A stretch of DNA of 63,671 nt from positions 1 through 63,671 of the IMG/VR virus record IMGVR_UViG_3300042894_002234; one strand, 5' to 3'. The number at the start of each line of letters is the position of its first letter. The first letter of the stretch is position 1. The notes below the pieces were generated by a model that worked only from the letters and a program-made list of their open reading frames with translations, searched no databases and had not been told where the DNA came from. The DNA is from a virus. This document shows positions 1 through 63,671 of the stretch, in pieces. Both the position numbers and the translations under genes were made by a program.

Positions 1-210
1 GGTGATGCTTGTGTATCTTTAACAGCATCAATACCTAATGGTCAATTTACAGGCACAGGTGTATTAAACAATCAATTTTGTCCCAATATTTCTGGGAATG
101 GTACCTTTCCTATTAGCTATTCGGTTAATAGTGCAGGATGTACAGCAACTACTGTAATAAATGTTACAGTAAACGACTCTGTTAACTTAGGTTTAATAGA
201 ACACAACTAA
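1..210 (+). CDS. C-terminal fragment of Ig-like surface/adhesin protein (5' end outside window)
   Basis: The frame is open from the first base to a TAA at 208-210 and gives 69 residues; the start lies left of the window. The residues (G-Q-F-T-G-T-G-V, N-Q-F-C-P, then G-C-T-A-T-T-V-I-N-V-T-V) follow the pattern of Ig-like repeats of flavobacterial cell-surface adhesins: a GxFxGxGV turn followed by a Cys-containing final strand. The stop overlaps the next gene's start (TAATG), so the two are probably translationally coupled. No CHU_C sorting domain is present at this C-terminus. It could be a tail-fibre tip or an exported surface protein. The family link is by pattern only. Confidence 0.6.
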   Translation, partial: GDACVSLTASIPNGQFTGTGVLNNQFCPNISGNGTFPISYSVNSAGCTATTVINVTVNDSVNLGLIEHN

Positions 211-767
211 TGAAATTACTTCTTGCTTTACTATTTCTAGTAAATGTATCTTTTGGACAAAGTATCCAAGAAATATCTTTATGTGATTTTATAAAGAAAG
301 AATATACATATTTTATTTTTAACCAAGAAGCTGATTTAAAATGGGTTACGCCTTATGGTATTGCTTATGATAAATCAGTTACAGTTGAATGGAGTACTCC
401 TGGTACTTATACAATAACTGCTGAATATATTGATCAATACACTTGTAATTATCAAAAAAGATTCTTTGTAGTTAAGGTATCAGAATGTGATAAATCAACA
501 ATATTCTTTCCAAATAGCTTTACACCTAATGGAGATTATTTTAATGATGTTTTTGAGGTAAAAGGATATAACATAAAGAAATATCAATTGCTAATCTATA
601 ATAGATGGGGTGAACTTATCTATGAAAGTAATTCACTTGATGATATGTGGGATGGATACTATAAAAAATATATGGTACAAGAAGACGTATATGTTTACAA
701 GGCATTATGGCAAGACGTAAAATCAAAATGGGGTTTCAAAACTGGTACTGTTACTGTTTTATACTAG
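210..767 (+). CDS. Exported protein with CHU_C / type IX secretion C-terminal domain
   Basis: The 185-residue protein begins with a clear Sec signal peptide (MKLLLALLFLVNVSFG, predicted cut before Gln17). A small Ig/PKD-like beta domain follows (about 20-95, ending T-Y-T-I-T-A-E-Y). Residues 99-185 match the gliding-motility-associated C-terminal domain (CHU_C, TIGR04131/PF13585): F-x-P-N-S-F-T-P-N-G-D, then L-L-I-Y-N-R-W-G, W-D-G and a terminal G-T-V-T-V-L. In Bacteroidota that domain directs substrates through the type IX system to the cell surface. The start overlaps the preceding stop by one base. A virion protein would not need a signal peptide, so a surface role on the infected host is more likely (inference). 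It is remarkably small for a CHU_C protein. Confidence 0.85.
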   Translation: MKLLLALLFLVNVSFGQSIQEISLCDFIKKEYTYFIFNQEADLKWVTPYGIAYDKSVTVEWSTPGTYTITAEYIDQYTCNYQKRFFVVKVSECDKSTIFFPNSFTPNGDYFNDVFEVKGYNIKKYQLLIYNRWGELIYESNSLDDMWDGYYKKYMVQEDVYVYKALWQDVKSKWGFKTGTVTVLY

Positions 768-2101
768 TTTCATTTAGCTTATACTCCCAACCTGGAAAAA
801 ATTCTAATTGGTATTTTGGAACAAATGCAGGAGTAAGTTTTAATACAGGTGTTCCTGTTGCTCTAATAAATGGAGCTGTAGTAACTACTGAAGGTGTAGC
901 TACAATATCAGATAACTCTGGTAATCTCTTATTCTATACAGACGGTGTTACCGTTTATAATAGAAACCACTTAGTTATGACTAATGGTACTGGATTATTT
1001 GGTGATGCTAGTTCAACCCAATCTGCTGTTATTGTTGAAAAACCAGGTGCTGCAAACATATACTATATATTCACATCAGATAATGATGCTGGACCAAATG
1101 GTATTTGTTATTCAATAGTAGATATGACCTTAAGTTTAGGTTTAGGAGCAGTAACAAGTAAAAATATTTCTTTACATACACCTTCTTGTGAAAAGCTATG
1201 TGTTGTAAGACATTGTAATAATGTAGATTTTTGGGTTATATCTCATGATTGGAACAGTAATGTTTTTAGAACATGGTCTGTAACTAATTTAATGGTAGGT
1301 AATGTACAAGCTTGGTCAGCTACAGGTATTGTTCCATCTGGTATTACTCAAACATCATATGGACAATTAAAAGCAAGTTCTGATGGTAAAAAAATAGCTG
1401 CTTGTTATTATGGATTAACAGGATCAGGTGGAAATAAATTACAGTTATATGATTTTGACAATGCAACAGGTTGGTTGAGTAATGCTCAAACATTAGCATC
1501 AGATCAAGGTTTATATGGTTGTGAATTTTCACCTAATAACAAAGTATTGTATGCTAGTACAAATGGTGGAGCACTAATTCAGTTTGATTTATGTGCAAAT
1601 CCTATTTCTAGATATCTTGTATATAATACTGGTCCTTTTATGGGAGCATTACAAATAGCTCCTGATAGCAAGATCTATGTAACTAGAAATGCTACTAGTT
1701 TATCAGTTATAAACAATCCTAATATTGTAGGTATAGGTTGTAACTATACAAACTTAAATATCAGCTTATTAGGAAGAAGTAGTAGATTTAGTTTACCAAA
1801 TCATGCATCTTATTATAATTATCAACCGTTAATATTAAATCAACCTCAAACTTTAACCTGCACATCTTTTCAATTTACTGCGCCTATATTGCAACAAACT
1901 TGTAATACTGCAAATTATAATATTTTATGGAATTTTGGAGATGGTACAACGAGTACTGAAATAAATCCTATACATGATTATTTAATACCAGGAACTTATA
2001 CTGTAACTTTTAGCATAGGTACTGGTTGTGTAAATGATCAAGTAACGATAAATGTAACAACAATCAATTCAATTTTATTATCACAAATTAATCACAATTA
2101 A
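707..2101 (+). CDS. Exported beta-propeller-like protein with C-terminal PKD domain
   Basis: The protein has 464 residues. Its N-terminus is signal-peptide-like: basic MARRKIK, a hydrophobic segment, then L-Y-S-Q. A start at 728 is also possible, with an A-rich leader, but it would lose the basic n-region. The body has the flavobacterial secreted-protein pattern N-W-Y-F-G-x-x-A-G, T-E-G-V-A-T-I-S-D, N-L-L-F-Y-T-D-G, with repeated strand motifs suggesting a beta-propeller to about residue 370. A PKD domain follows (W-N-F-G-D-G-T-T-S-T, then P-G-T-Y-T-V-T-F). Its 5' end overlaps the CHU_C gene by 61 nt in another frame. It has no CHU_C domain itself. It looks acquired from a Flavobacteriia host; its role may be adhesion or surface modification. 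Confidence 0.75.
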   Translation: MARRKIKMGFQNWYCYCFILVSFSLYSQPGKNSNWYFGTNAGVSFNTGVPVALINGAVVTTEGVATISDNSGNLLFYTDGVTVYNRNHLVMTNGTGLFGDASSTQSAVIVEKPGAANIYYIFTSDNDAGPNGICYSIVDMTLSLGLGAVTSKNISLHTPSCEKLCVVRHCNNVDFWVISHDWNSNVFRTWSVTNLMVGNVQAWSATGIVPSGITQTSYGQLKASSDGKKIAACYYGLTGSGGNKLQLYDFDNATGWLSNAQTLASDQGLYGCEFSPNNKVLYASTNGGALIQFDLCANPISRYLVYNTGPFMGALQIAPDSKIYVTRNATSLSVINNPNIVGIGCNYTNLNISLLGRSSRFSLPNHASYYNYQPLILNQPQTLTCTSFQFTAPILQQTCNTANYNILWNFGDGTTSTEINPIHDYLIPGTYTVTFSIGTGCVNDQVTINVTTINSILLSQINHN

Positions 2102-2102
2102 A

Positions 2103-2426
2103 ATGGCAAACAAAAGAGCAAGCTATGTAACAACAAGAAACATTAACAAGGTACAATCGTTAATGAACATGGGAATGTCAACTACTCAAATATCTAATTT
2201 GATGAGTATTCCTTTTAATCATGCAACGTATTTACGTACTTTAGTTAATAACAAATCTAAATCATCTACATCAAAAGATGTAAATGTAAAACCAGTTGTT
2301 AATTATAACAAACCAATGGTAAATAAGAAACCTAGAGTTTCTAATGCTGTTGTATTAACAAAAGAAAATGTAAATGTTATTCGTACAGGTAATAATATTA
2401 CTGTTACTATTAACTTAGCGATTTAA
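2103..2426 (+). CDS. Small basic protein with putative helix-turn-helix
   Basis: 107 residues starting one base after the preceding stop. The N-terminal part (about 13-45; N-K-V-Q-S-L-M-N-M-G-M-S-T-T-Q-I-S-N-L-M) reads as a resolvase/transposase-type helix-turn-helix. A Lys/Asn/Val-rich linker follows, then a short beta-like tail (N-V-I-R-T-G-N-N-I-T-V-T-I). It may be a DNA-binding regulator of the phage. The HTH is a visual call and there is no recognised family. Confidence 0.6.
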   Translation: MANKRASYVTTRNINKVQSLMNMGMSTTQISNLMSIPFNHATYLRTLVNNKSKSSTSKDVNVKPVVNYNKPMVNKKPRVSNAVVLTKENVNVIRTGNNITVTINLAI

Positions 2427-2470
2427 TTAGACTATAATTAAAAAGCTTTAATATTACTAGATATTTCAAC

Positions 2471-2494
2471 TACTTTTACTATTATATAAAAGTA
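2471..2494 (+). promoter_or_regulatory. AT-rich hairpin just upstream of a start codon
   Basis: TACTTTTA (2471-2478) and TAAAAGTA (2487-2494) form an 8-bp perfect stem with an 8-nt loop that ends 3 nt before the ATG at 2498. If formed in the mRNA it would cover the ribosome-binding region. It could instead be a dyad operator. The 71-bp gap 2427-2497 is otherwise AT-rich, with a second imperfect dyad around AAGCTT. Confidence 0.35.
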
Positions 2495-2497
2495 AAG

Positions 2498-2755
2498 ATG
2501 TTATACCAACTTTCAAATGGTAAAGTAGTTGAGATATCTGTTGAAGACTATTTAAATATGTCTGATGCAGATTTTCAAAATTTAGTTGGTTATAATCAAG
2601 GAGAATTTACTAATAATCCTTGGTTACACTCTGCTCTAGGTGATGAGCAAATTATAGATGAAGATGAAGAAGAAGAAACATTAATCAAAGAATTAGATGA
2701 TGTTTCAGATCTAGAAAAACTACTAGATCAAGATTACACAGATGAGGAGGACTAG
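2498..2755 (+). CDS. Small acidic conserved phage protein, function unknown
   Basis: 85 residues with a strongly acidic tail (about 53-85, runs such as I-D-E-D-E-E-E-E-T and D-Y-T-D-E-E-D). The N-terminal half (I-S-V-E-D-Y-L-N-M-S-D-A-D-F-Q-N-L) is compact and helical. It resembles small acidic proteins seen in crAss-like phages, but no function is known to me. Its TAG stop lies inside the stem of a strong terminator, so it probably ends a transcription unit. DNA mimicry or partner binding by the acidic tail is possible but speculative. Confidence 0.7.
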   Translation: MLYQLSNGKVVEISVEDYLNMSDADFQNLVGYNQGEFTNNPWLHSALGDEQIIDEDEEEETLIKELDDVSDLEKLLDQDYTDEED

Positions 2756-2770
2756 TTCCTCTTTTTTTTT
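2747..2770 (+). terminator. Intrinsic terminator overlapping the stop codon
   Basis: The stem GAGGA (2747-2751) / TCCTC (2757-2761) with a 5-nt loop is followed by nine Ts (2762-2770). The TAG stop of the acidic-protein gene is in the loop. This separates the left-end genes from the gene at 2790. Confidence 0.8.
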
Positions 2771-2789
2771 AAATTAAATTTTATTTATT

Positions 2790-3245
2790 ATGTCAAAAGT
2801 AACAGTTGTAGCAAACGAAGATGGAAATGTTGTGCACCAATCTGAATCAAATTCAGGATTTGGTCACATTAGAGTTGAACAAACAAGATCAATTATTGAT
2901 GAAAAAGGTTGGTTAACTCGTAAAAAGTTAATTGCTTTTATTCCTGGTAAAGTAGAAGATTTAGAAGATGCAGGTTATGTATCTGGTCAAGTCTTAAACG
3001 GTAAAATTATTATTAAAGAATCAGTAAAACCATTCAATGTTAAAAATCCTGAGAAGGATATCAAACTTGCAGGTATTACTGGTATTCAATGTAAAGTTGG
3101 TGATGAACCAATTTACAGAAAATGCATGTATACAGAAGATTTGACACAGTCTGATGAGTTTGTTCAACATACTAACTCAGATGAAATTAAATCACAGTAC
3201 AAAAGAACAATCACTTTAAAACCAACAGAAGATTTCTCACTTTAA
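2790..3245 (+). CDS. Conserved hypothetical phage protein (151 aa)
   Basis: A first gene after a terminator, so it should have its own promoter in the short A/T-rich leader 2771-2789. The protein is mixed alpha/beta, with many short strands (V-T-V-V-A-N-E-D-G, K-L-I-A-F-I-P-G-K, G-K-I-I-I-K-E-S-V) that suggest a small beta-rich fold. It is followed after 11 nt by another unknown gene. I do not recognise a family. An OB-like nucleic-acid-binding fold is possible, but no diagnostic motif is seen. Confidence 0.65.
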   Translation: MSKVTVVANEDGNVVHQSESNSGFGHIRVEQTRSIIDEKGWLTRKKLIAFIPGKVEDLEDAGYVSGQVLNGKIIIKESVKPFNVKNPEKDIKLAGITGIQCKVGDEPIYRKCMYTEDLTQSDEFVQHTNSDEIKSQYKRTITLKPTEDFSL

Positions 3246-3256
3246 AACTAAATCAA

Positions 3257-3715
3257 ATGAACAAAATCAAAGTTACCCAAGCAAAGGTTGAAAAACAAAT
3301 TACAAACTCTAATTTCAGAATGAAGTATGAAAGAGATGAGTTTAACAGTGTACAGAATAAACTGTATAAAGAGGTTTTATTTGGATTATCAAATTTCTCA
3401 GAGAGTGAGATTAAAGCTATTCCTTACAAGGAACAAAATAGAATTAATAAAACTCATAGACATGCTCAAAGCATATTGAACATTTGGAAACAAGAACTGT
3501 GTAACAACATAGTTAATGACTTATTTAAGGCATTGTTCCCAAAATCGTCAATAACCAAAGAGTTGAATGAAGAATATGGTAATCTAATTGATCCAACTTT
3601 CAAAAATTTTGTTAACTTTAAAGATCTTGGAATATCTAAGAAACAAATAGTTAATAAATTAATTACTCATAATGTTTTACCTAAAAATTTCTTTGAATTA
3701 AATGAATCTAAATGA
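3257..3715 (+). CDS. Hypothetical protein (152 aa)
   Basis: A Lys/Asn-rich, mostly helical 152-residue protein, with no signal peptide and no recognisable motif. It overlaps the next gene by 14 nt, as is common in this tightly packed early operon. Its position between a probable early leader gene and nuclease/helicase genes suggests an early role. No function can be assigned. Confidence 0.6.
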   Translation: MNKIKVTQAKVEKQITNSNFRMKYERDEFNSVQNKLYKEVLFGLSNFSESEIKAIPYKEQNRINKTHRHAQSILNIWKQELCNNIVNDLFKALFPKSSITKELNEEYGNLIDPTFKNFVNFKDLGISKKQIVNKLITHNVLPKNFFELNESK

Positions 3716-4046
3716 ATTATCAGCCGAGCAAATTGTGTTCTTAAGCACAATCAATGATACACTAGTAGAAACTTATGAGCGAGTTATTCGTGATAAAGGT
3801 ATTACTAGAAGTATTGAAATACCAATGATTGGTAGTGTTAAGAGTTTTCATTCTGTATCAGAAGAGGAAATTGCAGAAATTACAGTTAACAAACGGTATA
3901 TTTGTGCAAAATCAGTTCAAGATAAATTAAAACCTATTGCAGATTTTATCAAGGATGCAACTCCTGATATTTATGAAAAAGCTTACTCATTAGCAGGGAT
4001 GCATGATGATGAAGAAGAATCAAAGGATTCAGATGATAACTCCTAA
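3702..4046 (+). CDS. Hypothetical protein with acidic C-terminus (114 aa)
   Basis: The N-terminal helices (M-N-L-N-E-L-S-A-E-Q-I-V-F-L-S-T-I) are followed by a short conserved-looking core (I-E-I-P-M-I-G-S-V) and an acidic Ser/Asp/Glu tail. No known family is recognised. The start lies inside the upstream gene and the end overlaps the downstream HNH gene, which supports translational coupling within one operon. Confidence 0.6.
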   Translation: MNLNELSAEQIVFLSTINDTLVETYERVIRDKGITRSIEIPMIGSVKSFHSVSEEEIAEITVNKRYICAKSVQDKLKPIADFIKDATPDIYEKAYSLAGMHDDEEESKDSDDNS

Positions 4047-4440
4047 AAAGAAGCACTGTGATGGTTGCGAGCAAGAGAAGCTAATTTGGAAGAATTTTGA
4101 TGGAAAGAAATACTGTAAGAAATGCTGGTCTAAAGAAAATAAACCAATTTTAGCACCAGCAAAAAAACCAGTAAAACTTAAGTCAAAATCTACTAAATTA
4201 GCAGCTCTTGAATCCTTGTATTCAAAGTTAAGAATTGATTATCTAACTAAACATTCTACTTGTGAGGCTAAACTACCAATCTGTACTTTTCAAGCAACTG
4301 ATATTCATCATAAGAAAGGGCGTGGTCCCTTTCTACTTGATGTACCAAGTTGGATTGCTGTTTGTAGAGTTTGTCACACATGGATTGAATTGCATCCATT
4401 AGAAGCTAAGGAATTAGGATTATCAGAGAATAGGTTATGA
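4033..4440 (+). CDS. HNH endonuclease-like protein with N-terminal zinc ribbon
   Basis: From ATG 4033 this gives 135 residues. An upstream in-frame start at 4003 would lengthen the overlap with the previous gene, so 4033 is preferred. An N-terminal C-x-x-C (C-D-G-C) and C-K-K-C pair form a zinc ribbon. The C-terminal half is an HNH-like fold: C-x-x-x-x-P-x-C, then D-I-H-H-K-K-G-R (catalytic His pair), then C-R-V-C-H-T-W-I-E-x-H-P. It recalls phage NinG/HNH proteins. The stop overlaps the helicase start (ATGA). A structure-selective or genome-processing nuclease is likely. It is embedded in an operon, which argues against a free-standing homing nuclease. Confidence 0.75.
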   Translation: MITPKKKHCDGCEQEKLIWKNFDGKKYCKKCWSKENKPILAPAKKPVKLKSKSTKLAALESLYSKLRIDYLTKHSTCEAKLPICTFQATDIHHKKGRGPFLLDVPSWIAVCRVCHTWIELHPLEAKELGLSENRL

Positions 4441-5522
4441 ATCAAAAAGATGAAATTCAGAAAGAGGCTTTAGCAGTAATAAAGAAACATAATAGAGGAA
4501 CTATAGTTATGTCAATGGGTCTGGGTAAAACATTACTCGGACTCCTTGATATGGCTCAAAACTTTACTGAATATAGCTCATTCTTAGTTGTTGCACCTAA
4601 AGTCTCTATTTATAAATCTTGGATTGATGATGCACATAGTTTTAATTTAGGGTATCTACTTGATCATATTACATTTACTACTTATAGATCTCTATCTAAG
4701 AAATCTTTAGGTTATCAGAAAATATATCTTGATGAGTGTCATAACTTACTACCTACACATAAAGCATGGTTAAATAGTTATTCAGGTTCTATACTTGGAT
4801 TAACAGGTACACCACCAACAAGTAGAGATAAAGTTAAACATGATTTACTATCTAGTTTCTGTCCTGTAGTATATACTAAGAGTGTATCTTTTGCTGTAGA
4901 TAATAAGATTCTAAATGATTATAAAATTTATATACATCATCTAGACTTAGACAAGACAAAGAATACTAAGTTTGGTAAAGGCTTTGCATCAGAAGAAATC
5001 ATTTATAAGTTTTGGTCTAATAAGTTAGCAGAAGCAATCAATAATCCAAGACCAAATAAACTTATGATACAGAATCTTAGTATCATGAGAATGAGGGCTT
5101 TACAATCATTTGCATCTAAAACTAATTATGCTAAAAAATTTCTTAATAAGAGTTCTGATAAAACTATTGTATTCGCTAATACCAAAAAACAAGCTGATGC
5201 AATCTGCAAAACTAGCTATTACTCTGGAAAAACAACTGCAGAAAAAAACCTAGATGATTTTAAACTAGGTAAAATAATGCAACTGTCTTGTGTACTACAA
5301 TTGAGTGAAGGTATTACTATACCTAATCTTAAACGTGGTATTATCTTACATGCATATGGTAACAACAGAAAATCTTCTCAAAGAATTGGTAGATTATTAA
5401 GATTAAATCCAAATGAAACATCAGAAATCCATATACTATGTTATAGGGGTACAGTTGATGAAAAATGGACTAATGATGCCTTATCAGATTTTGATCAAAC
5501 TAAAATTCAAATATTATGTTAA
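4437..5522 (+). CDS. SF2 / SNF2-like DEAD-box helicase
   Basis: The 361-residue protein carries the core SF2 motifs in order: motif I M-G-L-G-K-T (27-32), motif II D-E-C-H (about 99-102), motif III-type G-L-T-G-T-P-P (about 120), and motif VI Q-R-I-G-R-L-L-R-L (about 315). This is a compact SNF2-like translocase of the kind found in crAss-like phages, without extra DNA-binding domains. It overlaps the HNH gene by 4 nt and the next ORF by 7 nt. It probably acts in phage DNA replication, recombination or transcription remodelling. Confidence 0.88.
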   Translation: MNQKDEIQKEALAVIKKHNRGTIVMSMGLGKTLLGLLDMAQNFTEYSSFLVVAPKVSIYKSWIDDAHSFNLGYLLDHITFTTYRSLSKKSLGYQKIYLDECHNLLPTHKAWLNSYSGSILGLTGTPPTSRDKVKHDLLSSFCPVVYTKSVSFAVDNKILNDYKIYIHHLDLDKTKNTKFGKGFASEEIIYKFWSNKLAEAINNPRPNKLMIQNLSIMRMRALQSFASKTNYAKKFLNKSSDKTIVFANTKKQADAICKTSYYSGKTTAEKNLDDFKLGKIMQLSCVLQLSEGITIPNLKRGIILHAYGNNRKSSQRIGRLLRLNPNETSEIHILCYRGTVDEKWTNDALSDFDQTKIQILC

Positions 5523-5722
5523 AAGTTGTAACAATTATTTATTCAATATTAATGTTTGAGGGTAGATGTGAAGAACGTTACTATAGTATTGAAAGAGATG
5601 AGTATGTAAATATTATTACAGAAATATCAGAAAAGAAAGCTATTGAGTATATGAATGAAGGAGCTGTTGTAGACACTCAAAGAGTATATTCAAAAACTGT
5701 ATTTAAAAAATGGTTGAATTAA
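5516..5722 (+). CDS. Hypothetical small protein (68 aa)
   Basis: A small ORF overlapping the helicase stop by 7 nt and the next ORF by 13 nt. Strand-rich start (L-K-V-V-T-I-I-Y-S-I-L) and a central helix with E-K-K-A-I-E-Y-M-N-E. It has no known motif. Its tight overlaps support it being a real gene of the operon. Confidence 0.5.
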   Translation: MLKVVTIIYSILMFEGRCEERYYSIERDEYVNIITEISEKKAIEYMNEGAVVDTQRVYSKTVFKKWLN

Positions 5723-5913
5723 GCACATACGAAAAGTATTTATTAATGGCTTCTCAAGGGAATCCTATTAAACTTGCAATACTACTTAATCAAGATCTAC
5801 ACAAACAAAATCCTCAAGCGTTCACATTAATCCAAAAAAATGGACATGAGGACATTAATGTAGATATTATATTAAGTGTTGCAGAGAATATTGTAAACAC
5901 AAAGACTGTATAA
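5710..5913 (+). CDS. Hypothetical small protein (67 aa)
   Basis: A helical 67-residue protein with no recognised motif, and the last gene before a 68-bp gap. A perfect 14-bp dyad (AATAAAATTTTATT, 5913-5926) overlaps its stop and could be an operator or a weak processing signal. Confidence 0.5.
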   Translation: MVELSTYEKYLLMASQGNPIKLAILLNQDLHKQNPQAFTLIQKNGHEDINVDIILSVAENIVNTKTV

Positions 5914-5963
5914 ATAAAATTTTATTGGAATGACTTGTATATCTCAAAGTAATTTAATTCTTA

Positions 5964-5976
5964 AACTTAAAAAACA
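5964..5976 (+). promoter_or_regulatory. A-rich translation leader shared with gene at 15400
   Basis: AACTTAAAAAACA lies exactly 5 nt before the ATG at 5982. The identical 13-mer lies at 15382-15394, again 5 nt before an ATG. Bacteroidota initiation regions are typically A-rich and lack a Shine-Dalgarno sequence, so this may be a translation enhancer. The rest of the gap 5914-5981 shows only the 14-bp dyad. Confidence 0.4.
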
Positions 5977-5981
5977 AAATA

Positions 5982-7055
5982 ATGGCAACATTAACAGCAA
6001 CACCAGAAATTGTAGAAAACAAAGTTGAATCTCAAAGCACTGAACTACATGTAAATAATGCAACATCAGGATTTGTATATATGGATAATGTTGGGAAGGT
6101 TCTAAACATTGCATTGAATACTGATGAGAATGTAATACTCTATGGTAAGGGTGGATATGGTAAATCAGAATTTACTATTGAATACCTACGTGAAATGGGT
6201 ATTGATCCATATGTAATTACTATGGGTACAGGTATGACCACAGATAGATTATTTGGTGGTCTGGATTTACCTAAGTTTAACCAGTCTGGTAAGATAGAAT
6301 ACCTTGTAGATAATAGCTTCATGAATCACGAGTATGTGATCTTTGAGGAATTGTTTGATGCTCCTGATTTTATTCTTGAGCAATTGAAAGATATCTTATC
6401 ATCTGGTACATTCCGTAATGGAACACAGATAGTTGATATTAAAACTAAAGTAATTGTTTGTTGTACTAACAAGACTCGTGAAGAGTTTGCTAAGAATAAC
6501 TCATTGAAAGCTTTGATGGAACGTTTTCCATTAGAACTAGAAGTAAAGTGGGATAATCATAACCGTATTACTTATGAGAATTTGTTGCAAACTAAACTAG
6601 GTTTTGCAGATCCTTTGCTTACGTATATTCTAGAGCAATATGCTGTTGCCAACAGTGTGATCTCTCCAAGAATTGCAATTAAAGCAGCAAAGATTATTGC
6701 ACAATGTGGTCCTGATTCATTGAATTTTGTTGCAGATTTTTCTGGTAAACCAGATATTCTTAAGACATCAATTGCTAAGTTTAAGAGTATTTTTGAGATT
6801 AATGAGCTTATTACAAAGCTTACAGATATCAAGAATAACTTTGATACTGCAGAATTAACAACTCTTCAAGATGTTAAGACTGCAATGGCAATTAATAAAT
6901 CAATGCATTCTGCTATCACTAAGCTTAAAGCAATTAAAGCTGATGATACTTTGGTACAAACAACAAGTGAAGCTGTTAAAGCATTCACAACTGTATATGA
7001 AACAAACAAGAAGAAGCTTGATTTATTAATTTCAATAGACGAACTCAATGGGTAA
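5982..7055 (+). CDS. MoxR-family AAA+ ATPase (pair 1)
   Basis: 357 residues. Walker A G-K-G-G-Y-G-K-S (55-62), a Walker B-type Y-V-I-F-E-E-L (118-124), a sensor-1-like V-C-C-T-N-K, and an arginine-rich helix before the C-terminal lid domain. These define a MoxR-type AAA+ ATPase. The family works with von Willebrand A (VWA) partners to remodel or activate proteins (RavA-ViaA, NorQ-NorD). The stop overlaps the VWA gene by 8 nt, as expected for a co-translated pair. A second pair lies at 20681-23015. The substrate is unknown. Confidence 0.87.
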   Translation: MATLTATPEIVENKVESQSTELHVNNATSGFVYMDNVGKVLNIALNTDENVILYGKGGYGKSEFTIEYLREMGIDPYVITMGTGMTTDRLFGGLDLPKFNQSGKIEYLVDNSFMNHEYVIFEELFDAPDFILEQLKDILSSGTFRNGTQIVDIKTKVIVCCTNKTREEFAKNNSLKALMERFPLELEVKWDNHNRITYENLLQTKLGFADPLLTYILEQYAVANSVISPRIAIKAAKIIAQCGPDSLNFVADFSGKPDILKTSIAKFKSIFEINELITKLTDIKNNFDTAELTTLQDVKTAMAINKSMHSAITKLKAIKADDTLVQTTSEAVKAFTTVYETNKKKLDLLISIDELNG

Positions 7056-8505
7056 GTATTTTAGTGGGTATACTGGAGGCAAGTCCTCCAGTAAATCCTA
7101 TACCAATGACAACTATGGTTATGGTAGTTATGGTTATGGCTGGGATGATGATGTACCTTCTACTACATCTTATGGTGGTAGATATGGTTCATCTTATGGT
7201 TCTGGCAAATCTAGTTACAAAACTAGTTATGGAAATGGTTCAACTTGGAACTGGGGTAATTTTGGTTACACAAGTATTGTAGAAGATTCTGATGATGATT
7301 TATTTATTAAGAATCATGAGAGTTACTTTACTCCAAAAGATACTGATATCTCTAAGAAGTTAAAGTATCATAACAATACTGCTGCAAATCGTAAAGTTAT
7401 TAAAGAGTATGCTAGATTCTTTTTTCACAAAATGATTGATGACAAGGAGTACTTTGATGAAAAGTTTAATGATGAATCTAAGCTATCGGAGCATGAGGTA
7501 GAGCAACTATCTCAAAAGAAGCAGATTTATGATGAACTTTGGGATAAGTATATTCCTGGTTTTACTCCATTAGAACAAGCTGTAAATGTATTTAATGAAT
7601 TAATTGGTAATTCTCCAAATCCTGAAGAACTAACTGTTTCTGAGGCACTTGATAAACTCAATAAAGAAGGTGTTGAATTTCATGAAGAAATTTATAAAGA
7701 CCCTGAAATTAATGAGTTACTTGATATGCATGAATTTAGTAAAGATTATAAATTTGAGATTATTAAATTTATTTCTATGATTAAGAACTTAGGTTCTGAA
7801 TTCAAAATTGAAAAAGAAATAGAGGAAAGAATAGTACCAAATTCTAGAATCAATACTAAGAAAATCATGCGTGATTATTCTCAAGTATATCAAGCAGATT
7901 TGTATCAGAGATTAATGCCAACATTTGATGCTAAACTTCTAACTAAATCATTGGTTATTAATACACCAATTGATAAAACAGAACATAAGCAGAAGATCAT
8001 TATTCTATTAGATTATTCTGGTAGTATGTGTGAAACTGATAAACAACAAATAGTTGTAGCAATGCTTGTAGATCGTTTGAGATATGCAATGAAAGGTGAA
8101 GCAGAAATATTCTTTAGCTATTTTGTACATGATAAGCATGAGTTACACTTTACTCATATTCATGATAGAAAATCTGCTTTAGATTTTTGGGCTACCTTTT
8201 CTACTGAACCTAATGGTGGTGATACACATCTTGGTGAAATGGTAAATCATATTAATAGTGAGATTAATGATTATAATAAATTATGTAATCTTAATATTGA
8301 TTTGTCAAAAGAGAAACCAGAAATTCTTGCTATTAATGATGGTCAAGACAGTGTAAAAACTAAAGATTTTCCCTATAAAACAAATGCTATTTCCCTCATA
8401 GATGGTCTAAATGAAGAACTTAAAGAACTTTGTTTACAGAATGATGGTAAATATGTTTATGTACATAGTGGAGGAGATTTGGAAATGTTCTCAAATAATT
8501 CTTAA
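7048..8505 (+). CDS. VWA-domain protein with Tyr/Gly/Ser-rich N-terminus (AAA+ partner 1)
   Basis: 485 residues in three parts. Residues 3-75 are low complexity, rich in Tyr, Gly and Ser, with tandem G-Y-G-S-Y-G-Y-G blocks. Residues about 90-310 are charged and helical. Residues 315-480 form a VWA domain with the MIDAS motif D-Y-S-G-S (322-326), and T-H-L-G-E supplying the later threonine. The preceding MoxR ATPase overlaps it by 8 nt. The Tyr/Gly-rich head resembles self-associating sequences, which is unusual for VWA partners. The gene is followed by a GC-rich hairpin. Confidence 0.85.
   Translation: MGKYFSGYTGGKSSSKSYTNDNYGYGSYGYGWDDDVPSTTSYGGRYGSSYGSGKSSYKTSYGNGSTWNWGNFGYTSIVEDSDDDLFIKNHESYFTPKDTDISKKLKYHNNTAANRKVIKEYARFFFHKMIDDKEYFDEKFNDESKLSEHEVEQLSQKKQIYDELWDKYIPGFTPLEQAVNVFNELIGNSPNPEELTVSEALDKLNKEGVEFHEEIYKDPEINELLDMHEFSKDYKFEIIKFISMIKNLGSEFKIEKEIEERIVPNSRINTKKIMRDYSQVYQADLYQRLMPTFDAKLLTKSLVINTPIDKTEHKQKIIILLDYSGSMCETDKQQIVVAMLVDRLRYAMKGEAEIFFSYFVHDKHELHFTHIHDRKSALDFWATFSTEPNGGDTHLGEMVNHINSEINDYNKLCNLNIDLSKEKPEILAINDGQDSVKTKDFPYKTNAISLIDGLNEELKELCLQNDGKYVYVHSGGDLEMFSNNS
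7071..7093 (+). other. Strong hairpin inside the 5' end of the VWA gene
   Basis: TACTGGAGG (7071-7079) and CCTCCAGTA (7085-7093) form a 9-bp perfect stem with a 5-nt loop. It starts 15 nt after the stop of the AAA+ gene and lies in the VWA gene at codons 8-16. There is no T-run, so it is not a standard terminator. It may protect the upstream mRNA end or limit read-through translation. Confidence 0.5.
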
Positions 8506-8511
8506 ATTTAC

Positions 8512-8536
8512 GGGGTTGTCTATAATGGGCAACCCC
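8512..8536 (+). terminator. GC-rich hairpin after the VWA gene (terminator or 3' stabiliser)
   Basis: GGGGTTG (8512-8518) pairs with CAACCCC (8530-8536), six bases after the stop at 8505. The downstream sequence CTATTTAAA is only weakly T-rich, so termination efficiency is uncertain. Confidence 0.6.
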
Positions 8537-8549
8537 CTATTTAAACCAC

Positions 8550-8957
8550 ATGAAAACAAGCTACTACAACAGATACGGAGATAATATAAATTTTGAAAAG
8601 ATTGATGATGACACAGTTGAAATGACTGGTTATAATTATGAATGGATGAGATATGGTTATCCTAATGTATATGATAATGCATATTCTGAATATTGTAAGG
8701 ATAATGAAAAACCTATAAGTTTGATAGATTTCAAATCAAAAGTTCATGAATGGAAAGAAGGAGAAAAAAATCCACTTGCACTATATGAAAATTTAGTTTA
8801 TTCAGATACATCTACAATTGATATGGTAGACCCATCAGGTGGGCCTTATATGACTGTAGGAATGAATTTAGCTAACTACTTTGAAACTAAAGATAAAATG
8901 ATAATCAAATCCATTGAAGTAAAAGAGAATTCAACAATTTTTAAAATAGAAATATGA
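8550..8957 (+). CDS. Conserved phage protein of unknown function (135 aa)
   Basis: Begins with Y-Y-N-R-Y-G-D-N and contains D-T-S-T-I-D-M-V-D-P-S-G-G-P-Y followed by V-G-M-N. I recall this pattern from other phage proteins of unknown function. It is soluble, with no signal or membrane segment. It is the first gene after the hairpin at 8512-8536 and overlaps the next gene by 4 nt (ATGA). No function is assigned. Confidence 0.65.
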   Translation: MKTSYYNRYGDNINFEKIDDDTVEMTGYNYEWMRYGYPNVYDNAYSEYCKDNEKPISLIDFKSKVHEWKEGEKNPLALYENLVYSDTSTIDMVDPSGGPYMTVGMNLANYFETKDKMIIKSIEVKENSTIFKIEI

Positions 8958-9415
8958 GAAATTTACTACACTCAATCAAATTGTTTTTTATAGGTCTTAA
9001 AAATGTATATGAGTACTTTCCCATAATCTATAAGGATAGAGATTGGGATTTTAGTTTTTATGAGAAACTTATGCTCTTTAAATTAAAGAGAATGTATAAG
9101 TGTTTGAATAAGAAACGCTGGCCTTGTGATTGTGATTTTGAAAAAAACCATTCATTAAAAGCTCTAAGAATCTGTATTAAAATTCTAGAAAGAAGAAAAA
9201 ATGATTTTTATTTTGATTTGATTAAAGATCTTGTAGATCAAGATATGGCTTTTATAGAAGTTGGTAATGGCTATAGATTATCTCCAGACTATCAGATATC
9301 TTCTAATATGGAGAAATACAATAGAGTTAAAAATGATTCTTGGGCTATTGAAAAAAGAGATTATAAACTCTACCACAAACTAATTTTAGAATACAGTGAA
9401 TACTGGTGGGATTAA
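8954..9415 (+). CDS. Conserved phage protein of unknown function (153 aa)
   Basis: A basic, aromatic-rich 153-residue protein with the signature Y-K-D-R-D-W-D-F and L-F-K-L-K-R-M near residues 30-50, a recurring pattern in phage accessory proteins of unknown role. It is mainly helical. The stop region overlaps the next ORF by 20 nt. The N-terminus is mildly hydrophobic but not a clear signal peptide. Confidence 0.65.
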   Translation: MRNLLHSIKLFFIGLKNVYEYFPIIYKDRDWDFSFYEKLMLFKLKRMYKCLNKKRWPCDCDFEKNHSLKALRICIKILERRKNDFYFDLIKDLVDQDMAFIEVGNGYRLSPDYQISSNMEKYNRVKNDSWAIEKRDYKLYHKLILEYSEYWWD

Positions 9416-9680
9416 AGCAATTTATGTAGCATGTGATTTTGAAAACATGTTTCCAATATTATCATCAGACTCATTTGACAATATGAGAAAAGCATTAGAT
9501 AATTATTGCGGTGCTGATGAAAGAAACTCAGGTAAATTTATAGCATTTTATCCTTACAATCCTAAATATCCTAGTGATTATGAAGGATATTTTGAATATG
9601 AATGTTGTACAAATGGTAACAATTGGGATAATACATATACAGATAAATTTAGAATTTACTGTGTAGGATTTAACGAATAG
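9396..9680 (+). CDS. Hypothetical small protein (94 aa)
   Basis: An aromatic- and acidic-rich 94-residue ORF with several Tyr-Glu-Tyr groups and a C-C pair, but no motif that I recognise. An internal start at 9447 is also possible; 9396 was kept because it couples to the preceding gene. It is followed by a 10-nt gap. Confidence 0.5.
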   Translation: MNTGGIKAIYVACDFENMFPILSSDSFDNMRKALDNYCGADERNSGKFIAFYPYNPKYPSDYEGYFEYECCTNGNNWDNTYTDKFRIYCVGFNE

Positions 9681-9690
9681 CACATATAGT

Positions 9691-10080
9691 ATGATAGTAA
9701 TTAACTTTACATTGTATACTCTAATACTGAGTTACAATCCTTGTGATATATTCAAACATTATAATGTTGTAGAAATGCATGGTCTTAACCTTGCAGATTG
9801 TGAAAAACATAATAACACTAATGATTCTGCATACATTGCAGGATTATGTAATTATGTACCTAAAGTAGATAAAGATTATAAAGATGGAGATCCTAAATTT
9901 GTATTCATAAACCTAAGTAGATGTAATACAGACATTGAAACATTTGGACTCATCATGCATGAGCTTATGCACATGAGCTTTGATTTGCACACCGATGAAG
10001 AAGAACTAATCACCTGGGCTGAACTTGAGTCATATAAAGTATTTGAAGTAGTAAAAAAAGCTAAAAACTATGAGAAGTAA
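9691..10080 (+). CDS. Small zincin-like protein with HExxH motif
   Basis: A 129-residue protein with H-E-L-M-H at 90-94, followed by a third His at 100 and an acidic E-E-E-L-I-T-W-A-E helix that could give the downstream glutamate of a gluzincin. This is a single small metallopeptidase-like domain. The N-terminus is hydrophobic for about 15 residues but does not look like a complete signal peptide. It overlaps the next ORF by 11 nt. It may be a protease or a structural zinc protein; activity is not proven. Confidence 0.6.
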   Translation: MIVINFTLYTLILSYNPCDIFKHYNVVEMHGLNLADCEKHNNTNDSAYIAGLCNYVPKVDKDYKDGDPKFVFINLSRCNTDIETFGLIMHELMHMSFDLHTDEEELITWAELESYKVFEVVKKAKNYEK

Positions 10081-10291
10081 AACAGCAATTGAATGGCTTG
10101 AAATGGAAATAGTAAAGCTAGAAGATACATATGCTATTCCATCTAAGATTTATGAACTTTGTGAAGAAGCAAAAGACATGGAGAAAAAACAGATAATGAA
10201 AGCTGTTGATGATGGATTTGAAGAAGGTTCTAAACTTCCTGAAGATATTACTTTAAATAATGCAGAACAATACTACAATGACAACTATTAA
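10070..10291 (+). CDS. Hypothetical small protein (73 aa)
   Basis: A 73-residue, charged, helical protein with the pattern A-I-E-W-L-E-M-E-I and E-A-K-D-M-E-K-K-Q. Related patterns occur in small phage accessory proteins of unknown role. It is coupled to both neighbours by short overlaps. Confidence 0.5.
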   Translation: MRSKTAIEWLEMEIVKLEDTYAIPSKIYELCEEAKDMEKKQIMKAVDDGFEEGSKLPEDITLNNAEQYYNDNY

Positions 10292-10766
10292 AGCTAAACA
10301 AGAAGCACTTGAAGAACAAAAGCAACATCTTATTGACATAATGAGAGCAGATGAAGAATTAGGGTTATATGAAGAACCTAAACAAATTAAATGTTACTGT
10401 GGTCATACTACATATTGTGATTGTAGTCCATTAGAAGAACCTAAACAAGAAACACTTGAACAAGCATCTTGGAGGTTTAATCCATTAAAGAAACTTGATG
10501 GTGAGTTTCTAAGAGCAGCATTTATTAAAGGTGCTGAATGGCAACAAGATAGAATGTATAGTGAGGAAGAGTCTGATTATGAAAAAATTAAACAAGCATT
10601 GATTAAATTTAGAAAAACACCAATGACATTTGTTCCTGATGAAAAAATGTATAGTGAGGAAGAAGTATTAGGTATTTTTCATGAATGGTTCTGTTATCAA
10701 ATAGACGAAGACGTTGAAATTAAATTATCATTTCAACAATGGTTTGAACAATTTAAAAAGAAATAA
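10278..10766 (+). CDS. Hypothetical phage protein with Cys-rich motif and internal repeats
   Basis: From ATG 10278 this gives 162 residues; an in-frame ATG at 10260 adds six. It carries a possible metal site, C-Y-C-G-H-T-T-Y-C-D-C, at about residue 38. Two short repeats are visible: E-E-P-K-Q twice and M-Y-S-E-E-E twice, the latter as near-identical DNA around 10555 and 10647. M-Y-S-E-E-E-V recurs in many phage accessory proteins. Function unknown. Confidence 0.6.
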   Translation: MTTIKAKQEALEEQKQHLIDIMRADEELGLYEEPKQIKCYCGHTTYCDCSPLEEPKQETLEQASWRFNPLKKLDGEFLRAAFIKGAEWQQDRMYSEEESDYEKIKQALIKFRKTPMTFVPDEKMYSEEEVLGIFHEWFCYQIDEDVEIKLSFQQWFEQFKKK

Positions 10767-11026
10767 TGGGTAATCTAAAATCAAATAAGACAAAAGAAGA
10801 ATGGGATATGCTAGTAGAAATGGCAAAAGCTCGTTTAGCTGATCAAATTGATGATATGAATGGAAACAAGGATAGTAGAGTTACCAGATTAGAAATTATT
10901 AATCATGGTGAAAATGAACGTCCTGTTGGTAGACTACTTACTCTATACAAAGAACTTGGAGATTTTAACAATATTGAATTATCATATCAAGATAATGGTA
11001 CAACTTTAAAAATATTTATAAGATGA
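10766..11026 (+). CDS. Hypothetical small protein (86 aa)
   Basis: Starts on the last base of the previous stop (TAATG). The N-terminal half is helical and charged and the C-terminal half is strand-like. No motif is recognised. Confidence 0.5.
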   Translation: MGNLKSNKTKEEWDMLVEMAKARLADQIDDMNGNKDSRVTRLEIINHGENERPVGRLLTLYKELGDFNNIELSYQDNGTTLKIFIR

Positions 11027-11262
11027 CAGGAGAATTATTGAATACTGATCATGGTTGGATGGTTTCTTATACTGAAGATGGATTACCTAAAGGTCTTTCA
11101 TTACATTATGATGATGTAGATGCTATTAATGAACTTAGGTTTACATTTGATAATATAGAAGCAAGAATAGCTAATAACCCAATTGTAGAATTTATAATAG
11201 TAGAAAACCAAAAATTAAGTGGTGTATCTAGATACGCTAAACTTACAAATCATATATTATGA
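11023..11262 (+). CDS. Hypothetical small protein (79 aa)
   Basis: 79 residues, coupled by ATGA-type overlap to the gene before it and by another to the gene after it. The sequence has alternating strands and turns (H-G-W-M-V-S-Y-T-E-D-G) but no recognised family. Confidence 0.5.
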   Translation: MTGELLNTDHGWMVSYTEDGLPKGLSLHYDDVDAINELRFTFDNIEARIANNPIVEFIIVENQKLSGVSRYAKLTNHIL

Positions 11263-11399
11263 CAAGAGTTGAAAGACTAATTGAATGGGTAGAAAATCTT
11301 CCTGTTCAAACATTTACTGAAGAAATGAAGCAAGATATCATTACTGAAATTGAATATGCTTTTGCAGATTGTACAACAGATGACATGTTAGATGAATAA
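11259..11399 (+). CDS. Small hypothetical protein (46 aa)
   Basis: A short ORF starting in an ATGA overlap with the previous gene and ending inside the first codons of thyA. The peptide begins M-T-R-V-E-R-L-I-E-W-V-E and ends D-D-M-L-D-E, an amphipathic helix with an acidic tail. Its coupling on both sides supports expression. Function unknown. Confidence 0.45.
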   Translation: MTRVERLIEWVENLPVQTFTEEMKQDIITEIEYAFADCTTDDMLDE

Positions 11400-12510
11400 T
11401 ATAGATAAACAATACTTAGATTTACTCCAAGATATCTTAGATAACGGAGTAGAAAAGAAAGATAGAACAGGAACTGGTACATTATCAGTATTTGGTAGAC
11501 AAATTAGACACAAGATGTCTGAGGGATTCCCTTTACTTACTACAAAAAAGATGGCTTGGAAAACTATTGTAACTGAGTTACTATGGTTTCTTAGAGGTGA
11601 AACTAACATTAAGTTCTTACAAGAGAATGGTTGTTTCATCTGGAATGGAGATTATGATAAATCTGGTAGAACAGATGGTGAATTAGGCCCAATATATGGT
11701 GCACAGTGGAGAAAATGGACAACATATGAACAAAATACTAAAGTAAATGGTGTCTATGATGAAAGAATGATAGATCAAATTGCAAATTTAATTGATACTC
11801 TTAAAACAAATCCAGATAGTAGAAGACTTATGGTTTCAGCTTGGAATGTAGGTGAGTTAGATCAAATGGTTTTACCACCTTGCCATTATGGTTTCCAAGT
11901 TTATACTAGAGAATTAAGTATTAAGGAACGTTTGGATTTAGCCTATAAAACATACTCAGTATTTGAACCAAGTGATTTTATTGAGGCAACTCATGAAGAA
12001 ATTGATAGATTATATCCTGTACCTAGTAGAGGAATTTCTTTAATGTGGAATCAACGAAGTGTAGATACATTCTTGGGTTTACCATTTAATATTGCATCTT
12101 ATGCATTGTTACTTGAGATTATTGCAGGTGAAGTAAACATGATACCTGATGAATTGATTGGCAACTTAGGTGATGTACATCTCTATAGTAATCATATTGA
12201 ACAAGCTAAAGAACAAATAGGTAGAGATCTAACTTATGAAGAAAGATATCGTATCTGGTTTAATAGTAATTATGAAACAGGTATGGAGTATAATCCACTA
12301 TCTATTCCAGATTTTGATAATGGATATTATGTATATACTCCTAAAAGAGTAAGAGAGCCATATGAGTTACCAAATTTGGTAATTAATACAGAGTTTTGGA
12401 ACAAAGAAGCTCAAACTATAGATGGTTGGATTCAAAGTATGCAAATTGAAGACTTTCAACTACCTAAGTATCAGTCTCATTCAGTAATTAAAGCACCTTT
12501 AAGTAACTAA
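11392..12510 (+). CDS. thyA: Thymidylate synthase (ThyA type)
   Basis: Converts dUMP to dTMP using methylene-tetrahydrofolate. Recognised by D-R-T-G-T-G near residue 23, P-L-L-T-T-K-K, the G-x-E-T-N-I segment, L-G-P-I-Y-G-x-Q-W-R and the catalytic Cys164 in P-P-C-H-Y, followed by Q-R-S-V-D-T-F-L-G-L-P-F-N-I. It is 372 residues against about 264 for the E. coli enzyme. The extra length comes from two inserts, one after the Q-W-R segment and one of about 40 residues between P-C-H-Y and the Q-R-S-x-D motif. It would supply dTMP during replication, together with UDG, MazG-like and DUF1599-like genes nearby. Confidence 0.95.
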   Translation: MNNIDKQYLDLLQDILDNGVEKKDRTGTGTLSVFGRQIRHKMSEGFPLLTTKKMAWKTIVTELLWFLRGETNIKFLQENGCFIWNGDYDKSGRTDGELGPIYGAQWRKWTTYEQNTKVNGVYDERMIDQIANLIDTLKTNPDSRRLMVSAWNVGELDQMVLPPCHYGFQVYTRELSIKERLDLAYKTYSVFEPSDFIEATHEEIDRLYPVPSRGISLMWNQRSVDTFLGLPFNIASYALLLEIIAGEVNMIPDELIGNLGDVHLYSNHIEQAKEQIGRDLTYEERYRIWFNSNYETGMEYNPLSIPDFDNGYYVYTPKRVREPYELPNLVINTEFWNKEAQTIDGWIQSMQIEDFQLPKYQSHSVIKAPLSN

Positions 12511-12513
12511 CTT

Positions 12514-12654
12514 ATGAAATTTAAAGTTTACGAAACCAGCTATCAATTATTTGTATTACCGTATATTGGTGTTACTTATGACAAAACTCTTAATGGACAT
12601 TATGAGTTGTTTTTTGGTTGGTTAAAATATGAAGCTGTAATAACTATAAAATAA
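12514..12654 (+). CDS. Small hypothetical protein (46 aa)
   Basis: 46 residues, starting 3 nt after the thyA stop. Rich in aromatic residues and strand-like throughout (Y-Q-L-F-V-L-P-Y-I-G-V). It may be an extra small beta protein. No family is recognised; length and position make it plausible but not certain. Confidence 0.4.
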   Translation: MKFKVYETSYQLFVLPYIGVTYDKTLNGHYELFFGWLKYEAVITIK

Positions 12655-12659
12655 ACCCT

Positions 12660-12806
12660 ATGAAAGTTTTAGGAATCGTGATTCTAATACTTCTGCTAGT
12701 TGCAGTTGTATATGTATATGTAAAAGGAATAGACTATATGAGAGATAATCATCCTGATTATAAAGGACATGATCTCTTTGATGAAGAAGATCAAGATTCA
12801 GTATAG
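12660..12806 (+). CDS. Small single-pass membrane protein (48 aa)
   Basis: Residues 3-21 are a strong hydrophobic segment (L-G-I-V-I-L-I-L-L-L-V-A-V-V-Y-V), followed by a soluble acidic tail (D-E-E-D-Q-D-S-V). This is a single-pass membrane protein or an N-terminal anchor. It sits between thyA and an unknown gene; the next start is 2 nt after its stop. A role in membrane-associated phage processes is possible. Confidence 0.5.
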   Translation: MKVLGIVILILLLVAVVYVYVKGIDYMRDNHPDYKGHDLFDEEDQDSV

Positions 12807-12808
12807 TT

Positions 12809-13198
12809 ATGTTTGTAGAAGTACGTTTAATCAAAAAAGATGGTAAAGTTTCATATGTTAATGTTACTGATGAGAATCAGTATAACTTAATGGTAAAACA
12901 AGTACCAGAAGGTAGTAGAATTTGTGCTATGTTTGAAATATCTTCTCAAGATGGCTCTATGGGTCAACTTGCTAAGTTACATGCTTCAATCAGAGAACTA
13001 GCTCTACACCTTGGATACGACTTTGAGGACATGAAAATGTACATCAAACATCTCTCAGGTTTTGTAACTGAAAGAGTTATTGAAGGTAAAAAGATCTCAA
13101 GAGTTAAATCATTTGCTGATTGCTCTAAAGATGAATTAGGATTTGCTATACAAATGTGTATAGATTTCTCCAACAAGATTAATAATCCTATAGGTTAG
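12809..13198 (+). CDS. Conserved phage protein, possibly NinB-like
   Basis: 129 residues. The C-terminal part (L-A-K-L-H-A-S-I-R-E-L-A, then K-S-F-A-D-C-S-K-D-E-L and I-D-F-S) loosely follows phage recombination protein NinB/Orf, with a helical core and a Ser-rich loop before the last helix. The match is by eye and weak. The last 11 nt overlap the end of the convergent gene on the minus strand, with no terminator between them. Confidence 0.45.
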   Translation: MFVEVRLIKKDGKVSYVNVTDENQYNLMVKQVPEGSRICAMFEISSQDGSMGQLAKLHASIRELALHLGYDFEDMKMYIKHLSGFVTERVIEGKKISRVKSFADCSKDELGFAIQMCIDFSNKINNPIG

Positions 13199-13508
13199 GA
13201 GCTTTTCTTTCTTGTTGTTGTTTTTGTAATTCTTCTTGAGTCATTTCCTCAACATGATTTGCATCAGTTGCAGCCTTTTCTATTATTTTTAGAAACACCA
13301 TAAGTGTTTGTAAATGATAAGCATGATCCTCTGGAGTTAATGTTGGATCATTATCCATAATTCTCTTTAGACCCTTGTCTAACTCTTCTTGATTTTCAAT
13401 AGAAGTGACAAAAACAAATAGGTCTATTACTCTAGAATACATTGTTCCTGAGAAAGGAACATTGAAAATAGCTGTATTTTTAATTGCTTTAACTTTATTA
13501 TTATCCAT
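13188..13508 (-). CDS. Minus-strand hypothetical protein (106 aa)
   Basis: A 106-residue soluble protein, helical with a Gln/Glu-rich C-terminus (E-E-L-Q-K-Q-Q-Q-E-R). It has no signal or membrane segment. Its ATG (13508-13506) overlaps the UDG start codon on the plus strand (13507-13509) in a CATG. It must therefore be read from a promoter inside the UDG gene or by read-through of the lysis cassette upstream. It converges with the plus-strand gene at 12809. Function unknown. Confidence 0.55.
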   Translation of the reverse strand: MDNNKVKAIKNTAIFNVPFSGTMYSRVIDLFVFVTSIENQEELDKGLKRIMDNDPTLTPEDHAYHLQTLMVFLKIIEKAATDANHVEEMTQEELQKQQQERKAPNL

Positions 13509-14217
13509 GATTACAATTGATTTAGAAGAGATAAAGATAAAACTTTATCAGAAATTAAAACCATCTGGTTGGGCAGATGTGTTAAAAACATTTATTTTAA
13601 GTAATGATTTTGATAAGATACTTCAAGAATTACTTAGACAATCCCAAGATGGTAAGCGATTTACACCTATGGTTAAATATTTATTTAGAGCATTTGAAGA
13701 ATGTCCTTATAATGAAACAAAGGTAATAATTATTGGACAAGATCCATATCCACAACCAAATGTTGCAGATGGTATAGCTTTTTCATGTTCAAATGATAAC
13801 TATATACAACAATCGTTAAAATATATTCATGGTGAGATAGAGAATACAGTTTATCCAAATCAAGAATATAATAGAATAACGGATTTAAAAGCCTGGAGTA
13901 ATCAAGGTGTATTATTGATTAATGCAGCTTTTACTACAACTGTAAATAAGATTGGTTCTCACTATAAAATATGGGAACCATTCATGTCTTTTTTGCTTGA
14001 TGTAATTCAATATGATAAACCAGATCTTGTGTATGCTTTCTTAGGTAAGAAAGCTCAAGAATGGTCTATTAGTATACCAGAAACTAATCACAAGTTTTTG
14101 AGAACCCATCCTGCTAGTGCTGCACATAATAAACAAGAGTATTGGCACAGTGATGATCTATTCAACAAGATTAATGCTTGTTTAATACGCCAAGGTAAAC
14201 AACAAATTATTTGGTAA
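13507..14217 (+). CDS. ung: Uracil-DNA glycosylase (family 1-like)
   Basis: Excises uracil from DNA. From ATG 13507 it is 236 residues. It shows the water-activating motif G-Q-D-P-Y-P (77-82; catalytic Asp79, with Pro in place of the usual His), V-L-L-I-N-A-A-F-T-T, and the Leu-loop region H-P-A-S-A-A-H-N (His201) in place of canonical H-P-S-P. A longer ORF starts at 13405, but its extra N-terminus is antisense to the minus-strand gene and does not fit the family. The gene lies between minus-strand lysis-type genes, which is an odd location for a replication enzyme. Confidence 0.88.
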   Translation: MITIDLEEIKIKLYQKLKPSGWADVLKTFILSNDFDKILQELLRQSQDGKRFTPMVKYLFRAFEECPYNETKVIIIGQDPYPQPNVADGIAFSCSNDNYIQQSLKYIHGEIENTVYPNQEYNRITDLKAWSNQGVLLINAAFTTTVNKIGSHYKIWEPFMSFLLDVIQYDKPDLVYAFLGKKAQEWSISIPETNHKFLRTHPASAAHNKQEYWHSDDLFNKINACLIRQGKQQIIW

Positions 14218-14646
14218 TTAGTTGATTATAAAGTAACCAGTTGCAGCTAAGAGAATAAATGTAATGATATTATATTTTGTCTTAGTTCTTCTATGTTTCT
14301 TAGACTCTTCTGCTAATTGTTTTTGTAGTTCTTTATTATAACTATCAATCATAATGATTTGATCTTCCTGTATAGAAATAATTGAATCTTTGTTTAAGAT
14401 TAAAGCGTATTGTTTATCAGTAATTTCTCTAAGAATATCTACTTGGTCTTCACAAAGATTTAATTGTTCTTTGCATTCTTTACCATTTATTAATCCTGTT
14501 GCAATCTTTCTTAATTCAACAGAATTATAGCATCTAATAGTATCCTTACCAGTTTGAGCGTATGATAGAGTCCAACTGCATAGAATTAGCAGTATTAACA
14601 AATTTAATTTTTTCACGGTAGACGTATTTGATTTTAGGTTTGACAT
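14218..14646 (-). CDS. Spanin-like protein: signal peptide, coiled coil, C-terminal membrane helix
   Basis: 142 residues. A hydrophobic N-terminus (L-N-L-L-I-L-L-I-L-C-S-W, then S-Y-A-Q) is a Bacteroidota-type signal. A helical, coiled-coil middle with paired Cys follows, then a basic stretch and a C-terminal membrane helix (I-I-T-F-I-L-L-A-A-T-G-Y-F-I-I). This is the layout of a unimolecular spanin, which fuses inner and outer membranes at lysis. The lipobox candidate L-I-L-C has Leu at -1, so lipidation is doubtful; type I cleavage at S-Y-A is the alternative. It starts inside the upstream spanin-like gene (101-nt overlap), as in Rz/Rz1 pairs. Confidence 0.6.
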   Translation of the reverse strand: MSNLKSNTSTVKKLNLLILLILCSWTLSYAQTGKDTIRCYNSVELRKIATGLINGKECKEQLNLCEDQVDILREITDKQYALILNKDSIISIQEDQIIMIDSYNKELQKQLAEESKKHRRTKTKYNIITFILLAATGYFIIN

Positions 14647-14863
14647 TTTGTAAAGTATCTAGTTTAATATATAATTCGTCAAGTTCATCATTAAGTTGTT
14701 TGTTTATATTCTCAATAGTCTCAATTTTCTTTTCAAGATTTGGATCAATAACTATACGTACTCTTTCCTCATACTTTTTAATAGACAAAAGAAATAAAAG
14801 GAACATGCAAATAATATTTGCTACTAGGCTAATTTTTAGTTGGATATCTTCAGATACTTTCAT
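14546..14863 (-). CDS. Inner-membrane spanin-like protein (Rz-like)
   Basis: 105 residues with one N-terminal membrane helix (about 11-28) and a long periplasmic coiled coil rich in Glu, Lys, Ile and Leu. This is the usual i-spanin plan. It overlaps the following spanin-like gene by 101 nt in another frame and the preceding holin-like gene by 14 nt. No enzymatic motif is seen. Together with its neighbours it forms a lysis cassette read against the surrounding early genes. Confidence 0.6.
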   Translation of the reverse strand: MKVSEDIQLKISLVANIICMFLLFLLSIKKYEERVRIVIDPNLEKKIETIENINKQLNDELDELYIKLDTLQNVKPKIKYVYREKIKFVNTANSMQLDSIIRSNW

Positions 14864-15074
14864 CTTTCTTTAAATATTGTTTAATTAATTGAACTATTGA
14901 GTCTGGTGATAATAATAATACTATACCAATTAGTATAGGTATAACTATGTCAGACCAAGTTAAAGAATCTTTTAAGAAAAGACTATAGATAGATAAAACA
15001 ATTATTGCTAAACCTATTAAAGTTGTTTTAACACCTTTAAAAATATTAGAACAAATTCTTCTAGTCATTTTCAT
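14850..15074 (-). CDS. Holin-like protein with two membrane helices
   Basis: 74 residues. A basic N-terminus (M-K-M-T-R-R) and two hydrophobic segments (about 17-33 and 43-57) separated by a short polar loop, followed by a charged tail. That is class II holin topology. It lies between a TM/coiled-coil gene and the spanin-like genes. Which of the two small membrane proteins is the true holin cannot be decided from sequence alone. No endolysin is seen in the window. Confidence 0.55.
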   Translation of the reverse strand: MKMTRRICSNIFKGVKTTLIGLAIIVLSIYSLFLKDSLTWSDIVIPILIGIVLLLSPDSIVQLIKQYLKKDESI

Positions 15075-15330
15075 CTTTATCAGATTTAGGTAAAGTAACT
15101 CTAGAGTTACCTATGTATAATTGTTTTTGAATAAGCTGTATATCTTTTTCTAATTCAAATATTCTTATTTGTGTAGCACTATCTCTTTTTATCAACTCTT
15201 TAACATCATCCCTCATTTCCATAATGTCTTGCCAAATCATGATACCAAGAATACTCATTAAAATAGGAGTAAGCCAAGCTTTCACGTTTGTAATACCATC
15301 GTTATGCTTTGATGTATTATCTGTAGGCAT
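15061..15330 (-). CDS. Small membrane/coiled-coil protein of lysis cassette
   Basis: 89 residues. A short polar N-terminus, one membrane helix (about 18-35), then a charged coiled coil (E-M-R-D-D-V-K-E-L-I-K-R-D, E-L-E-K-D-I-Q-L). First gene of the minus-strand lysis-type cassette, next to the divergent promoter region at 15331-15399. Possible holin, antiholin or accessory lysis protein. Confidence 0.55.
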   Translation of the reverse strand: MPTDNTSKHNDGITNVKAWLTPILMSILGIMIWQDIMEMRDDVKELIKRDSATQIRIFELEKDIQLIQKQLYIGNSRVTLPKSDKDEND

Positions 15331-15399
15331 TTCAATTTAGACATTATAGTTAGGATACTATACAATATACAAAAAAACAATAACTTAAAAAACAGATAT
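15331..15399. promoter_or_regulatory. Divergent promoter region between lysis cassette and replication genes
   Basis: 69-bp gap with genes pointing away on both sides. For the minus strand, TTGTAT (complement of 15367-15372) and TATAAT (complement of 15343-15348) sit 18 bp apart, close to sigma-70 consensus, and predict a very short leader to the start at 15330. The 21-mer at 15355-15375 matches 18 of 21 positions of a sequence at 56375-56395. The A-rich 13-mer at 15382-15394 is the translation leader for the plus-strand gene. Confidence 0.5.
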
Positions 15400-15828
15400 A
15401 TGAATAGAGTAGAATTTGAACGCAAATTAAGAGAGTTTGTGGATGCAATGAATGAGGATTCATACTACCACGCAGAATTTATAATCACAAATCAACCAGA
15501 AATTTCATTGAACTCATTACGAGGGATTTGCACCAAAGTGTTTGATACTCACAGTTTTATGTTTGAGAATAGAAAGTCTGATATAGTGTTTATGAGACAA
15601 ATATTTTGTAAATTCGCAAATGCTATAGGATTTACGGATGCAGATGTTGCTAGAGTTCTAAAGCAAAATAGAACAAGTGTAACATTAGCAAGACATAAAA
15701 TTGATGGGTATCTTGAAGTAAAAGATAAACCAACAATGGTGTATTGCAAATTGATTAATGATGAAATATTTAAATACTATGGAAGAAACATTCTTGGAGG
15801 AGATATTTCAGATGAATCTGTCTCCTAA
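15400..15828 (+). CDS. DnaA C-terminal-like HTH protein, probable replication initiator
   Basis: 142 residues. The stretch at about 77-110 (F-T-D-A-D-V-A-R-V-L-K-Q-N-R-T-S-V-T-L-A-R-H-K-I) follows the DnaA domain IV helix-turn-helix in which T/S-V-x-x-A-x-x-K-I contacts the origin. There is no ATPase domain. It is the first gene of the block leading to the DnaB-type helicase, so origin recognition or helicase recruitment is the likely role (inference). Confidence 0.65.
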   Translation: MNRVEFERKLREFVDAMNEDSYYHAEFIITNQPEISLNSLRGICTKVFDTHSFMFENRKSDIVFMRQIFCKFANAIGFTDADVARVLKQNRTSVTLARHKIDGYLEVKDKPTMVYCKLINDEIFKYYGRNILGGDISDESVS

Positions 15829-16336
15829 TGAATTTTATGTTTTACAATGCTTAATTAAACAAGAGAGACCTAAAGTTGTAAATGCACATTTAGAATTAAG
15901 AAAATTACAAAGCAAAGATTACATAGACAAAGATTTTATAATCACAGACAAAGTAAACAAACTAAAGCACTTACTACCAAAGATTGAAGACAAAGATAAA
16001 ACTGTAGATAATATTGATGCATATATAAATATATTTCCAAAGCTCAAACTACCTAGTGGTAAATATGCTAGATCTCATAAGACTAATATTAAAGCATGTT
16101 TTCAATGGTTTTTTAAGAACTATTCATATTCATGGAACACTATTCTTAAAGCAACTAGTTTTTACGTACAAGACTTTGAATCAAAGAATTATTTATATAT
16201 GATGACTTCCCAGTATTTTATATGTAAAACCAAAATTGATAGAACTAAAGAATCAGAATTAGCAAATTATTGTGAAATGTATGAAGACGGTACTTTAGCT
16301 CAACAACCTACCCACTTTTCAGATAAAGTGGTTTAA
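15812..16336 (+). CDS. Putative winged-helix protein upstream of DnaB helicase
   Basis: 174 residues from ATG 15812. Longer forms start at 15758 or 15779. The 15812 start is preferred because a strong Shine-Dalgarno sequence GGAGGAG (15796-15802) lies 9 nt upstream, unusual in this A-leader genome. The N-terminal S-P-N-E-F-Y-V-L-Q-C-L-I and following helix-strand pattern suggest a winged helix, and the middle (K-A-C-F-Q-W-F-F-K-N) is helical. Position directly before the DnaB-type helicase suggests a replisome organiser or helicase loader. No family is recognised. Confidence 0.55.
   Translation: MNLSPNEFYVLQCLIKQERPKVVNAHLELRKLQSKDYIDKDFIITDKVNKLKHLLPKIEDKDKTVDNIDAYINIFPKLKLPSGKYARSHKTNIKACFQWFFKNYSYSWNTILKATSFYVQDFESKNYLYMMTSQYFICKTKIDRTKESELANYCEMYEDGTLAQQPTHFSDKVV
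16312..16331 (+). other. Hairpin at the 3' end of the winged-helix gene
   Basis: CCACTTT (16312-16318) and AAAGTGG (16325-16331) form a 7-bp stem with a 6-nt loop, three bases before the TAA stop (16334-16336). There is no T-run. It is one of a series of hairpins at gene ends in the plus-strand block. Confidence 0.4.
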
Positions 16337-16345
16337 TTCAGTTAT

Positions 16346-17305
16346 ATGGTTACATGGAAAACACAAAAGGAAGGATTGAAAGAGTCCTTAGATTACCTAA
16401 GAGGTAGACGAGATGGTTTAATTACATCTATTAAGACCCCTTGGATTAAATTTAATGATGCTACTACTGATGGTTTAGAGTGGAATACTCTTACTGTTAT
16501 TGGTGGTAGACCAGGTTCTGGTAAAACTCTAATTAAAGATCAAATCATAAGAGAAGCTTTTGTGCTCAATCCAAAAGAAGATTTTAATGTACTTGAGTTT
16601 CAGTTAGAGATGCTTGCAAGAACTTCTGCAGTTAGAGAGTACTCTGCAATACTAGGTAAGTCATACAAATACTTATGTAGTGCTGATGGAGTATTATCAG
16701 AAGATGATTTACAAAGATGTTTTGAGTATGCAAAGAAGAAAGTAGGATTACCAATTGATATTGTAGAGGAACCCGTTACCGTTGATGAGTTCAAGGAGAT
16801 TATTGAAAGGTATATGTTTGAGAAAAGAGTTCTTGGTAGTTATGTTAAAACTATCATTACCTTAGATCACTCAATCCTACTAAGAAAAAAGAGTGGACAA
16901 CAAAGAATGGATGCACTATCAGAACTTGGTGAGGTGCTTACAGAACTAAAAAGAAAATATCCTATTCTGTTTATTATATTGAGTCAGCTCAATAGGAATG
17001 TTGATAACCCAGAAAGAACTGAAGATGGTAAGTATTCAAATTACATATTAGAATCAGACATATTTGGGGGTGATGCATTATTACAACATGCAGATACGGT
17101 TGTTGGTATTAATAGACCTGCAAGACAAAAGATCAAGTTTTATGGACCAGACAGATATATCATTAATGATGAAACTGTTCTAGTTATGCATTTCCTTAAA
17201 TGTAGAAATGGTGATACTCGTATGAGTTTTTTCAAAGCTGAATTTAATAGGATGAGAATCATAGAAAGTGAAACTCCTCCCCAAGCAAAAATTAAAATGA
17301 ACTAA
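16346..17305 (+). CDS. Replicative DnaB-type helicase (RecA-like core)
   Basis: 319 residues. Walker A G-G-R-P-G-S-G-K-T (53-61), Walker B-type T-L-D-H (about 174), and the DnaB motif L-S-Q-L-N-R (about 212-217) with the following G-x-x-x-L-x-x-x-A-D segment. Only the C-terminal RecA-like domain is present; the N-terminal DnaB domain is missing, as in several phage helicases. Five-prime to three-prime unwinding of the replication fork is the family role. It stands two genes after the DnaA-like HTH protein. Confidence 0.85.
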   Translation: MVTWKTQKEGLKESLDYLRGRRDGLITSIKTPWIKFNDATTDGLEWNTLTVIGGRPGSGKTLIKDQIIREAFVLNPKEDFNVLEFQLEMLARTSAVREYSAILGKSYKYLCSADGVLSEDDLQRCFEYAKKKVGLPIDIVEEPVTVDEFKEIIERYMFEKRVLGSYVKTIITLDHSILLRKKSGQQRMDALSELGEVLTELKRKYPILFIILSQLNRNVDNPERTEDGKYSNYILESDIFGGDALLQHADTVVGINRPARQKIKFYGPDRYIINDETVLVMHFLKCRNGDTRMSFFKAEFNRMRIIESETPPQAKIKMN

Positions 17306-17306
17306 T

Positions 17307-17858
17307 ATGAAACTAAAAACAAATGATAAAAAAGCGGAACCTACTCAAGTTGAGAGTAGATATGTAAAAGTACAAGAACTGAGAAAGTACCATCAAGCAA
17401 CATTAGATGCTTATGGTAGACCAGATGCAGACTTTATACCTAAGATGGCTTATATCCCTAAAGGGAAAGAAGAGTTGTGTATAGGATTTTTTCCTTCTGA
17501 GATGAAGAGAGGTGTAGACTTCTTTACAGAATTTGTAGATAAGAATCTACAACCAGAAGACCCTGAAAGAAAGTTATACTTATGGAAGTATAATCAGTTT
17601 TGGGAAACTGAATATGAACAAGTTGACAATGGTACTTATGTATGGGCAATGGTTCCAGTATCTGAACTATATGTAGTTGACTTAAAAGATTATGTTACTA
17701 AGGTTAATACTAATGAATTTGAACTTATAGGTAAAGCAGTAACATCAATTGATGGTGATGCTCCTATAAGTGAGTTAACAATCAAAGACTTAGCTGCTAT
17801 CTTATTAAACAAACCTTGTAGTGACAAACCTTTTTTAAATAAATTAATTTTAAGCTAA
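17307..17858 (+). CDS. Conserved hypothetical protein between helicase and Sak4 (183 aa)
   Basis: 183 residues; starts one base after the helicase stop and ends on the first base of the next ATG. It is rich in aromatic residues and Lys/Glu with alternating alpha and beta segments. No motif is recognised. Its fixed place between DnaB-type helicase and recombinase suggests a replisome or recombination accessory role. Confidence 0.6.
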   Translation: MKLKTNDKKAEPTQVESRYVKVQELRKYHQATLDAYGRPDADFIPKMAYIPKGKEELCIGFFPSEMKRGVDFFTEFVDKNLQPEDPERKLYLWKYNQFWETEYEQVDNGTYVWAMVPVSELYVVDLKDYVTKVNTNEFELIGKAVTSIDGDAPISELTIKDLAAILLNKPCSDKPFLNKLILS

Positions 17859-18544
17859 TGGCATCAAGTGTATTAATTGTAGGGGACTCAGGTTCTGGTA
17901 AATCAACAGGTATTGAAAATTTAGATCCAGCATCTACATTTTTGATTAATGTTGCAAACAAACCTCTTCCTTTTAAAGGCTGGAAAAGTAAGTATATCTC
18001 ATGGAGTAAAGCTGAACCAGCAGGAAATATGTATGTAAGACCAGAATCTGATAATATCATATCTTGTCTGCAATATGTATCTAAGTCAAGACCTGAAATC
18101 AAAACTATTGTAATAGATGATTTTCAGTATATGAGTGCTTTTGACTATATGGATAAAGCAATGGAGAAAGGTTTTGACAAGTTCACCAAAATGGCTGTCA
18201 ACTTAACCAAAGTAGCAAGAATTCAGAATGAGTTAAGAGATGACTTAGTTATCTTTATTCTTAATCACTCAGAAGAATCTGTGGATATTGATGGTAATAG
18301 AAGAATTAAAGCAAAGACCATTGGTAAAATGATTGACAACACGGTAACTCTAGAAGGTTTATTCTCAATTGTCCTATTTGCAAAAGCAAGAAAAGACAAA
18401 GACAAAGGTATTAGATATATCTATGAGACTCAAACTAATGGAGAAAACACATGTAAATCACCAAAAGGTATGTTCAATGAATTTGAAATACCCAATGACC
18501 TAGAATTTGTAAGAACAACAATTTTAAATTACGAGAACAACTAA
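17858..18544 (+). CDS. Sak4-like RecA-fold ATPase (ssDNA recombinase/annealing)
   Basis: 228 residues with Walker A G-D-S-G-S-G-K-S-T (9-17) and Walker B T-I-V-I-D-D-F-Q (about 85-92). The short RecA core, I-L-N-H-S motif and location next to an SSB match phage Sak4-type recombinases, which cooperate with their SSB in strand annealing. No N-terminal polymerisation domain is visible. It is co-transcribed with the SSB gene that follows 10 nt later. Confidence 0.8.
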   Translation: MASSVLIVGDSGSGKSTGIENLDPASTFLINVANKPLPFKGWKSKYISWSKAEPAGNMYVRPESDNIISCLQYVSKSRPEIKTIVIDDFQYMSAFDYMDKAMEKGFDKFTKMAVNLTKVARIQNELRDDLVIFILNHSEESVDIDGNRRIKAKTIGKMIDNTVTLEGLFSIVLFAKARKDKDKGIRYIYETQTNGENTCKSPKGMFNEFEIPNDLEFVRTTILNYENN

Positions 18545-18554
18545 ATAAATAACT

Positions 18555-19250
18555 ATGCTAAGTACAAAAAACATCCCATCGGGATCAGGTATGTCAAAGA
18601 GTATATTACCTGGAGCTAAAGTGTTAAAGATTAATTCTGTTACTTTAGACAAAGTATCTTATAAAGAAGATGCATATCATTTAACTTTACATTGTGAAAC
18701 AGAACCTGTAGAAGGTTTAGATGGTTTCTTCATTGATAAAGATGATACATCAAAAGGTAAACACCTAGGTCAAATTGGTAGAATTAAAGCAGGATCTTAT
18801 CCATTTTCTGATGGTATGACTAAATCAGGAATTAAAATTGAAAGAGATAGAACAATTTTACAGTTTGTAAAGAATGTAGCTACAGAGTTAGGTTTTTATG
18901 ACTGGTTTGAAGCTCAAGATAATAAGTTTAGTACTATAGAGGATTTTATTTCTCATCTTGATGCATCTAAACCGTTCAAGAATATCTACTTTAATGCAGT
19001 AGTATCTGGTAAGGAATATGAAAAAAATGGTTATATTAATTATGACTTATTCTTTCCAAAATTTGATAAGACATCTAAGCCAATGGAAGCAATTAAATCA
19101 GTAGATACTGCTAATCAAGGTGCTCTTATTGTGTTTGACAATGAACTTCATATCAAGAAATTGAGTAAGGCACCAACATCAGCACCAGTAGATTTATTTG
19201 AAGGATCTCTTCCTGTGAGTAATTCTGTTGGTAATGATTTTGAATTATAA
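18555..19250 (+). CDS. ssb: Putative ssDNA-binding protein with acidic C-terminal tip
   Basis: 231 residues. Beta-rich core and a flexible C-terminus ending G-N-D-F-E-L, an acidic-hydrophobic tip like that used by SSB proteins to recruit partners. The gene follows a Sak4-like ATPase and is followed by a strong terminator, so it closes the operon and may be abundantly expressed. The OB fold is inferred from size, beta content, tail and neighbours, not from a diagnostic motif. Confidence 0.65.
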   Translation: MLSTKNIPSGSGMSKSILPGAKVLKINSVTLDKVSYKEDAYHLTLHCETEPVEGLDGFFIDKDDTSKGKHLGQIGRIKAGSYPFSDGMTKSGIKIERDRTILQFVKNVATELGFYDWFEAQDNKFSTIEDFISHLDASKPFKNIYFNAVVSGKEYEKNGYINYDLFFPKFDKTSKPMEAIKSVDTANQGALIVFDNELHIKKLSKAPTSAPVDLFEGSLPVSNSVGNDFEL

Positions 19251-19271
19251 TCATTAGAATTTTATAAATTT

Positions 19272-19298
19272 GGGCGGGCACTAACACCCGCCCTTTTT
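19272..19298 (+). terminator. Strong intrinsic terminator after SSB
   Basis: GGGCGGG (19272-19278) pairs with CCCGCCC (19287-19293), loop of 8, followed by TTTTT (19294-19298). It is the most GC-rich short stretch in the plus block. The next gene begins 12 nt later, so that gene needs its own promoter or relies on read-through. Confidence 0.92.
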
Positions 19299-19309
19299 AT
19301 TTCAATATT

Positions 19310-20263
19310 ATGCTCTCAACCAAAGATTTATTTTCAATTAGTGATGTTCCAGAAAGTTGGATATTTGAATATTATGCAGGTTTATCAGGTAGTTTGTTGG
19401 GAGAGGATATAACCTTAAAATCATTATTTAAACCTAACGAGAAAACACCATCAATGAAGATCTTCTATAAAGATGGAAGATATTTCTATAAAGATTTTTC
19501 CTCTGGTAATGGAGGTACAGCTATTAATTTAGTTGAAAAGGTATACGGATTAACATATGGAGAAACGATAAGCAAGATCATTAATGATTACAAGTCTTAT
19601 CATGGTAATGGAAAAATATATATTAAGCAAAGTTTTAAACCTAAAGATAAAACAGTAGTTGATAGTTTTGAAATCAAACCCTGGACACAACGTGATGCTA
19701 AATTCTGGTCTAAGTTTAACATTGGTTCTAAGTTATTAGAACTATATAATGTTAAACCTTGTGATATTATCTTAAAGAAAGGTGATAAGATAATAGACTT
19801 AAGAGGTAGAATGATCTATGGTTATTTTGATAGCAATGGTGAGATATATAAAATATATCAACCATATAATCAAGACAATAAGTTTCTAACTTTTAAATCT
19901 CACATACAAGGTCTTGATCAGTTGGAGTATAAACATAAATATTTGGTTATAGTATCATCTTTAAAAGATGGTCTATCTCTTAATAGTTTAGGTTTACCTG
20001 TAGAATTTATAGCACCAGCAAGTGAGAATACTATTATTGAACCAGTTGTAATTGATATTCTAAAATCAAAATATCAAAAGATTATTACTATCCTTGACAA
20101 TGATGATGCTGGATTAAGAGCAATGCTTAAATACAACAGTTTGTATAATCTACCATATGCTAATCTTGATATGTCTAAAGATATATCAGATTCTGTTAAA
20201 GATCATGGTTCCCAAGAAGTTAAATTAAATTTATACTCTTTACTTAAAAGTATTATAAAATGA
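19310..20263 (+). CDS. DnaG-type primase with degenerate zinc finger and TOPRIM
   Basis: 317 residues. The N-terminal part (F-K-P-N-E-K-T-P-S-M-K-I, K-D-F-S-S-G-N-G-G) follows the DnaG zinc-binding domain layout but lacks its Cys/His ligands. The TOPRIM part has V-I-V-S-S-L-K-D-G-L-S-L, where Ser replaces the usual catalytic Glu, and I-L-D-N-D-D-A-G (D-x-D-x-x-G). I believe this S-S-L-K-D variant recurs in related phage primases. It makes primers for the phage replisome if active. Its stop overlaps the GIY-YIG start by 4 nt. Confidence 0.8.
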   Translation: MLSTKDLFSISDVPESWIFEYYAGLSGSLLGEDITLKSLFKPNEKTPSMKIFYKDGRYFYKDFSSGNGGTAINLVEKVYGLTYGETISKIINDYKSYHGNGKIYIKQSFKPKDKTVVDSFEIKPWTQRDAKFWSKFNIGSKLLELYNVKPCDIILKKGDKIIDLRGRMIYGYFDSNGEIYKIYQPYNQDNKFLTFKSHIQGLDQLEYKHKYLVIVSSLKDGLSLNSLGLPVEFIAPASENTIIEPVVIDILKSKYQKIITILDNDDAGLRAMLKYNSLYNLPYANLDMSKDISDSVKDHGSQEVKLNLYSLLKSIIK

Positions 20264-20691
20264 GCTGGATATATAAAGGAATGGTATTTACTGATGAAAT
20301 GATACCAGATGATGCAATTGGATTCATATATAAAATGGATACAACATATGAAGGTAGAATAGTTAGTTACATTGGTAGAAAGAATTTCTTTACTGATGCA
20401 AAAGCAAAAATTCTTAAGAAGAATCTACCTAAAGATAAACGTAAGAAGACATATACTAGAGTAAGGAAGATGACATATCAAAATTACTATAGTAGTAACT
20501 TAGTACTGAAGAATTTACATAAAGAAGGTTGTCCTATACGTAGGGAAATACTTAGGATATGTCATTCTAAAACAGAACTATCTTACTATGAAACTAAGTA
20601 TCAATTTGTACATGAAGTGCTTGAATCAGATGAATGGTTAAATGGTAATATCTTAGGAAGATTTTATAAACAAAAGAAACATGACAGATAA
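20260..20691 (+). CDS. GIY-YIG endonuclease-like protein (SegE-type)
   Basis: 143 residues. G-F-I-Y-K (20-24) and S-Y-I-G-R-K (37-42) give the GIY and YIG strands, followed by Y-Y-S-S-N, R-E-I-L-R-I-C and Y-Y-E-T-K-Y-Q-F with the later Glu. The layout matches phage 'putative endonuclease segE-like GIY-YIG' proteins. Overlaps with both neighbours (4 and 11 nt) suggest a resident operon gene rather than an inserted homing element. Possible roles are DNA nicking, repair or host DNA breakdown. Confidence 0.75.
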   Translation: MSWIYKGMVFTDEMIPDDAIGFIYKMDTTYEGRIVSYIGRKNFFTDAKAKILKKNLPKDKRKKTYTRVRKMTYQNYYSSNLVLKNLHKEGCPIRREILRICHSKTELSYYETKYQFVHEVLESDEWLNGNILGRFYKQKKHDR

Positions 20692-21844
20692 TGAATCATT
20701 AGAGAAAATTAGTAAGTCATTAATGTTAAAAGAGCCCTTCTATGGGCTCTTTCTCATTATGCTTAATAAAGTATGGAGACAAGATGTACCTACTGCAGGT
20801 GTATCAAGAAATAATATCAATTTTCAGTTGGCTATAAATCCAGAGTTCTGGAATAGTTTATCTGAAGATCATAAAATAGGCTTATTAAAACATGAGCTAT
20901 TACATATCTGTTTTCATCATTTATCTCTTAGAGATATTCTGAATGATCATAGAATATTTAATATTGCTGCAGATATTGAAATTAATCAATATATAGATGG
21001 ACATCAATTACCTGAAGGAGCATTACTACCAAAAAGTTTTCCTGAATTAAGTTTAGGAATAAAGGAAGGTACTAAGACTTATTATACAATCCTTCTTGAT
21101 GCTGCACAGAATAATAAATCAAAAGCTTTAAATGATTTATTAGAACAATTAGCTAATAATCCAGATCATCCTACTAATCATTCTACATGGAATGAGTTTG
21201 ATGAGTTAGATGAATCAACTAAAAAACTAATTGAAAAGCAAGCTAATCATTTAATGAATGAAGTTGCTGATCAAATTAAAAAAGCTAAAGGTCAAATTCC
21301 TGGACTTATTGCTAATTTATTAGATAAAATAAATTTAAAGGAAGAACCCAAGTTTGACTGGAAAGGTTATCTTAGAAGATTTGCTGGAGGTTCTAGCAAG
21401 ATATTTACTAAGAAGTTAAGAAGAAAATTTAATAAAAGATACGAGGATAGTCCTGGTTTAAAGATTAAACCTAAAAAACATATTCTTGTTGCTGTAGATA
21501 CATCTGGTTCTGTTTCACAAAAAGAACTTGTAGAATTCTTTCAGGAAATAAATCATATTCATAAAACTGGTACCGAAATAACAGTAGTACAATGTGATTC
21601 TGCTATCAGTTCAATTGAAGAATATAATCCTAGAAAAGAAATAAAATTACATGGTAGAGGTGGTACCTCATTTGAACCAGTAATTGAAATGTATAATAAT
21701 AATAAGAAATATTGTTCACTTATCTATTTTACAGATGGTGAATGCAGTACTCAATTAGTACCAAGAGGTAGATGTTTATGGGTATTATCTGCACAATCGC
21801 ATGATAATAATGAGTTACCAGGAAATGTTATAAAATTAAATTAA
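20681..21844 (+). CDS. DUF2201-type metallopeptidase-like/VWA protein (AAA+ partner 2)
   Basis: 387 residues. The N-terminal half has P-F-Y-G, P-T-A-G-V, N-P-E-F-W and the zincin H-E-L-L-H (71-75), the DUF2201 pattern. The C-terminal half is a VWA domain with MIDAS D-T-S-G-S (273-277), G-G-T-S-F-E-P and D-G-E. A MoxR ATPase follows after one base. A start at 20759 is possible but would remove the conserved P-F-Y-G segment. A 9-bp hairpin lies within codons 17-24. Confidence 0.85.
   Translation: MTDNESLEKISKSLMLKEPFYGLFLIMLNKVWRQDVPTAGVSRNNINFQLAINPEFWNSLSEDHKIGLLKHELLHICFHHLSLRDILNDHRIFNIAADIEINQYIDGHQLPEGALLPKSFPELSLGIKEGTKTYYTILLDAAQNNKSKALNDLLEQLANNPDHPTNHSTWNEFDELDESTKKLIEKQANHLMNEVADQIKKAKGQIPGLIANLLDKINLKEEPKFDWKGYLRRFAGGSSKIFTKKLRRKFNKRYEDSPGLKIKPKKHILVAVDTSGSVSQKELVEFFQEINHIHKTGTEITVVQCDSAISSIEEYNPRKEIKLHGRGGTSFEPVIEMYNNNKKYCSLIYFTDGECSTQLVPRGRCLWVLSAQSHDNNELPGNVIKLN
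20729..20752 (+). other. Terminator-like hairpin inside the 5' end of VWA gene 2
   Basis: AAAGAGCCC (20729-20737) pairs with GGGCTCTTT (20744-20752), 9 bp with loop TTCTAT, followed by CTCATT. It lies 37 nt after the GIY-YIG stop and in the VWA gene's coding sequence (L-K-E-P-F-Y-G-L-F-L). It could act as an attenuator or as the end of upstream transcripts. Confidence 0.5.
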
Positions 21845-21845
21845 G

Positions 21846-23015
21846 ATGGCAAAAGAAGTAAATTTGAATATTGACGAAGTCAAAGATTTTGTAAAGCATA
21901 TTGTAGAAAATAATAGATACTTACAAGCACAAGGTAAACCTTCAGTTGCTGTAGAAGTAATGGGTGATTCTGGTATTGGTAAAACATCAGCTATCCTACA
22001 AATTGCAGATGAACTAAATTTTAATTGTGTAAAGATTAATCTTGCACAGATAGAAGAATTGGGTGACTTAGTAGGTTTTCCTATTAGACAATTTGAAGTT
22101 TGTAAAGATGGAGAATGTATGTGGGCTGATGAGCATGCAGTAGAAGATTATACTCGCAGAGGTTATCAGTTTACAGGATTAAAGAGAATGTCTTATTGTC
22201 CACCAGAATGGATTGCAGATAAAACAGCAGGTGGTATATTAATTCTTGATGACTGGAATCGTGCAGATGTAAGATTCATTCAAGCAGTTATGGAACTAAT
22301 TGATAGACAACAGTATATCTCTTGGAAATTACCACAGGATTGGCATATCATCTTAACTAGTAATCCAGATAATGGTGATTACTTGGTAAACTCAACAGAT
22401 AATGCACAGAGAACCAGATATATCACAGCTAATCTTAAGTTTGATATCAAAGTATGGGCACGTTGGGCAGAAGCAAACAAACTAGATACTAGATGTATTA
22501 ACTTCTTATTGATGCATCCTGAACTGGTTACAACACAGACAAATGCAAGAAGTATTACTACATTCTTTAATGCTATTAGTTCTATTCCAGTATTTGAAGA
22601 TAAGTTAAATCTTATTCAGAATATTGGTGAGGGTAGTGTTGGTAGTGAGTTTGCAAGCTTGTTTACTTTGTTTATTAATAACAAACTAGATAAGTTGATA
22701 ACACCTGAAGATATGCTTACAAAAGATGAGAAGTATGTAAAAGGTGTTCTTAATGGTACAATTGGAGAGAATGCTTCTTATAGAGCAGACATTGCTAGTA
22801 CTCTAGCAACAAGACTTGTAAATTTTAGTTTGAATTACGCAACTACACATAGTATTCCTGATCCAATGATCAATAGAATTTCTTTGTTAGTTACTGAGGA
22901 TATCTTTGGTACTGATCTTAATTACTATGTAATTAGAACAATACTAAATGGTAATAAATCTAAGTTTAGCAAACTTATGATGAATCCAAAAGTGATTCAA
23001 ATGGCAGTAAAATAA
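21846..23015 (+). CDS. MoxR-family AAA+ ATPase (pair 2)
   Basis: 389 residues. Walker A G-D-S-G-I-G-K-T (40-47), Walker B G-G-I-L-I-L-D-D-W-N-R, sensor 1 L-T-S-N-P-D-N-G, and Q-R-T-R-Y as arginine finger region. Paired with the DUF2201-type VWA gene just upstream. The sequence is clearly different from the ATPase at 5982 (Walker A G-K-G-G-Y-G-K-S), so this is not a recent duplication. The gene is followed by a GC-rich hairpin. Confidence 0.87.
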   Translation: MAKEVNLNIDEVKDFVKHIVENNRYLQAQGKPSVAVEVMGDSGIGKTSAILQIADELNFNCVKINLAQIEELGDLVGFPIRQFEVCKDGECMWADEHAVEDYTRRGYQFTGLKRMSYCPPEWIADKTAGGILILDDWNRADVRFIQAVMELIDRQQYISWKLPQDWHIILTSNPDNGDYLVNSTDNAQRTRYITANLKFDIKVWARWAEANKLDTRCINFLLMHPELVTTQTNARSITTFFNAISSIPVFEDKLNLIQNIGEGSVGSEFASLFTLFINNKLDKLITPEDMLTKDEKYVKGVLNGTIGENASYRADIASTLATRLVNFSLNYATTHSIPDPMINRISLLVTEDIFGTDLNYYVIRTILNGNKSKFSKLMMNPKVIQMAVK

Positions 23016-23023
23016 TTTAAACA

Positions 23024-23040
23024 GGGGGGATTTATCCCCC
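23024..23040 (+). terminator. GC hairpin after AAA+ gene 2
   Basis: GGGGGA (23025-23030) pairs with TCCCCC (23035-23040) across TTTA, 9 nt after the stop. It has no downstream T-run (ATAATAC), so it could be an RNA-stabilising hairpin instead of a terminator. Confidence 0.55.
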
Positions 23041-23055
23041 ATAATACTTAAGAAA

Positions 23056-24195
23056 ATGGTAAGAAGTGTTTTATATTTAGATTTATACAATAATGGTTCA
23101 CGTGATTTAGTTGATCCTGTTGTAAGACAAATTGAATTACAAAATGTAACTAAGTTACCTGATCATATTGGTTATCTATCTCATTTTTATGATCTTATAG
23201 AAAAAAGAAAATCAAATATTGATTTTGTAGAAAAAGATAAAATTTATTTTACTCCAGGATGTTCTGTACCAAGAGGTAAATTCAAAACATATTGTGAAGA
23301 TAAAAATATTAGAGTGACTAGAGATTCTAGTAAAGCTAATTATATTGTATATTCTGAGAAGTCTGTAATTGGTTTATTTTCTCAAACTTGGGAATATACT
23401 ATCAGTTCTGAACTAATGATAAATCTTATAACTAATAGTAATTTATTTAATCAATCTACTACTAATCTAATCATTAATACATTAGATAAAGCAGAGTATA
23501 GAGATAAAGTTCTTATTAGTTATCAAACAAAGAATATTTTAGAAAAATGTATTTTATTACTCAAAAATATAGGATTTATTCCTATGGATACAGAGTATAA
23601 AAATGAATTTGATAGATCTAAAAAGATCATTAGAGTTGATGATAGAAAATCTTTTGAATTATTATTTGATCCTAATACTAAAGTTATTAATCAGGAATTA
23701 ATTTTATCTAAAATTAATAGTGACAATGTGATTAATAAAGAAATGTATGAGAGTATTGAAAAATTATTCCAAAGTAATCAAGAATCTGATTGGACTGTAG
23801 CTATGGAAATTATGGCTAATTCTGATTTAGATAATTCTGCTTTATATAACTTTTTATTATTTAAACATTATTATGGTTCTAGAATGGCATATGCTAAATC
23901 AAGAAATCATGTTAATTTTAAATCCATGCTTGAATATTATGGAGTTAATAAATATTCTAATATTACATTAGATGTAATTATTGATTTTCTAAAATTAAAA
24001 GGAGTATTTAATCAGTATGCTTATGATTTAATTAATGAAATGTATGTTAAAGAAATTAAATCATATTTAGGTGACTGGAGATTTAAAAATATTGATTTTA
24101 ATGTTTTTGATTTCAAAATAAATACCGAAATTGATGCAGAATTAGATGAACCAATTAATCAAATAGAAGAGGAATGTTTGAACCTAGAAGCATAG
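23056..24195 (+). CDS. Conserved hypothetical protein (379 aa)
   Basis: A 379-residue, mostly helical, Asn/Lys/Ile-rich protein with no recognised catalytic motif. The N-terminal third has alternating strands (V-R-S-V-L-Y-L-D-L-Y, K-I-Y-F-T-P-G) and the last 50 residues are acidic. It stands between AAA+/VWA pair 2 and the PD-(D/E)XK nuclease, so a DNA-related role is likely but unproven. A terminator-like hairpin begins 7 nt after its TAG stop. Confidence 0.65.
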   Translation: MVRSVLYLDLYNNGSRDLVDPVVRQIELQNVTKLPDHIGYLSHFYDLIEKRKSNIDFVEKDKIYFTPGCSVPRGKFKTYCEDKNIRVTRDSSKANYIVYSEKSVIGLFSQTWEYTISSELMINLITNSNLFNQSTTNLIINTLDKAEYRDKVLISYQTKNILEKCILLLKNIGFIPMDTEYKNEFDRSKKIIRVDDRKSFELLFDPNTKVINQELILSKINSDNVINKEMYESIEKLFQSNQESDWTVAMEIMANSDLDNSALYNFLLFKHYYGSRMAYAKSRNHVNFKSMLEYYGVNKYSNITLDVIIDFLKLKGVFNQYAYDLINEMYVKEIKSYLGDWRFKNIDFNVFDFKINTEIDAELDEPINQIEEECLNLEA

Positions 24196-25172
24196 AAGAA
24201 CAGGAGTTTGTAAAGACTCCTTTTTTCTTCAGTTATTCAAGTCTGAATAAGTTAAGTTTTTCACCCAGAGCATTTTATGCTCATTACATCTTAAAACAAA
24301 GAGAAGAAAAACCAGAGAGTTTTTTAATTGAAGGAAAATTAATTCATGCTTTATTACTAGAAAAAGAAAAGTTTGAAGATAATTTTATTATTTCTCCATC
24401 AAAGATTCCTAATCCAAATATTAAAGAATTAATTGATTATGTTTATTATCAAAGTGAAAAAACTCTTGACTCAAAATTAATTGATTATACTGATTGTATA
24501 ATTGATTATTTAAAACAAATTAATTTATATCAAACATTAAAAACTGATCAGCAAAGACTAGATAAAATAAATACAAGTGAAAACCAAAGTTATTTTGAAT
24601 TCCTAAAGATTAAAGAATCAAAGATTATTGTTTCTCAAGAAACATATAACAAATGTGTCAAAGGTGTACAAATAATTAAAGAAGACAGAGTTGTTAAAAC
24701 AAAATTAATTACAGAGACTTCCTGGGAATTATTAGAATGTTTGAATGAGATTGAGCTTTCATATTTTGATAAAGAACAGGGTATTGGATTCAAAGGTGTA
24801 TTAGATAATTTAGTTATAGATTATGAAAACAAAGTTGTATTAATTAACGATTTAAAAACCACAAGTAAGTCCATATCAGAGTTTGAAGAAACGGTCCAGT
24901 ATTACAACTATTGGCTTCAAGCTGCTATGTACCACAAATTAGTTACAAACCAAATATTATCTAGATTCAAAGACCAAGAACTTTGGCGTATTGAATTTAA
25001 TTTCATAGTTTATGATGCTTATGAGCAAGTGTATTGCTTTCCAGTATCAAATGAGACAATGGAATTATGGACATCTAAGTTTATACAAAGAATTGAAGAA
25101 GCAAAATATCACCTAAATAGTGGTGATTTCACTTTGCCCTATAGATTCGCTATGGGGAATGTAACTTTGTAA
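24174..25172 (+). CDS. PD-(D/E)XK (RecB/Cas4/YqaJ-like) nuclease
   Basis: 332 residues. An N-terminal helix-turn (Y-S-S-L-N-K-L-x-x-S-P-R), the G-x-x-x-H motif G-K-L-I-H (54-58), G-V-L-D-N-L-V-I-D, then I-N-D-L-K-T-T (D-x-K) and a downstream Q-Y-Y-N-Y-W-L-Q motif. This is the PD-(D/E)XK order of phage exonucleases that work with annealing proteins. No Cys cluster (Cas4 iron-sulphur) is seen. It probably works with the Sak4/SSB system in recombination and genome maturation. Confidence 0.83.
   Translation: MFEPRSIEEQEFVKTPFFFSYSSLNKLSFSPRAFYAHYILKQREEKPESFLIEGKLIHALLLEKEKFEDNFIISPSKIPNPNIKELIDYVYYQSEKTLDSKLIDYTDCIIDYLKQINLYQTLKTDQQRLDKINTSENQSYFEFLKIKESKIIVSQETYNKCVKGVQIIKEDRVVKTKLITETSWELLECLNEIELSYFDKEQGIGFKGVLDNLVIDYENKVVLINDLKTTSKSISEFEETVQYYNYWLQAAMYHKLVTNQILSRFKDQELWRIEFNFIVYDAYEQVYCFPVSNETMELWTSKFIQRIEEAKYHLNSGDFTLPYRFAMGNVTL
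24202..24226 (+). terminator. Intrinsic terminator inside the 5' end of the nuclease gene
   Basis: AGGAGT (24202-24207) pairs with ACTCCT (24216-24221) and is followed by a T-run ending at 24226. It begins 7 nt after the previous gene's stop but is also codons 10-18 of the nuclease ORF, which has no suitable later start. Transcription reaching the nuclease must therefore pass it. Confidence 0.6.
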
Positions 25173-25184
25173 AACAGTAATCTT

Positions 25185-25754
25185 ATGATTAAACAATTGT
25201 ATATAGAATACATACAGAAATCAAGGATTTTTTTATATCCAGCTTTGGATATTAAACGAGGTAGTAGTGTTACTCCAATAGAGACTTATGTTTCTTGGAA
25301 AGATCACTATACTGTAGATGATAATAAATTAATCTGTCTATATCATATTAGGACAGATCAAGAATTTAAGACATTTGAGAAAATTAAACTATTTGCTAAT
25401 TCTAAATTTGATGATTTTCAATATGTAGGAGAAGACAAAGGTGTTTATGTTTTTGACCTTAGTATATATAAATATGAATATTCTGCTTTCTTAGAAGGTA
25501 AGTATTCAAAATTTGCAGAAGACTATAAACAGAATGTACTTTCTTTCTTTAAGCAGTCTAAAACTCACCAGGAATATATAGATAGTTATCTGTATCCTGA
25601 GAAGTATATAGATAAATACGCTGAGATATTATCATCTAATGACTTTAAATCTATTAAGGAAGCCTTAATAGAAGTTGGAGAACTTTGTGAAAAACCTGAT
25701 TTTGATAAAGAAGATCTTAAATTAGAAGTTCTTAAGTTGGAATTAACAAAATAA
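25185..25754 (+). CDS. Hypothetical protein (189 aa)
   Basis: 189 residues with a beta-rich N-terminal half (Y-T-V-D-D-N-K-L-I-C-L-Y-H-I) and a helical Glu/Lys-rich C-terminal half. No family is recognised and there is no membrane segment. Placed between the PD-(D/E)XK nuclease and genes leading to the DNA polymerase. Confidence 0.6.
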   Translation: MIKQLYIEYIQKSRIFLYPALDIKRGSSVTPIETYVSWKDHYTVDDNKLICLYHIRTDQEFKTFEKIKLFANSKFDDFQYVGEDKGVYVFDLSIYKYEYSAFLEGKYSKFAEDYKQNVLSFFKQSKTHQEYIDSYLYPEKYIDKYAEILSSNDFKSIKEALIEVGELCEKPDFDKEDLKLEVLKLELTK

Positions 25755-25757
25755 CTT

Positions 25758-26162
25758 ATGTATATTTGTAAAAACCAAAATATGAAGAACATGCTAATGA
25801 TTTCATCCGAATGGGAAGGGCGTGAAGCCTTTAGGATGATACCTGTAACAGGAGATTGCCCATATGTAGAAGGAATTTTTGATTCAGAAACTAGAGTACT
25901 AGTTCTGTTTTCAAAAGGATTAAAAGAATCATTTCATATGGTTCCTCGTGTAGATGATAATGGTGATCCAATTCCAGTAGGAAAAGGTAAAGCTAGAATG
26001 AATGGAAAATCTTACCGTGAGGAAAGAAGAACTATTCAAACATTTCATGAGTATTATATTACAGACAAAGCAGAGATTGAAAGTTTCCTAGAGATGTTTA
26101 GCATCAACTATGATACTTTTGATTACAATAAATATTTTGAGACTCAAGAAGTTTTAGCTTAA
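25758..26162 (+). CDS. Conserved hypothetical protein upstream of PolB (134 aa)
   Basis: The 134-residue form starts at 25758; M-K-N-M-L-M at 25782 is an alternative start. Sequence is compact with W-E-G-R-E-A-F-R-M-I-P-V and G-K-A-R-M-N-G-K-S-Y-R-E-E-R-R, suggesting a basic nucleic-acid-facing loop. It looks like a conserved crAss-like phage protein, function unknown. It closes a transcription unit, since a strong terminator follows. Confidence 0.6.
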   Translation: MYICKNQNMKNMLMISSEWEGREAFRMIPVTGDCPYVEGIFDSETRVLVLFSKGLKESFHMVPRVDDNGDPIPVGKGKARMNGKSYREERRTIQTFHEYYITDKAEIESFLEMFSINYDTFDYNKYFETQEVLA

Positions 26163-26182
26163 TATTATTAATGCAGACAGGG

Positions 26183-26206
26183 AAAGGGGAAATATCCCCT
26201 TTTTTT
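26183..26206 (+). terminator. Strong intrinsic terminator before DNA polymerase
   Basis: AAAGGGGA (26183-26190) pairs with TCCCCTTT (26195-26202) over AATA, with a T-run through 26206. PolB begins 20 nt later, so a promoter or read-through must feed it. Confidence 0.92.
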
Positions 26207-26226
26207 GTTTGCTTAAATTGTAGATT

Positions 26227-28203
26227 ATGGATCATTATGTAATGGACTATGAGACAATAATAAATTGTTTTATAGGATGCTTTGAACATTATAAGACAGA
26301 AGATACTAAAGTATTTGTAGTTCATAAAAGTAAAAATCAAATTAAAGAACTACTTAATTTCTTAAATCAAAATGCTTCTAATAATGAATGGCATATCTCC
26401 TATAATGGTTTAGCTTTTGACTCTCAGATTACTCAGTACTTACTTCATAATCAAGAAGTTCTGTATGAAGAGGAGAATGGTGAATCAATAGCAAATTGGA
26501 TATACGAATATGCTCAATATATTATTGAGAAGAAGAATGAAAGTGGCTTTGGTGATTTTAGTGAGAAGGAATTATCTATTAGACAAATAGATGTATTTAA
26601 ACTTAATCACTGGGATAATCCAGCTAAAGCATCTTCATTAAAATGGATTGAGTTTACTTCTAAATGGCATAACATATTAGATATGCCTTTACATCATGCT
26701 GCTTGGATTGAATCTGAACAAATAGATACAATTGTAGATTATTGTTTAAATGATGTCAAAGCAACTAAATGGATATTACATCAGAGTAAAGATCAAATAG
26801 ATTTAAGAAAGACTCTCACTAACGAATATGGTATTAACCTGTTCAGTGCTTCTGAGCCTAAAATGTCAAAGGAATTATTTCTTTATTTCTTATCAAAGAA
26901 AACTGGAATAAGTAAATCAGATTTGAAAAAACAAAGAACGTTTAGAGAAAAGATTGTAGTTAAAGATATCCTATTGGATTATATAAAGTTTGAAACCAAA
27001 GAATTTCAAGATTTATATCAAGCCTTCAAAGAAGTTGAAATAGATCCTCTACAAACCAAAGATGCATTTAAATATACTTTGAATTACAAAGGAGTAAAGA
27101 CTGTATTTGGTTTAGGTGGTTTACATGGTGCCATAGAAAAAGGTATCTATAGATCAAATGAACAGATGGTTATTATGACTAGTGATGTTACATCATTCTA
27201 TCCCAACTTAGCTATCCAAAATCAATGGGCTCCTGCTCATTTACCCAAAGCTGAATTTTGTGAGCAATATCAATGGTTCTTTGATGAACGTAGAAAACTA
27301 TCTAAGAAAGATCCAAAGAACTATGTATATAAGATTATTCTTAATTCAACCTATGGTTTAAGTAATGATAAAGATTGCTTTCTATATGATCCTGAGTTTA
27401 CAATGAAAATAACTATGAATGGACAATTGAGTCTATGCATGTTATATGAGATGTTAACTCAAGGAATACCACACTGTTTTCCTATTATGCAGAATACAGA
27501 TGGTTTGGAAACTATGATTCCTATAAAATATATAGATAAGTATCTTGAGATTTGTGCTGAATGGGAAAAGATAACAAAGTTGCAATTAGAACATGATCAA
27601 TACAAAGAGATGATTATTGCGGATGTAAACAATTATATTGCTGTACTCAAAGACAAAGAAGTATCAAAGGAAGATTATGAAAAAGTAATGAAAGAATATC
27701 CTCATTACAAGTTCACTGAAAATGAAGGTAAGTATTTTTACAATGCAACAAAGTGCAAAGGTAGATTTGAGTTTTTTAATCTTGCTCTACATAAAAACCA
27801 TAGTTCATTAGTTATACCAAAGGCTATTTACAATTACTTTATCAAGGATCAAAATCCAGATGAGTATATAAATAACAATAGAAATATATTTGATTTCTGT
27901 ATTGGTGCCAAGATTAGGGGTTCTGATTGGGTCTTTAAAGATAACGATGGAGTACCTCAACAAAAGGTCTTAAGACTATTGGTTAGCAAGAAAGGTAATA
28001 AGTATTATAAATTCAATGTAATTGACAAAAGAATTATTAATGTTATTGCTGGAGAGAACAAACAAACACTTCTAAACAAAATTGATATAAACCAAAGTTT
28101 TGATGATTATGATATTGACAAATTATATTATCTTGGCAAAGTTGAAGAAGAGATTACTAAAATAATTCCTACTTACAAACAACAACAATTATCCTTATTC
28201 TAA
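26227..28203 (+). CDS. Family B DNA polymerase with proofreading domain and C-terminal clamp motif
   Basis: 658 residues. Exonuclease motifs: D-Y-E (7-9), Y-N-G-L-A-F-D, and Y-C-L-N-D. Polymerase motifs: A S-D-V-T-S-F-Y-P (Asp320), B K-I-I-L-N-S-T-Y-G (369-377), C Q-N-T-D-G (Asp425). Motif C has Asn where many family B enzymes have the first Asp of D-T-D; the second Asp is kept. Only about 50 residues separate motifs A and B, giving a small fingers region. The last residues Q-Q-Q-L-S-L-F are a canonical sliding-clamp binding motif, suggesting the host beta clamp is used. Confidence 0.93.
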   Translation: MDHYVMDYETIINCFIGCFEHYKTEDTKVFVVHKSKNQIKELLNFLNQNASNNEWHISYNGLAFDSQITQYLLHNQEVLYEEENGESIANWIYEYAQYIIEKKNESGFGDFSEKELSIRQIDVFKLNHWDNPAKASSLKWIEFTSKWHNILDMPLHHAAWIESEQIDTIVDYCLNDVKATKWILHQSKDQIDLRKTLTNEYGINLFSASEPKMSKELFLYFLSKKTGISKSDLKKQRTFREKIVVKDILLDYIKFETKEFQDLYQAFKEVEIDPLQTKDAFKYTLNYKGVKTVFGLGGLHGAIEKGIYRSNEQMVIMTSDVTSFYPNLAIQNQWAPAHLPKAEFCEQYQWFFDERRKLSKKDPKNYVYKIILNSTYGLSNDKDCFLYDPEFTMKITMNGQLSLCMLYEMLTQGIPHCFPIMQNTDGLETMIPIKYIDKYLEICAEWEKITKLQLEHDQYKEMIIADVNNYIAVLKDKEVSKEDYEKVMKEYPHYKFTENEGKYFYNATKCKGRFEFFNLALHKNHSSLVIPKAIYNYFIKDQNPDEYINNNRNIFDFCIGAKIRGSDWVFKDNDGVPQQKVLRLLVSKKGNKYYKFNVIDKRIINVIAGENKQTLLNKIDINQSFDDYDIDKLYYLGKVEEEITKIIPTYKQQQLSLF

Positions 28204-28571
28204 TGAAGAGAGATGAATTCATAAAATCAACTGAAGAAGCCTTAGAGCTTCTTATGGATACCCTTAAATATAAAGGAAAAGAATATTCTACTGTAGATAA
28301 TACTTTTGCTAATTTTGAAAATGCTATTGGTACATCAATGTGCGATACCAGAGAAGGAGTACTGTGGCACTACATGTTAAAACATGTAGTTAGTATTAAA
28401 GATATGGTTCAGGAATTAGAAGTGGGTGGACAGTTTAGCAAAAACTATACTGAAGAATATGTAAATGAAAAGATAGGAGATAATATTAATTATCTTCTAT
28501 TACTTAGAGCAATGCTACTTGAAAGATTACAAACTAACAATACAATAACTTATGATACAGGATCTTACTGA
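28203..28571 (+). CDS. DUF1599-like (nucleotide-modification-associated) protein
   Basis: 122 residues. K-G-K-E-Y-S-T, N-F-E-N-A-I-G and the later H-V-V-S-I-K-D-M, with K-I-G-D-N-I-N-Y-L-L-L-L-R, match the all-helical DUF1599 family, which occurs with nucleotide-metabolism genes. It starts on the last base of the PolB stop and overlaps the MazG-like gene by 20 nt. A role with nucleotide pools or base modification is inferred. Confidence 0.68.
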   Translation: MKRDEFIKSTEEALELLMDTLKYKGKEYSTVDNTFANFENAIGTSMCDTREGVLWHYMLKHVVSIKDMVQELEVGGQFSKNYTEEYVNEKIGDNINYLLLLRAMLLERLQTNNTITYDTGSY

Positions 28572-28950
28572 CAAACTAATTGAATTCAACAAAGCATTTG
28601 ATATTCCTTATAATACTGAACCTACTAATATAGATCCTAAAGCATCTGATCTTAGATTCTCTTTAATGTTTGAAGAGAATCAAGAATATCATATTGCTGC
28701 TAGAGAGAAGAACTTAGTAGAAATTGCTGATGGACTTGGTGATAAACTATATATTCTTATGGGCACTATTGTAGCACATGGAATGCAGGATATTATCTTA
28801 GATGTCTTCAATGAGATACACAGAAGTAATATGACCAAACTTGATGCTTATGGTAAAGTAACTAGAAGAGCTGATGGAAAGATAATGAAACCAGTTACTT
28901 ATGAAAGACCAAACCTTAAACAATTCTTCAAAGATGAAAGCAATTCTTGA
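28552..28950 (+). CDS. MazG / phosphoribosyl-ATP pyrophosphohydrolase-like NTP pyrophosphatase
   Basis: 132 residues with the MazG-fold metal-binding pattern: F-E-E-N-Q-E-Y (E-x-x-E) followed by E-I-A-D-G-L-G-D (E/D-x-x-D). Such all-alpha NTP-PPases hydrolyse non-canonical or surplus (d)NTPs. It overlaps DUF1599 by 20 nt and the next gene by 17 nt. Together with thyA and UDG it fits control of nucleotide quality in a fast-replicating AT-rich genome. Confidence 0.8.
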   Translation: MIQDLTDKLIEFNKAFDIPYNTEPTNIDPKASDLRFSLMFEENQEYHIAAREKNLVEIADGLGDKLYILMGTIVAHGMQDIILDVFNEIHRSNMTKLDAYGKVTRRADGKIMKPVTYERPNLKQFFKDESNS

Positions 28951-29155
28951 GTTTAATCTTCCAGAAGACAATGAAGATTTTACAATGGCAACTAAAGCTA
29001 CTTCATATAGTTTAGCATTATGGGAAATAAGTCAATTTCTTAGATCTGAAATTAAGTATAATGAACAACTAAGTGAAGATGCTTATGACGAAGTTGTAAA
29101 AATCAGAGAGAAATTTCATGATATCTTAAATGAAAACAATATAAGTTTAGATTAA
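28934..29155 (+). CDS. Conserved small phage protein (73 aa)
   Basis: Start at 28934 (M-K-A-I-L-E-F-N-L-P-E) is preferred over 28901 because the family-like pattern begins there. The sequence I-L-E-F-N-L-P-E-D-N-E-D-F then a helix L-A-L-W-E-I-S-Q-F-L-R is seen in many phage small proteins of unknown function. It is the last plus-strand gene before the convergent terminator. Confidence 0.65.
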   Translation: MKAILEFNLPEDNEDFTMATKATSYSLALWEISQFLRSEIKYNEQLSEDAYDEVVKIREKFHDILNENNISLD

Positions 29156-29161
29156 AATACT

Positions 29162-29187
29162 GGGGAGTTATTAGCTCCCCTTTTTTT
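29162..29187. terminator. Bidirectional terminator at the convergent junction
   Basis: GGGGAG (29162-29167) pairs with CTCCCC (29175-29180), followed by seven Ts (29181-29187). On the opposite strand the sequence leaving the stem (complement of 29151-29161) is also T-rich. The plus block ends at 29155 and the minus block ends at 29186, so one hairpin serves both. Confidence 0.9.
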
Positions 29188-29317
29188 ATCCTTGACCATT
29201 ATATTTTTTAGCGTAATTCTTAGCGTGTTTAGAACGGGAGTTTTTAGTTTTACTATGAACTCCCTTTCTTTTTACTTTAGGCTTATTTGTTTTACTTACT
29301 GGTGTTCCTTTTTTCAT
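29186..29317 (-). CDS. Small very basic phage protein (43 aa)
   Basis: 43 residues, of which about 15 are Lys/Arg. Contains K-G-V-H-S-K-T-K-N-S-R-S-K-H-A-K-N-Y and ends Y-N-G-Q-G. I recall the same K-G-V-H-S-K-T-K pattern in tiny proteins of other Bacteroidota phages. It could be a capsid- or DNA-associated basic protein. It is the last gene of the minus block, 6 nt after the 2706-aa gene, and its stop lies in the T-run of the terminator. Confidence 0.7.
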   Translation of the reverse strand: MKKGTPVSKTNKPKVKRKGVHSKTKNSRSKHAKNYAKKYNGQG

Positions 29318-29323
29318 AACTAA

Positions 29324-32300
29324 TTATTTATAAATGTTTTCTGCTGATACAAAATCTTGAATTGCTTTTGATGGATCTATAGTTTTACCTGTTAATGCAA
29401 ACGCTTTACCTATATGATTAAGAATCTTAGCTGATTCTGCTTTTTGCCAAGAATATGGTCCAACATCTTTAGAGTAATAAGCTGAATCATCACCTTGAAC
29501 CATCATAATAACATCACCTAGTATCTTACCATAAGTTTGTAAAGATGGGCCATTTGCTAAGTTGAAATTACTAAGCATGTCAGAATAGAATCCAACTTTA
29601 TAGTACTGAGAGTTTTCAGAAGCTACACTCATTGTCTGATATAATAAATGATTAGCTAACCAACCAAATGCTTTAAAATCTTTTGAACCTAACGGACCAC
29701 CTTGTCTCTCTCTTAATTTTTCATATTTATCATCATCATCTCCATCCCAACCAAATAACATTGGAATTAATGCAGATAAGATAGTTAATAAGGCAATTTC
29801 AGTTAAAGCTTTATATACAGCACCTTTTTCAGAAGGTCTCATATAATGCCAGTGTTTACCATAAGTAACTAACATTTTTGATAGAGCTCTTGCTGATTGT
29901 ATCCAGTAACCCATCTCTAGAGTTTGAGAAGCATTATTTCTTCTAAATCTAGGAGCAAATAGGGAACCTGAGAAACCAAATCTGTTTACCATACCTGTAA
30001 TAAAGAACTTTCTTAAGAACATAAACATTCTATAGAATAAGTATCTGTTACCTTCTGGTTGATCAAATTTAGAATATACTCCGTTTAGAATATTTTGCTT
30101 TTCCTGTATAAAAATTCTCTTTCTTTTAAATTCACTTCCTCCTAAACCCCATTTTTCATCAATACCTTCTTTTAAAGTTAGTCTATCATCAACTAATTCA
30201 AAAGCTTCATGATATGGAATTTCAGTAGTAACGCCATTAATTGTTTGTTCTACTTTAGTAAATTCCATTACTCCAAAGAAATATTCTAATGTTGCTTCAA
30301 TCTCCATAAATTTTCTAGGAGACATTAATATATTAGTAGGAGATGCAACATCTTTATAAATAGATCTGGTAATATACTCTGGCAGTTTTTCCATTGCCAT
30401 ACCTTGAGATGGATCAAAAGCATTTACTAATTGAGCATAGTAAGGAAGTTTACCTTTACTATAAATAGATCCAGATATTTGCATCATAGCTTTAGATGCA
30501 ATCATTTTTCCTTTTAGGAAACTTTTACCGTCATAACTTGTTCCAGCAGCTAATTCAATAGCCTGTTGTAACTGCTGACCAAATCTATTCTTAACACCTG
30601 ATGGTATATCAAGAGCAAAGAATCCAAAAGATGCAGCTTGCATCATTACTTTAGATAATTTCTGAAGTACTAAAGCATCAGAACCAAATCCAGTTTGCTG
30701 AACATTATAGAATGTTCTATCAATCAAACCTTTAATAGCTTTAGCTCTAATATTTTCTCCTCTTTTATTAGCAAATACAGGTATTTTATGAGTGATCCAA
30801 TGGTACCAACTTGCTTTAGTTGTATCCTTTGGTTGATTCTTTGGATCATTAAGAAGCTGCATTAAACCTTTTGCTATTGGTTCAATTTCAGACAACTTAC
30901 TTGCTCTTTCAATTGAGTGCATGTGTCTAAGTACAGATGTAATTACATCTAATGATACCTGATCATCATCCATTAAAGTCTTACCAGAGATATGAATCTT
31001 TTGCTCATCTTCATCAAAGAAATCTAGTTTAGTTAATTTGAATTTATCTTCAATACCCAGACCTTCATCAGTATCTTCAGCATTTGGTCTAAATTTATTT
31101 ACAAAATTCTTAATTGCAATTTTAGCAGCAGATCCTTGTGATGATAAAAATTTATTAGTTTCAGTAAGTTCCTTACTAGTTTTTTCATATCTAGGAACAT
31201 CCATATATAATTTATCTGATGCAGGAGCTTTTTCTTGAAACTTTAAATGAAATTCTTTTATTTTTTCAAGAATATTAAAAGCTCCTTCATTATTATCTTT
31301 TAAATCAAAATATGCTTGATTAATATAAGGACTATTTGGAACATCAAGTCTTGGTAAATATTGTTCTTTATTATCTACAGTTACACCAAGAATTTCTTCT
31401 GTAGCAAATTCAGGTTTAATATTTTGTTTATAGTATGCTAATGACGGTAATCCCCAGATATGAACATGTTTGTCTGTTTCTTTCCAGTTCATACTTTTAA
31501 CGTACTTAGGATCTCTAGGTTCTATTTGATTCCATAGGAATAATCTTTCAAATCTTTTAACTCTCATTTGAAGTTCATCATCCCATCTTTCTACTTCATT
31601 ATGATTAGCCATGAACCATTCTTCAAATTCTGGATCTTTCTTAATCATACTTTCAACAAATCCTCTTTCTCTAGCTAAATCATCAATGTCAAATCTGTCA
31701 AAGTGTTTTACTGTTATAGGTAATCCTTTTGCAGTTTGTCTATTATTATGTAAATCAATTTGATGATTATAAACTTCTAGATAGTAATCAGTAGCTTTTT
31801 TGCTTTGTAAGCTAGAAAGTTCATCATATAACATCTTTAAATCTTGTTTAACACCTTTAGGTATAGTAGAAATAGAAGATCTAATTTCAAATTGTTCTAA
31901 ATCTTCAAGTTGTTTCTGAGTTAAATCTCTACCAGATTCACTAAGATCTTTTAGTTCTCTATATTCTCTAGCTTCACCTCGTGATAAACCATTACCATTT
32001 TTAATCATGTCTTGGAGCTCTTGGATTTTCTCTTGAGCTTCTTTAATCTTAGCAATTTTCTCTTTAGATACAAGAATTCCATTAGGATGATTTTCTTCAT
32101 CTCTATAAGCATATAACTGATCAATAATTAAATTCCAATACTCTTTAGTTTTTTCAACAATTTTAGAATCTTCTGCAAAACTTCCAGAAAGACTATTATA
32201 AATTGCATTTATCTTTTCTATGATTAATGCTTTGTCTACATAGAACTGTTTATCTATAACTTTTCTAGTATTCATATCATCCCATTCCTGTAACTTCTTT

Positions 32301-35300
32301 ACATATTCAGGATCAAATCTATCAGGATATTTAGTTAAAAGTTGAGCTTCAAATAAACTTCTAGCTTTTTTAAATCTATAAATAGGCATGCTTTCAGGAT
32401 CCTCATCAGACTCCCACTCAAAATATTTCTTTCTCTCAGTTCTATATTCTAATAGTGTTTGAGTGATACCCATTTCATCTCCTGTTTTGAGATTACCATC
32501 ATTATCATATTCACTAAATAGCTTTTTATATTCTACCCAAAGAGTATCAATCTTAATTCTATTATCAATTTCAATTCTTTCTAATTCATTATCAATTAGT
32601 TTAACACCATTATTAATGTCTTCCATGATTTTATCATATCTCTCCCTGGCCATTTTACCAATTTCAACAGTAACTCCTGCATCATTTACATAAGTCTTTT
32701 TAAAGACATCATAAATTTTATAAACTTCAGGTTTCCATTTGTCATGCATGTATGTTCTTTTCCATTCTTGACGTTCAACCTCAAGAGTTGATGCTAATTC
32801 TGTATCACCACTTTCTAGTGCAGCATCAATATCATATTTAAATTTTGATAATACTACTTCATATCCTTTAAACGGATTTAAGAATCTATGAACCTTATGA
32901 GTTTTAAACTCACCAGTTTTAGGATCTTTATAACCTAGTTCTTCAGTATATGTAATTATTTTACCAAGTTTAGATACTAATTTAAAATCATCTAGACCAG
33001 CGTCTTTTAAAAGTTTTCTAGTCTCAGCTAAAAAATCATTAAAGTTTTTAGTAGCATTAAGTTCTACATCAATTAAAGCTTCTTTAACATATAAAGCAAA
33101 ACTTGATATAAGTTCATCTGGACTAGATACAGCACTCTCAACTAAAATACTTAAACCTAAACCTGATGGTTCAGGAGTTTTTCCTGATATAACTCTAGCT
33201 AGAGTATTTTCATCTCTAATATAACTATCTCTTTCTCTTTCTTTAGCAGCAATTTGTTCAGTAGTTGCACCTCTAGCAACCATTTCAGCAATACTTTTAT
33301 CAAATTCTTTATTAAGAACTTCATTAATGCCCTTCAAATGCGGTGCTAAAATACCTGGTATTGCTGCTTCATTTTGTGCATAAACAGCAGTCATACCAAT
33401 TTTAGCATTATTACTTGCTTTATTTAATAACTCAAAAACAGGACTAGATACACTAATACCTTCATCTACCATTTGTTGTTTAATCTCATCAAAAGTTTCT
33501 AGAGTTTGACTAAGATTTTTTAAGAAATACATATTCTTAGAAATAGTCAAAACTGAATCAACATCTGATCTAGATCTATTAATTTCAAGAATAATTTTTT
33601 CAATAGAATCATTGTAAGATTGTAATGAAAGAACTAATGCTTCAATTTGACTTTTTCTATAGTTGACTAAATCTAAAGGAGCTTCGTTTGTCTTAGTATA
33701 AGTTTGATACTTAGATAATGTAGATGACTCTTCTTGAAAGGGAGCTTCTAATTTTTCTTTTGAAATACTTTCTTTAAGTCCAGCATGTCTTTTTTCAGCC
33801 TCCTTCATGATTTGTTTACCAGAACCAATAAGTTTAAACAACTTATCAATGTTACTCTGTAACAAAGTATCACTAGCTTTAGCCATAAGATCCTTAACAG
33901 AATCTTGCATAGTATTAAAATCAGCTTTTTCTGATTCTGTAATTATCTCTGAACTAATTTCAAAAGAATCATTATTAAGCATTTTAGCAAGCTGATCAAG
34001 ATTAGTATTTGCATTTAACTTATCTATTTTAATCTTACCAAATACTTTACGCATTAGTTGTTTAATAGCATACATGAGTTTATCTATGAACTTAGTAAAC
34101 TCAGTACTCTCTTGAGCATTTAATTCATTGTTTCTTGCTCTAGTAGTTAATGCTCTTACTAAAACCTCTTCTTTAAAATCCTCAGAATTTTCATCATACT
34201 TATAGTACTCTTTTACTGTTCTGATGATTTCCTGACCTTCCTGCGTTTGCGAGAGGGTATCAAAAAGTTTATTAAAGAGAGTAGGGTTTGTTTTCTTAAT
34301 AGCCTTGATAAAAGGGTGACTAAATTCATGGAATACGTTTTCTAAGTTAAGTTTGTCTTTAATAAAGTATACCTGACCATTATAAAAGAATGCAGGTTGA
34401 CCATTATATTTTTCTTGAGTTTCTGATAGTAAGCTTATAGCATCTACTTCTGTAATAAGATTATAAGGTACTCCTCCTAAATTTCTAGAAAGTCTTTCTG
34501 AAATTTGATCTAATAGTTGAGGTGCAATGTTCTCATCAATATCATGCTGTGTTTCATTAAACTGAGCTGATGAATTACTATTCTTAGTACCGTATCTAAC
34601 AAAGCCACCAACTAAATCATTTACTTCTTGTTCGTTTAATGTCTTACCTGTAAATTGTTTAATCCAGTTTGTAATATTTTTAATGAGTTGTTTCCACCAT
34701 GATGGTTGAGATTTATCTACTAATGTTTCTGCCCATCTAGCAGTTAACTCCATTAGTAATTTTATTTTACCATCTCTTGTGTTCTTATTGAAACCATAGT
34801 CAAGTAATAAACTATCTAAATTTTTGTGACCTGTTCTTTGTAATAATTCAGGCAACTTTTGCATTAACTGTTTTTCAGCAGCAAATAAAGCAGAAGCTAG
34901 TTCATTTACTCCTCCTAATTCTTTTGCCATTCTTAACATACCTCTATGAGCTACTTCGTGTATTGCTACTTTAGCTGCTTCTTCTATAGGTGTGTTTGAT
35001 TCTACTACTACTACTTTATCATTATTAGCATCATAATAACCTTGAATTAGATTATTATTAGTTTTAGAAAAAGGTAATTCATCAATTAATCCTTCATTAT
35101 ATGTATTCCAAATTTCTCTCAATCCTTCTATATTTTTACCTTCATCAGATAAATATTCAAATACATAAGGTGATTTTTCTACTGCTATTCTAGCAAGTTC
35201 ATTATAATATGGAGCATCTATATTTATATGTTTTATATTATGAGAATGATTTTCAACTGCTTGTCTTGCTAAATCTTCATTATTTTTAAATTCTGGAAGA

Positions 35301-37444
35301 AGAACATCAAAATGTTTTAATGCTAAATTTAAATTTTCATTTACTTGTTGTAAAGTAACTAAACCTACTACAATATCTCTTTCTTGATAATAATTATTAA
35401 TTTCATCAGCATCAGCATACTCAGGTCCCAATTCAAAATAATCAGGTGGATCATTTGGATACCCATCCATATCATAACCTTCACCGTATGGATTATATGG
35501 ACCATCTGGTTCATCATAATAAATATTATTATTTTGACGATCTTCAATTACATCATCGCTTATACCATTATCTCTAGCATTTATAGCTCTTTGAATGGTT
35601 TGATTATTTAAATCTAGATTATGTTTTTCAAAAAAAGCTATTGTATCATCTAGATGATCTATAGAAGCAGTACCATTATTAGCTCTTGATGTAACTTCTT
35701 TTACTTTTATTTTACCATTAGTTTGTTGAATTTTTCTTCTTTCTAATTCTTCTGTATCGTAGAAAAGAGCATCAATTTCTTCATCCTCTTGCTGAGTATC
35801 AGGATATGCTTCTATACCAGCTACTGTTACACCATTAACAATTAATAAATAGTTGTCATAATTTTCTACATAATGTTCTGTCATAGAACTTGCTGTACAC
35901 CAAGTATGAGGAGATAATTTTCTAAGGAGTTCTACATTTTTTTTAAATGCACTTTTTTCTTTATCCCAGTCTTCTGGTTTATAAGTTTTAAGATCATTTT
36001 CAAGTTTATTTAACTTTTCTTCTGTCTCTTTTATTTGTTTTTCTATATAGTCTTGATTATAAGATTCAATTTGACTTTCTAGTTGATATATTCTATTTTT
36101 AGCATCAGCATCATATGCACTATATGGATAGTCTTCTACTTCTTTTTCCCATAACTCTTCTGCTTGTTTTTTGGTTATAGGTACAATTTTAGTAGATGGT
36201 CTTCCGTTTTCTGTATTATATCCATGAATATAGTAACCTTCATAATTTTGTCCTAATTCATTAACATGTGGTTTATTATCTTTATTCCATCTTGAATAAG
36301 TACTTTCAGTTCTTACATAATCGTATTCTTGAAATCCATATTTATTAGCATCTGTTCTACTAAGATTTATTTCCTGTTTAAAAAATATTTTTTCTTTACT
36401 TTTTAATTCTTCTAGTTCATTAACTAAATTATTATAATAATCAGGTTTTTGTTTTTGTTTTAAAATTTCTAAGTAGTCATTATTTTGTTCAATTACTAAT
36501 TCTGTACTATCCTTAAAACGTTCATAACTATCATATCCTAAAGTATTTCCAGAAGATGTTCTTGGAACATGTACCCAATATCCATTACCACTAGCAGAAG
36601 GTTCATGACCTATAGCATCAGAAACAGACGCTAAAACTTCTTGATCATATAATTTACCTAATCTATTAGCTTCATTAGGTTTATTCATTAGAATACCATA
36701 TGTATTTGTTAAAGCTACTTTGCTTAATTGTAATACATACTTAGCTCTTCTATTTGGATTATTTAGATATTTAATAGCATGTGTTAACATTATATCTTGA
36801 AAGACTAATGGATAATCTGCTAAGGCTGCTTTCCATTCTCTAAAGCTTTCTAATGCTAATGGATTAAACTTAAATTCTAAATATTTATTTTCATCTAGTT
36901 TTCTATTATAAACTTTTTCAATTAACTCTTCTATTTGTTTTGTACTTGTAATGTATTTAGGATGTCCAATTCTACTTTTATTGATACCAAGCCAATTGAT
37001 TAATAATGGATCTGTAATACCATTTGCATAAAGAACATCTTTCATTGCAAATGAAATACCATCACTTCCTAATATTTCATCAGGAACAGTACTTACAATT
37101 TCAATACTATTGAATATTTCTATTGGTAATTTTTTAATCTCATTTTCAAACTCAGGATTGACTACACTATTTTTTCCAAAGTATTTTTCTGGATGCATGA
37201 TATAGTCATATACCTGATAGTTAATCTCATCGTTTACATCATATATATTTGAAACAGTATCAATTTCCTTTAGATAATCAATTGTTTGTTGAAACTCATC
37301 TGTAAAAGTTCCAGCGTATTCTAATAGTGCTTCTTCTTCACTCATAGTATTTCTAATACTTTGATATAAAATAGAAGGTTCATTATTACTAGCTAGTACT
37401 CTTTTTACAGTACCGTTATCATTTCTAATTATTCTACAAGCCAT
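29324..37444 (-). CDS. Giant virion/ejection protein (2706 aa) with two zincin motifs
   Basis: A multidomain protein. A W-C-T-A motif (515-518) with following strands marks a domain recurring in large phage polyproteins. Two H-E-x-x-H motifs follow: H-E-V-A-H (829-833) and H-E-F-S-H (1039-1043), the latter with K-E-E-V-L-V about 40 residues later as in gluzincins. Residues about 1130-2000 are charged coiled coil. The C-terminus has a strong membrane helix (about 2545-2562, L-L-T-I-L-S-A-L-I-P-M-L-F). It starts 2 nt after the polymerase gene. The set matches the giant cargo proteins of crAss-like phages; membrane passage and host-protein cleavage are inferred. Confidence 0.8.
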   Translation of the reverse strand: MACRIIRNDNGTVKRVLASNNEPSILYQSIRNTMSEEEALLEYAGTFTDEFQQTIDYLKEIDTVSNIYDVNDEINYQVYDYIMHPEKYFGKNSVVNPEFENEIKKLPIEIFNSIEIVSTVPDEILGSDGISFAMKDVLYANGITDPLLINWLGINKSRIGHPKYITSTKQIEELIEKVYNRKLDENKYLEFKFNPLALESFREWKAALADYPLVFQDIMLTHAIKYLNNPNRRAKYVLQLSKVALTNTYGILMNKPNEANRLGKLYDQEVLASVSDAIGHEPSASGNGYWVHVPRTSSGNTLGYDSYERFKDSTELVIEQNNDYLEILKQKQKPDYYNNLVNELEELKSKEKIFFKQEINLSRTDANKYGFQEYDYVRTESTYSRWNKDNKPHVNELGQNYEGYYIHGYNTENGRPSTKIVPITKKQAEELWEKEVEDYPYSAYDADAKNRIYQLESQIESYNQDYIEKQIKETEEKLNKLENDLKTYKPEDWDKEKSAFKKNVELLRKLSPHTWCTASSMTEHYVENYDNYLLIVNGVTVAGIEAYPDTQQEDEEIDALFYDTEELERRKIQQTNGKIKVKEVTSRANNGTASIDHLDDTIAFFEKHNLDLNNQTIQRAINARDNGISDDVIEDRQNNNIYYDEPDGPYNPYGEGYDMDGYPNDPPDYFELGPEYADADEINNYYQERDIVVGLVTLQQVNENLNLALKHFDVLLPEFKNNEDLARQAVENHSHNIKHINIDAPYYNELARIAVEKSPYVFEYLSDEGKNIEGLREIWNTYNEGLIDELPFSKTNNNLIQGYYDANNDKVVVVESNTPIEEAAKVAIHEVAHRGMLRMAKELGGVNELASALFAAEKQLMQKLPELLQRTGHKNLDSLLLDYGFNKNTRDGKIKLLMELTARWAETLVDKSQPSWWKQLIKNITNWIKQFTGKTLNEQEVNDLVGGFVRYGTKNSNSSAQFNETQHDIDENIAPQLLDQISERLSRNLGGVPYNLITEVDAISLLSETQEKYNGQPAFFYNGQVYFIKDKLNLENVFHEFSHPFIKAIKKTNPTLFNKLFDTLSQTQEGQEIIRTVKEYYKYDENSEDFKEEVLVRALTTRARNNELNAQESTEFTKFIDKLMYAIKQLMRKVFGKIKIDKLNANTNLDQLAKMLNNDSFEISSEIITESEKADFNTMQDSVKDLMAKASDTLLQSNIDKLFKLIGSGKQIMKEAEKRHAGLKESISKEKLEAPFQEESSTLSKYQTYTKTNEAPLDLVNYRKSQIEALVLSLQSYNDSIEKIILEINRSRSDVDSVLTISKNMYFLKNLSQTLETFDEIKQQMVDEGISVSSPVFELLNKASNNAKIGMTAVYAQNEAAIPGILAPHLKGINEVLNKEFDKSIAEMVARGATTEQIAAKERERDSYIRDENTLARVISGKTPEPSGLGLSILVESAVSSPDELISSFALYVKEALIDVELNATKNFNDFLAETRKLLKDAGLDDFKLVSKLGKIITYTEELGYKDPKTGEFKTHKVHRFLNPFKGYEVVLSKFKYDIDAALESGDTELASTLEVERQEWKRTYMHDKWKPEVYKIYDVFKKTYVNDAGVTVEIGKMARERYDKIMEDINNGVKLIDNELERIEIDNRIKIDTLWVEYKKLFSEYDNDGNLKTGDEMGITQTLLEYRTERKKYFEWESDEDPESMPIYRFKKARSLFEAQLLTKYPDRFDPEYVKKLQEWDDMNTRKVIDKQFYVDKALIIEKINAIYNSLSGSFAEDSKIVEKTKEYWNLIIDQLYAYRDEENHPNGILVSKEKIAKIKEAQEKIQELQDMIKNGNGLSRGEAREYRELKDLSESGRDLTQKQLEDLEQFEIRSSISTIPKGVKQDLKMLYDELSSLQSKKATDYYLEVYNHQIDLHNNRQTAKGLPITVKHFDRFDIDDLARERGFVESMIKKDPEFEEWFMANHNEVERWDDELQMRVKRFERLFLWNQIEPRDPKYVKSMNWKETDKHVHIWGLPSLAYYKQNIKPEFATEEILGVTVDNKEQYLPRLDVPNSPYINQAYFDLKDNNEGAFNILEKIKEFHLKFQEKAPASDKLYMDVPRYEKTSKELTETNKFLSSQGSAAKIAIKNFVNKFRPNAEDTDEGLGIEDKFKLTKLDFFDEDEQKIHISGKTLMDDDQVSLDVITSVLRHMHSIERASKLSEIEPIAKGLMQLLNDPKNQPKDTTKASWYHWITHKIPVFANKRGENIRAKAIKGLIDRTFYNVQQTGFGSDALVLQKLSKVMMQAASFGFFALDIPSGVKNRFGQQLQQAIELAAGTSYDGKSFLKGKMIASKAMMQISGSIYSKGKLPYYAQLVNAFDPSQGMAMEKLPEYITRSIYKDVASPTNILMSPRKFMEIEATLEYFFGVMEFTKVEQTINGVTTEIPYHEAFELVDDRLTLKEGIDEKWGLGGSEFKRKRIFIQEKQNILNGVYSKFDQPEGNRYLFYRMFMFLRKFFITGMVNRFGFSGSLFAPRFRRNNASQTLEMGYWIQSARALSKMLVTYGKHWHYMRPSEKGAVYKALTEIALLTILSALIPMLFGWDGDDDDKYEKLRERQGGPLGSKDFKAFGWLANHLLYQTMSVASENSQYYKVGFYSDMLSNFNLANGPSLQTYGKILGDVIMMVQGDDSAYYSKDVGPYSWQKAESAKILNHIGKAFALTGKTIDPSKAIQDFVSAENIYK

Positions 37445-37446
37445 GA

Positions 37447-40400
37447 TTAAAAATTACAAGAGTTATTTAATTCGTCTAAGATAGCATGAGATTTTATTCT
37501 AATACTATTGATCACATCTGTTGATGTTAAAAAAGAATCACTATTCATCATTTCACGAATAGTAAGTTTACTACTGCCTTTGTCAAAACCTGGATTTCTA
37601 ACATTGAATTTTTCAAATAGTGCTTCAGATAATTGAGCAGTTCCAGCATCATTCATTCCTTTAAGTCCAGACACAGGTATAATAACTGGTCCAGAAAACT
37701 CAGCATTTTTAATTTGTTCAGGAGTATTAAAGGTTGATACATTACTTGCTTTAACTGTAACTGGAATTTTATCACCTGATGTAAAAATAAATAATTTATC
37801 ATCATGTGTCTCAGCCAATTTCAAAACTGTATTTGTAAAATATTTAGGATCCTTTGATTTAGTTGCTTGTTCTCTAATCAAATCTATATCAATTAAATAT
37901 AAGAAATCATTTACTTTCTTCAAAGTATTATCTGATGGTATTACATTTTCATATCTAGTTACTGGTTCAGATACACCTTGTGATACATATTGTTTATTTC
38001 TATTAGAGCTATCAGATGAAAAACCAGGTTTCTTTGAAAATTTTTCTGTTCCACCTGCTCTAACAAGACCTAATCTATTCTTTAAAAACTTCTCAGTGAA
38101 TGTGTTTATATTTCTTTCAACAACAGAATAATCAGGATTATTCAAAATTCTATTAGTAGCCTGCTTAATTTTTTCATTATTAGTAAAGCTTAGAATCTTT
38201 TCTTGAGATATAATAGAATTTAATGAATACTTAGTATTTGAACTAAATCCACTAGATAATATTACATAGTACTGGAACTTTTCAAAGAACTCAGATATTG
38301 CTTTATTAACATGTATATCATCATTTTTAATAACATCAATGTTAGCTAATCTATTTAGTTCTTCATTATAGTTAGTTGTAGTATCTGCATCAGGTTTACC
38401 TTCTTTAAATACTAAATTAGTAATACCAGATTCCTTAGAATAACTTGTAGTCAAAGCATCAAGAATAGTATAATCTTTCTTTAAATATGAATATTCAGGA
38501 TCTCTTAACATATTCATTAGTTGTATAGCATATCCATTATTAGGATCTTCCATATATGAATATGAATTAAGAATATTCTTTAATGCTTTATTAGTAATGT
38601 GATCTTCAACTACTTTAAGTTGTAAAGCTAAAAGAACATCTTTATTTAATATATACTCTTGATACTCATTTCCTTTAAGTTTCTTTAAATTTTCATATAG
38701 TACTTCTCCTGTTGAAGCATCTACAAAATCAACAAGCCCGTATTTGTTTACTTCAAATGTACCAACAGTATCATTTATCTTTTTATTTTCACCAATATCC
38801 GTTCTTAATTTTTGACTGCTAGCTGTAAATAAAAATTCTTTTTTAGTTTTAATTATATTAGATAGTATCTTATCAAAATTAGTTATATCTGTAGATTTCA
38901 ATATACTCCTTTGATATTCTCTTTCCATTACAAAATGTACATACTCACTGAAGTTATTATTGAATGTTTTAGGACTCATTTTAGTTAAAGTATAACTTGT
39001 GTCCTCTGCAGTCTTAACTAATATAGAGTAAGCACCTGTATTGTTATTAGAATAATCTCCATTTTTAAACTGTTCAGCTAATATTTCCATATCAACATAC
39101 ATCTTATCATCTTGAATAAAGACTCCTGTAGGAATGTATCCTGGAATATTAGTTCCCTTAGTGGGAACTTGTTCTACTTTAGTTGATTTTGGTGATACCC
39201 ATCTTGAATAACCATTGAGTTTTTCTTCAGTATATCCTTTTTGTTCTAAATATTTAGCAACAGTTTCATCAGATAAATTACCTTTAGAATATTGATTACC
39301 TATTCTAAAAGAAGCACCAGCCTCTATAGCTTTATTTAATAAAGGTTTATATTTTTCAGATAATGTTTTTTTAATTGCTGCTGCTTCTTCAGTTTTATCT
39401 ACACCACCTCTACCAAAATTACCGCTACCTGATACCATGATTGTATCATTAGCAGTATATTCTCCAGTATTAGCTTTGTTACCCCAAGCTTTAGCATATT
39501 TATCTGTAGAAGATACATTACCTTCTTTCATTATAGTACCGAATCCAATAAACTGAGTAGATTCAGATGCCATCTGAATATCTTTAGCAGCATTACCAGA
39601 CATATCACTAGGTTTGATTCCTGCTTCTACTAATGGATTAGTAGATTCTTGAGTAGTAGGTTCTTCATACTTTTTAGAATTAGTTAAACCACTTACTCCT
39701 GCTCCTCTATCTACTAGTTCTGTAGCAATACCCAACTTAGTTTGCAATTCATTCTGTAACCATTCTGCAAACCTTGTAGGCAACTTAGCTTTTTCCATTG
39801 CAAAACCACCAGTAGGAACTATAATTCTTTCATACTTAGAATTAACAATATTGTTTATTAATTCAGTATTGAGTTCTTTAAACTTAGTAAAGTCTGCTTC
39901 AGAATTTGTAAAGTTAGCTCCAGCTTTCTGCATCTTCTTTGTTACAATAGCTAATGCATTAGGATTTCTTTCTCCTTGTTTATTAGTTCTAATAACAGCC
40001 TGGGTTGTTGATACATTATAATCAGTACCTAGTTTTTCTGCATTCTCAGTAAAAATGAAACCATACTTTGGATAGTCTTCTGGAGTTTCCTTAGTGTAAT
40101 TCTTTTTAGCAAAATGTAGTTTATCAGTAGGTAAAGACTTAGTTGCTTTTTTATTTACAACTCTGTCATATTCTTTACTGTTTACATCAACTATCTCATA
40201 ACCTTTATAAGCTCCAGTTTTAGGATTAAAATCTCTTAATGCTGTTAAAGTAATAGCTGTTGTAAAATCATTTTTATATTCAGATATTAATTTATCATTT
40301 CCACCAAAAATTTCTTTTACTCTATCATATATATTAGAACCAAATACTAAACTGTTCTTATAGAAATTCAATAGATACTTATTTAAGTTAGGATGATTTC

Positions 40401-43400
40401 TAACTTTAAACATATCTCCAAACATCTCCATTTGCATTTCACTGACATCAAAGTTGTGAAGAATAGTATCATTATATAATGCTTTTAATTTATCCTTTGG
40501 AAATATCTTAAGAACATTTGCCTCATCTTCATCCTCTTCTATAATACTATCTTTCTTTACAGTTCTTGCATAAGCATCATACATTGTAGTAGATGTCTTA
40601 GTATCAAAGTTTAATGCAGATTTGATTTTAAATAGACCATTTGCAACATCTAATATTTCTAAAAAGTGTGCAAATACAGCCATATCTGTTTCATTACGTT
40701 GCCATGCAGGATCTAAACTAGCTTCTAATCTATCTTTTAATTCCTTTTCAGTTATATTCTCAATTCCTTTTGTAAGGTCTATAATCTCATCATATAATTT
40801 ATGACCAGTAGTATATTGATCTAAACCTAACATTCTAGTTTTAAGTTTAAATTCATTCTCTGGTAAATTATTTTTAACTACTACTTCACCTTTATCATTT
40901 TGTTCTAATTCTTGAGATAAAGCAGCTAACGGGCTTTTCATTTTCTTAAGAGTATCAAAGTACTCTCTTACTAATGGATTAGCCAAGAAATACACAGCTT
41001 GTTTAAATGGTACACCAGCTTGAACTAAATACAATAAAGATGGTGATGCTTCAGGAGTACCCATTACATATGCAATCCAAGGATCTTTAGCAACATCTAC
41101 CCATCCATTAATCAACTGATTAATTAAATCTGAGATCTTAGTACCTTCTGTATTAAATATATTAGATAGAGATATATTACCATTATTCATTTTATTATGG
41201 TTTAATAGTAGTCTATTCTTTCTTGTTTGATATACAAGTTTACCTGTTTTTTTATCTGTTCTACTGTGCTCAAATGTATCATTTAGATACAAACCAACTT
41301 GATTGAATAGTGCATTGTAAGCATTATCTACAGCACCTATACCTAAAGCTTTTTTACCAACTGAGTTAGAGAATTGCTTATAAATATTATATCTTGTTTC
41401 AAATATTTTAGTAGGAGATACCGATCTTGTTTTAACTTTTTTAGCAGGATCTGTTTCTAAATCATCAATGAATTTCATAGATTCAGGATCCTGATTAAAA
41501 TTCTTCTTAGGATTATATGATTTAGCAAAATACTTAAGCATCTCTTTAGACAATGGTTGTACTAAGTCAGTATCATTAGGTCTAATTAATGCTGCAGCAA
41601 TCTCAGGAGCAGATAAAATATTTATGATATCCTGAGTAATATTATTTTCCAATCCAGCATTACCTACTGTATCAAGTTTAACTACTGATTTATCTTTACT
41701 TAAAAAGATATTAGGAAAGAATATAGATAACTTATCAATATCAAAGTCACCACCTGACTTACTTACAATCTGTGTTGGTGGAACTACAATGTTACCTGCA
41801 GACTCATCTAAGAATTCTGCAACCTCCATCATTTCCATTGAATTAAATCCTTGAACTGGAATACGTACACCAGTAAGTCTAACCATTGCACCATATTCTT
41901 TCATCCATTTTGGATCTTTCAATGCTAGATTAAGACTCTCTCTGTCTCCAATAACTTTACCATTATGTTTTAGATATAGTAATTTCTTAAACTGTCCTTG
42001 CAATGCAATTTTAACTTGCATTGGTAATGTATTACCAGTATCAGGATCCTTTCTATAAGTCTCAAGTTCATCATATCCATATTTTTCTGCTTCCTCTTTT
42101 GAAACACCTTTCATTCTTTGCATTTCAAAACCTGATACTGCTGCTTGAACTAAAGGTTCTCCATTTACTTTTCTTCTTACAATTCTTTTATTTACAATAG
42201 ATAATAATATCTCTTCAATGTTTTCAGCATTTAAAGCATAAGATAAATCATAAGCAAATTTGCCATTTTCAATTTTGGTAACCGCATCTTGTAAATGTTC
42301 AGGAAAATCTCTTCTAGACATTTCCTTTTTAATAATCTTAGCTAAAGATTCTGCATTAAACTTACCATCTTTCTTAAGTTCAATCTCATCTCTTAATTCT
42401 TGTTTATTAAAATCAATATATTTCTCAATATTTTTTAAATATGATTTTACTAATCTTTCAACATTAGGAGTTAAGGGAACACCTTTTTCAAATAACTCAT
42501 TAATGATTAATTTTCTCATTTGAGTAGAGAATACTACTTCTCCTTTAAACTCATCATTAATAGATACTTGATTACGTAAAAACTTAATATTGATCTCATT
42601 AACAATAAAAGGTGCATCAATAGGCATCGCTGTTCTTGTAGCAAGATCTGAATATAGATTATCAGATTTACCATCTGCATAAGTTCTTGTAGCAGTCTTA
42701 GAACCAGATTTAAATGTAGCATAATGTACATTATCATTCATCATACGTTCATGAAGTAGTTCTAGATTTTTACCTTTAATTACCTTTGGTATAAGTGGCA
42801 TTAATGAAAACTTATGAAGAGCATTTAAATGGTACTTATCAGTTTTAATAGGACCATAATATTGATATTTTCTAGGTGGAAAATACTTCATTACTTCATC
42901 TATACCAATTTCTTTACCTTCTACAATCTTAAGATAAAGATCCTCTTGAGATTGAGACCATTCATTGGATAGTTTTGCTAGCATTCTATATGCATCAAAA
43001 GTTAACCAACCTTGACCATCACCTTCTTTTATTTCATCTGCAAAATATTTCTTAATTGATTTAGCAACTTCTTCATCCACTCTATCTGTTAGTGCTTTAC
43101 CTTTTAGACCAAATGCAGTAAAGTCTTTTGTATATTTTTCTTTAAAGGTATCTGCATATTCTGCAATTAGTTTATCATTCTGAACTTGAATATCATTAAG
43201 AACAGCAGTTCTTACAATACCATCTTTGTCAATTCCATAACTGTTATATCCACGTTTGCTAGCATACTTATTACCAAATAGTTCATTATATCCTCCTATG
43301 ATTTCTTTGTCACTCATAAAAGTTCTACCAGTAGAACCAGCAGAAGAGTTACGTTTATGAAATTCTTCTTTTAATAAATTGTATGCAGAAATATCACCAT

Positions 43401-46400
43401 AGAATAGAATTGTAGATTCTACAAATGATACAAAAGTATTAGCACTATAAGCTCTAACTAATCTATCTGCTTTTTCAGCATCAGACATTTTTAGTTTACC
43501 TGCAGCAGGTTTAACTAATTTGCGAATACTATCTTGATCAAGATATTTCATCTCATCATAAACTTCTTTATTTTGAGAAGTTAGAAATGTCAAGTAAGAT
43601 GATATCTGTTGTTGTAATGATTTATATAAATCACTGTCTTTTGAAAGATTTGCATAGTCTTCAACAGACATGTCATATAACATGTTTTTTTGTTCTGTTG
43701 TTAAGATATCATGAAATATCAAAAACTCTTTTCCTTGATTTTTAAATTCAGGAAAGAAATCTAAATCTGATATAGTATTATTTCTAATGTCTTGTACTCT
43801 TTCATGCTCTGCAGTTAAATAACCAAGCATGATATCAACAAATTTATCATCTGCTGATGGTACATCTTGTAAATATTCTAATGGATTTATAAAATGTGGA
43901 TTATTACCAGTATGGAATGCTAATGCCATTTTCTTATCAGCAGCTCTAGGTACTTCTATATAACCATTATTAATATATGAATAGAAGTCTATATAGAATT
44001 TGGTAGTTGGATCTGTATCAAGAATAGAAACAGAAGTAACATTAACCCCATCTTTATCTAATTGTATACCAGAAAAGTTACTAAGATTTAAAGTATCTAT
44101 TCTGGAACCTAAACTATCTCCAAATAGTTTTTTAAACATTTGAGAATGTCTAACCATTGGATTTCTAGTAGGATTATAATGAGCAAACTCGGGCTTATTA
44201 TAAAAATCAACAAAATTGTTTACTTCGTTAATACCATTCTTTGTAATAGTAATAGTGTTGTTAAGTATGTTCTCATATTGTCTATTACCTTCAGCATTTA
44301 GTAAACTAAAAGTACTAACTATATCTTCTACTTTAAGATATGATTCAATAACTGTATTGATTACATTAGATTGATTTTCTCCTTTTGTATTTGTTAAATA
44401 GTTAATATGATCAGGAATAAGATTAGTTGATACCCCTTTGTTAGTATATGCTAATAACATTTTATATACAAACTTAGCACCTACTAGCACAGTTGTGTTA
44501 GTTAGTAATTCTTTATACTCTTCTGACTTACCAACAGGAATACCAATAGCTTTATAAAATTCAACTGCCGTATTAAATTTAGCTTTATCACTTGCTTTGT
44601 TATATTTATCTCCAAAAGCATCATCAAATCTATCAATCAACTTTTGTTTATCTATTACTCTAGCACCACTATGGTCCCTTGTAGTTATTGGATTTAGCCT
44701 ATCAAAAGCAAATTCTTGAGCAAATTTTCTTTTAGTATTAGATAGATCTAATTTACCTTGTGTGTTATATAGAGTATAGCCAAATTCTAAATTTTCATAA
44801 TCTGATTTCTGTTCTAGTCTAGTAATGATTAATGGTAATGATGTAGTATTAAAACTATTAGCAAATAAGATCCAAGCATTTAGAACCTCTTTATTCTGTA
44901 CAGCTTCTCCAATATTAATATTACCTAGTTTAGATAGTAGTTCAGCAATTTCATAAGAACCATTGCTACTCATTTCTTCAAGTGTACGTTTAATAGACAT
45001 TACACCAGAATTGTTATTTAAGTTTCTTATAAGAGTTCCTAAAGTTTTATTGAATTTAGTTAGCTTAGGAAAACCTAAATCATTCATCTCTACCTCACCA
45101 TTTGAATCATATTGTTTTAATGTTCTAATTAAAAACAATACTTTTTCATTAGCCATATCTTCAAATGAAACTTCACCATTCTGTTGTAGCTCTTTTTGAA
45201 TTTGTGAATCTAAACTAAAATTATTTTCATCATTATCATCTAATGTTTTAGTTTTAAAATCTAATAACTTAGAGCGTCTAAGATGGTATGAAATAGTTGT
45301 ACTATCGTTTAATCTTTTGTTATCAATCGTATCATTAATATCTCCAAAATCATCAATAGCAGTTTGCAATACACTTAAAGCATATTCGTTTTTATTTACA
45401 TCTGTACTTAAATCAACTATTTTTTCTTCAATGATTTGTTTGATATTAGTATATAGATTTTTGATTGATTGACTAGAACTTAAAAATTCACCAATTAATA
45501 TTCTTCCTCTTTCTTTAGAAAAATTCTCTAGTATATTAGATAGAATGGCATCCATAGAATCAGATACCTCATTTGATTGAGCTATTGTTAACTGATTACC
45601 TTTTTCTGCAGAACCAATAGGTGATGCTAATGAACCAAACATAATGTTTGCTGCATTAGGTTTCTTATCTAATATTTTACCTCCAGATAAATTATCATAT
45701 AGTCTTTTTACTTCTTTTAATGAATTAAAATCTATTTGAGTCTGTTCATATGAAACATTATCAAACAACCAGTTTAAGAATTTAAGAATCTTAGCAAAAA
45801 CTTTATTAGTTACTGGTCTTTGTCCAAAGACTTTAGTTCCGTTAGATAACTTATATTGTCTAAAGTCCTCAGCTAAAAATTCTTCTATTTGAACAGGTTT
45901 AGCATCTGAGAATTTAATTCTTCCACCTCCTGGTAAAAGAAATGTTCCAGACATTTTTCCAATCTCTCTATATAAATTATTCTTTTCATCTTTTGTTAAA
46001 AATAATTGAGAAAAACCATGCCAAGCTTCATGATACAAATCTGTATAGTTAGAACCATAATATAAAATTATTCCTGTTCTACTCCAAACAGCTTTTGCAT
46101 TTGAATTCATTGTTTTAAACATTGGTTCAAAAGGAACTACACTTCTTAAGTATTCATTTTCCTCAGAGTTATACCAATCTAATGCAGCTTGCTTTTGTTT
46201 TTCAGAAGCTTCAGAACTCATGCCCTTTACCTTCATCAAACTTTCAGGATCTATATTCCTAATAATTTTATCAATAGCACTTGGTTTTTTAGATGGTAAC
46301 TCTGCACTCTTTTCTAATCCTAATTCTTTTTTGGTATCAGGATCAATCTCAAAATTTAGATAAGAATTAAATAGTTGGACTTTACCATCATCATTTAATG

Positions 46401-47913
46401 GCACTGGTGTTCTAAGAACCTCTTTCCAAAAATTATAATGTTCTTCTCTATTTACAATAGCTAGTTTACCATTCTTAATTCCATAGTAAGATGGTGCTTC
46501 TTTTTGATAAGTTAACCAAAAACCAGTTTTGCTTGTACCACCTGTTTTTAAAAATTCTATTAGTCTTTCTGTATTCTCTTCTTTACTCCCATTATTTACA
46601 AAACTTTCAAGAAGTTTTTCTAAATCATTCTTATTACTATTTGATAATGCTAAGTGTTGAGCTAAGAATTCAAAAGCAACATTAATGTTATCAGATGTAT
46701 AAATACTATCAACTGATGCTTTACTAAAATCCTTTAGTTCTGTATCATTTAACTTTCTTGTAAATAGATTTATAGTACTACCAAATAATGTAATATATCT
46801 ATTAGCTTTATTTCCTAAAGTATCATAATTGATTTTAAAAAAAGGCATATCTGCAGTAATCTGTCCTAATGTTGTTGGAGCAGTTTCATAGCTTAATGTT
46901 TTTCCTTTTTCAAAAACTGGAAAGTATCCTGGAGTTCCTCCTGTAATATCAAGAACAATTTTTTTGTTTTCAAATACACCCTTTTGTATTGCTTTTAAAT
47001 TTGCTACACCATCAAGAACTTTACGCATAGCTTCATCTTCAGAAATATCTTGATTTTTAGCTATTTCTTCAACTGACTGAATACGTCCTCTTGCAATATT
47101 ATCATCTAATAGATCAAAGCGTGTATCTCTCATTTGGAAATACACCATCCTACCTTCAGGATTTACTGAGTAGTCATTATTAAATTTTAATATTTTACCA
47201 TCATTATCAGTTATAACTAAAGCAACTGTTTCATCTTCATCAAGTCTTCTTTTTATTTCTTCTTCAGAAAAATCTCCTTCTTTTAAAAAATCATAAAGTT
47301 CCTCAAAAGGAATCTCTGACATTTTGATTGCTGTTAATCTAAAACCAGTATGGTTCTTAATTGTAATTGTAGAACCATCATAACCAGTAAGATTATTTAA
47401 TAGAGCTCTATTGAAACCATGATACCAAGTTTTCTTAGGATCTACTTTTTGAGTAGAACTATCTACTCTTTCATCAGGCCCAGTTGTTGAATTTGGATCA
47501 TTACTTTTTGCTTGAAATATTTTCTGAGTTTTATCTTTTGGTGATATAATCTCATCAACACTTACTTCAATAGTTTCTTCAACTTCTTTTTCACTTGTTA
47601 ATCCTAATTCCTTTGCTACATTTTCTAATGTACCAAGTTCAAATTTCTTAGGTAGTATTGATAATGCCATCAATACATCATCTTTAACAAGATTATTTTT
47701 TTTAGATCTCAGTAGATACTCTTGAATGTATCTGGGCATTAATTGAATATAAGATAATGCTGTTGCTGGTGTTTTGCCAGCTTTAATAAACTTATCAAAT
47801 AAGTCATTCATATGTGTAATATGAGAATAACTATTTAAATCCTCTTGAGCTGCAATATATCTAGCAATTGATTGATATAATTTACCCTGTTCTTCTTTAT
47901 TAATACAAGCCAT
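37447..47913 (-). CDS. crAss-like virion RNA polymerase (3488 aa) with DFDID motif and extra domains
   Basis: Residues 2056-2060 are D-F-D-I-D, preceded by R-I-P-V-Q-G and V-S-K-S-G-G, the metal-binding signature of the crAss-like virion RNA polymerase (phi14:2 gp66 type, related to two-barrel RNAPs). The phi14:2 enzyme is about 2180 residues, so this one is much longer. The N-terminal part carries a zincin motif H-E-A-W-H (628-632), with a possible downstream Glu in E-E-F-L-A-E-D-F. After the core, about 2700-2840, two blocks recur in large phage polyproteins (L-P-T-R-F-A-E-W-L; I-G-F-G-T-I-M-K-E-G). Expected role: packaged, ejected and transcribing early genes. Confidence 0.9.
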   Translation of the reverse strand: MACINKEEQGKLYQSIARYIAAQEDLNSYSHITHMNDLFDKFIKAGKTPATALSYIQLMPRYIQEYLLRSKKNNLVKDDVLMALSILPKKFELGTLENVAKELGLTSEKEVEETIEVSVDEIISPKDKTQKIFQAKSNDPNSTTGPDERVDSSTQKVDPKKTWYHGFNRALLNNLTGYDGSTITIKNHTGFRLTAIKMSEIPFEELYDFLKEGDFSEEEIKRRLDEDETVALVITDNDGKILKFNNDYSVNPEGRMVYFQMRDTRFDLLDDNIARGRIQSVEEIAKNQDISEDEAMRKVLDGVANLKAIQKGVFENKKIVLDITGGTPGYFPVFEKGKTLSYETAPTTLGQITADMPFFKINYDTLGNKANRYITLFGSTINLFTRKLNDTELKDFSKASVDSIYTSDNINVAFEFLAQHLALSNSNKNDLEKLLESFVNNGSKEENTERLIEFLKTGGTSKTGFWLTYQKEAPSYYGIKNGKLAIVNREEHYNFWKEVLRTPVPLNDDGKVQLFNSYLNFEIDPDTKKELGLEKSAELPSKKPSAIDKIIRNIDPESLMKVKGMSSEASEKQKQAALDWYNSEENEYLRSVVPFEPMFKTMNSNAKAVWSRTGIILYYGSNYTDLYHEAWHGFSQLFLTKDEKNNLYREIGKMSGTFLLPGGGRIKFSDAKPVQIEEFLAEDFRQYKLSNGTKVFGQRPVTNKVFAKILKFLNWLFDNVSYEQTQIDFNSLKEVKRLYDNLSGGKILDKKPNAANIMFGSLASPIGSAEKGNQLTIAQSNEVSDSMDAILSNILENFSKERGRILIGEFLSSSQSIKNLYTNIKQIIEEKIVDLSTDVNKNEYALSVLQTAIDDFGDINDTIDNKRLNDSTTISYHLRRSKLLDFKTKTLDDNDENNFSLDSQIQKELQQNGEVSFEDMANEKVLFLIRTLKQYDSNGEVEMNDLGFPKLTKFNKTLGTLIRNLNNNSGVMSIKRTLEEMSSNGSYEIAELLSKLGNINIGEAVQNKEVLNAWILFANSFNTTSLPLIITRLEQKSDYENLEFGYTLYNTQGKLDLSNTKRKFAQEFAFDRLNPITTRDHSGARVIDKQKLIDRFDDAFGDKYNKASDKAKFNTAVEFYKAIGIPVGKSEEYKELLTNTTVLVGAKFVYKMLLAYTNKGVSTNLIPDHINYLTNTKGENQSNVINTVIESYLKVEDIVSTFSLLNAEGNRQYENILNNTITITKNGINEVNNFVDFYNKPEFAHYNPTRNPMVRHSQMFKKLFGDSLGSRIDTLNLSNFSGIQLDKDGVNVTSVSILDTDPTTKFYIDFYSYINNGYIEVPRAADKKMALAFHTGNNPHFINPLEYLQDVPSADDKFVDIMLGYLTAEHERVQDIRNNTISDLDFFPEFKNQGKEFLIFHDILTTEQKNMLYDMSVEDYANLSKDSDLYKSLQQQISSYLTFLTSQNKEVYDEMKYLDQDSIRKLVKPAAGKLKMSDAEKADRLVRAYSANTFVSFVESTILFYGDISAYNLLKEEFHKRNSSAGSTGRTFMSDKEIIGGYNELFGNKYASKRGYNSYGIDKDGIVRTAVLNDIQVQNDKLIAEYADTFKEKYTKDFTAFGLKGKALTDRVDEEVAKSIKKYFADEIKEGDGQGWLTFDAYRMLAKLSNEWSQSQEDLYLKIVEGKEIGIDEVMKYFPPRKYQYYGPIKTDKYHLNALHKFSLMPLIPKVIKGKNLELLHERMMNDNVHYATFKSGSKTATRTYADGKSDNLYSDLATRTAMPIDAPFIVNEINIKFLRNQVSINDEFKGEVVFSTQMRKLIINELFEKGVPLTPNVERLVKSYLKNIEKYIDFNKQELRDEIELKKDGKFNAESLAKIIKKEMSRRDFPEHLQDAVTKIENGKFAYDLSYALNAENIEEILLSIVNKRIVRRKVNGEPLVQAAVSGFEMQRMKGVSKEEAEKYGYDELETYRKDPDTGNTLPMQVKIALQGQFKKLLYLKHNGKVIGDRESLNLALKDPKWMKEYGAMVRLTGVRIPVQGFNSMEMMEVAEFLDESAGNIVVPPTQIVSKSGGDFDIDKLSIFFPNIFLSKDKSVVKLDTVGNAGLENNITQDIINILSAPEIAAALIRPNDTDLVQPLSKEMLKYFAKSYNPKKNFNQDPESMKFIDDLETDPAKKVKTRSVSPTKIFETRYNIYKQFSNSVGKKALGIGAVDNAYNALFNQVGLYLNDTFEHSRTDKKTGKLVYQTRKNRLLLNHNKMNNGNISLSNIFNTEGTKISDLINQLINGWVDVAKDPWIAYVMGTPEASPSLLYLVQAGVPFKQAVYFLANPLVREYFDTLKKMKSPLAALSQELEQNDKGEVVVKNNLPENEFKLKTRMLGLDQYTTGHKLYDEIIDLTKGIENITEKELKDRLEASLDPAWQRNETDMAVFAHFLEILDVANGLFKIKSALNFDTKTSTTMYDAYARTVKKDSIIEEDEDEANVLKIFPKDKLKALYNDTILHNFDVSEMQMEMFGDMFKVRNHPNLNKYLLNFYKNSLVFGSNIYDRVKEIFGGNDKLISEYKNDFTTAITLTALRDFNPKTGAYKGYEIVDVNSKEYDRVVNKKATKSLPTDKLHFAKKNYTKETPEDYPKYGFIFTENAEKLGTDYNVSTTQAVIRTNKQGERNPNALAIVTKKMQKAGANFTNSEADFTKFKELNTELINNIVNSKYERIIVPTGGFAMEKAKLPTRFAEWLQNELQTKLGIATELVDRGAGVSGLTNSKKYEEPTTQESTNPLVEAGIKPSDMSGNAAKDIQMASESTQFIGFGTIMKEGNVSSTDKYAKAWGNKANTGEYTANDTIMVSGSGNFGRGGVDKTEEAAAIKKTLSEKYKPLLNKAIEAGASFRIGNQYSKGNLSDETVAKYLEQKGYTEEKLNGYSRWVSPKSTKVEQVPTKGTNIPGYIPTGVFIQDDKMYVDMEILAEQFKNGDYSNNNTGAYSILVKTAEDTSYTLTKMSPKTFNNNFSEYVHFVMEREYQRSILKSTDITNFDKILSNIIKTKKEFLFTASSQKLRTDIGENKKINDTVGTFEVNKYGLVDFVDASTGEVLYENLKKLKGNEYQEYILNKDVLLALQLKVVEDHITNKALKNILNSYSYMEDPNNGYAIQLMNMLRDPEYSYLKKDYTILDALTTSYSKESGITNLVFKEGKPDADTTTNYNEELNRLANIDVIKNDDIHVNKAISEFFEKFQYYVILSSGFSSNTKYSLNSIISQEKILSFTNNEKIKQATNRILNNPDYSVVERNINTFTEKFLKNRLGLVRAGGTEKFSKKPGFSSDSSNRNKQYVSQGVSEPVTRYENVIPSDNTLKKVNDFLYLIDIDLIREQATKSKDPKYFTNTVLKLAETHDDKLFIFTSGDKIPVTVKASNVSTFNTPEQIKNAEFSGPVIIPVSGLKGMNDAGTAQLSEALFEKFNVRNPGFDKGSSKLTIREMMNSDSFLTSTDVINSIRIKSHAILDELNNSCNF

Positions 47914-47923
47914 TTCTTAGTTT

Positions 47924-50900
47924 TTAATTATTGCACAAATTTGGATCTTCAGATCCATTAATCATATCATCATCATTTGTATCATTCATAGTTTTATCAA
48001 GTTGAGCAAAATCCTCCTCAGTAAAACTAATATTCATTTTTTCAATATTATTCTTAGCATCTGCATTATCTACTTCATCTATTTTTATAGCTTCAGTTTG
48101 ACCTTGCGCAGGAATAACACTTATTAAATTATGAAGATTACTACGTTTGAGAAATGTACTTTCCTTTGGATCATATTCTAAATCATATGTATCAGGATCT
48201 CTCATTTTTATTATTTTAGTTTTGTGTTGTTTACCAGTCTCTTCATTTAATATTATGACTGTATCACCTGGTTGCAAGTTACTAAATAATAAATTTCTTG
48301 CATTTAAATATGTCATTTTTTTATCGAATGCTTCCATCACTTCTTTAGACTGTTTACTAGTAATGTATTTACCTAATTCAATCAATTGCTCACGACTAAC
48401 AACTTCATCTATAAAAGGAAGAAGATCATAGTTACCAGTTAATAATTGAACTAATGAATTCTGATCAACTGATAAAACTAAATTATTTTGATCTTGTTTA
48501 GTCTTAAGACTCTTTAGATAAGATTTAAGAGAAGTATCTGTTATACCAGGATTCTTTTTACGAATAGCTTCTTTTGATATATCTTCATTATTAGCTTTAA
48601 TACTATAATCCGCACTAGAAATAAAAGCTACTGAACCTGTCAATACAGTCTTACCTTGTGCAGCTAAAGCTTGTGCTTTTTTAAATGCACTAGCATAACG
48701 TGTATCTTTAAGAGCTCCAAAGTTTGGATTTTTTACCCCATACATAGAGAATACAACTTCACCAATATTTTCTGGTGTTGCATTTTCAAAGCCTGGATCA
48801 TTTTTAAACTCTTCATATAGTAATACATCCATATCAACAAATTGATCTGGATACTGTTCTACTAAAGTAGTTTTACCTAAACCTGGAGAAAAGTAAATTA
48901 TCTTTCCTTTAAACATATTGTCTAATGGAAACTCTTCTTTTACTTTTTGTTTTTCTTTTTCATTAACAAACTCTTCATAGCCTGAAAAATCTTCATAGCT
49001 TTCGGGCTCTCCTTGAAACTCAAATGGGTCTTTCTCATATTCTTCAAAACTAGTTATAACGTTACTAAGTCCTTCTGTTACAGATTCTAAATCTAAACCA
49101 AATTGTAATGCAAAATCATCAATTAGATTTAATAATTTTTTATTATATGCATTATCTGCTGCAACTTCTTTATATGTTTTTTCACTAATACCATTTGGAT
49201 ATCTCTGTATTATGTCCACTATCAAATACATGATATCTTGTGAATCATAATTTGGAAATCCATTTTCAGCTACTTCTTGCTGTATTAAACTAGAAAAAAT
49301 ATCTAATGTATCTATGGAACCTAAATCATTATTAATCCATTTTTTAAGATTTACATCAGTTAGATTTCCAGATAATTCATTAGTATCTCTAAACTTTCTA
49401 TTAACTAATTTAGAAATAAGAAGAGTATCCAAATCTACATAAGTAGTATTGGAATTTTCCATACCCTCTTCATAATATTGGTATAGATCAGTTATATATT
49501 CTTTGACAGCTTCTCTACTATTATCACTTATAATTTCAGTATACCATAATCTTAGTAGATTAGGTTTCTTAATTAACTCCTTACCGTATTTAAGAATCTG
49601 GTTTAATGATTTTACTTCTTTACCTTTCTTATTAAAGAATCTCCACTTGTTATCTCTTTTATCTAAATAAGCTTTAATGCTTTTAGAAATATTAAACTCT
49701 AACGTAAAATTATTTGATTCTTTTTGAAAATCACTTAATTCCTTTTTAGTAGGCTCTTCTTCTTCACCAATTACTTTAGCTTCAAAAGCTTCAGTTTTTG
49801 CTACAAATTCATCTCTTTTAACATTAATTGCAGTAAGTATATCAGGGGTCATTTGATCCACCGCATCAATTGAATCCATTATTTTATCTAGTTCTCTTGA
49901 TGATGTAGATTTATTAATTAATGATTTCCATTTATCAGTATTGTCTTCAACTTCAGTTTCTACTACAGGTTGTTCTTCAGTTGGTTGAATACCCATTGCT
50001 TCAGCATATCCTGGAGTATCTTCTAGATTCTCAGGAATAGTGACTTCTTCAGTAGGTGTTATAGGTGTTGGTCTTGTATCTATTTCAATAATAAGATTAC
50101 CATTTTCAATCCTAGTTACAATATTCTTTTCGGGATATTGTTGTCTAAGTTTTTCTATATCTGAATCTATTTTTTGTCTTTGTTCTGGAGTAGCTCTAGA
50201 TATACTAGAGATAACAGATTTACCTGATGTAAGTAAACCAGCTTCTATTATTTTTAATCCTTGATCTGTAGCTAAACCAGTTACAAACTGACCTAATAAG
50301 TCAGCAGGAGTTGCAGGTACAGGAGCAGGTTGTTTTTCTGCTGCAATTATACGTGCTGCTCTAGGTGTTTCTAAATACTCTTCAAAAGATTGAGTATTTT
50401 TTTCTGGATAAACTTCATAGTCAGCTACTAGTTTAGCTTTAGTCTCTGGTGTATATACATCAAGAGCCTTTTCTTTCTCAGCTACTCTAGCAGCTTCAAC
50501 TGCTTCTTCTACTTTTTTAGCAGCATCTTCTCTAGCTTTTATAGCAGCTGCTTCTTTCTCTTTAGATACTCCAGTTATATCTTCGTATTCTTTAAAGATC
50601 TCTTTTATTTTTGCAATGTCTTCAACATCTGTTGCATTTACTTGAGATAAATCTTTAACTCTATAAAAAGTTTTTACATCTTTTTTACCTCCAGATATAT
50701 TATAGGCAACCATTTCTTTTGGTTCACCTACAAAACCTGCATCATATAACTTTTGAAATACTCCATTTAAACCAATCTTTCTTAGATAATCATCAATTGA
50801 TTTTTTAATTAGATCTTTTCTATTTGTATGCATTTTCTTTAATGCATCATACCTTCTTAAAGATTCATTTCTTAAAAAATTAGGATCTGCTATTACAGCA

Positions 50901-53593
50901 ACACTTCTACTAAGAAATTCAGCATCAATATTTAATCTATAGTAATCTTTAAAAAGATTAAATGCTTCTTCTAATTTATCAGATTTTAATACATCATTTT
51001 TAATATTTGCATAATTGCTCAAGTAGTTTACAAAAGCTTCTTTAAGATCATTATCATATTTTGGATTAACAGTCTCATCTGCTTTTAATTGAGTATAGTA
51101 TTTTTTATATTCTGCTATAGTTTTTTGTACTTCAGATAAATCTTGAATTTGCTGTTCTTTTTGTTTAGCTAATCTTTCATTTTCTTTAGTACCATCTTTT
51201 AATGATTCTATTTCTTGATCTAATAGTTTTACTTCATTGAGCATATTATCTGCACCAAACAAATGTAAAAATTCAATAGCATTACCATTAGCTACTAAAT
51301 CAATACTTGTAAAAGCATCTGTAATTGAAGACATCCTTGATAGTACTCTATCAAATTGATATGGAGCAAATATTGCTGAACTTTTAGCTTCTTCATAGGC
51401 ATTATGCATTAATACCATTTCATTATACTCATCTGTTCCTTTTTTGTAATCATTAAATTTAAAAGGATTTTCTGCAAACTTTTCAGATCTCTGCTTAATG
51501 TTTTTTGCTCTTTCAATAGATACTTCTAATCTTTGTCTTCCAGCTTGTGCATCAGTTGTACCCAAGGCATCCATTATGCCTTGATCATCCATTGAATTTA
51601 TCTTTTCAAGATGCTCAATAAATAAATCATACTTACCAGTATATAAAGCTGTTGATACATTTTTAAACAAAGCCTCATCAGTAAAATCAATTAAGAATTT
51701 ACTATCACCATTTTCAGCAGCTTGTTTAGTTTTAGCAGCAAGAATTTCTTGTGCAGACATATTAGCTAAATCTGGTGTCAACATATTACCAGCATCTGCA
51801 TAAAAATCATTTAGATTTTTTACAAGAGTATTTCTCATTTGATCATACTCTGCAGCTTTAGCTTCTCTTTGTGCTTTTATGTTTTCTCTTTTTTCTTTAA
51901 TTTCAGTAAATGCTTCTGGATCAGTTTTAGAATAGAAAAAGTCTTTTACTTTATTAGAGCTTTCATTAATACTACTACTAACTTTTTTAATTGCTCTACT
52001 ACCTCCACTCATCAAACCTCCCATTAAGAATCCACTCAAGAAAGTTTCAGCACCTTGACCACTAAACTGTTCTCCAAGACCCTTACCATAACTATCAAGC
52101 ATGCTTAATTCATAATGATTTTTTACTATGTTATGTTCATTATGAAATTGTTTAGTATAATAATCTTCAACAGCAATAGATGAAGCTTCTTGAAAAGACT
52201 CTTGTAAACCTTCAGCTAAATTTGCTGAAAAATAGTTAAGAGTATTTTGAGTCATTAATCTAGGATTAAGACTTCTTATTGCTGATTCTTTCCAACCATC
52301 ACCAAGTATTTTAAATACTTCCTTTCTTGAGATATCTCCAGATATTGTTTTACCAAGTAATTTAAAAGTGTCTTGTGTAGAACCAAATAATTTATTAATA
52401 GGTTTAGTTAAATTTCCAAATACAATATTATTTGTATACTGTATTACTGGAAAATTTATCATCTCATTTACATAACCAGCATGTAATGACTTTTCTTTAA
52501 TGTCATCTATTTGTTCTTTAGTAGGTGTCTTTCCATCAGCATAAGCTTCTCCTAAAAGTTTTTCAAACATTGTATTTTGAACAAAACCACCTTCTAGTTT
52601 AGCTTCAGATAAAGCTCTATTAATATCTCTTACATCTTTAAAGAATGCTCCAAAACTTTTAGAAGCTCTAGCTACTTGACCTAAACCATTTAAACTATTC
52701 CAATTTTTAACTAGTCCAGCTGTTGATTGTAATGGATTTAAAAACTCAGCAGCTCCTCTACCAAATTGTGTAAAGTATTTTTTTGCTTCAACAGCATTAT
52801 CTAAATGTCTAATTGATTTTAAAAGAGCACCTGTTGTTTTACCAAGACCCATAATCTTACTACCAGCCATACCAGCTCTAACAGCAGCAAGATAACCAGC
52901 TGCTCCTAATGAAGCACCACCTGTTTCTAAAGCACCACCAATTCCTCCTAATGCAAGTATAGCTTCTTCTGCAGCTAGTTCAGCAAGAATACCTACAGTA
53001 AATCCAGCATTGATACCAAAATTAATAATACTTGAACCAAGTGTCCCTCTAGTAGACATTGTCTCAGCCATTATTCTTTCTGTTTCTCTAGCAGCTTCTA
53101 CATTTGGAGAAAAATCTCCAGTTAACATTTTAGGTAAATCAGCTGCTGTAGTTACAAAAGCACTACCAGCTATTTGTAAAAATCCTTTAGTACCTCTTGT
53201 TACATCAGACCAAATAGAAGAATTGTCATTATAAAATTTCTCATTATCTCTGAATGGATCAAATCCTAACTCATCAAATTTGGAACTACTTTTATATCTA
53301 TCCCAGTTTAATCCTTTATAAGTTGGATTAAAAGCAAATATTTTAGCATCTGCTAATGGGTCAGTATAATTTGATTGTAGATTTGATATATTATTACTAG
53401 CTGTAGCAGCCCTATTATTATGCTGATTAATTAAAGCTCTAATTTCATTTTCATCACCAGTACCCTCATCAATCTTTGGTGCTGGTAATATATCATCATT
53501 AGCTGGAATACCTTTAACTAAAAAAGAATTAGAATAAAAATCATTCAGTTCAGGAGTAATAAGTGTGTTTGAATCCTTAAAGATCTCTTCCAT
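47924..53593 (-). CDS. Giant virion/ejection protein (1889 aa) with hydrophobic segments and P-loop domain
   Basis: Residues about 130-270 are Gly/Ala-rich hydrophobic helices (I-L-A-E-L-A-A-E-E-A-I-L-A-L-G-G) fit for membrane insertion. The middle is charged coiled coil. The C-terminal domain has a P-loop F-S-P-G-L-G-K-T-T (1568-1576), with Phe at the first Walker Gly, followed by V-D-M-D (1586-1589) as in small kinases. This looks like a nucleotide or polynucleotide kinase-type fold. The gene lies 10 nt upstream of the RNAP gene. A capsid cargo protein that enters the cell with the polymerase is inferred. Confidence 0.75.
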   Translation of the reverse strand: MEEIFKDSNTLITPELNDFYSNSFLVKGIPANDDILPAPKIDEGTGDENEIRALINQHNNRAATASNNISNLQSNYTDPLADAKIFAFNPTYKGLNWDRYKSSSKFDELGFDPFRDNEKFYNDNSSIWSDVTRGTKGFLQIAGSAFVTTAADLPKMLTGDFSPNVEAARETERIMAETMSTRGTLGSSIINFGINAGFTVGILAELAAEEAILALGGIGGALETGGASLGAAGYLAAVRAGMAGSKIMGLGKTTGALLKSIRHLDNAVEAKKYFTQFGRGAAEFLNPLQSTAGLVKNWNSLNGLGQVARASKSFGAFFKDVRDINRALSEAKLEGGFVQNTMFEKLLGEAYADGKTPTKEQIDDIKEKSLHAGYVNEMINFPVIQYTNNIVFGNLTKPINKLFGSTQDTFKLLGKTISGDISRKEVFKILGDGWKESAIRSLNPRLMTQNTLNYFSANLAEGLQESFQEASSIAVEDYYTKQFHNEHNIVKNHYELSMLDSYGKGLGEQFSGQGAETFLSGFLMGGLMSGGSRAIKKVSSSINESSNKVKDFFYSKTDPEAFTEIKEKRENIKAQREAKAAEYDQMRNTLVKNLNDFYADAGNMLTPDLANMSAQEILAAKTKQAAENGDSKFLIDFTDEALFKNVSTALYTGKYDLFIEHLEKINSMDDQGIMDALGTTDAQAGRQRLEVSIERAKNIKQRSEKFAENPFKFNDYKKGTDEYNEMVLMHNAYEEAKSSAIFAPYQFDRVLSRMSSITDAFTSIDLVANGNAIEFLHLFGADNMLNEVKLLDQEIESLKDGTKENERLAKQKEQQIQDLSEVQKTIAEYKKYYTQLKADETVNPKYDNDLKEAFVNYLSNYANIKNDVLKSDKLEEAFNLFKDYYRLNIDAEFLSRSVAVIADPNFLRNESLRRYDALKKMHTNRKDLIKKSIDDYLRKIGLNGVFQKLYDAGFVGEPKEMVAYNISGGKKDVKTFYRVKDLSQVNATDVEDIAKIKEIFKEYEDITGVSKEKEAAAIKAREDAAKKVEEAVEAARVAEKEKALDVYTPETKAKLVADYEVYPEKNTQSFEEYLETPRAARIIAAEKQPAPVPATPADLLGQFVTGLATDQGLKIIEAGLLTSGKSVISSISRATPEQRQKIDSDIEKLRQQYPEKNIVTRIENGNLIIEIDTRPTPITPTEEVTIPENLEDTPGYAEAMGIQPTEEQPVVETEVEDNTDKWKSLINKSTSSRELDKIMDSIDAVDQMTPDILTAINVKRDEFVAKTEAFEAKVIGEEEEPTKKELSDFQKESNNFTLEFNISKSIKAYLDKRDNKWRFFNKKGKEVKSLNQILKYGKELIKKPNLLRLWYTEIISDNSREAVKEYITDLYQYYEEGMENSNTTYVDLDTLLISKLVNRKFRDTNELSGNLTDVNLKKWINNDLGSIDTLDIFSSLIQQEVAENGFPNYDSQDIMYLIVDIIQRYPNGISEKTYKEVAADNAYNKKLLNLIDDFALQFGLDLESVTEGLSNVITSFEEYEKDPFEFQGEPESYEDFSGYEEFVNEKEKQKVKEEFPLDNMFKGKIIYFSPGLGKTTLVEQYPDQFVDMDVLLYEEFKNDPGFENATPENIGEVVFSMYGVKNPNFGALKDTRYASAFKKAQALAAQGKTVLTGSVAFISSADYSIKANNEDISKEAIRKKNPGITDTSLKSYLKSLKTKQDQNNLVLSVDQNSLVQLLTGNYDLLPFIDEVVSREQLIELGKYITSKQSKEVMEAFDKKMTYLNARNLLFSNLQPGDTVIILNEETGKQHKTKIIKMRDPDTYDLEYDPKESTFLKRSNLHNLISVIPAQGQTEAIKIDEVDNADAKNNIEKMNISFTEEDFAQLDKTMNDTNDDDMINGSEDPNLCNN

Positions 53594-53595
53594 TA

Positions 53596-56376
53596 TTATT
53601 TACCATTTAAAACCTCTTGAGGATTATTAGTTTTTACTTTTAAATTCTCTAATTTAATTTTCATTTGATCAGCAAAGTCTTTAGACATATCTATACTAGA
53701 TTGCATATCTGTTATTAGTCTTTCAGCATCACCTTTATATAATGAATTAGTTTTATATATTGGTTCACCTTCCTGTAATTTTACTGGATCCCATGTAGGA
53801 ATTTTTTGAAATACAGAATATGAATTATTAATTGGATCTTTAGTTATAACAGCATATCCTCCTTCATCATTAGGATTTCCTAACTGAACTTTGTTATTAT
53901 TAGTTTGAAAAATAATATCTGCAAAAGATTTAGTACCTGCTTCTAATACATTATTGGCTTTATCTTTTGGTATATATATTTCAAATCCTTTAGATATTCC
54001 ACTAAATTCAGTAGATTCAGCTTCTTTCTTAGCACCAACAATATTTTCTTCTAACCATTGTCTATCTGGTGTAATAGTCACTTTAGCAAAATCTTTTTTA
54101 TCTGAAAAGGCTTCATATTTAAATGTAGCTAAAGGCATTTTAGGATTATCTTTTTTAGGATCGTAACCCTTAGAAAAATCTCTTATAAATTGTTGAACCA
54201 TCTCAACAGTTGTTCCTGAATCTTCTTTTACTTGATATCCACTATTTTGGATATCTCTTAAAATGGTTTCTGCAGCAGCATAATTTTGACTAAATTTTTC
54301 TAAAGGATTAGCATTTAAAAATACAGGTTTAGCACCTACGGCTCCACCACCATCACCTTTAACAACTTGACCATAAAAAGGAATTACTCTTAAGCTTTTA
54401 TTTTCTCTAGTTCCATCAGAATATTGTCTAATATATTCTTCTGTCATTTCATCATGTATTTCAGCAGAATCCTCTATACTAATACCTTTTTTTAATAGCA
54501 TATCCTGAAACTCATTTTTAGGTACAATACCATTTTGTTTTGTAAAAAAATTATCTACAAACTGTATATAGTCTGAATCTAATTCCGAATATACATCATT
54601 CTTCATTGTAAGTTTTATTCTATTACCATTTTCAGCTTGTAATTTAGCAACAGCTTCAACATTCATTTTTTGTCTGTTGACATTTTTCATTACACCTGCT
54701 TTATCTTTAAGTAAACCTGAATATATAGGATTTCCTTGTAAAGCATATACAACTTGACTGTATTTCTTTTCATAAGTTTTATAGCCTTTAGCCCAACTAT
54801 AATGTTTATCAAAAGTATCTTCATCTGGTTTAGCACCTGGAAACAATCTAGCAAAATCTTTTTTAGCAATGTCTGCATATTTACCAGTTCCTTGAGATGC
54901 TTGATATAGATTTGAATATACATCTGTTAATACATCACGCATATTACCCATATAACCACTAACTTCAGATTCAATTGTTTTTGTGTTAGTTATATATAAG
55001 TCTTCTTTGCTTAAATTATCATCAGTAATTTCACCAGTAGTAATCTCTAATGGTTTACCAGCACCTAATAATGCAGCAGCTTCTTGTTTTTCTTCTTGTT
55101 TCTTTATTGCTTCTTTTTGAGAAGTATAATCTAATTTGGCAATATCATATCTAAAATTAAGTGCAGCCATTGCTTGTGAATTGCGTAAAGAAAGTGCTGA
55201 ACTTTGTTCATTCAATGCAAATTGATCTTCTTTACTTTCAATTCCACTTGTTGCTTGTGAATAATTATGAGCAATATCTCTAATGTCATTATCAAAATAT
55301 TCATTTGCTGCAAGTCCGTCTATTCTACCTCTTAGTGTTCTGATATCAATAGAATCAATATCAGTAAAAGCATCTTTATTTCTTAATAAACCAGTTTTAC
55401 CTTTTTCTAACACTGGTACTAATTGACTAAGATATCTGTATTCTTGCGCATCTTTACTATCTAAAGCAATTCCTTTATTTTTAATTTTACTATCAAGTAA
55501 ATTTAGTTTGGCTTTAGATGAATTTAATTCTAAATCCATTTGAGATATCTGTTCTTCCAATGATTGGGAAATACTATCTGCTCTATCTATTAGATATTGT
55601 TTTTCTGCTTCTTCTTCAGAACCATTAAACATAGAAGCATTAGATCTAGCATAATCTTTTCTAGCAACATATGCTTTAGTATCATACATTGCTGTTACAC
55701 TGCTATCATCTTCATATAATGTCTTAATCATATTATATAATGGTTTCTCTAATAGATCACCATTTGTATATGTAACATTATATCTACCTGTATTTACTTC
55801 TCTTGTAATTTTGAAGTCTTGTTCTTTTAAAAACTTTAATACATCTTCAGCATATTTAACTCTTGGTGTATAAGATACTTTACCAAAGTTTAAAGACTCA
55901 TCTGTACCTGTTTTTTTAAATTCTTCTCTTTTATATTCTACTGCTTTTAAACCTTCATCCCAAGCACCAAATTTTTCACAATCTTTACCAACACAATTCT
56001 TAAGCATCTCATGTGCTTGTCTTGAATCATCAATTGATTTAGTTACAACCATATCAACCATCATTGGTTTATCTTGATAGAATGGTTTAAATATTTGAGA
56101 GGCTGCTTGTACGTTTTGTGGTAATGATAAATCTACTCCAGAAATCTTTTTAATTTCTTTATCAGCATCTTTAAAAAATTGATCTCTTCTATTTACATTT
56201 TCATCTCTTGTAAGAGGTGAGTTTAATATTGTAGAATATAATCCACTTAGTTGCTTATACCCTTGCTGATATTGCTCATGCTTTAATTGTAAAGCCTGAT
56301 TATAAAAGTCAAAGTTAGGAGTAAAAGGTTGGAATGGTTGAATCACATCCGTGACCCCTTGTAAGTATGTAGCCAT
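53596..56376 (-). CDS. Virion cargo/structural protein, helical (926 aa)
   Basis: The N-terminal pattern (Q-P-F-T-P-N-F-D-F-Y, Y-S-T-I-L-N-S-P-L-T-R, R-R-D-Q-F-F-K, D-L-S-L-P-Q-N-V) is one I recognise from internal virion proteins of crAss-like and other Bacteroidota phages. The rest is mostly helical with polar coiled-coil segments, one Cys pair, and no enzymatic motif. It ends 2 nt before the 1889-aa gene. A candidate promoter motif overlaps its start. Confidence 0.75.
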   Translation of the reverse strand: MATYLQGVTDVIQPFQPFTPNFDFYNQALQLKHEQYQQGYKQLSGLYSTILNSPLTRDENVNRRDQFFKDADKEIKKISGVDLSLPQNVQAASQIFKPFYQDKPMMVDMVVTKSIDDSRQAHEMLKNCVGKDCEKFGAWDEGLKAVEYKREEFKKTGTDESLNFGKVSYTPRVKYAEDVLKFLKEQDFKITREVNTGRYNVTYTNGDLLEKPLYNMIKTLYEDDSSVTAMYDTKAYVARKDYARSNASMFNGSEEEAEKQYLIDRADSISQSLEEQISQMDLELNSSKAKLNLLDSKIKNKGIALDSKDAQEYRYLSQLVPVLEKGKTGLLRNKDAFTDIDSIDIRTLRGRIDGLAANEYFDNDIRDIAHNYSQATSGIESKEDQFALNEQSSALSLRNSQAMAALNFRYDIAKLDYTSQKEAIKKQEEKQEAAALLGAGKPLEITTGEITDDNLSKEDLYITNTKTIESEVSGYMGNMRDVLTDVYSNLYQASQGTGKYADIAKKDFARLFPGAKPDEDTFDKHYSWAKGYKTYEKKYSQVVYALQGNPIYSGLLKDKAGVMKNVNRQKMNVEAVAKLQAENGNRIKLTMKNDVYSELDSDYIQFVDNFFTKQNGIVPKNEFQDMLLKKGISIEDSAEIHDEMTEEYIRQYSDGTRENKSLRVIPFYGQVVKGDGGGAVGAKPVFLNANPLEKFSQNYAAAETILRDIQNSGYQVKEDSGTTVEMVQQFIRDFSKGYDPKKDNPKMPLATFKYEAFSDKKDFAKVTITPDRQWLEENIVGAKKEAESTEFSGISKGFEIYIPKDKANNVLEAGTKSFADIIFQTNNNKVQLGNPNDEGGYAVITKDPINNSYSVFQKIPTWDPVKLQEGEPIYKTNSLYKGDAERLITDMQSSIDMSKDFADQMKIKLENLKVKTNNPQEVLNGK

Positions 56377-56395
56377 AGTATAATATATACAAAAA
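56375..56395 (-). promoter_or_regulatory. Candidate late promoter motif (copy 2)
   Basis: On the minus strand the sequence is TTTTTGTATATATTATACTAT. It matches 18 of 21 positions of the minus-strand sequence at 15375-15355, before the lysis cassette. Here it abuts and overlaps the ATG, so it would have to give a leaderless or internal start. Only two copies were found by eye. Confidence 0.35.
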
Positions 56396-56398
56396 TAT

Positions 56399-56428
56399 AT
56401 AAAGTTTATTAAACTTATAAAGTTTATT
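56399..56428. repeat. 12-bp direct repeat with nested hairpin
   Basis: ATAAAGTTTATT occurs at 56399-56410 and 56417-56428. AAGTTT-ATT-AAACTT (56402-56416) can fold as a hairpin. It lies in the only gap of more than 10 nt (56377-56436) in the minus-strand giant-gene block and may be a regulatory or processing site. Confidence 0.45.
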
Positions 56429-56436
56429 CAATTAGT

Positions 56437-58308
56437 TTAACCACCAGTTGGATTAAAACCAAGACCCATTTGTTGCATCATTTGGTAATATGCAGCTAAA
56501 TCTTGATCATTAGCTTGTCCTCTTTGTCTTCTAGGACTTCTAGATAAAGCTTCACCTGGATATATTCTATCATATATATCCATTTTAGCATCATTATCAT
56601 ATGGTGACCATCTAGTATCATCTAAAAATTTAGCTAATTGTTCTTCTCTTCTTTGAGCATCTGCTTTATAAGAAGCATCTAAACTTTGTGGTAGATTATC
56701 TTGATTTAATCTAATACTACCTCCATCACTTGGATCTAAAAAGTATTCATATGGATGCATATAATTCATAGTATTAGCCATAGCCTTATTACTAAGACCA
56801 GTATTGTAAGCATTAATAATATTACGCCTAGCTAAATTTCTAGAATTATCAAACTGTTGATTTGCTGTAGTAATTTGATCATAGTAGTTACCAGTCTTCT
56901 GAGCATTATATAACGCTTGTTTAGTATCTACTTCAGCATTATACTTAGCAGCATCATTAGCTACACCAACATTTAAATTTTCATATTGACCTAAAGTGTT
57001 AGCAGCTTGTTCAGCAGCTCTACCTTGCATTTGATTATAACCAGCTACATACGCTTGAGGATTACTATAAGCATTCATTCCTTGAACACCTATATTAGTT
57101 TGTTCATTTATATTAGCTAGTGCTCTAGAAGGATCATAAAATGTGGGATCATAATTTGCAAAGTCTGCTTCTGGCATCCAAGGCATATATTTTTTAGTCC
57201 CTGTCCAATCTGCTAGTGCTCCATATAGATTATTTCTATCTTGAGGAAACCAACCAACTTCTGGTATTTTACCTTTTTTACCTACTCCACCTACTGGTAT
57301 ATCACCACCAGTGTTTATATCCTCACATAAACCAGTAACTGGATTACGTTTTTGTCCTGGAGGACAATCTTTATTAGGAGGAGGTGGTGTTTTTTGTTTT
57401 GTAGTAGCTATTTGTCTTGATGTATTATCACCAAATATTGCATCTATAAAACTTATATTACCAGCACCTTTTTTATTAGCTAATGATTCAGAATCATCTG
57501 GATCAACAGGACCTGAACCAGTCCAGTTAAATTGATCTAGTTTAGTTCTAACATTTTTAGGAACAGTATTATCTACAGACAAATCTTTTAAATCATAAAA
57601 AGTTTTTTGAAATGCTGTTAAATCTGTTTCATCTATACCATATTCTCCTAGTATTCTATCTCTATTTGCTTTATTAGCATCTAGATTTAAATCTTTAAAT
57701 TCATCTTCAGAAGTTTTAGAATTAAGAATCATAATAGCTCTTTGAGTCTTTAAAAATCTTTTGACTAACTCATCAGCATCTTTTACATTCTTGTATGCAG
57801 AACCTTTTCCTTTAACTTTATAAGAGCTTTTAGTTTTTTGATATTCTTTCCATAAAGCTTCTTTTACTTCAGGATCACTCAATGCAGTTTCAAGTTCATT
57901 GTAATCACTTGTATAATCTCTTTGTGATCCTTTTAAGAAATAAGGATCATCATTAGATACTTTTTTTAATTTTGGTTTACCAGTAGATTCATCATATCCA
58001 GTTACTCTACCTAATTGACCATCAACTTCAATAACTGAACCTATTGGTGGTTTACCAGTAGGAGCACCTACATTTTGTGTTACAGCAGAAGGACTTTGAT
58101 TTACAACTACAGCATTAGCAGATGCTTGAGTAGCATTCTCAGGAACATAACCAAATGTTCCATCTGCATTTTGAGTGTAAACATAAATAGAGCCATCTCC
58201 CATTTCTATTTTATCTCCTACAATTGGAGTATCATTATCAGGTGGAACTTGAACACCTCCTTGAGCTTTAGGAAGCTCTGGATAAAACATGTTATATGGA
58301 GTATACAT
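56437..58308 (-). CDS. Virion protein with P-x-x-Q-GG motif and Cys loop (623 aa)
   Basis: The N-terminus has L-P-K-A-Q-G-G (12-18), a motif repeated in the 1456-aa neighbour. A Pro-rich segment leads to C-P-P-G-Q-K-R-N-P-V-T-G-L-C, a small two-Cys loop. The C-terminal 250 residues are long Ala/Asn/Gln-rich helices (A-E-Q-A-A-N-T-L-G-Q-Y, N-A-E-V-D-T-K-Q-A-L-Y-N-A-Q), typical of crAss-like cargo or portal-associated proteins. No enzyme motif is seen. Confidence 0.72.
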   Translation of the reverse strand: MYTPYNMFYPELPKAQGGVQVPPDNDTPIVGDKIEMGDGSIYVYTQNADGTFGYVPENATQASANAVVVNQSPSAVTQNVGAPTGKPPIGSVIEVDGQLGRVTGYDESTGKPKLKKVSNDDPYFLKGSQRDYTSDYNELETALSDPEVKEALWKEYQKTKSSYKVKGKGSAYKNVKDADELVKRFLKTQRAIMILNSKTSEDEFKDLNLDANKANRDRILGEYGIDETDLTAFQKTFYDLKDLSVDNTVPKNVRTKLDQFNWTGSGPVDPDDSESLANKKGAGNISFIDAIFGDNTSRQIATTKQKTPPPPNKDCPPGQKRNPVTGLCEDINTGGDIPVGGVGKKGKIPEVGWFPQDRNNLYGALADWTGTKKYMPWMPEADFANYDPTFYDPSRALANINEQTNIGVQGMNAYSNPQAYVAGYNQMQGRAAEQAANTLGQYENLNVGVANDAAKYNAEVDTKQALYNAQKTGNYYDQITTANQQFDNSRNLARRNIINAYNTGLSNKAMANTMNYMHPYEYFLDPSDGGSIRLNQDNLPQSLDASYKADAQRREEQLAKFLDDTRWSPYDNDAKMDIYDRIYPGEALSRSPRRQRGQANDQDLAAYYQMMQQMGLGFNPTGG

Positions 58309-58313
58309 AGTTT

Positions 58314-59300
58314 TTATTTTATATTATATTTCTTTTTAAATTCAATTTCTTCTGCTGGTGTTAACTTCCTTGTTTTATTTTTTGGGATAGGTTGTATATT
58401 ATTCTTTTTAAAGAATTCAGCTTCCTCTTGAGGAGTTAATTTCATTGTTCTAGGTTCTCTTACTGGTTTTACTTCTGGTAAAGGTTGAACATTTCTATTA
58501 ATATCTGGTACTGCAATATTTTGTGAAGGTAGCTCATTAATTTCTTTTCTATATAAACCTTCTATACTGGTTGTTCTTGGTTTTTCTTCAATACTTTTAT
58601 TAGGTAATACAAAAAGATTTTCTGGACCATATCCTATTGGAGTATTTTCAGATTCATCAGCCATTCTATAACTCTTAGGTTGATTAAGCATTCCTTCAAA
58701 GTCATATGGTGTAAAGTCCCTAGTTGCAATTTGATAAGTTCTCCTTGCTGCATCATTCTTATATTTATTAATGGTTTCAAAATCAGTATTTTTATTACCT
58801 AATTGATAAGGATTATATCCACATATTCTATACCCATTAGAATCAATATAACAATTACCTTTTTCCCAATCTGTTTGACCATTTACATTTTTATATTGAG
58901 CATTATAGTTATGATTCTGAAATATATTATGTATTAAATTATCATCATTATTATCTGTCTCCTTAAATTCAATTTTATTACCATAATATTTATCATAAAT
59001 ATCATGACCTTGTTCAGAATATAATTCTGGACTATATACTTTATTGGTTAAATTAATAACTTGATTTAAAAAATTAGGATCAAATGAATTAATAGGTTGA
59101 TTATAAAAATCATATAAATTATAAGAACCATATTGATTACGTCTACTATATTTTGCTAAATAGTCATCATATTCATCAATATAACTAGGTGTTCTAGTTT
59201 TATCATACCAATGGGAATCTCTAAAAGGTTCAGTAACCCCTTTGAGTTCTTTCATATTAGAGAACTCACCATCTATTTGATATTTCCTTAACTTTTTCAT
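58314..59300 (-). CDS. Virion-associated protein with C-terminal tandem repeat (328 aa)
   Basis: Start at 59300 (M-K-K-L-R-K) is chosen because it overlaps the upstream stop by one base (TAATG); an ATG at 59315 is also in frame. The body is Asn/Tyr/Asp-rich. Near residue 212 it has M-A-D-E-S-E-N-T-P-I-G-Y-G-P, closely matching a segment of the 1456-aa protein. The last 45 residues are a two-copy repeat, K-L-T-P-x-E-E-x-E-F-x-K-K-x-N-I. No function is recognised; its place between two virion genes suggests a structural or cargo role. Confidence 0.7.
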   Translation of the reverse strand: MKKLRKYQIDGEFSNMKELKGVTEPFRDSHWYDKTRTPSYIDEYDDYLAKYSRRNQYGSYNLYDFYNQPINSFDPNFLNQVINLTNKVYSPELYSEQGHDIYDKYYGNKIEFKETDNNDDNLIHNIFQNHNYNAQYKNVNGQTDWEKGNCYIDSNGYRICGYNPYQLGNKNTDFETINKYKNDAARRTYQIATRDFTPYDFEGMLNQPKSYRMADESENTPIGYGPENLFVLPNKSIEEKPRTTSIEGLYRKEINELPSQNIAVPDINRNVQPLPEVKPVREPRTMKLTPQEEAEFFKKNNIQPIPKNKTRKLTPAEEIEFKKKYNIK

Positions 59301-62300
59301 TATTCTTTTTCCCAAATTACTTCTTCTGATTTAAGTTTCATTAATCCTGAATTTAAACTTGTTGTAGGAGTAGTAGTTTTTGTACTACTACTCTTAGATT
59401 TAGTTGGAGCAGGACTAGATGATTTTTGTTGAACTGGAGCCGATTTAGTTACAATAGCTGGTTTAGGTGCTTGTTGAACTGTTCTAGCAGAAGCTGGGGC
59501 AGAAGCTGGAGCTTTAGGTTTAACTAATGTTTTAGGAGTAGAAGCTGGTTTATTAAGTTTTAGTTCTTTATCCATTTCTTTTTGAAATAATATATCTAGA
59601 TCAATAGGAGTTCTATTATTATTAGCTTGTGTAATAGCTTGAGAAACTCTTGAAGCAACTAATACCATTCTTTCTGGTGGTATTTTTCCAATATATTTAG
59701 ATGCTAATTCTATTAATTTAGGACCATATTTTGCAGCTAATTGAGTTGTCAACTCAGCTACACGCATACCCGCTAACGCTGTATTAAGTGCTGCTTTTTG
59801 AGCAACTGGTACTGCTGCTTTAAAACCTGCAGCAGCTCCTTTATAAAGTCCTTTTCCAATTGCATATGGTATTTCTGGAATAATCATAGGATCTGTAACA
59901 ATATCTAATCCTAGTTTTTCTCCTTCGCTCATTTGTGAATTTCTTGAAACAGTAGTACTAGGAGACTCAAATAAACCAGTTAACAAATAATTACCAGTTT
60001 TTTGTGGAAGAGTAAACATATTACCAAAATAATCCAATACGCCATCTGAACCATTAAAAGGTATTAATTCTTTTAATGATTGCATAGCTCTTGGATCCTC
60101 TCTTGGATCATTCCAATCACTACTAAATTCAACATTACTCCAATTTTTACCAACTCTATCCCAATAACCTGTAGGTTCATTATCATTATTTTTAACATTA
60201 CCTCTACCTGTAAGTAATGAACCAATTTGTTGAATAGGATTTCTATCTACTTGGTTACCTCCTTGATATATAGGTAATATTGGACCACCCATTATATTAG
60301 TACCGCCTATTTTATAAGGTGTTATTTTAAATTTAGGTTTATAGTTATCGGAACTACTACTGTCTCTTGGCACTTCATTATCCCAAGTACGAAATTTAGG
60401 TAAAGAGTCTACACTATTAATTTTACGAGGATATGTTTTAATATCTTTAGAAATTCTATTAAGAAGTGCACTATTTGAAACTTGACCTTTCTTTTGATAT
60501 CTTTCTAAATTAGAACCACCATATGCATATTCCTCATAAGAAGGTCTACGACTACTTAAAGTTTCATAATCCATCATATATCTAGGATCTCTAGAATCAC
60601 GTTCTTCTTGATACTGAGGAAAGAATTGTTCAAGCATATTAGCTTGTCTACTTTGACTAAATGGTTTAGGTTGTAAACCTCTTATAATTTCATAAGGGTT
60701 GTCTATACCTTCTGCTTTAAATCTTTGTTGCCAATAATCTGCACCATTAACTCCACCATCAATATCAGTGATCCTTCCTCTAGCTTCATTGATTAATCTA
60801 CGTTCAATGTCTTTACGAGTTTCAGGGATATCATCATATCCTGTATTTTTATAAGGTCCACCATTTCTCATAGCAGGTTGACCCATTTGTTCAGGCATTG
60901 GTTCCATTTGCTCTTGCATCATTCTTGGATCCATCTGCTGTTGCATCATTTGTTCCTGCATAGCTGGATCCATTTGTTGTTGCATTTCAGGATCTTCTTG
61001 TTCAGGATCTGCTGATTCAGGCAATAACATTTGTGGATCAATACCTGCTTTCTCTAAGTATGGACCAGCAATTAATGGAATACCACTAGGGAATCCTTTC
61101 TTAGCTTCTTGTATAATAGCAATCTGACCTAATTTATAAATCATACTTTCAACCATCATCTGAGCAGTTTTTCTTTCTACTGGATCAGAGTTTTCATTTT
61201 GAAGTACTCCTATATAATCTGAATAATCAAATCTTTTAGCTAAATCCGCAGGTGATGCTGGTTTAGTAGAACCTGTTAATTCTTTAAGAATCTTAGGATC
61301 TTTGATAATCATAGATCTAGTCTTAGAGAATATAAATGTATTCTCAGGAAGACTTAATGGTGTACCACCAGCATAGTGATTCTTACCACCTATCTTAAAG
61401 AATTTAGGTATACCATCTGCTCCACCAGGAGTTACTGCTACTTCACCAACTTCAGCTTCTAGATTAGCAAGTTCTCTTTTAACTGGCTTTAATGTATTAG
61501 ATACTTCACGTTCTGGTTCACCATAAAGAATAGCTTCTGGATGTGAGTAAGGATTAGACATGTAAGGATTCTGTACTTGAGTTCCTACTTTAGCTAACTG
61601 CATACCATATTTACCAAACTCACTAGCATTATAACCCATTGGTATATTTTGATCTGGTCTAAAATTAGCAGTACCTGGTTGTGTATTAGTTACATAATCA
61701 CCTCTACTACCATAATTAGCATCAAATAAATTATCAGAAAGTAATGCCATATCAGCCTGATTTTGTGCTTTCTTAGCTTTACCAGCATTACCCATTGCAC
61801 CAATAAAACCAGAAATAGCGGAACCCATACCTGGCATATTATTTTTTGTTTTAGGTGGAATAAAAGTTGGTCCTGTAGTAAGCTCTTTATCTTTATTTGG
61901 ATTGGTTGCATTACTTGTAATTGGATCATCTTGTGGACCAAAATCAATAGGTGTGTTTAATGATTGATCAGCCATTTTAGTATTTTGAACTGGAGCTGGT
62001 TTTGATTGCGGTCCCATTGGGTTATTAGGATATGCAGCATTAAAATCTTGTAGATAATTATCTACACCAGTATTACCAAAATTCCATGCAGGTGAATTAC
62101 CAAAAGAACCAATACCAGAATTAAATTGTCCAGTTAATACATCAGATTGATATCTTGGTAAACTACCGCCATGTTTAGCTAACATTGATATTAATGCTGT
62201 TGGATCAAATCCACCACCTCCACCACCTGATTTTCCTCCACCAGTTATTCCTGATACTGCTGTTTTTGCTGCTATTCCACCTACTGGACCTGCAAACATA

Positions 62301-63670
62301 GTACCAAGTGCTCCAGCTGCCATAGGTAATACTTTTCCAAGTATACCTCCATTTTGTGCAGTTGGTACATTTCCACCGTACTTACCAAGAAATGATAATA
62401 ATGCAGAAGGATCAAATCCTCCTGCTGCTGCTCCTGCTGCGCCACTTCCAGCTGCTCCTGCACCTCCACCACCTAATACACCACTTAATGCTCCTAATGG
62501 ATTACCTCCACCCCCACCTCCAGTAGCTGGTGCTGCACCAGTTCCACCTTTAGGTTTATCCATTGCATTCATTCCAGCTTTTACTATCATTCCACTACCA
62601 GGAGCAGCAATATTTGCTGCTATCGGTGCTGCAACTTTAGCAACTTCAATAGCTTTACTTGCTGCTTTTCCTACTGTATTTGCAGCACTTTGTGCTAAAT
62701 TTGCAAATGCACCAAATGTATCTCCTTTAGCTTTAAACTGATTAGCATTAGATTGAAATTTACCTGCTGCAGCTAATTTATTAGGATTGTAACCACTACC
62801 ATAATCATAAAATGAAGAACCATCTTCATTTTGAGTAGTGCCACCTGATTGAAAATTTTTAATATCACTATAAACATCTTTTTCTAATGCTTTATCATAA
62901 TTCTGCTGACCATAACCTTGAGCTAATTCTAAAAAAGCTTGAAGCTTAGATTCTGGTTTAGACATATCACTAGCCAACTGACCATTAGAATCACCACCTT
63001 CTTGGAATTTAAAACAGTTAGTTCCTGGTTTACAATTTAATAAACCATTACCTCTTCTTCTTCCTCTCCCACCTCTTCTTTTTCTTTTTAATCTTTTAAA
63101 GAAGTCACCAACATTATCAAAACCATCACCAACACGATCTGCTACATTTTCTAAAAATGGTACTCTTCTTACTGGATTATAATCATCTTCATAATCATAA
63201 CTAGAGTCATCATACTCTTGTTCTGGTGCAGAAGGATTTCTATAAAATGTAGAAGTACCTGTTCTTCTAGGTACACCACCAGGCACTCTTAATGTATCTG
63301 TTATTTCTCTTCCTGATTCATTAGGTATACTTTCTCTAGTAGCAGTTCCATTAGGAATATTTCTTCTCATTGGTCTACCACCTTCAGGGAATGAAGGCCA
63401 TGAAACAACATTACCTGGTGCAGCTACTCTATCACCTCCATCATACCAAGATGGATCTGGAGCATATTGTTCTGTACCAGTATCTGGTGTGTATATATTA
63501 TTAGCACCACCCATCTGCATCATTTGTTCAGGTGACATTTGTTGCATTGATTCTTGTGCTTGTTGTTGACCTCCTTGTAACTCTTGAGCCATTTGATCAA
63601 TAGCTTGTTTTTGTTCTTGAGGATCCATTTGCTGAAGTTCTTGAATAATCTCTTCAGGAGATATTCCCAT
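59300..63670 (-). CDS. Large repeat-rich virion/cargo protein (1456 aa, may continue beyond window)
   Basis: ATG at 63670-63668 is possible, but the frame may continue past the right edge. The N-terminus is Gln/Met-rich. Residues about 380-500 are Gly/Ala-rich and contain two copies of F-D-P-x-A-L-x-x-x-L-x-K-x-G-G. Residues about 760-900 form a conserved-looking domain (G-K-N-H-Y-A-G-G-T-P-L-S-L-P, F-I-F-S-K, K-I-L-K-E-L). A second Gln/Met-rich stretch follows, then a C-terminal hydrophobic segment and a Pro/Ala/Lys linker. GG and P-x-Y/A-Q motifs are scattered through it. A crAss-like internal virion or cargo protein is the best guess. Confidence 0.72.
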   Translation of the reverse strand: MGISPEEIIQELQQMDPQEQKQAIDQMAQELQGGQQQAQESMQQMSPEQMMQMGGANNIYTPDTGTEQYAPDPSWYDGGDRVAAPGNVVSWPSFPEGGRPMRRNIPNGTATRESIPNESGREITDTLRVPGGVPRRTGTSTFYRNPSAPEQEYDDSSYDYEDDYNPVRRVPFLENVADRVGDGFDNVGDFFKRLKRKRRGGRGRRRGNGLLNCKPGTNCFKFQEGGDSNGQLASDMSKPESKLQAFLELAQGYGQQNYDKALEKDVYSDIKNFQSGGTTQNEDGSSFYDYGSGYNPNKLAAAGKFQSNANQFKAKGDTFGAFANLAQSAANTVGKAASKAIEVAKVAAPIAANIAAPGSGMIVKAGMNAMDKPKGGTGAAPATGGGGGGNPLGALSGVLGGGGAGAAGSGAAGAAAGGFDPSALLSFLGKYGGNVPTAQNGGILGKVLPMAAGALGTMFAGPVGGIAAKTAVSGITGGGKSGGGGGGFDPTALISMLAKHGGSLPRYQSDVLTGQFNSGIGSFGNSPAWNFGNTGVDNYLQDFNAAYPNNPMGPQSKPAPVQNTKMADQSLNTPIDFGPQDDPITSNATNPNKDKELTTGPTFIPPKTKNNMPGMGSAISGFIGAMGNAGKAKKAQNQADMALLSDNLFDANYGSRGDYVTNTQPGTANFRPDQNIPMGYNASEFGKYGMQLAKVGTQVQNPYMSNPYSHPEAILYGEPEREVSNTLKPVKRELANLEAEVGEVAVTPGGADGIPKFFKIGGKNHYAGGTPLSLPENTFIFSKTRSMIIKDPKILKELTGSTKPASPADLAKRFDYSDYIGVLQNENSDPVERKTAQMMVESMIYKLGQIAIIQEAKKGFPSGIPLIAGPYLEKAGIDPQMLLPESADPEQEDPEMQQQMDPAMQEQMMQQQMDPRMMQEQMEPMPEQMGQPAMRNGGPYKNTGYDDIPETRKDIERRLINEARGRITDIDGGVNGADYWQQRFKAEGIDNPYEIIRGLQPKPFSQSRQANMLEQFFPQYQEERDSRDPRYMMDYETLSSRRPSYEEYAYGGSNLERYQKKGQVSNSALLNRISKDIKTYPRKINSVDSLPKFRTWDNEVPRDSSSSDNYKPKFKITPYKIGGTNIMGGPILPIYQGGNQVDRNPIQQIGSLLTGRGNVKNNDNEPTGYWDRVGKNWSNVEFSSDWNDPREDPRAMQSLKELIPFNGSDGVLDYFGNMFTLPQKTGNYLLTGLFESPSTTVSRNSQMSEGEKLGLDIVTDPMIIPEIPYAIGKGLYKGAAAGFKAAVPVAQKAALNTALAGMRVAELTTQLAAKYGPKLIELASKYIGKIPPERMVLVASRVSQAITQANNNRTPIDLDILFQKEMDKELKLNKPASTPKTLVKPKAPASAPASARTVQQAPKPAIVTKSAPVQQKSSSPAPTKSKSSSTKTTTPTTSLNSGLMKLKSEEVIWEKE

Positions 63671-63671
63671 A

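What the first reader, a model, noticed from the sequence alone, without database searches (positions are those of the whole stretch)
210..2101. Phage-borne exported proteins with a type IX secretion (CHU_C) sorting domain
The 185-aa protein has both a Sec signal peptide and a complete CHU_C C-terminal domain. The next gene is another signal-peptide protein with a propeller and PKD domain. Phage virion proteins are assembled in the cytoplasm and do not need either signal, so these may be displayed on the infected cell through the host type IX system. Possible uses are blocking superinfection, changing adhesion or gliding, or keeping the host in a surface niche. The genes look host-derived.
Basis: partly seen in the sequence, partly recalled or inferred. 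Interest (0 to 1): 0.82.

Follow-up and report, generated by a model that had tools for sequence, protein, structure and literature searches.

The report
Phage split surface-fibre cassette with C-tags
Many phages of Bacteroidota carry small sets of separately exported proteins that look like one bacterial surface adhesin cut into pieces: one piece carries the type IX secretion signal and the others share a short C-terminal tag that probably plugs them together, so infected cells may be given a new surface structure.

Summary
Window ORF 210-767 has a Sec-type signal peptide, a PKD/Ig-like domain and a full CHU_C/TIGR04131 type IX (T9SS type B) sorting domain; ORF 707-2101 has a signal peptide and a PKD domain. 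ORF 1-210 is the cut end of a third exported Ig-like protein. These are not lone morons but a cassette: 93 fetched viral loci have the two-Ig protein (A) directly followed by the CHU_C protein (B), usually beside a variable exported "head" (X, C or other). In host genomes the C family mostly sits in one long chain, often ending in CHU_C; in phages it is cut into separately exported parts. Heads and A lack CHU_C, but nearly all end in one short tag (window: LIEHN, QINHN; mostly SPI[QS]HN). The tag matches within a phage across unrelated proteins, varies synonymously, and corresponds to the interdomain strand of a naturally fused A-B protein. In an AlphaFold model of a natural read-through X-A-B frame it appears to supply strand A of the next domain. 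Best reading: a phage-encoded, strand-joined surface complex using host T9SS and a host shuttle. Its benefit to the phage is unknown.

The parts
1..210 (+). Protein A (3' end only): exported two-Ig/PKD_6 adaptor; full length 185 aa in L003:8260-8817
   Evidence: PKD_6 E=1.2e-7 in the full-length copy
187..207 (+). C-terminal tag of A, LGLIEHN-COOH
   Evidence: motif present in nearly all A proteins
210..767 (+). Protein B: exported anchor, signal peptide + PKD/Ig-like domain + CHU_C T9SS type B sorting domain
210..257 (+). Signal peptide of B (MKLLLALLFLVNVSFG, next residue Q)
   Evidence: sequence; rule-based, no SignalP
492..764 (+). CHU_C / TIGR04131 sorting domain of B (residues 95-185)
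707..2101 (+). Protein C: exported head, putative propeller (not verified) + PKD; start may be ATG 728
1862..2059 (+). PKD_4 domain of C
2081..2098 (+). C-terminal tag of C, SQINHN-COOH, matching that of A

Best explanation
The region encodes a split T9SS type B surface protein. (1) A, B and the head protein (C here; X or other families elsewhere) are each exported to the periplasm by Sec (signal peptides seen in sequence; step inferred). (2) Heads and A end in a short tag that is the remnant of the strand once linking consecutive Ig/PKD domains in a single-chain ancestor. It plugs, as a donor strand, into the N-terminal Ig/PKD domain of the next subunit: head into A, A into B (supported by sequence homology and an AlphaFold model; not shown biochemically). 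(3) B, the only subunit with a CHU_C domain, is taken over the outer membrane by the host T9SS with a host PorP/SprF-type shuttle, carrying the other subunits along or meeting them outside (inferred). (4) The result is a phage-made surface fibre on the infected cell whose head is exchangeable between phages. A receptor-masking or adhesive role is the likeliest benefit, but that is a guess.
For: CHU_C above curated cut-offs. Of 20 cassette phage records, 19 have a TIGR04131 match, each including one in a short B-type frame of 188-211 aa. A directly followed by B in 93 fetched loci; common orders X-A-B (57), C-A-B (9), A-B (8). Among 80 host loci the C family mostly lies in long single chains, about 50 with a B/CHU_C match in the same frame. 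Tag: all 61 motif-bearing ORFs outside the A, B and C families look exported, and none of 921 other ORFs without a signal-peptide call carries it; codons vary synonymously; I(-4) and H(-2) are invariant in 29 A proteins. The tag matches within a genome across unrelated bodies: penultimate residue 35 of 39 pairs, shuffled mean 23.9, maximum 30; L240 has HY on both X and A. Huge phage LR745206 has A and B fused: the A profile ends in the tag at residue 558 and mature B begins about 563. Read-through X-A-B model: solved PKD domains 1l0q_A (82 aligned residues, rmsd 2.1) and 4r5o_D (80, rmsd 2.0) align from residue 383, inside the A tag region, to 485-487 in B's domain, skipping the linker; many tandem-Ig matches start at 187-191, the X tag.
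Against: The AlphaFold construct joins subunits through signal peptides, which favours neighbour insertion. pTM is only 0.42 and coordinates could not be inspected, so strand insertion is read from aligned ranges. B alone already folds with seven strands at high confidence, so any open groove may be small. A general host test for tag-like strands before the next domain was weak (24 against 17.8 in shuffles). Seven A-family ORFs lack the strict motif, some of them other tag classes. No PorP/SprF shuttle was found in 20 phage records, so export depends on an untested host shuttle. No virion or surface proteomics exists for these uncultured phages.
Confidence: 0.58

Rival explanations
1. Independent exported moron proteins. 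B goes to the surface by T9SS; A and the heads act alone in the periplasm or medium, and the tag is a left-over linker or a translation-coupling sequence.
For: Tags often abut the next start codon (TAATG overlaps). Phages also carry ordinary fused CHU_C proteins: 44 of 51 CHU_C-only viral loci are 300 aa or longer.
Against: Tag codons vary synonymously, and 26 tagged genes have no same-strand start within 25 nt. The tag is on unrelated bodies and matches within a genome. A-B adjacency is kept in 93 loci.
Confidence: 0.14
2. Virion components: the proteins decorate the particle or fibres and are attached in the periplasm or after lysis.
For: In L004, L005 and L008 the cassette lies beside fibre-like genes, and Ig domains are common on phage particles (PMC13370021).
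Against: Signal peptides and CHU_C have no use in cytoplasmic virion assembly. In the window the cassette lies among small early-looking and replication genes.
Confidence: 0.1
3. T9SS interference: the complex or B alone occupies the host translocon or shuttle and stops export of host adhesins or phage receptors (superinfection exclusion by jamming).
For: B is an orphan type B substrate with no shuttle of its own in 20 phage records (positive control 3/3 host genomes), and type B substrates can share shuttles (PMC12618676).
Against: A jammer would not need an exchangeable tagged head or a conserved A subunit.
Confidence: 0.13
4. Bacterial DNA misfiled as viral, so that the cassette is an ordinary host locus.
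For: The closest relatives of the C head outside phages are host genes.
Against: The window carries phage DNA polymerase, replicative helicase and primase matches. The A profile at E<=1e-20 was found in 0 of 395 Bacteroidota genomes against 16 of 20 cassette phage records. Carrier contigs reach 322 kb.
Confidence: 0.03

Closest known systems
T9SS type B cargo proteins (SprB-like; CHU_C / TIGR04131; GhpA grappling hook protein)
   Same: Signal peptide, Ig/PKD domains, CHU_C C-terminal domain; the B profile hits GhpA at E=3.9e-14
   Different: Here the chain is split into separately exported subunits; no PorP/SprF shuttle was found in the phage
Cryophage T9SS cargo (PMC7468147)
   Same: Phage-encoded proteins with T9SS sorting domains, variable between relatives
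   Different: Type A domains on single-chain enzymes or PA14 proteins; no split cassette and no tag reported in the passages read
T9SS sorting-domain proteins near BACON ORFs in crAss-like phages (PMC6949934)
   Same: T9SS-labelled proteins in Bacteroidota phages
   Different: Not described as a multi-subunit cassette
Type V pili (FimA/Mfa1) of Bacteroidota
   Same: Beta-sandwich subunits; a C-terminal strand of one subunit has been proposed to complete the next (PMC5789003)
   Different: No FimA/Mfa domain match, mature N-terminus is not a lipoprotein cysteine; the anchor is a T9SS domain
Ig-like adhesins on phage particles (T4 Hoc, BACON proteins; PMC13370021)
   Same: PKD/Ig-like domains encoded by phages
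   Different: Those are treated as particle-displayed; here signal peptides and a sorting domain point to the host surface

Membership tests
T9SS type B cargo | C-terminal CHU_C / TIGR04131 domain above curated cut-off | tested here: met
   58.3 bits against 27, and 53 bits against 35
T9SS type B cargo | Ig-like fold of the C-terminal domain | tested here: met
   pLDDT 94 model; match to the RgpB CTD, Z 7.0, rmsd 2.1 over 65 residues
T9SS type B cargo | Sec signal peptide | tested here: met
   sequence and a simple rule only; SignalP not available
T9SS type B cargo | Cognate PorP/SprF shuttle gene nearby (common, not universal, so not strictly defining) | tested here: not met
   TIGR03519 0 of 20 phage records; positive control 3 of 3 host genomes. 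Orphan type B substrates exist (PMC12618676)
T9SS type B cargo | Secretion that depends on T9SS | not testable with these tools
   needs experiment
Cryophage-type phage T9SS cargo | Type A sorting domain on a single-chain protein | tested here: not met
   B matches type B TIGR04131 and CHU_C only
Type V pilins | FimA/Mfa-like pilin domain | tested here: not met
   no such Pfam hit for A, B, C or X
Type V pilins | Lipoprotein signal peptide with cysteine at +1 | tested here: not met
   mature N-termini mostly begin with Q
Donor-strand assembled fibres | Strand of one subunit completes the fold of the next | tested here: inconclusive
   AlphaFold read-through model supports it through aligned ranges only; natural A-B fusion is consistent
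Virion Ig-like adhesins | Cytoplasmic assembly on the particle, no signal peptide | tested here: not met
   signal peptides on A, B and heads by sequence and simple rule

The most novel reading that the evidence does not exclude
Phages have evolved a new class of secreted self-assembling surface structure: a T9SS cargo chain cut at its interdomain strands into subunits that rejoin by donor-strand insertion, so that tagged heads become exchangeable and several proteins ride through T9SS on the single sorting domain of one of them.
Probability: 0.38. Interest if true: 0.9.

Novelty: new variant of a known kind. Interest (0 to 1): 0.76.

Why it matters
If true, many Bacteroidota phages remodel the surface of infected cells with a modular, non-covalently built fibre. 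That would show that T9SS can export assembled multi-subunit cargo, give a natural example of a covalent multidomain adhesin turned into a strand-exchange assembly, and supply a small tag-and-groove pair usable for T9SS display. It also makes a question directly testable: whether phage-made surface proteins decide superinfection or the behaviour of infected cells.

Tried and rejected
Host PKD junctions searched with a regular expression for tag-like strands: not significant overall (24 against 17.8, maximum 29 in shuffles). An A-domain profile against host frames gave only three usable junctions; the natural fusion in LR745206 replaced this test. Best internal match of the A tag within the same protein lies at the domain 1/2 junction in 20 of 29: supportive but post hoc. 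Tag-ending pattern searched across 14 phage records: in the 15 fetched stretches only cassette genes ended in the tag. Two A or B alignments were too divergent for collection scans; the A10 scan gave only known loci. Two fused alignments misplaced the B rows and were discarded. INPHARED isolates: no cultured phage with A, X, B or C over most of its length; only uncultured huge phages and short human-gut fragments. Promoter-like sites in the region were no more frequent than in shuffles. No PorP-type or other Pfam family was found for the 222-aa exported protein upstream in L006/L013. Foldseek lists of both models are filled by generic tandem-Ig chains and add little.

Full report
OBSERVATION. 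The 185-aa protein at 210-767 matches CHU_C (PF13585) at 58.3 bits, cut-off 27, and TIGR04131 at 53 bits, cut-off 35. It starts with a clear signal peptide ending SFG|Q (sequence; SignalP not available). AlphaFold2 with 46 relatives gives mean pLDDT 94.1. Its residues 95-185 resemble the RgpB T9SS C-terminal domain (5ag8_A, Z 7.0, rmsd 2.1, 65 residues) among other Ig-like domains with similar or higher Z. The next ORF (707-2101) has a PKD_4 domain (39 bits) and a signal peptide; its 'propeller' label is unverified. Nucleotides 1-210 are the end of a third exported gene, complete (185 aa) in L003:8260-8817 from a near-identical contig. I call the three A (1-210), B (210-767, the CHU_C protein) and C (707-2101).

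A CASSETTE. Relatives of C from three other viral contigs have C, A and B as neighbours in the order C-A-B; the window has A-B-C. Scans with B and A profiles fetched 79 and 70 viral loci. A is directly followed by B in 93 fetched loci, some contigs being fetched twice. The commonest orders are X-A-B (57 loci), C-A-B (9) and A-B (8), X being another exported protein of about 200 aa. Contigs range from 5 kb to 322 kb. No cultured isolate in INPHARED carries A, B, C or X over most of its length; matches were to uncultured huge phages and short human-gut fragments. The A profile was not found at E<=1e-20 in 395 Bacteroidota genomes, while the same search rang in 16 of 20 cassette phage records.

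SPLIT FROM A SINGLE CHAIN. Of 80 host loci with the C domain, most encode one long frame (roughly 650-2600 aa), and about 50 have a match to B in the same frame, as expected for a T9SS type B adhesin; the exceptions include about ten short Pontibacter-type frames without it. In the two of three searched host genomes that matched, the A-like domains all lie in frames of 376 aa or more. Huge phage LR745206 has A and B in one 732-aa chain: the A profile runs to residue 558, which is the isoleucine of the tag, and mature B starts about residue 563. LR756502 has X, many Ig-like repeats, PKD and CHU_C in one 1670-aa chain. So the cut in the cassette falls at the interdomain strand.

THE TAG. Heads and A lack CHU_C but end in [IV]-x-[HT]-[ND]-COOH in most phages, usually ...P-x-L-S-P-I-[QS]-H-N; L005, L008 and L016 have I-x-[I/L/V]-[N/D/Q]. 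The motif came from the first nine phages; the A9 scan, selected on other peptides, repeated it in nearly all new A proteins. Among 1259 unique phage ORFs, 61 outside the A, B and C families carry the motif. All look exported: 52 pass a crude signal-peptide rule, and the other nine belong to the X family and start with a hydrophobic stretch. None of the 921 remaining ORFs without a signal-peptide call carries it. Codons vary synonymously (CAT/CAC, AAT/AAC, ATA/ATT/ATC), and 26 tagged genes have no same-strand start within 25 nt, which speaks against a purely nucleotide signal. I(-4) and H(-2) are invariant in 29 A proteins of 36-57% identity to the first.

TAG MATCHES LOCALLY. Within a genome the penultimate tag residue of A and of its heads agrees in 35 of 39 pairs; shuffles gave a mean of 23.9 and a maximum of 30 (one pair is a mislabelled B, and shared ancestry inflates this). 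One head family carries YTN, SHD or SHN according to the local A, and L240 has a terminal HY on both X and A. This suggests that the tag's partner is encoded by the cassette rather than by the host.

STRAND INSERTION MODEL. In L198 the X, A and B genes lie in one frame, so reading the two TAA stops as serine gives a natural read-through chain. Its AlphaFold2 model has mean pLDDT 79.4 and pTM 0.42. Solved PKD domains align to it from residue 383 to 485-487: 4r5o_D, Z 9.5, rmsd 2.0, 80 residues; 1l0q_A, Z 9.3, rmsd 2.1, 82 residues of chain 303-386. That range starts in the A tag region (382-393) and continues in B's first domain after the signal-peptide linker, so the tag seems to take the place of strand A. 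Many tandem-Ig matches start at 187-191, the X tag. Coordinates could not be inspected and the linker favours neighbour contact, so this is support, not proof.

HOW IT LIKELY WORKS. Shown here: presence, architecture, conservation, split, tag. Inferred: Sec export of each subunit; assembly through tags; passage of B by host T9SS. Type B substrates need PorP/SprF shuttles, sometimes shared (PMC9143113, PMC12618676). None was found in 20 phage records, whereas three host genomes have 8-14 matches each, so a host shuttle would be required. Whether the subunits cross as a complex or join outside is open. The benefit to the phage is unknown; receptor masking, adhesion and T9SS interference are all possible.

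KNOWN CONTEXT AND NOVELTY. Phage-encoded T9SS cargo has been reported: type A domains in Cryophage (PMC7468147) and sorting-domain proteins near BACON ORFs (PMC6949934). Literature searches found no split, tagged cassette; subscription papers and preprints were not searchable. The B profile's only PDB sequence hit is the CHU_C region of GhpA, the grappling hook protein. I file this as a new variant of T9SS type B surface proteins.

Noticed in passing
L003:7035-7772, L004:13954-14730, L005:10571-11350: A further exported protein family next to the cassette ends in YDLxGRL..., like a T9SS type A domain cut off after its first motif.
   Followed up: partly
L017:7470-10382, L018:7473-10379, L021:7473-10379: The C-type domain also occurs inside 968-970 aa phage proteins without signal peptide, flanked by very large genes; possibly a virion use of the same domain.
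   Followed up: no
L006:9321-9989, L013:7309-7977: A 222-aa exported protein that looks beta-rich lies directly upstream of C-A-B in two phages; no PorP-type or other Pfam match; it could be an outer-membrane partner.
   Followed up: partly
L102-L180 (CHU_C-only loci): 44 of 51 viral loci with CHU_C but no A, C or X have long single-chain CHU_C proteins: phages also carry ordinary fused T9SS type B proteins.
   Followed up: partly
L213:665-4657, L224:2421-4289, L239:3802-4770: Large exported neighbours of the cassette end in GxxxxxK-like tails reminiscent of T9SS type A domains.
   Followed up: no
window 14218-14863, minus strand: Two overlapping small membrane or signal-peptide ORFs on the minus strand among plus-strand genes; possibly a spanin pair.
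   Followed up: no

Follow-up and report, generated by a model that had tools for sequence, protein, structure and literature searches.

A crAss-like virion RNA polymerase with a zincin-like module, an accessory slot, and terminal cysteines that may chain it to neighboring cargo proteins

The IMG/VR window analyzed here, a stretch of 63,671 bases of viral DNA, contains an open reading frame (ORF) of 3488 residues. The ORF raises the question of what so large a protein is and, if it is part of a virion cargo, how several megadaltons of folded protein pass through a narrow tail with the correct order and stoichiometry. Translation of the window confirmed that the ORF proposed in the original prediction at 37447 to 47913 is real and placed it on the minus strand. 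The window is laid out as in crAss-like phages, which are among the most abundant human gut viruses. Its giant genes occupy the minus strand, and the plus strand carries replication genes, including those for a DnaB-like helicase and a DNA polymerase of PHROG 1252. The gene encoding the 3488-residue protein, referred to here as P0001, sits in the giant-gene block, divergent from the replication genes and flanked by the genes for P0003 and P0002 (Table 1). P0001 contains a single DxDxD motif, DFDID at residues 2056 to 2060, and a single HExxH motif, HEAWH at residues 628 to 632; the codons of both were verified, and the DFDID position agrees with the original prediction. The conservation of both motifs among relatives, described below, exceeds what chance would produce. 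Scans of the whole giant proteins against Pfam, PHROGs, and NCBIfam gave almost no matches. Two weak matches, of P0002 to arginine deiminase and of P0003 to DUF1838, were set aside.

Table 1. Features of P0001 and its neighbors, in coordinates of the window
Feature	Coordinates	Strand	Basis or remark
P0001, crAss-like virion RNA polymerase, 3488 aa	37447..47913	-	Homology and model
P0001 N-terminal region, residues 1-540	46294..47913	-	Found only in closest relative L002
Zincin-like metallopeptidase core, residues 605-720	45754..46101	-	Alignment, profile across relatives, fold comparison
HEAWH codons	46018-46032	-	Third ligand, E in EEFLAEDF
Middle region, residues 860-1560	43234..45336	-	By position, N-terminal part of phi14:2 gp66
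RNA polymerase core, residues 1550-2600, with two 6vr4-like double-psi barrels	40114..43266	-	Alignment, profile, model
DFDID codons	41734-41748	-	Verified
Variable-slot domain 1, DUF7831 (PF25176), residues 2603-2714	39772..40107	-	Pfam; 7/55 vRNAP tails
Variable-slot domain 2, residues 2750-2930	39124..39666	-	Absent from L002, homologue in L117
Conserved C-terminal vRNAP segment beyond slot, residues 3100-3290	38044..38616	-	Matches to relatives
P0001 Cys3 (TGT), head cysteine	47905..47907	-	Codon verified
P0001 Cys3486 (TGT), tail cysteine, third residue from end	37456..37458	-	Codon verified
P0003, upstream cargo protein, 1889 aa, position of phi14:2 gp67	47924..53593	-	Without N-terminal cysteine
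P0003 Cys1887 (TGC), its sole cysteine, third from end	47933..47935	-	Codon verified
P0002, downstream cargo protein, 2706 aa, position of phi14:2 gp65	29324..37444	-	HExxH at 829, 1039
P0002 Cys3 (TGT), head cysteine	37436..37438	-	P0002 without tail cysteine

P0001 had been predicted to be a virion RNA polymerase (vRNAP), and each line of comparison bore this out. A tblastn search with its polymerase region returned 127 phage records, mostly named crAss-like or Crassvirales and also including Flavobacterium phages such as Fpv3, and matched phi14:2 gp66, annotated as a catalytic RNA polymerase subunit, with an E value of 2e-15. We fetched the vRNAP loci of relatives from IMG/VR with a degenerate DFDID pattern and aligned 48 cores. 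DFDID was invariant in all 48, with R..P located 37 to 39 residues upstream. The invariant columns were R468, P470, G505, and DFDIDK, and this conserved block (R..P, G-DFDID-K) is present in P0001. When a profile composed of P0001 residues 1550 to 2600 and 47 relatives was searched against the PDB, the single convincing entry was 6vr4, the phi14:2 vRNAP gp66 (E = 3e-116). An AlphaFold2 model of the same residues (pLDDT 82.7, pTM 0.85) matched 6vr4 at an E value of 2e-30 in Foldseek and with a Z score of 21.5 in VIA-align (rmsd 3.4, 829 residues), in which the next matches were the two-barrel RNAi polymerases QDE-1 and RDR2. The presence of two double-psi barrels in a single chain, including around residue 2056, where their lack would have spoken against a polymerase, is supported by this superposition on 6vr4 rather than by direct inspection of the barrels. 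The identity of P0001 is secure because the invariant DFDID block, the profile match, and the model superposition coincide: homology and modeling establish it as the catalytic subunit of a crAss-like vRNAP.

The place of P0001 in the virion can be judged from its homologues. Giant RNA polymerases of this kind are carried in the particles of crAss-like phages of both gut and marine origin and are presumably injected into the host cell. phi14:2 gp65 to gp70 are annotated from virion tandem MS (MS/MS), phicrAss001 virions contain gp47, gp49, and gp50, with about six copies of each suggested (PMC10172136), and virion packaging and early transcription have been shown for relatives (PMC7886860, PMC10172136). 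By analogy with phi14:2 and phicrAss001, P0001 is probably packed in the virion as well. The original prediction also singled out its length relative to the phi14:2 enzyme. The difference is true (3488 versus 2180 aa), but the size is ordinary, as relatives reach 4096, 4289, 4551, and 4949 aa; judging from these ORFs, large size is common among crAss-like vRNAPs and not special to one phage.

Two observations on relatives concern the polymerase core. L002 has a 150-residue insert behind DFDID, which reads as a coiled coil; an intein was considered and rejected, and the insert gave no intein or other convincing Pfam match. The RNAP gene of cr108_1 (L004, 15458 to 15749) is broken at the catalytic motif (IVAKAGSD / LYDIDKMY), which suggests that an intron or another insertion interrupts the active-site codons.

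Two further domains had been predicted behind the catalytic region, and two were recovered, one as DUF7831 and the other, at residues 2750 to 2930, as a domain lacking a Pfam match, with a homologue in the vRNAP tail of L117. Both lie between the polymerase core, which extends to about residue 2580, and a conserved C-terminal segment that begins at about residue 3100. The length of this slot, taken from the spacing of matches, is about 125 residues in several relatives, about 520 in P0001, and about 1,150 in L002, where a DprA-like match, a weak 2OG-Fe(II) oxygenase match, and a NADAR domain stand in place of the second domain (18695 to 20632). Among 55 vRNAP tails, DUF7831 was found in 7, a superfamily-1-type helicase in 5, a 2OG-Fe(II) oxygenase in 2, and NADAR and a zeta-toxin-like kinase in 1 each. 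An RNase H match was also seen in one of the 55 tails. As far as sequence comparison can tell, the region behind the polymerase core is an exchangeable accessory slot, and it is plausibly used against host defenses.

HEAWH belongs to a module that recurs in relatives. The histidine and glutamate of HExxH and a glutamate in EExLAE 49 residues further on were invariant in 19 aligned relatives, and the downstream glutamate ligand corresponds to alignment column E149. HExxH with a downstream glutamate is the gluzincin arrangement. Of the 40 vRNAP ORFs long enough to extend 1750 residues or more upstream of DFDID, 38 carried the motif on that side (30/32 in the first set, 8/8 in the second). HEAWH had been placed about 1400 residues before DFDID; the distance is 1428, compared with 1304 to 1777 (median, 1471) in 36 relatives of the first set. 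The second histidine is replaced by glutamate (HExxE) in 11 of 36 copies; P0001 keeps both histidines. HExxE marks an entire sub-lineage whose metal site seems partly degenerate or altered and in which catalysis may have been lost. Because about a third of the copies are of this kind, peptidase activity cannot be assumed family-wide, and the processing of the polyprotein or of host targets suggested in the original prediction would be a candidate role. The catalytic and downstream glutamates are retained in the HExxE copies, including those of L012, L013, L034, L080, L085, and L090.

The structural model of the module was weak overall (pLDDT 56.9), with values of about 85 to 90 in the core around the motif. 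Foldseek with this weak model found no match at an E value under 0.5, Pfam searches of the zincin alignment gave chance matches only, and a PDB sequence search did likewise. A second look at the weak model with VIA-align returned zincins for nearly all of the best 38 matches (Z scores of 5 to 6.4), with Pro-Pro endopeptidases (PPEP), the lethal-factor family, and ArdC at the top; unrelated chains scored 4 to 4.5. We hold with moderate confidence that HEAWH lies in a zincin fold, which conservation and the model support short of proof. The predicted fusion of a zincin to the polymerase stands as a conserved motif with zincin-like structural matches to a weak model, but it is not special to P0001. 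In phicrAss001 this domain ends a different virion protein, gp47. Fusions of zincins to N4-like vRNAPs were reported by Iyer et al., who suggested a number of processing or effector roles for them (PMC5512222). Fusion of a zincin with a vRNAP is a known theme, carried here by a polymerase unrelated to that of N4. P0001 is an ordinary member of a well-characterized kind of protein in a group in which zincin fusion is common; it documents a vRNAP with both a zincin and an exchangeable accessory-domain slot, and alone it would be unremarkable.

Other HExxH motifs occur in the downstream proteins: HEVAH at residue 829 and HEFSH at residue 1039 of P0002 and HEIMH at residue 245 of phi14:2 gp65. In L001, a near-identical contig, the P0002 counterpart (3353 to 11444) consists of two overlapping ORFs with a break near residue 490 to 500, either a frameshift or a real split.

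The part of the analysis likely to surprise a specialist lies at the ends of these proteins. The vRNAP tails could not otherwise be aligned, yet almost all of them closed with a cysteine. The 3488 residues of P0001 include just two cysteines, C3 and C3486, the 1889 residues of P0003 just C1887, and the 2706 residues of P0002 just C3 and C516. The replication-side proteins of the window contain 1.35% cysteine. The pattern is cleaner still in phi14:2, where gp67 has only C1797, gp66 has C3 and C2179, and gp65 has only C3. Along the series, a terminal cysteine occurs at the tail alone in the first protein, at both ends in the middle one, and at the head alone in the last. Of the 74 RNAP ORFs in the first set, 51 had no cysteine except the terminal one. 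In the pooled nonredundant set, 32 of the 38 next proteins that were complete (out of 78) had exactly one. The tail cysteine is 1 to 7 residues from the stop, and most tail codons are TGT. The residues flanking the terminal cysteines vary among relatives, so that no docking interface is recognizable. Several internal cysteines are present in some gut lineages (cr131_1, cr6_1). The ejected proteins gp50 to gp52 of N4 (L179) and gp15 and gp16 of T7 (L180) have zero cysteines, suggesting that proteins undergoing unfolding for ejection avoid this residue.

If the two ends of a junction belong together, a cysteine on one side should predict a cysteine on the other. At nonredundant RNAP/next-protein junctions pooled from diverse crAss-like phages, both cysteines were present in 76 of 78 and neither in 2, and a single cysteine was never found; random placement of the same cysteines would give 0.013 paired junctions, although these counts cover many related loci and are not independent events. 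Predictions had been fixed in writing before 44 further loci were fetched and the count was repeated. A head cysteine was present in 15 of 17 next proteins in these held-out loci, and the other two cases were also without a tail cysteine. At the upstream junction, both cysteines were present in 13 of 13 clear split cases and neither was present in 10, and the RNAP had a head cysteine in none of the 10 cases in which its upstream neighbor was without a tail cysteine; crAss002 and cr107_1 agree. The pattern follows the way in which the genes are divided. In the Intestiviridae, the upstream protein ends with a cysteine and the RNAP, which starts MSC, is the last link and is without a tail cysteine. 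In the Suoliviridae, the upstream part is fused and there is no head cysteine, and the tail/head pair with the next protein is present. Additional members of the series in L031 (396 aa) and L145 (859 aa) carry cysteines at either end, and each is followed by a protein that begins MAC or MKC. phicrAss001 obeys the rule with gp50/gp49 on the opposite strand and far from gp47, a layout that rules out a gene-end nucleotide signal as the source of the cysteines.

Several apparent exceptions could be accounted for. The RNAP of L127 is split; L076, L157, and L150 are short fragments; in L135 the RNAP is the last link and its head cysteine is present; and L041 has two overlapping ORFs resembling one frameshifted gene. 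In L007 (crAss002 gp33), the annotated start appears to be 32 residues early, and Cys35 aligns with Cys3 of cr107_1 gp41, which starts MSC. L148 and L167, with long ORFs that contain no cysteine, stand as apparent exceptions. The terminal-cysteine rule holds across the sampled crAss-like phages and Fpv3 and covaries with gene splitting. It is not mentioned in the literature retrieved on crAss together with disulfide or cysteine, a scope outside which the phi14:2 structure paper and the original genome survey fell.

The conservation of cysteines exactly at the facing ends, against a cysteine-poor background, suggests a bond between neighbors. We propose that the capsid would hold P0001 together with P0003 and P0002, both giant proteins, and that ejection alongside the DNA would bring P0001 into the cell for early-gene transcription, as the phi14:2 and phicrAss001 systems lead us to expect. 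Cysteine depletion would suit proteins that are unfolded and threaded through a narrow tail, and the cysteines retained would be those at the facing ends of the series P0003-P0001-P0002. Each tail cysteine would be joined by a disulfide to the head cysteine of its neighbor downstream in the series, so that the virion cargo would be a single covalent chain, exiting with its order and ratio fixed and coming apart by reduction in the host cytoplasm. In fused lineages, the peptide bond would take over the linking, and the cysteine pair is absent there.

Our best explanation of the locus as a whole, a crAss-like vRNAP with a zincin and an accessory slot in a disulfide-chained ejected cargo, has a probability of about 0.6. 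For the specific claim of a head-to-tail disulfide-linked cargo released by host reduction, the odds appear roughly even; the bond, its timing, and its function are what we infer from the sequences. We would stake about as much on the broader idea that the transcription machinery is a train of separate giant proteins, otherwise cleared of cysteine and coupled by single terminal disulfides, that would be drawn through the tail in order and uncoupled in the reducing cytoplasm of the host, with fusion and disulfide as interchangeable evolutionary solutions. Phages assemble in a reducing cytosol, and many of the hosts are anaerobes, so disulfide oxidation would have to come late. The second cysteine of P0002, C516, and the internal cysteines of cr131_1 and cr6_1 count against a chain. 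Inter-subunit disulfides have been resolved in the phicrAss001 virion, and equal copy numbers of gp47, gp49, and gp50 have been suggested (PMC10172136).

The main rival to a disulfide chain holds that P0001 is an ordinary vRNAP and that the terminal cysteines are not links but a packaging or sorting tag, carried as free thiols or another modification and read by a portal-bound cargo protein. A tag would account for a feature common to non-homologous cargo proteins and for the loose sequence context of the cysteines, and tags are frequently terminal. However, the first protein is without a head cysteine and the last without a tail cysteine, in all clear cases a cysteine at one junction end is matched at the other, and a tag acting per protein has no need for two ends in the middle protein and one in the outer proteins. 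We consider this reading rather unlikely, as a chain better accounts for the asymmetry of the outer members.

Still less probable is a reading in which the zincin frees the polymerase by cleaving the polyprotein, either inside the capsid or once it has been ejected, with the cysteines incidental, because incidental cysteines would not obey the junction rule. The zincin-bearing N4 vRNAP is packaged uncut (PMC5512222), roughly a third of the crAss-like copies have HExxE in place of HExxH, and the phi14:2 polymerase works without a zincin in the same chain. In favor of such cleavage are the conserved HExxH plus glutamate, the fold matches of the weak model to zincins, and the proposal of such a role for polyvalent-protein zincins by Iyer et al. 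(PMC5512222). Zincin processing and a cysteine chain are not mutually exclusive. An artefact of chance, shared ancestry, or a gene-end signal spelling TGT/TGC, for which the relatedness of the loci and the prevalence of TGT in tail codons might speak, is contradicted by the data and highly improbable, given the excess of paired junctions over random placement, the varying distance to the stop, the non-adjacent opposite-strand partners in phicrAss001, and the independently added links that obey the rule.

The cysteine-pair rule offers a concrete and cheap test of the coupling mechanism, and published mass spectra of non-reduced phicrAss001 virions may already hold the answer. If a disulfide chain is confirmed, it would represent a new viral way to build a deliverable, self-releasing protein chain.

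Among known systems, phi14:2 gp66 shares with P0001 the catalytic core, DFDID, and two barrels, and the gp67-gp66-gp65 gene order and the tail, head-plus-tail, and head cysteines are those of the window. It differs in having 2180 aa with no zincin and no DUF7831 in the chain; an HExxH is found in gp65 instead. The RNAP polyproteins of the Suoliviridae (cr118_1 gp14, cr4_1 gp26, cr1_1 gp76) have, as here, a tail cysteine followed by the next protein's head cysteine, and in cr118_1, for which this was shown, a zincin-like motif precedes DFDID by a similar distance, but chain members 1 and 2 are fused into one protein of 4400 to 4950 aa with no head cysteine. phicrAss001 gp47, gp50, and gp49 are alike in the cysteine rule, the zincin, and their detection as virion proteins by mass spectrometry, whereas gp47 ends with the zincin and the genes for gp50/gp49 run on the other strand. 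The N4 vRNAP gp50 (Schitoviridae) is also a giant ejected RNA polymerase with a zincin and no internal cysteine; unlike P0001, it is an unrelated single-subunit (T7-like) polymerase with the zincin behind the polymerase and no terminal cysteines. The polyvalent proteins of Iyer et al. (2017) are likewise large multidomain proteins that are injected and that combine zincins with exchangeable effector domains; crAss phages are unmentioned in the text of that study, and the core described here is instead a two-barrel RNA polymerase.
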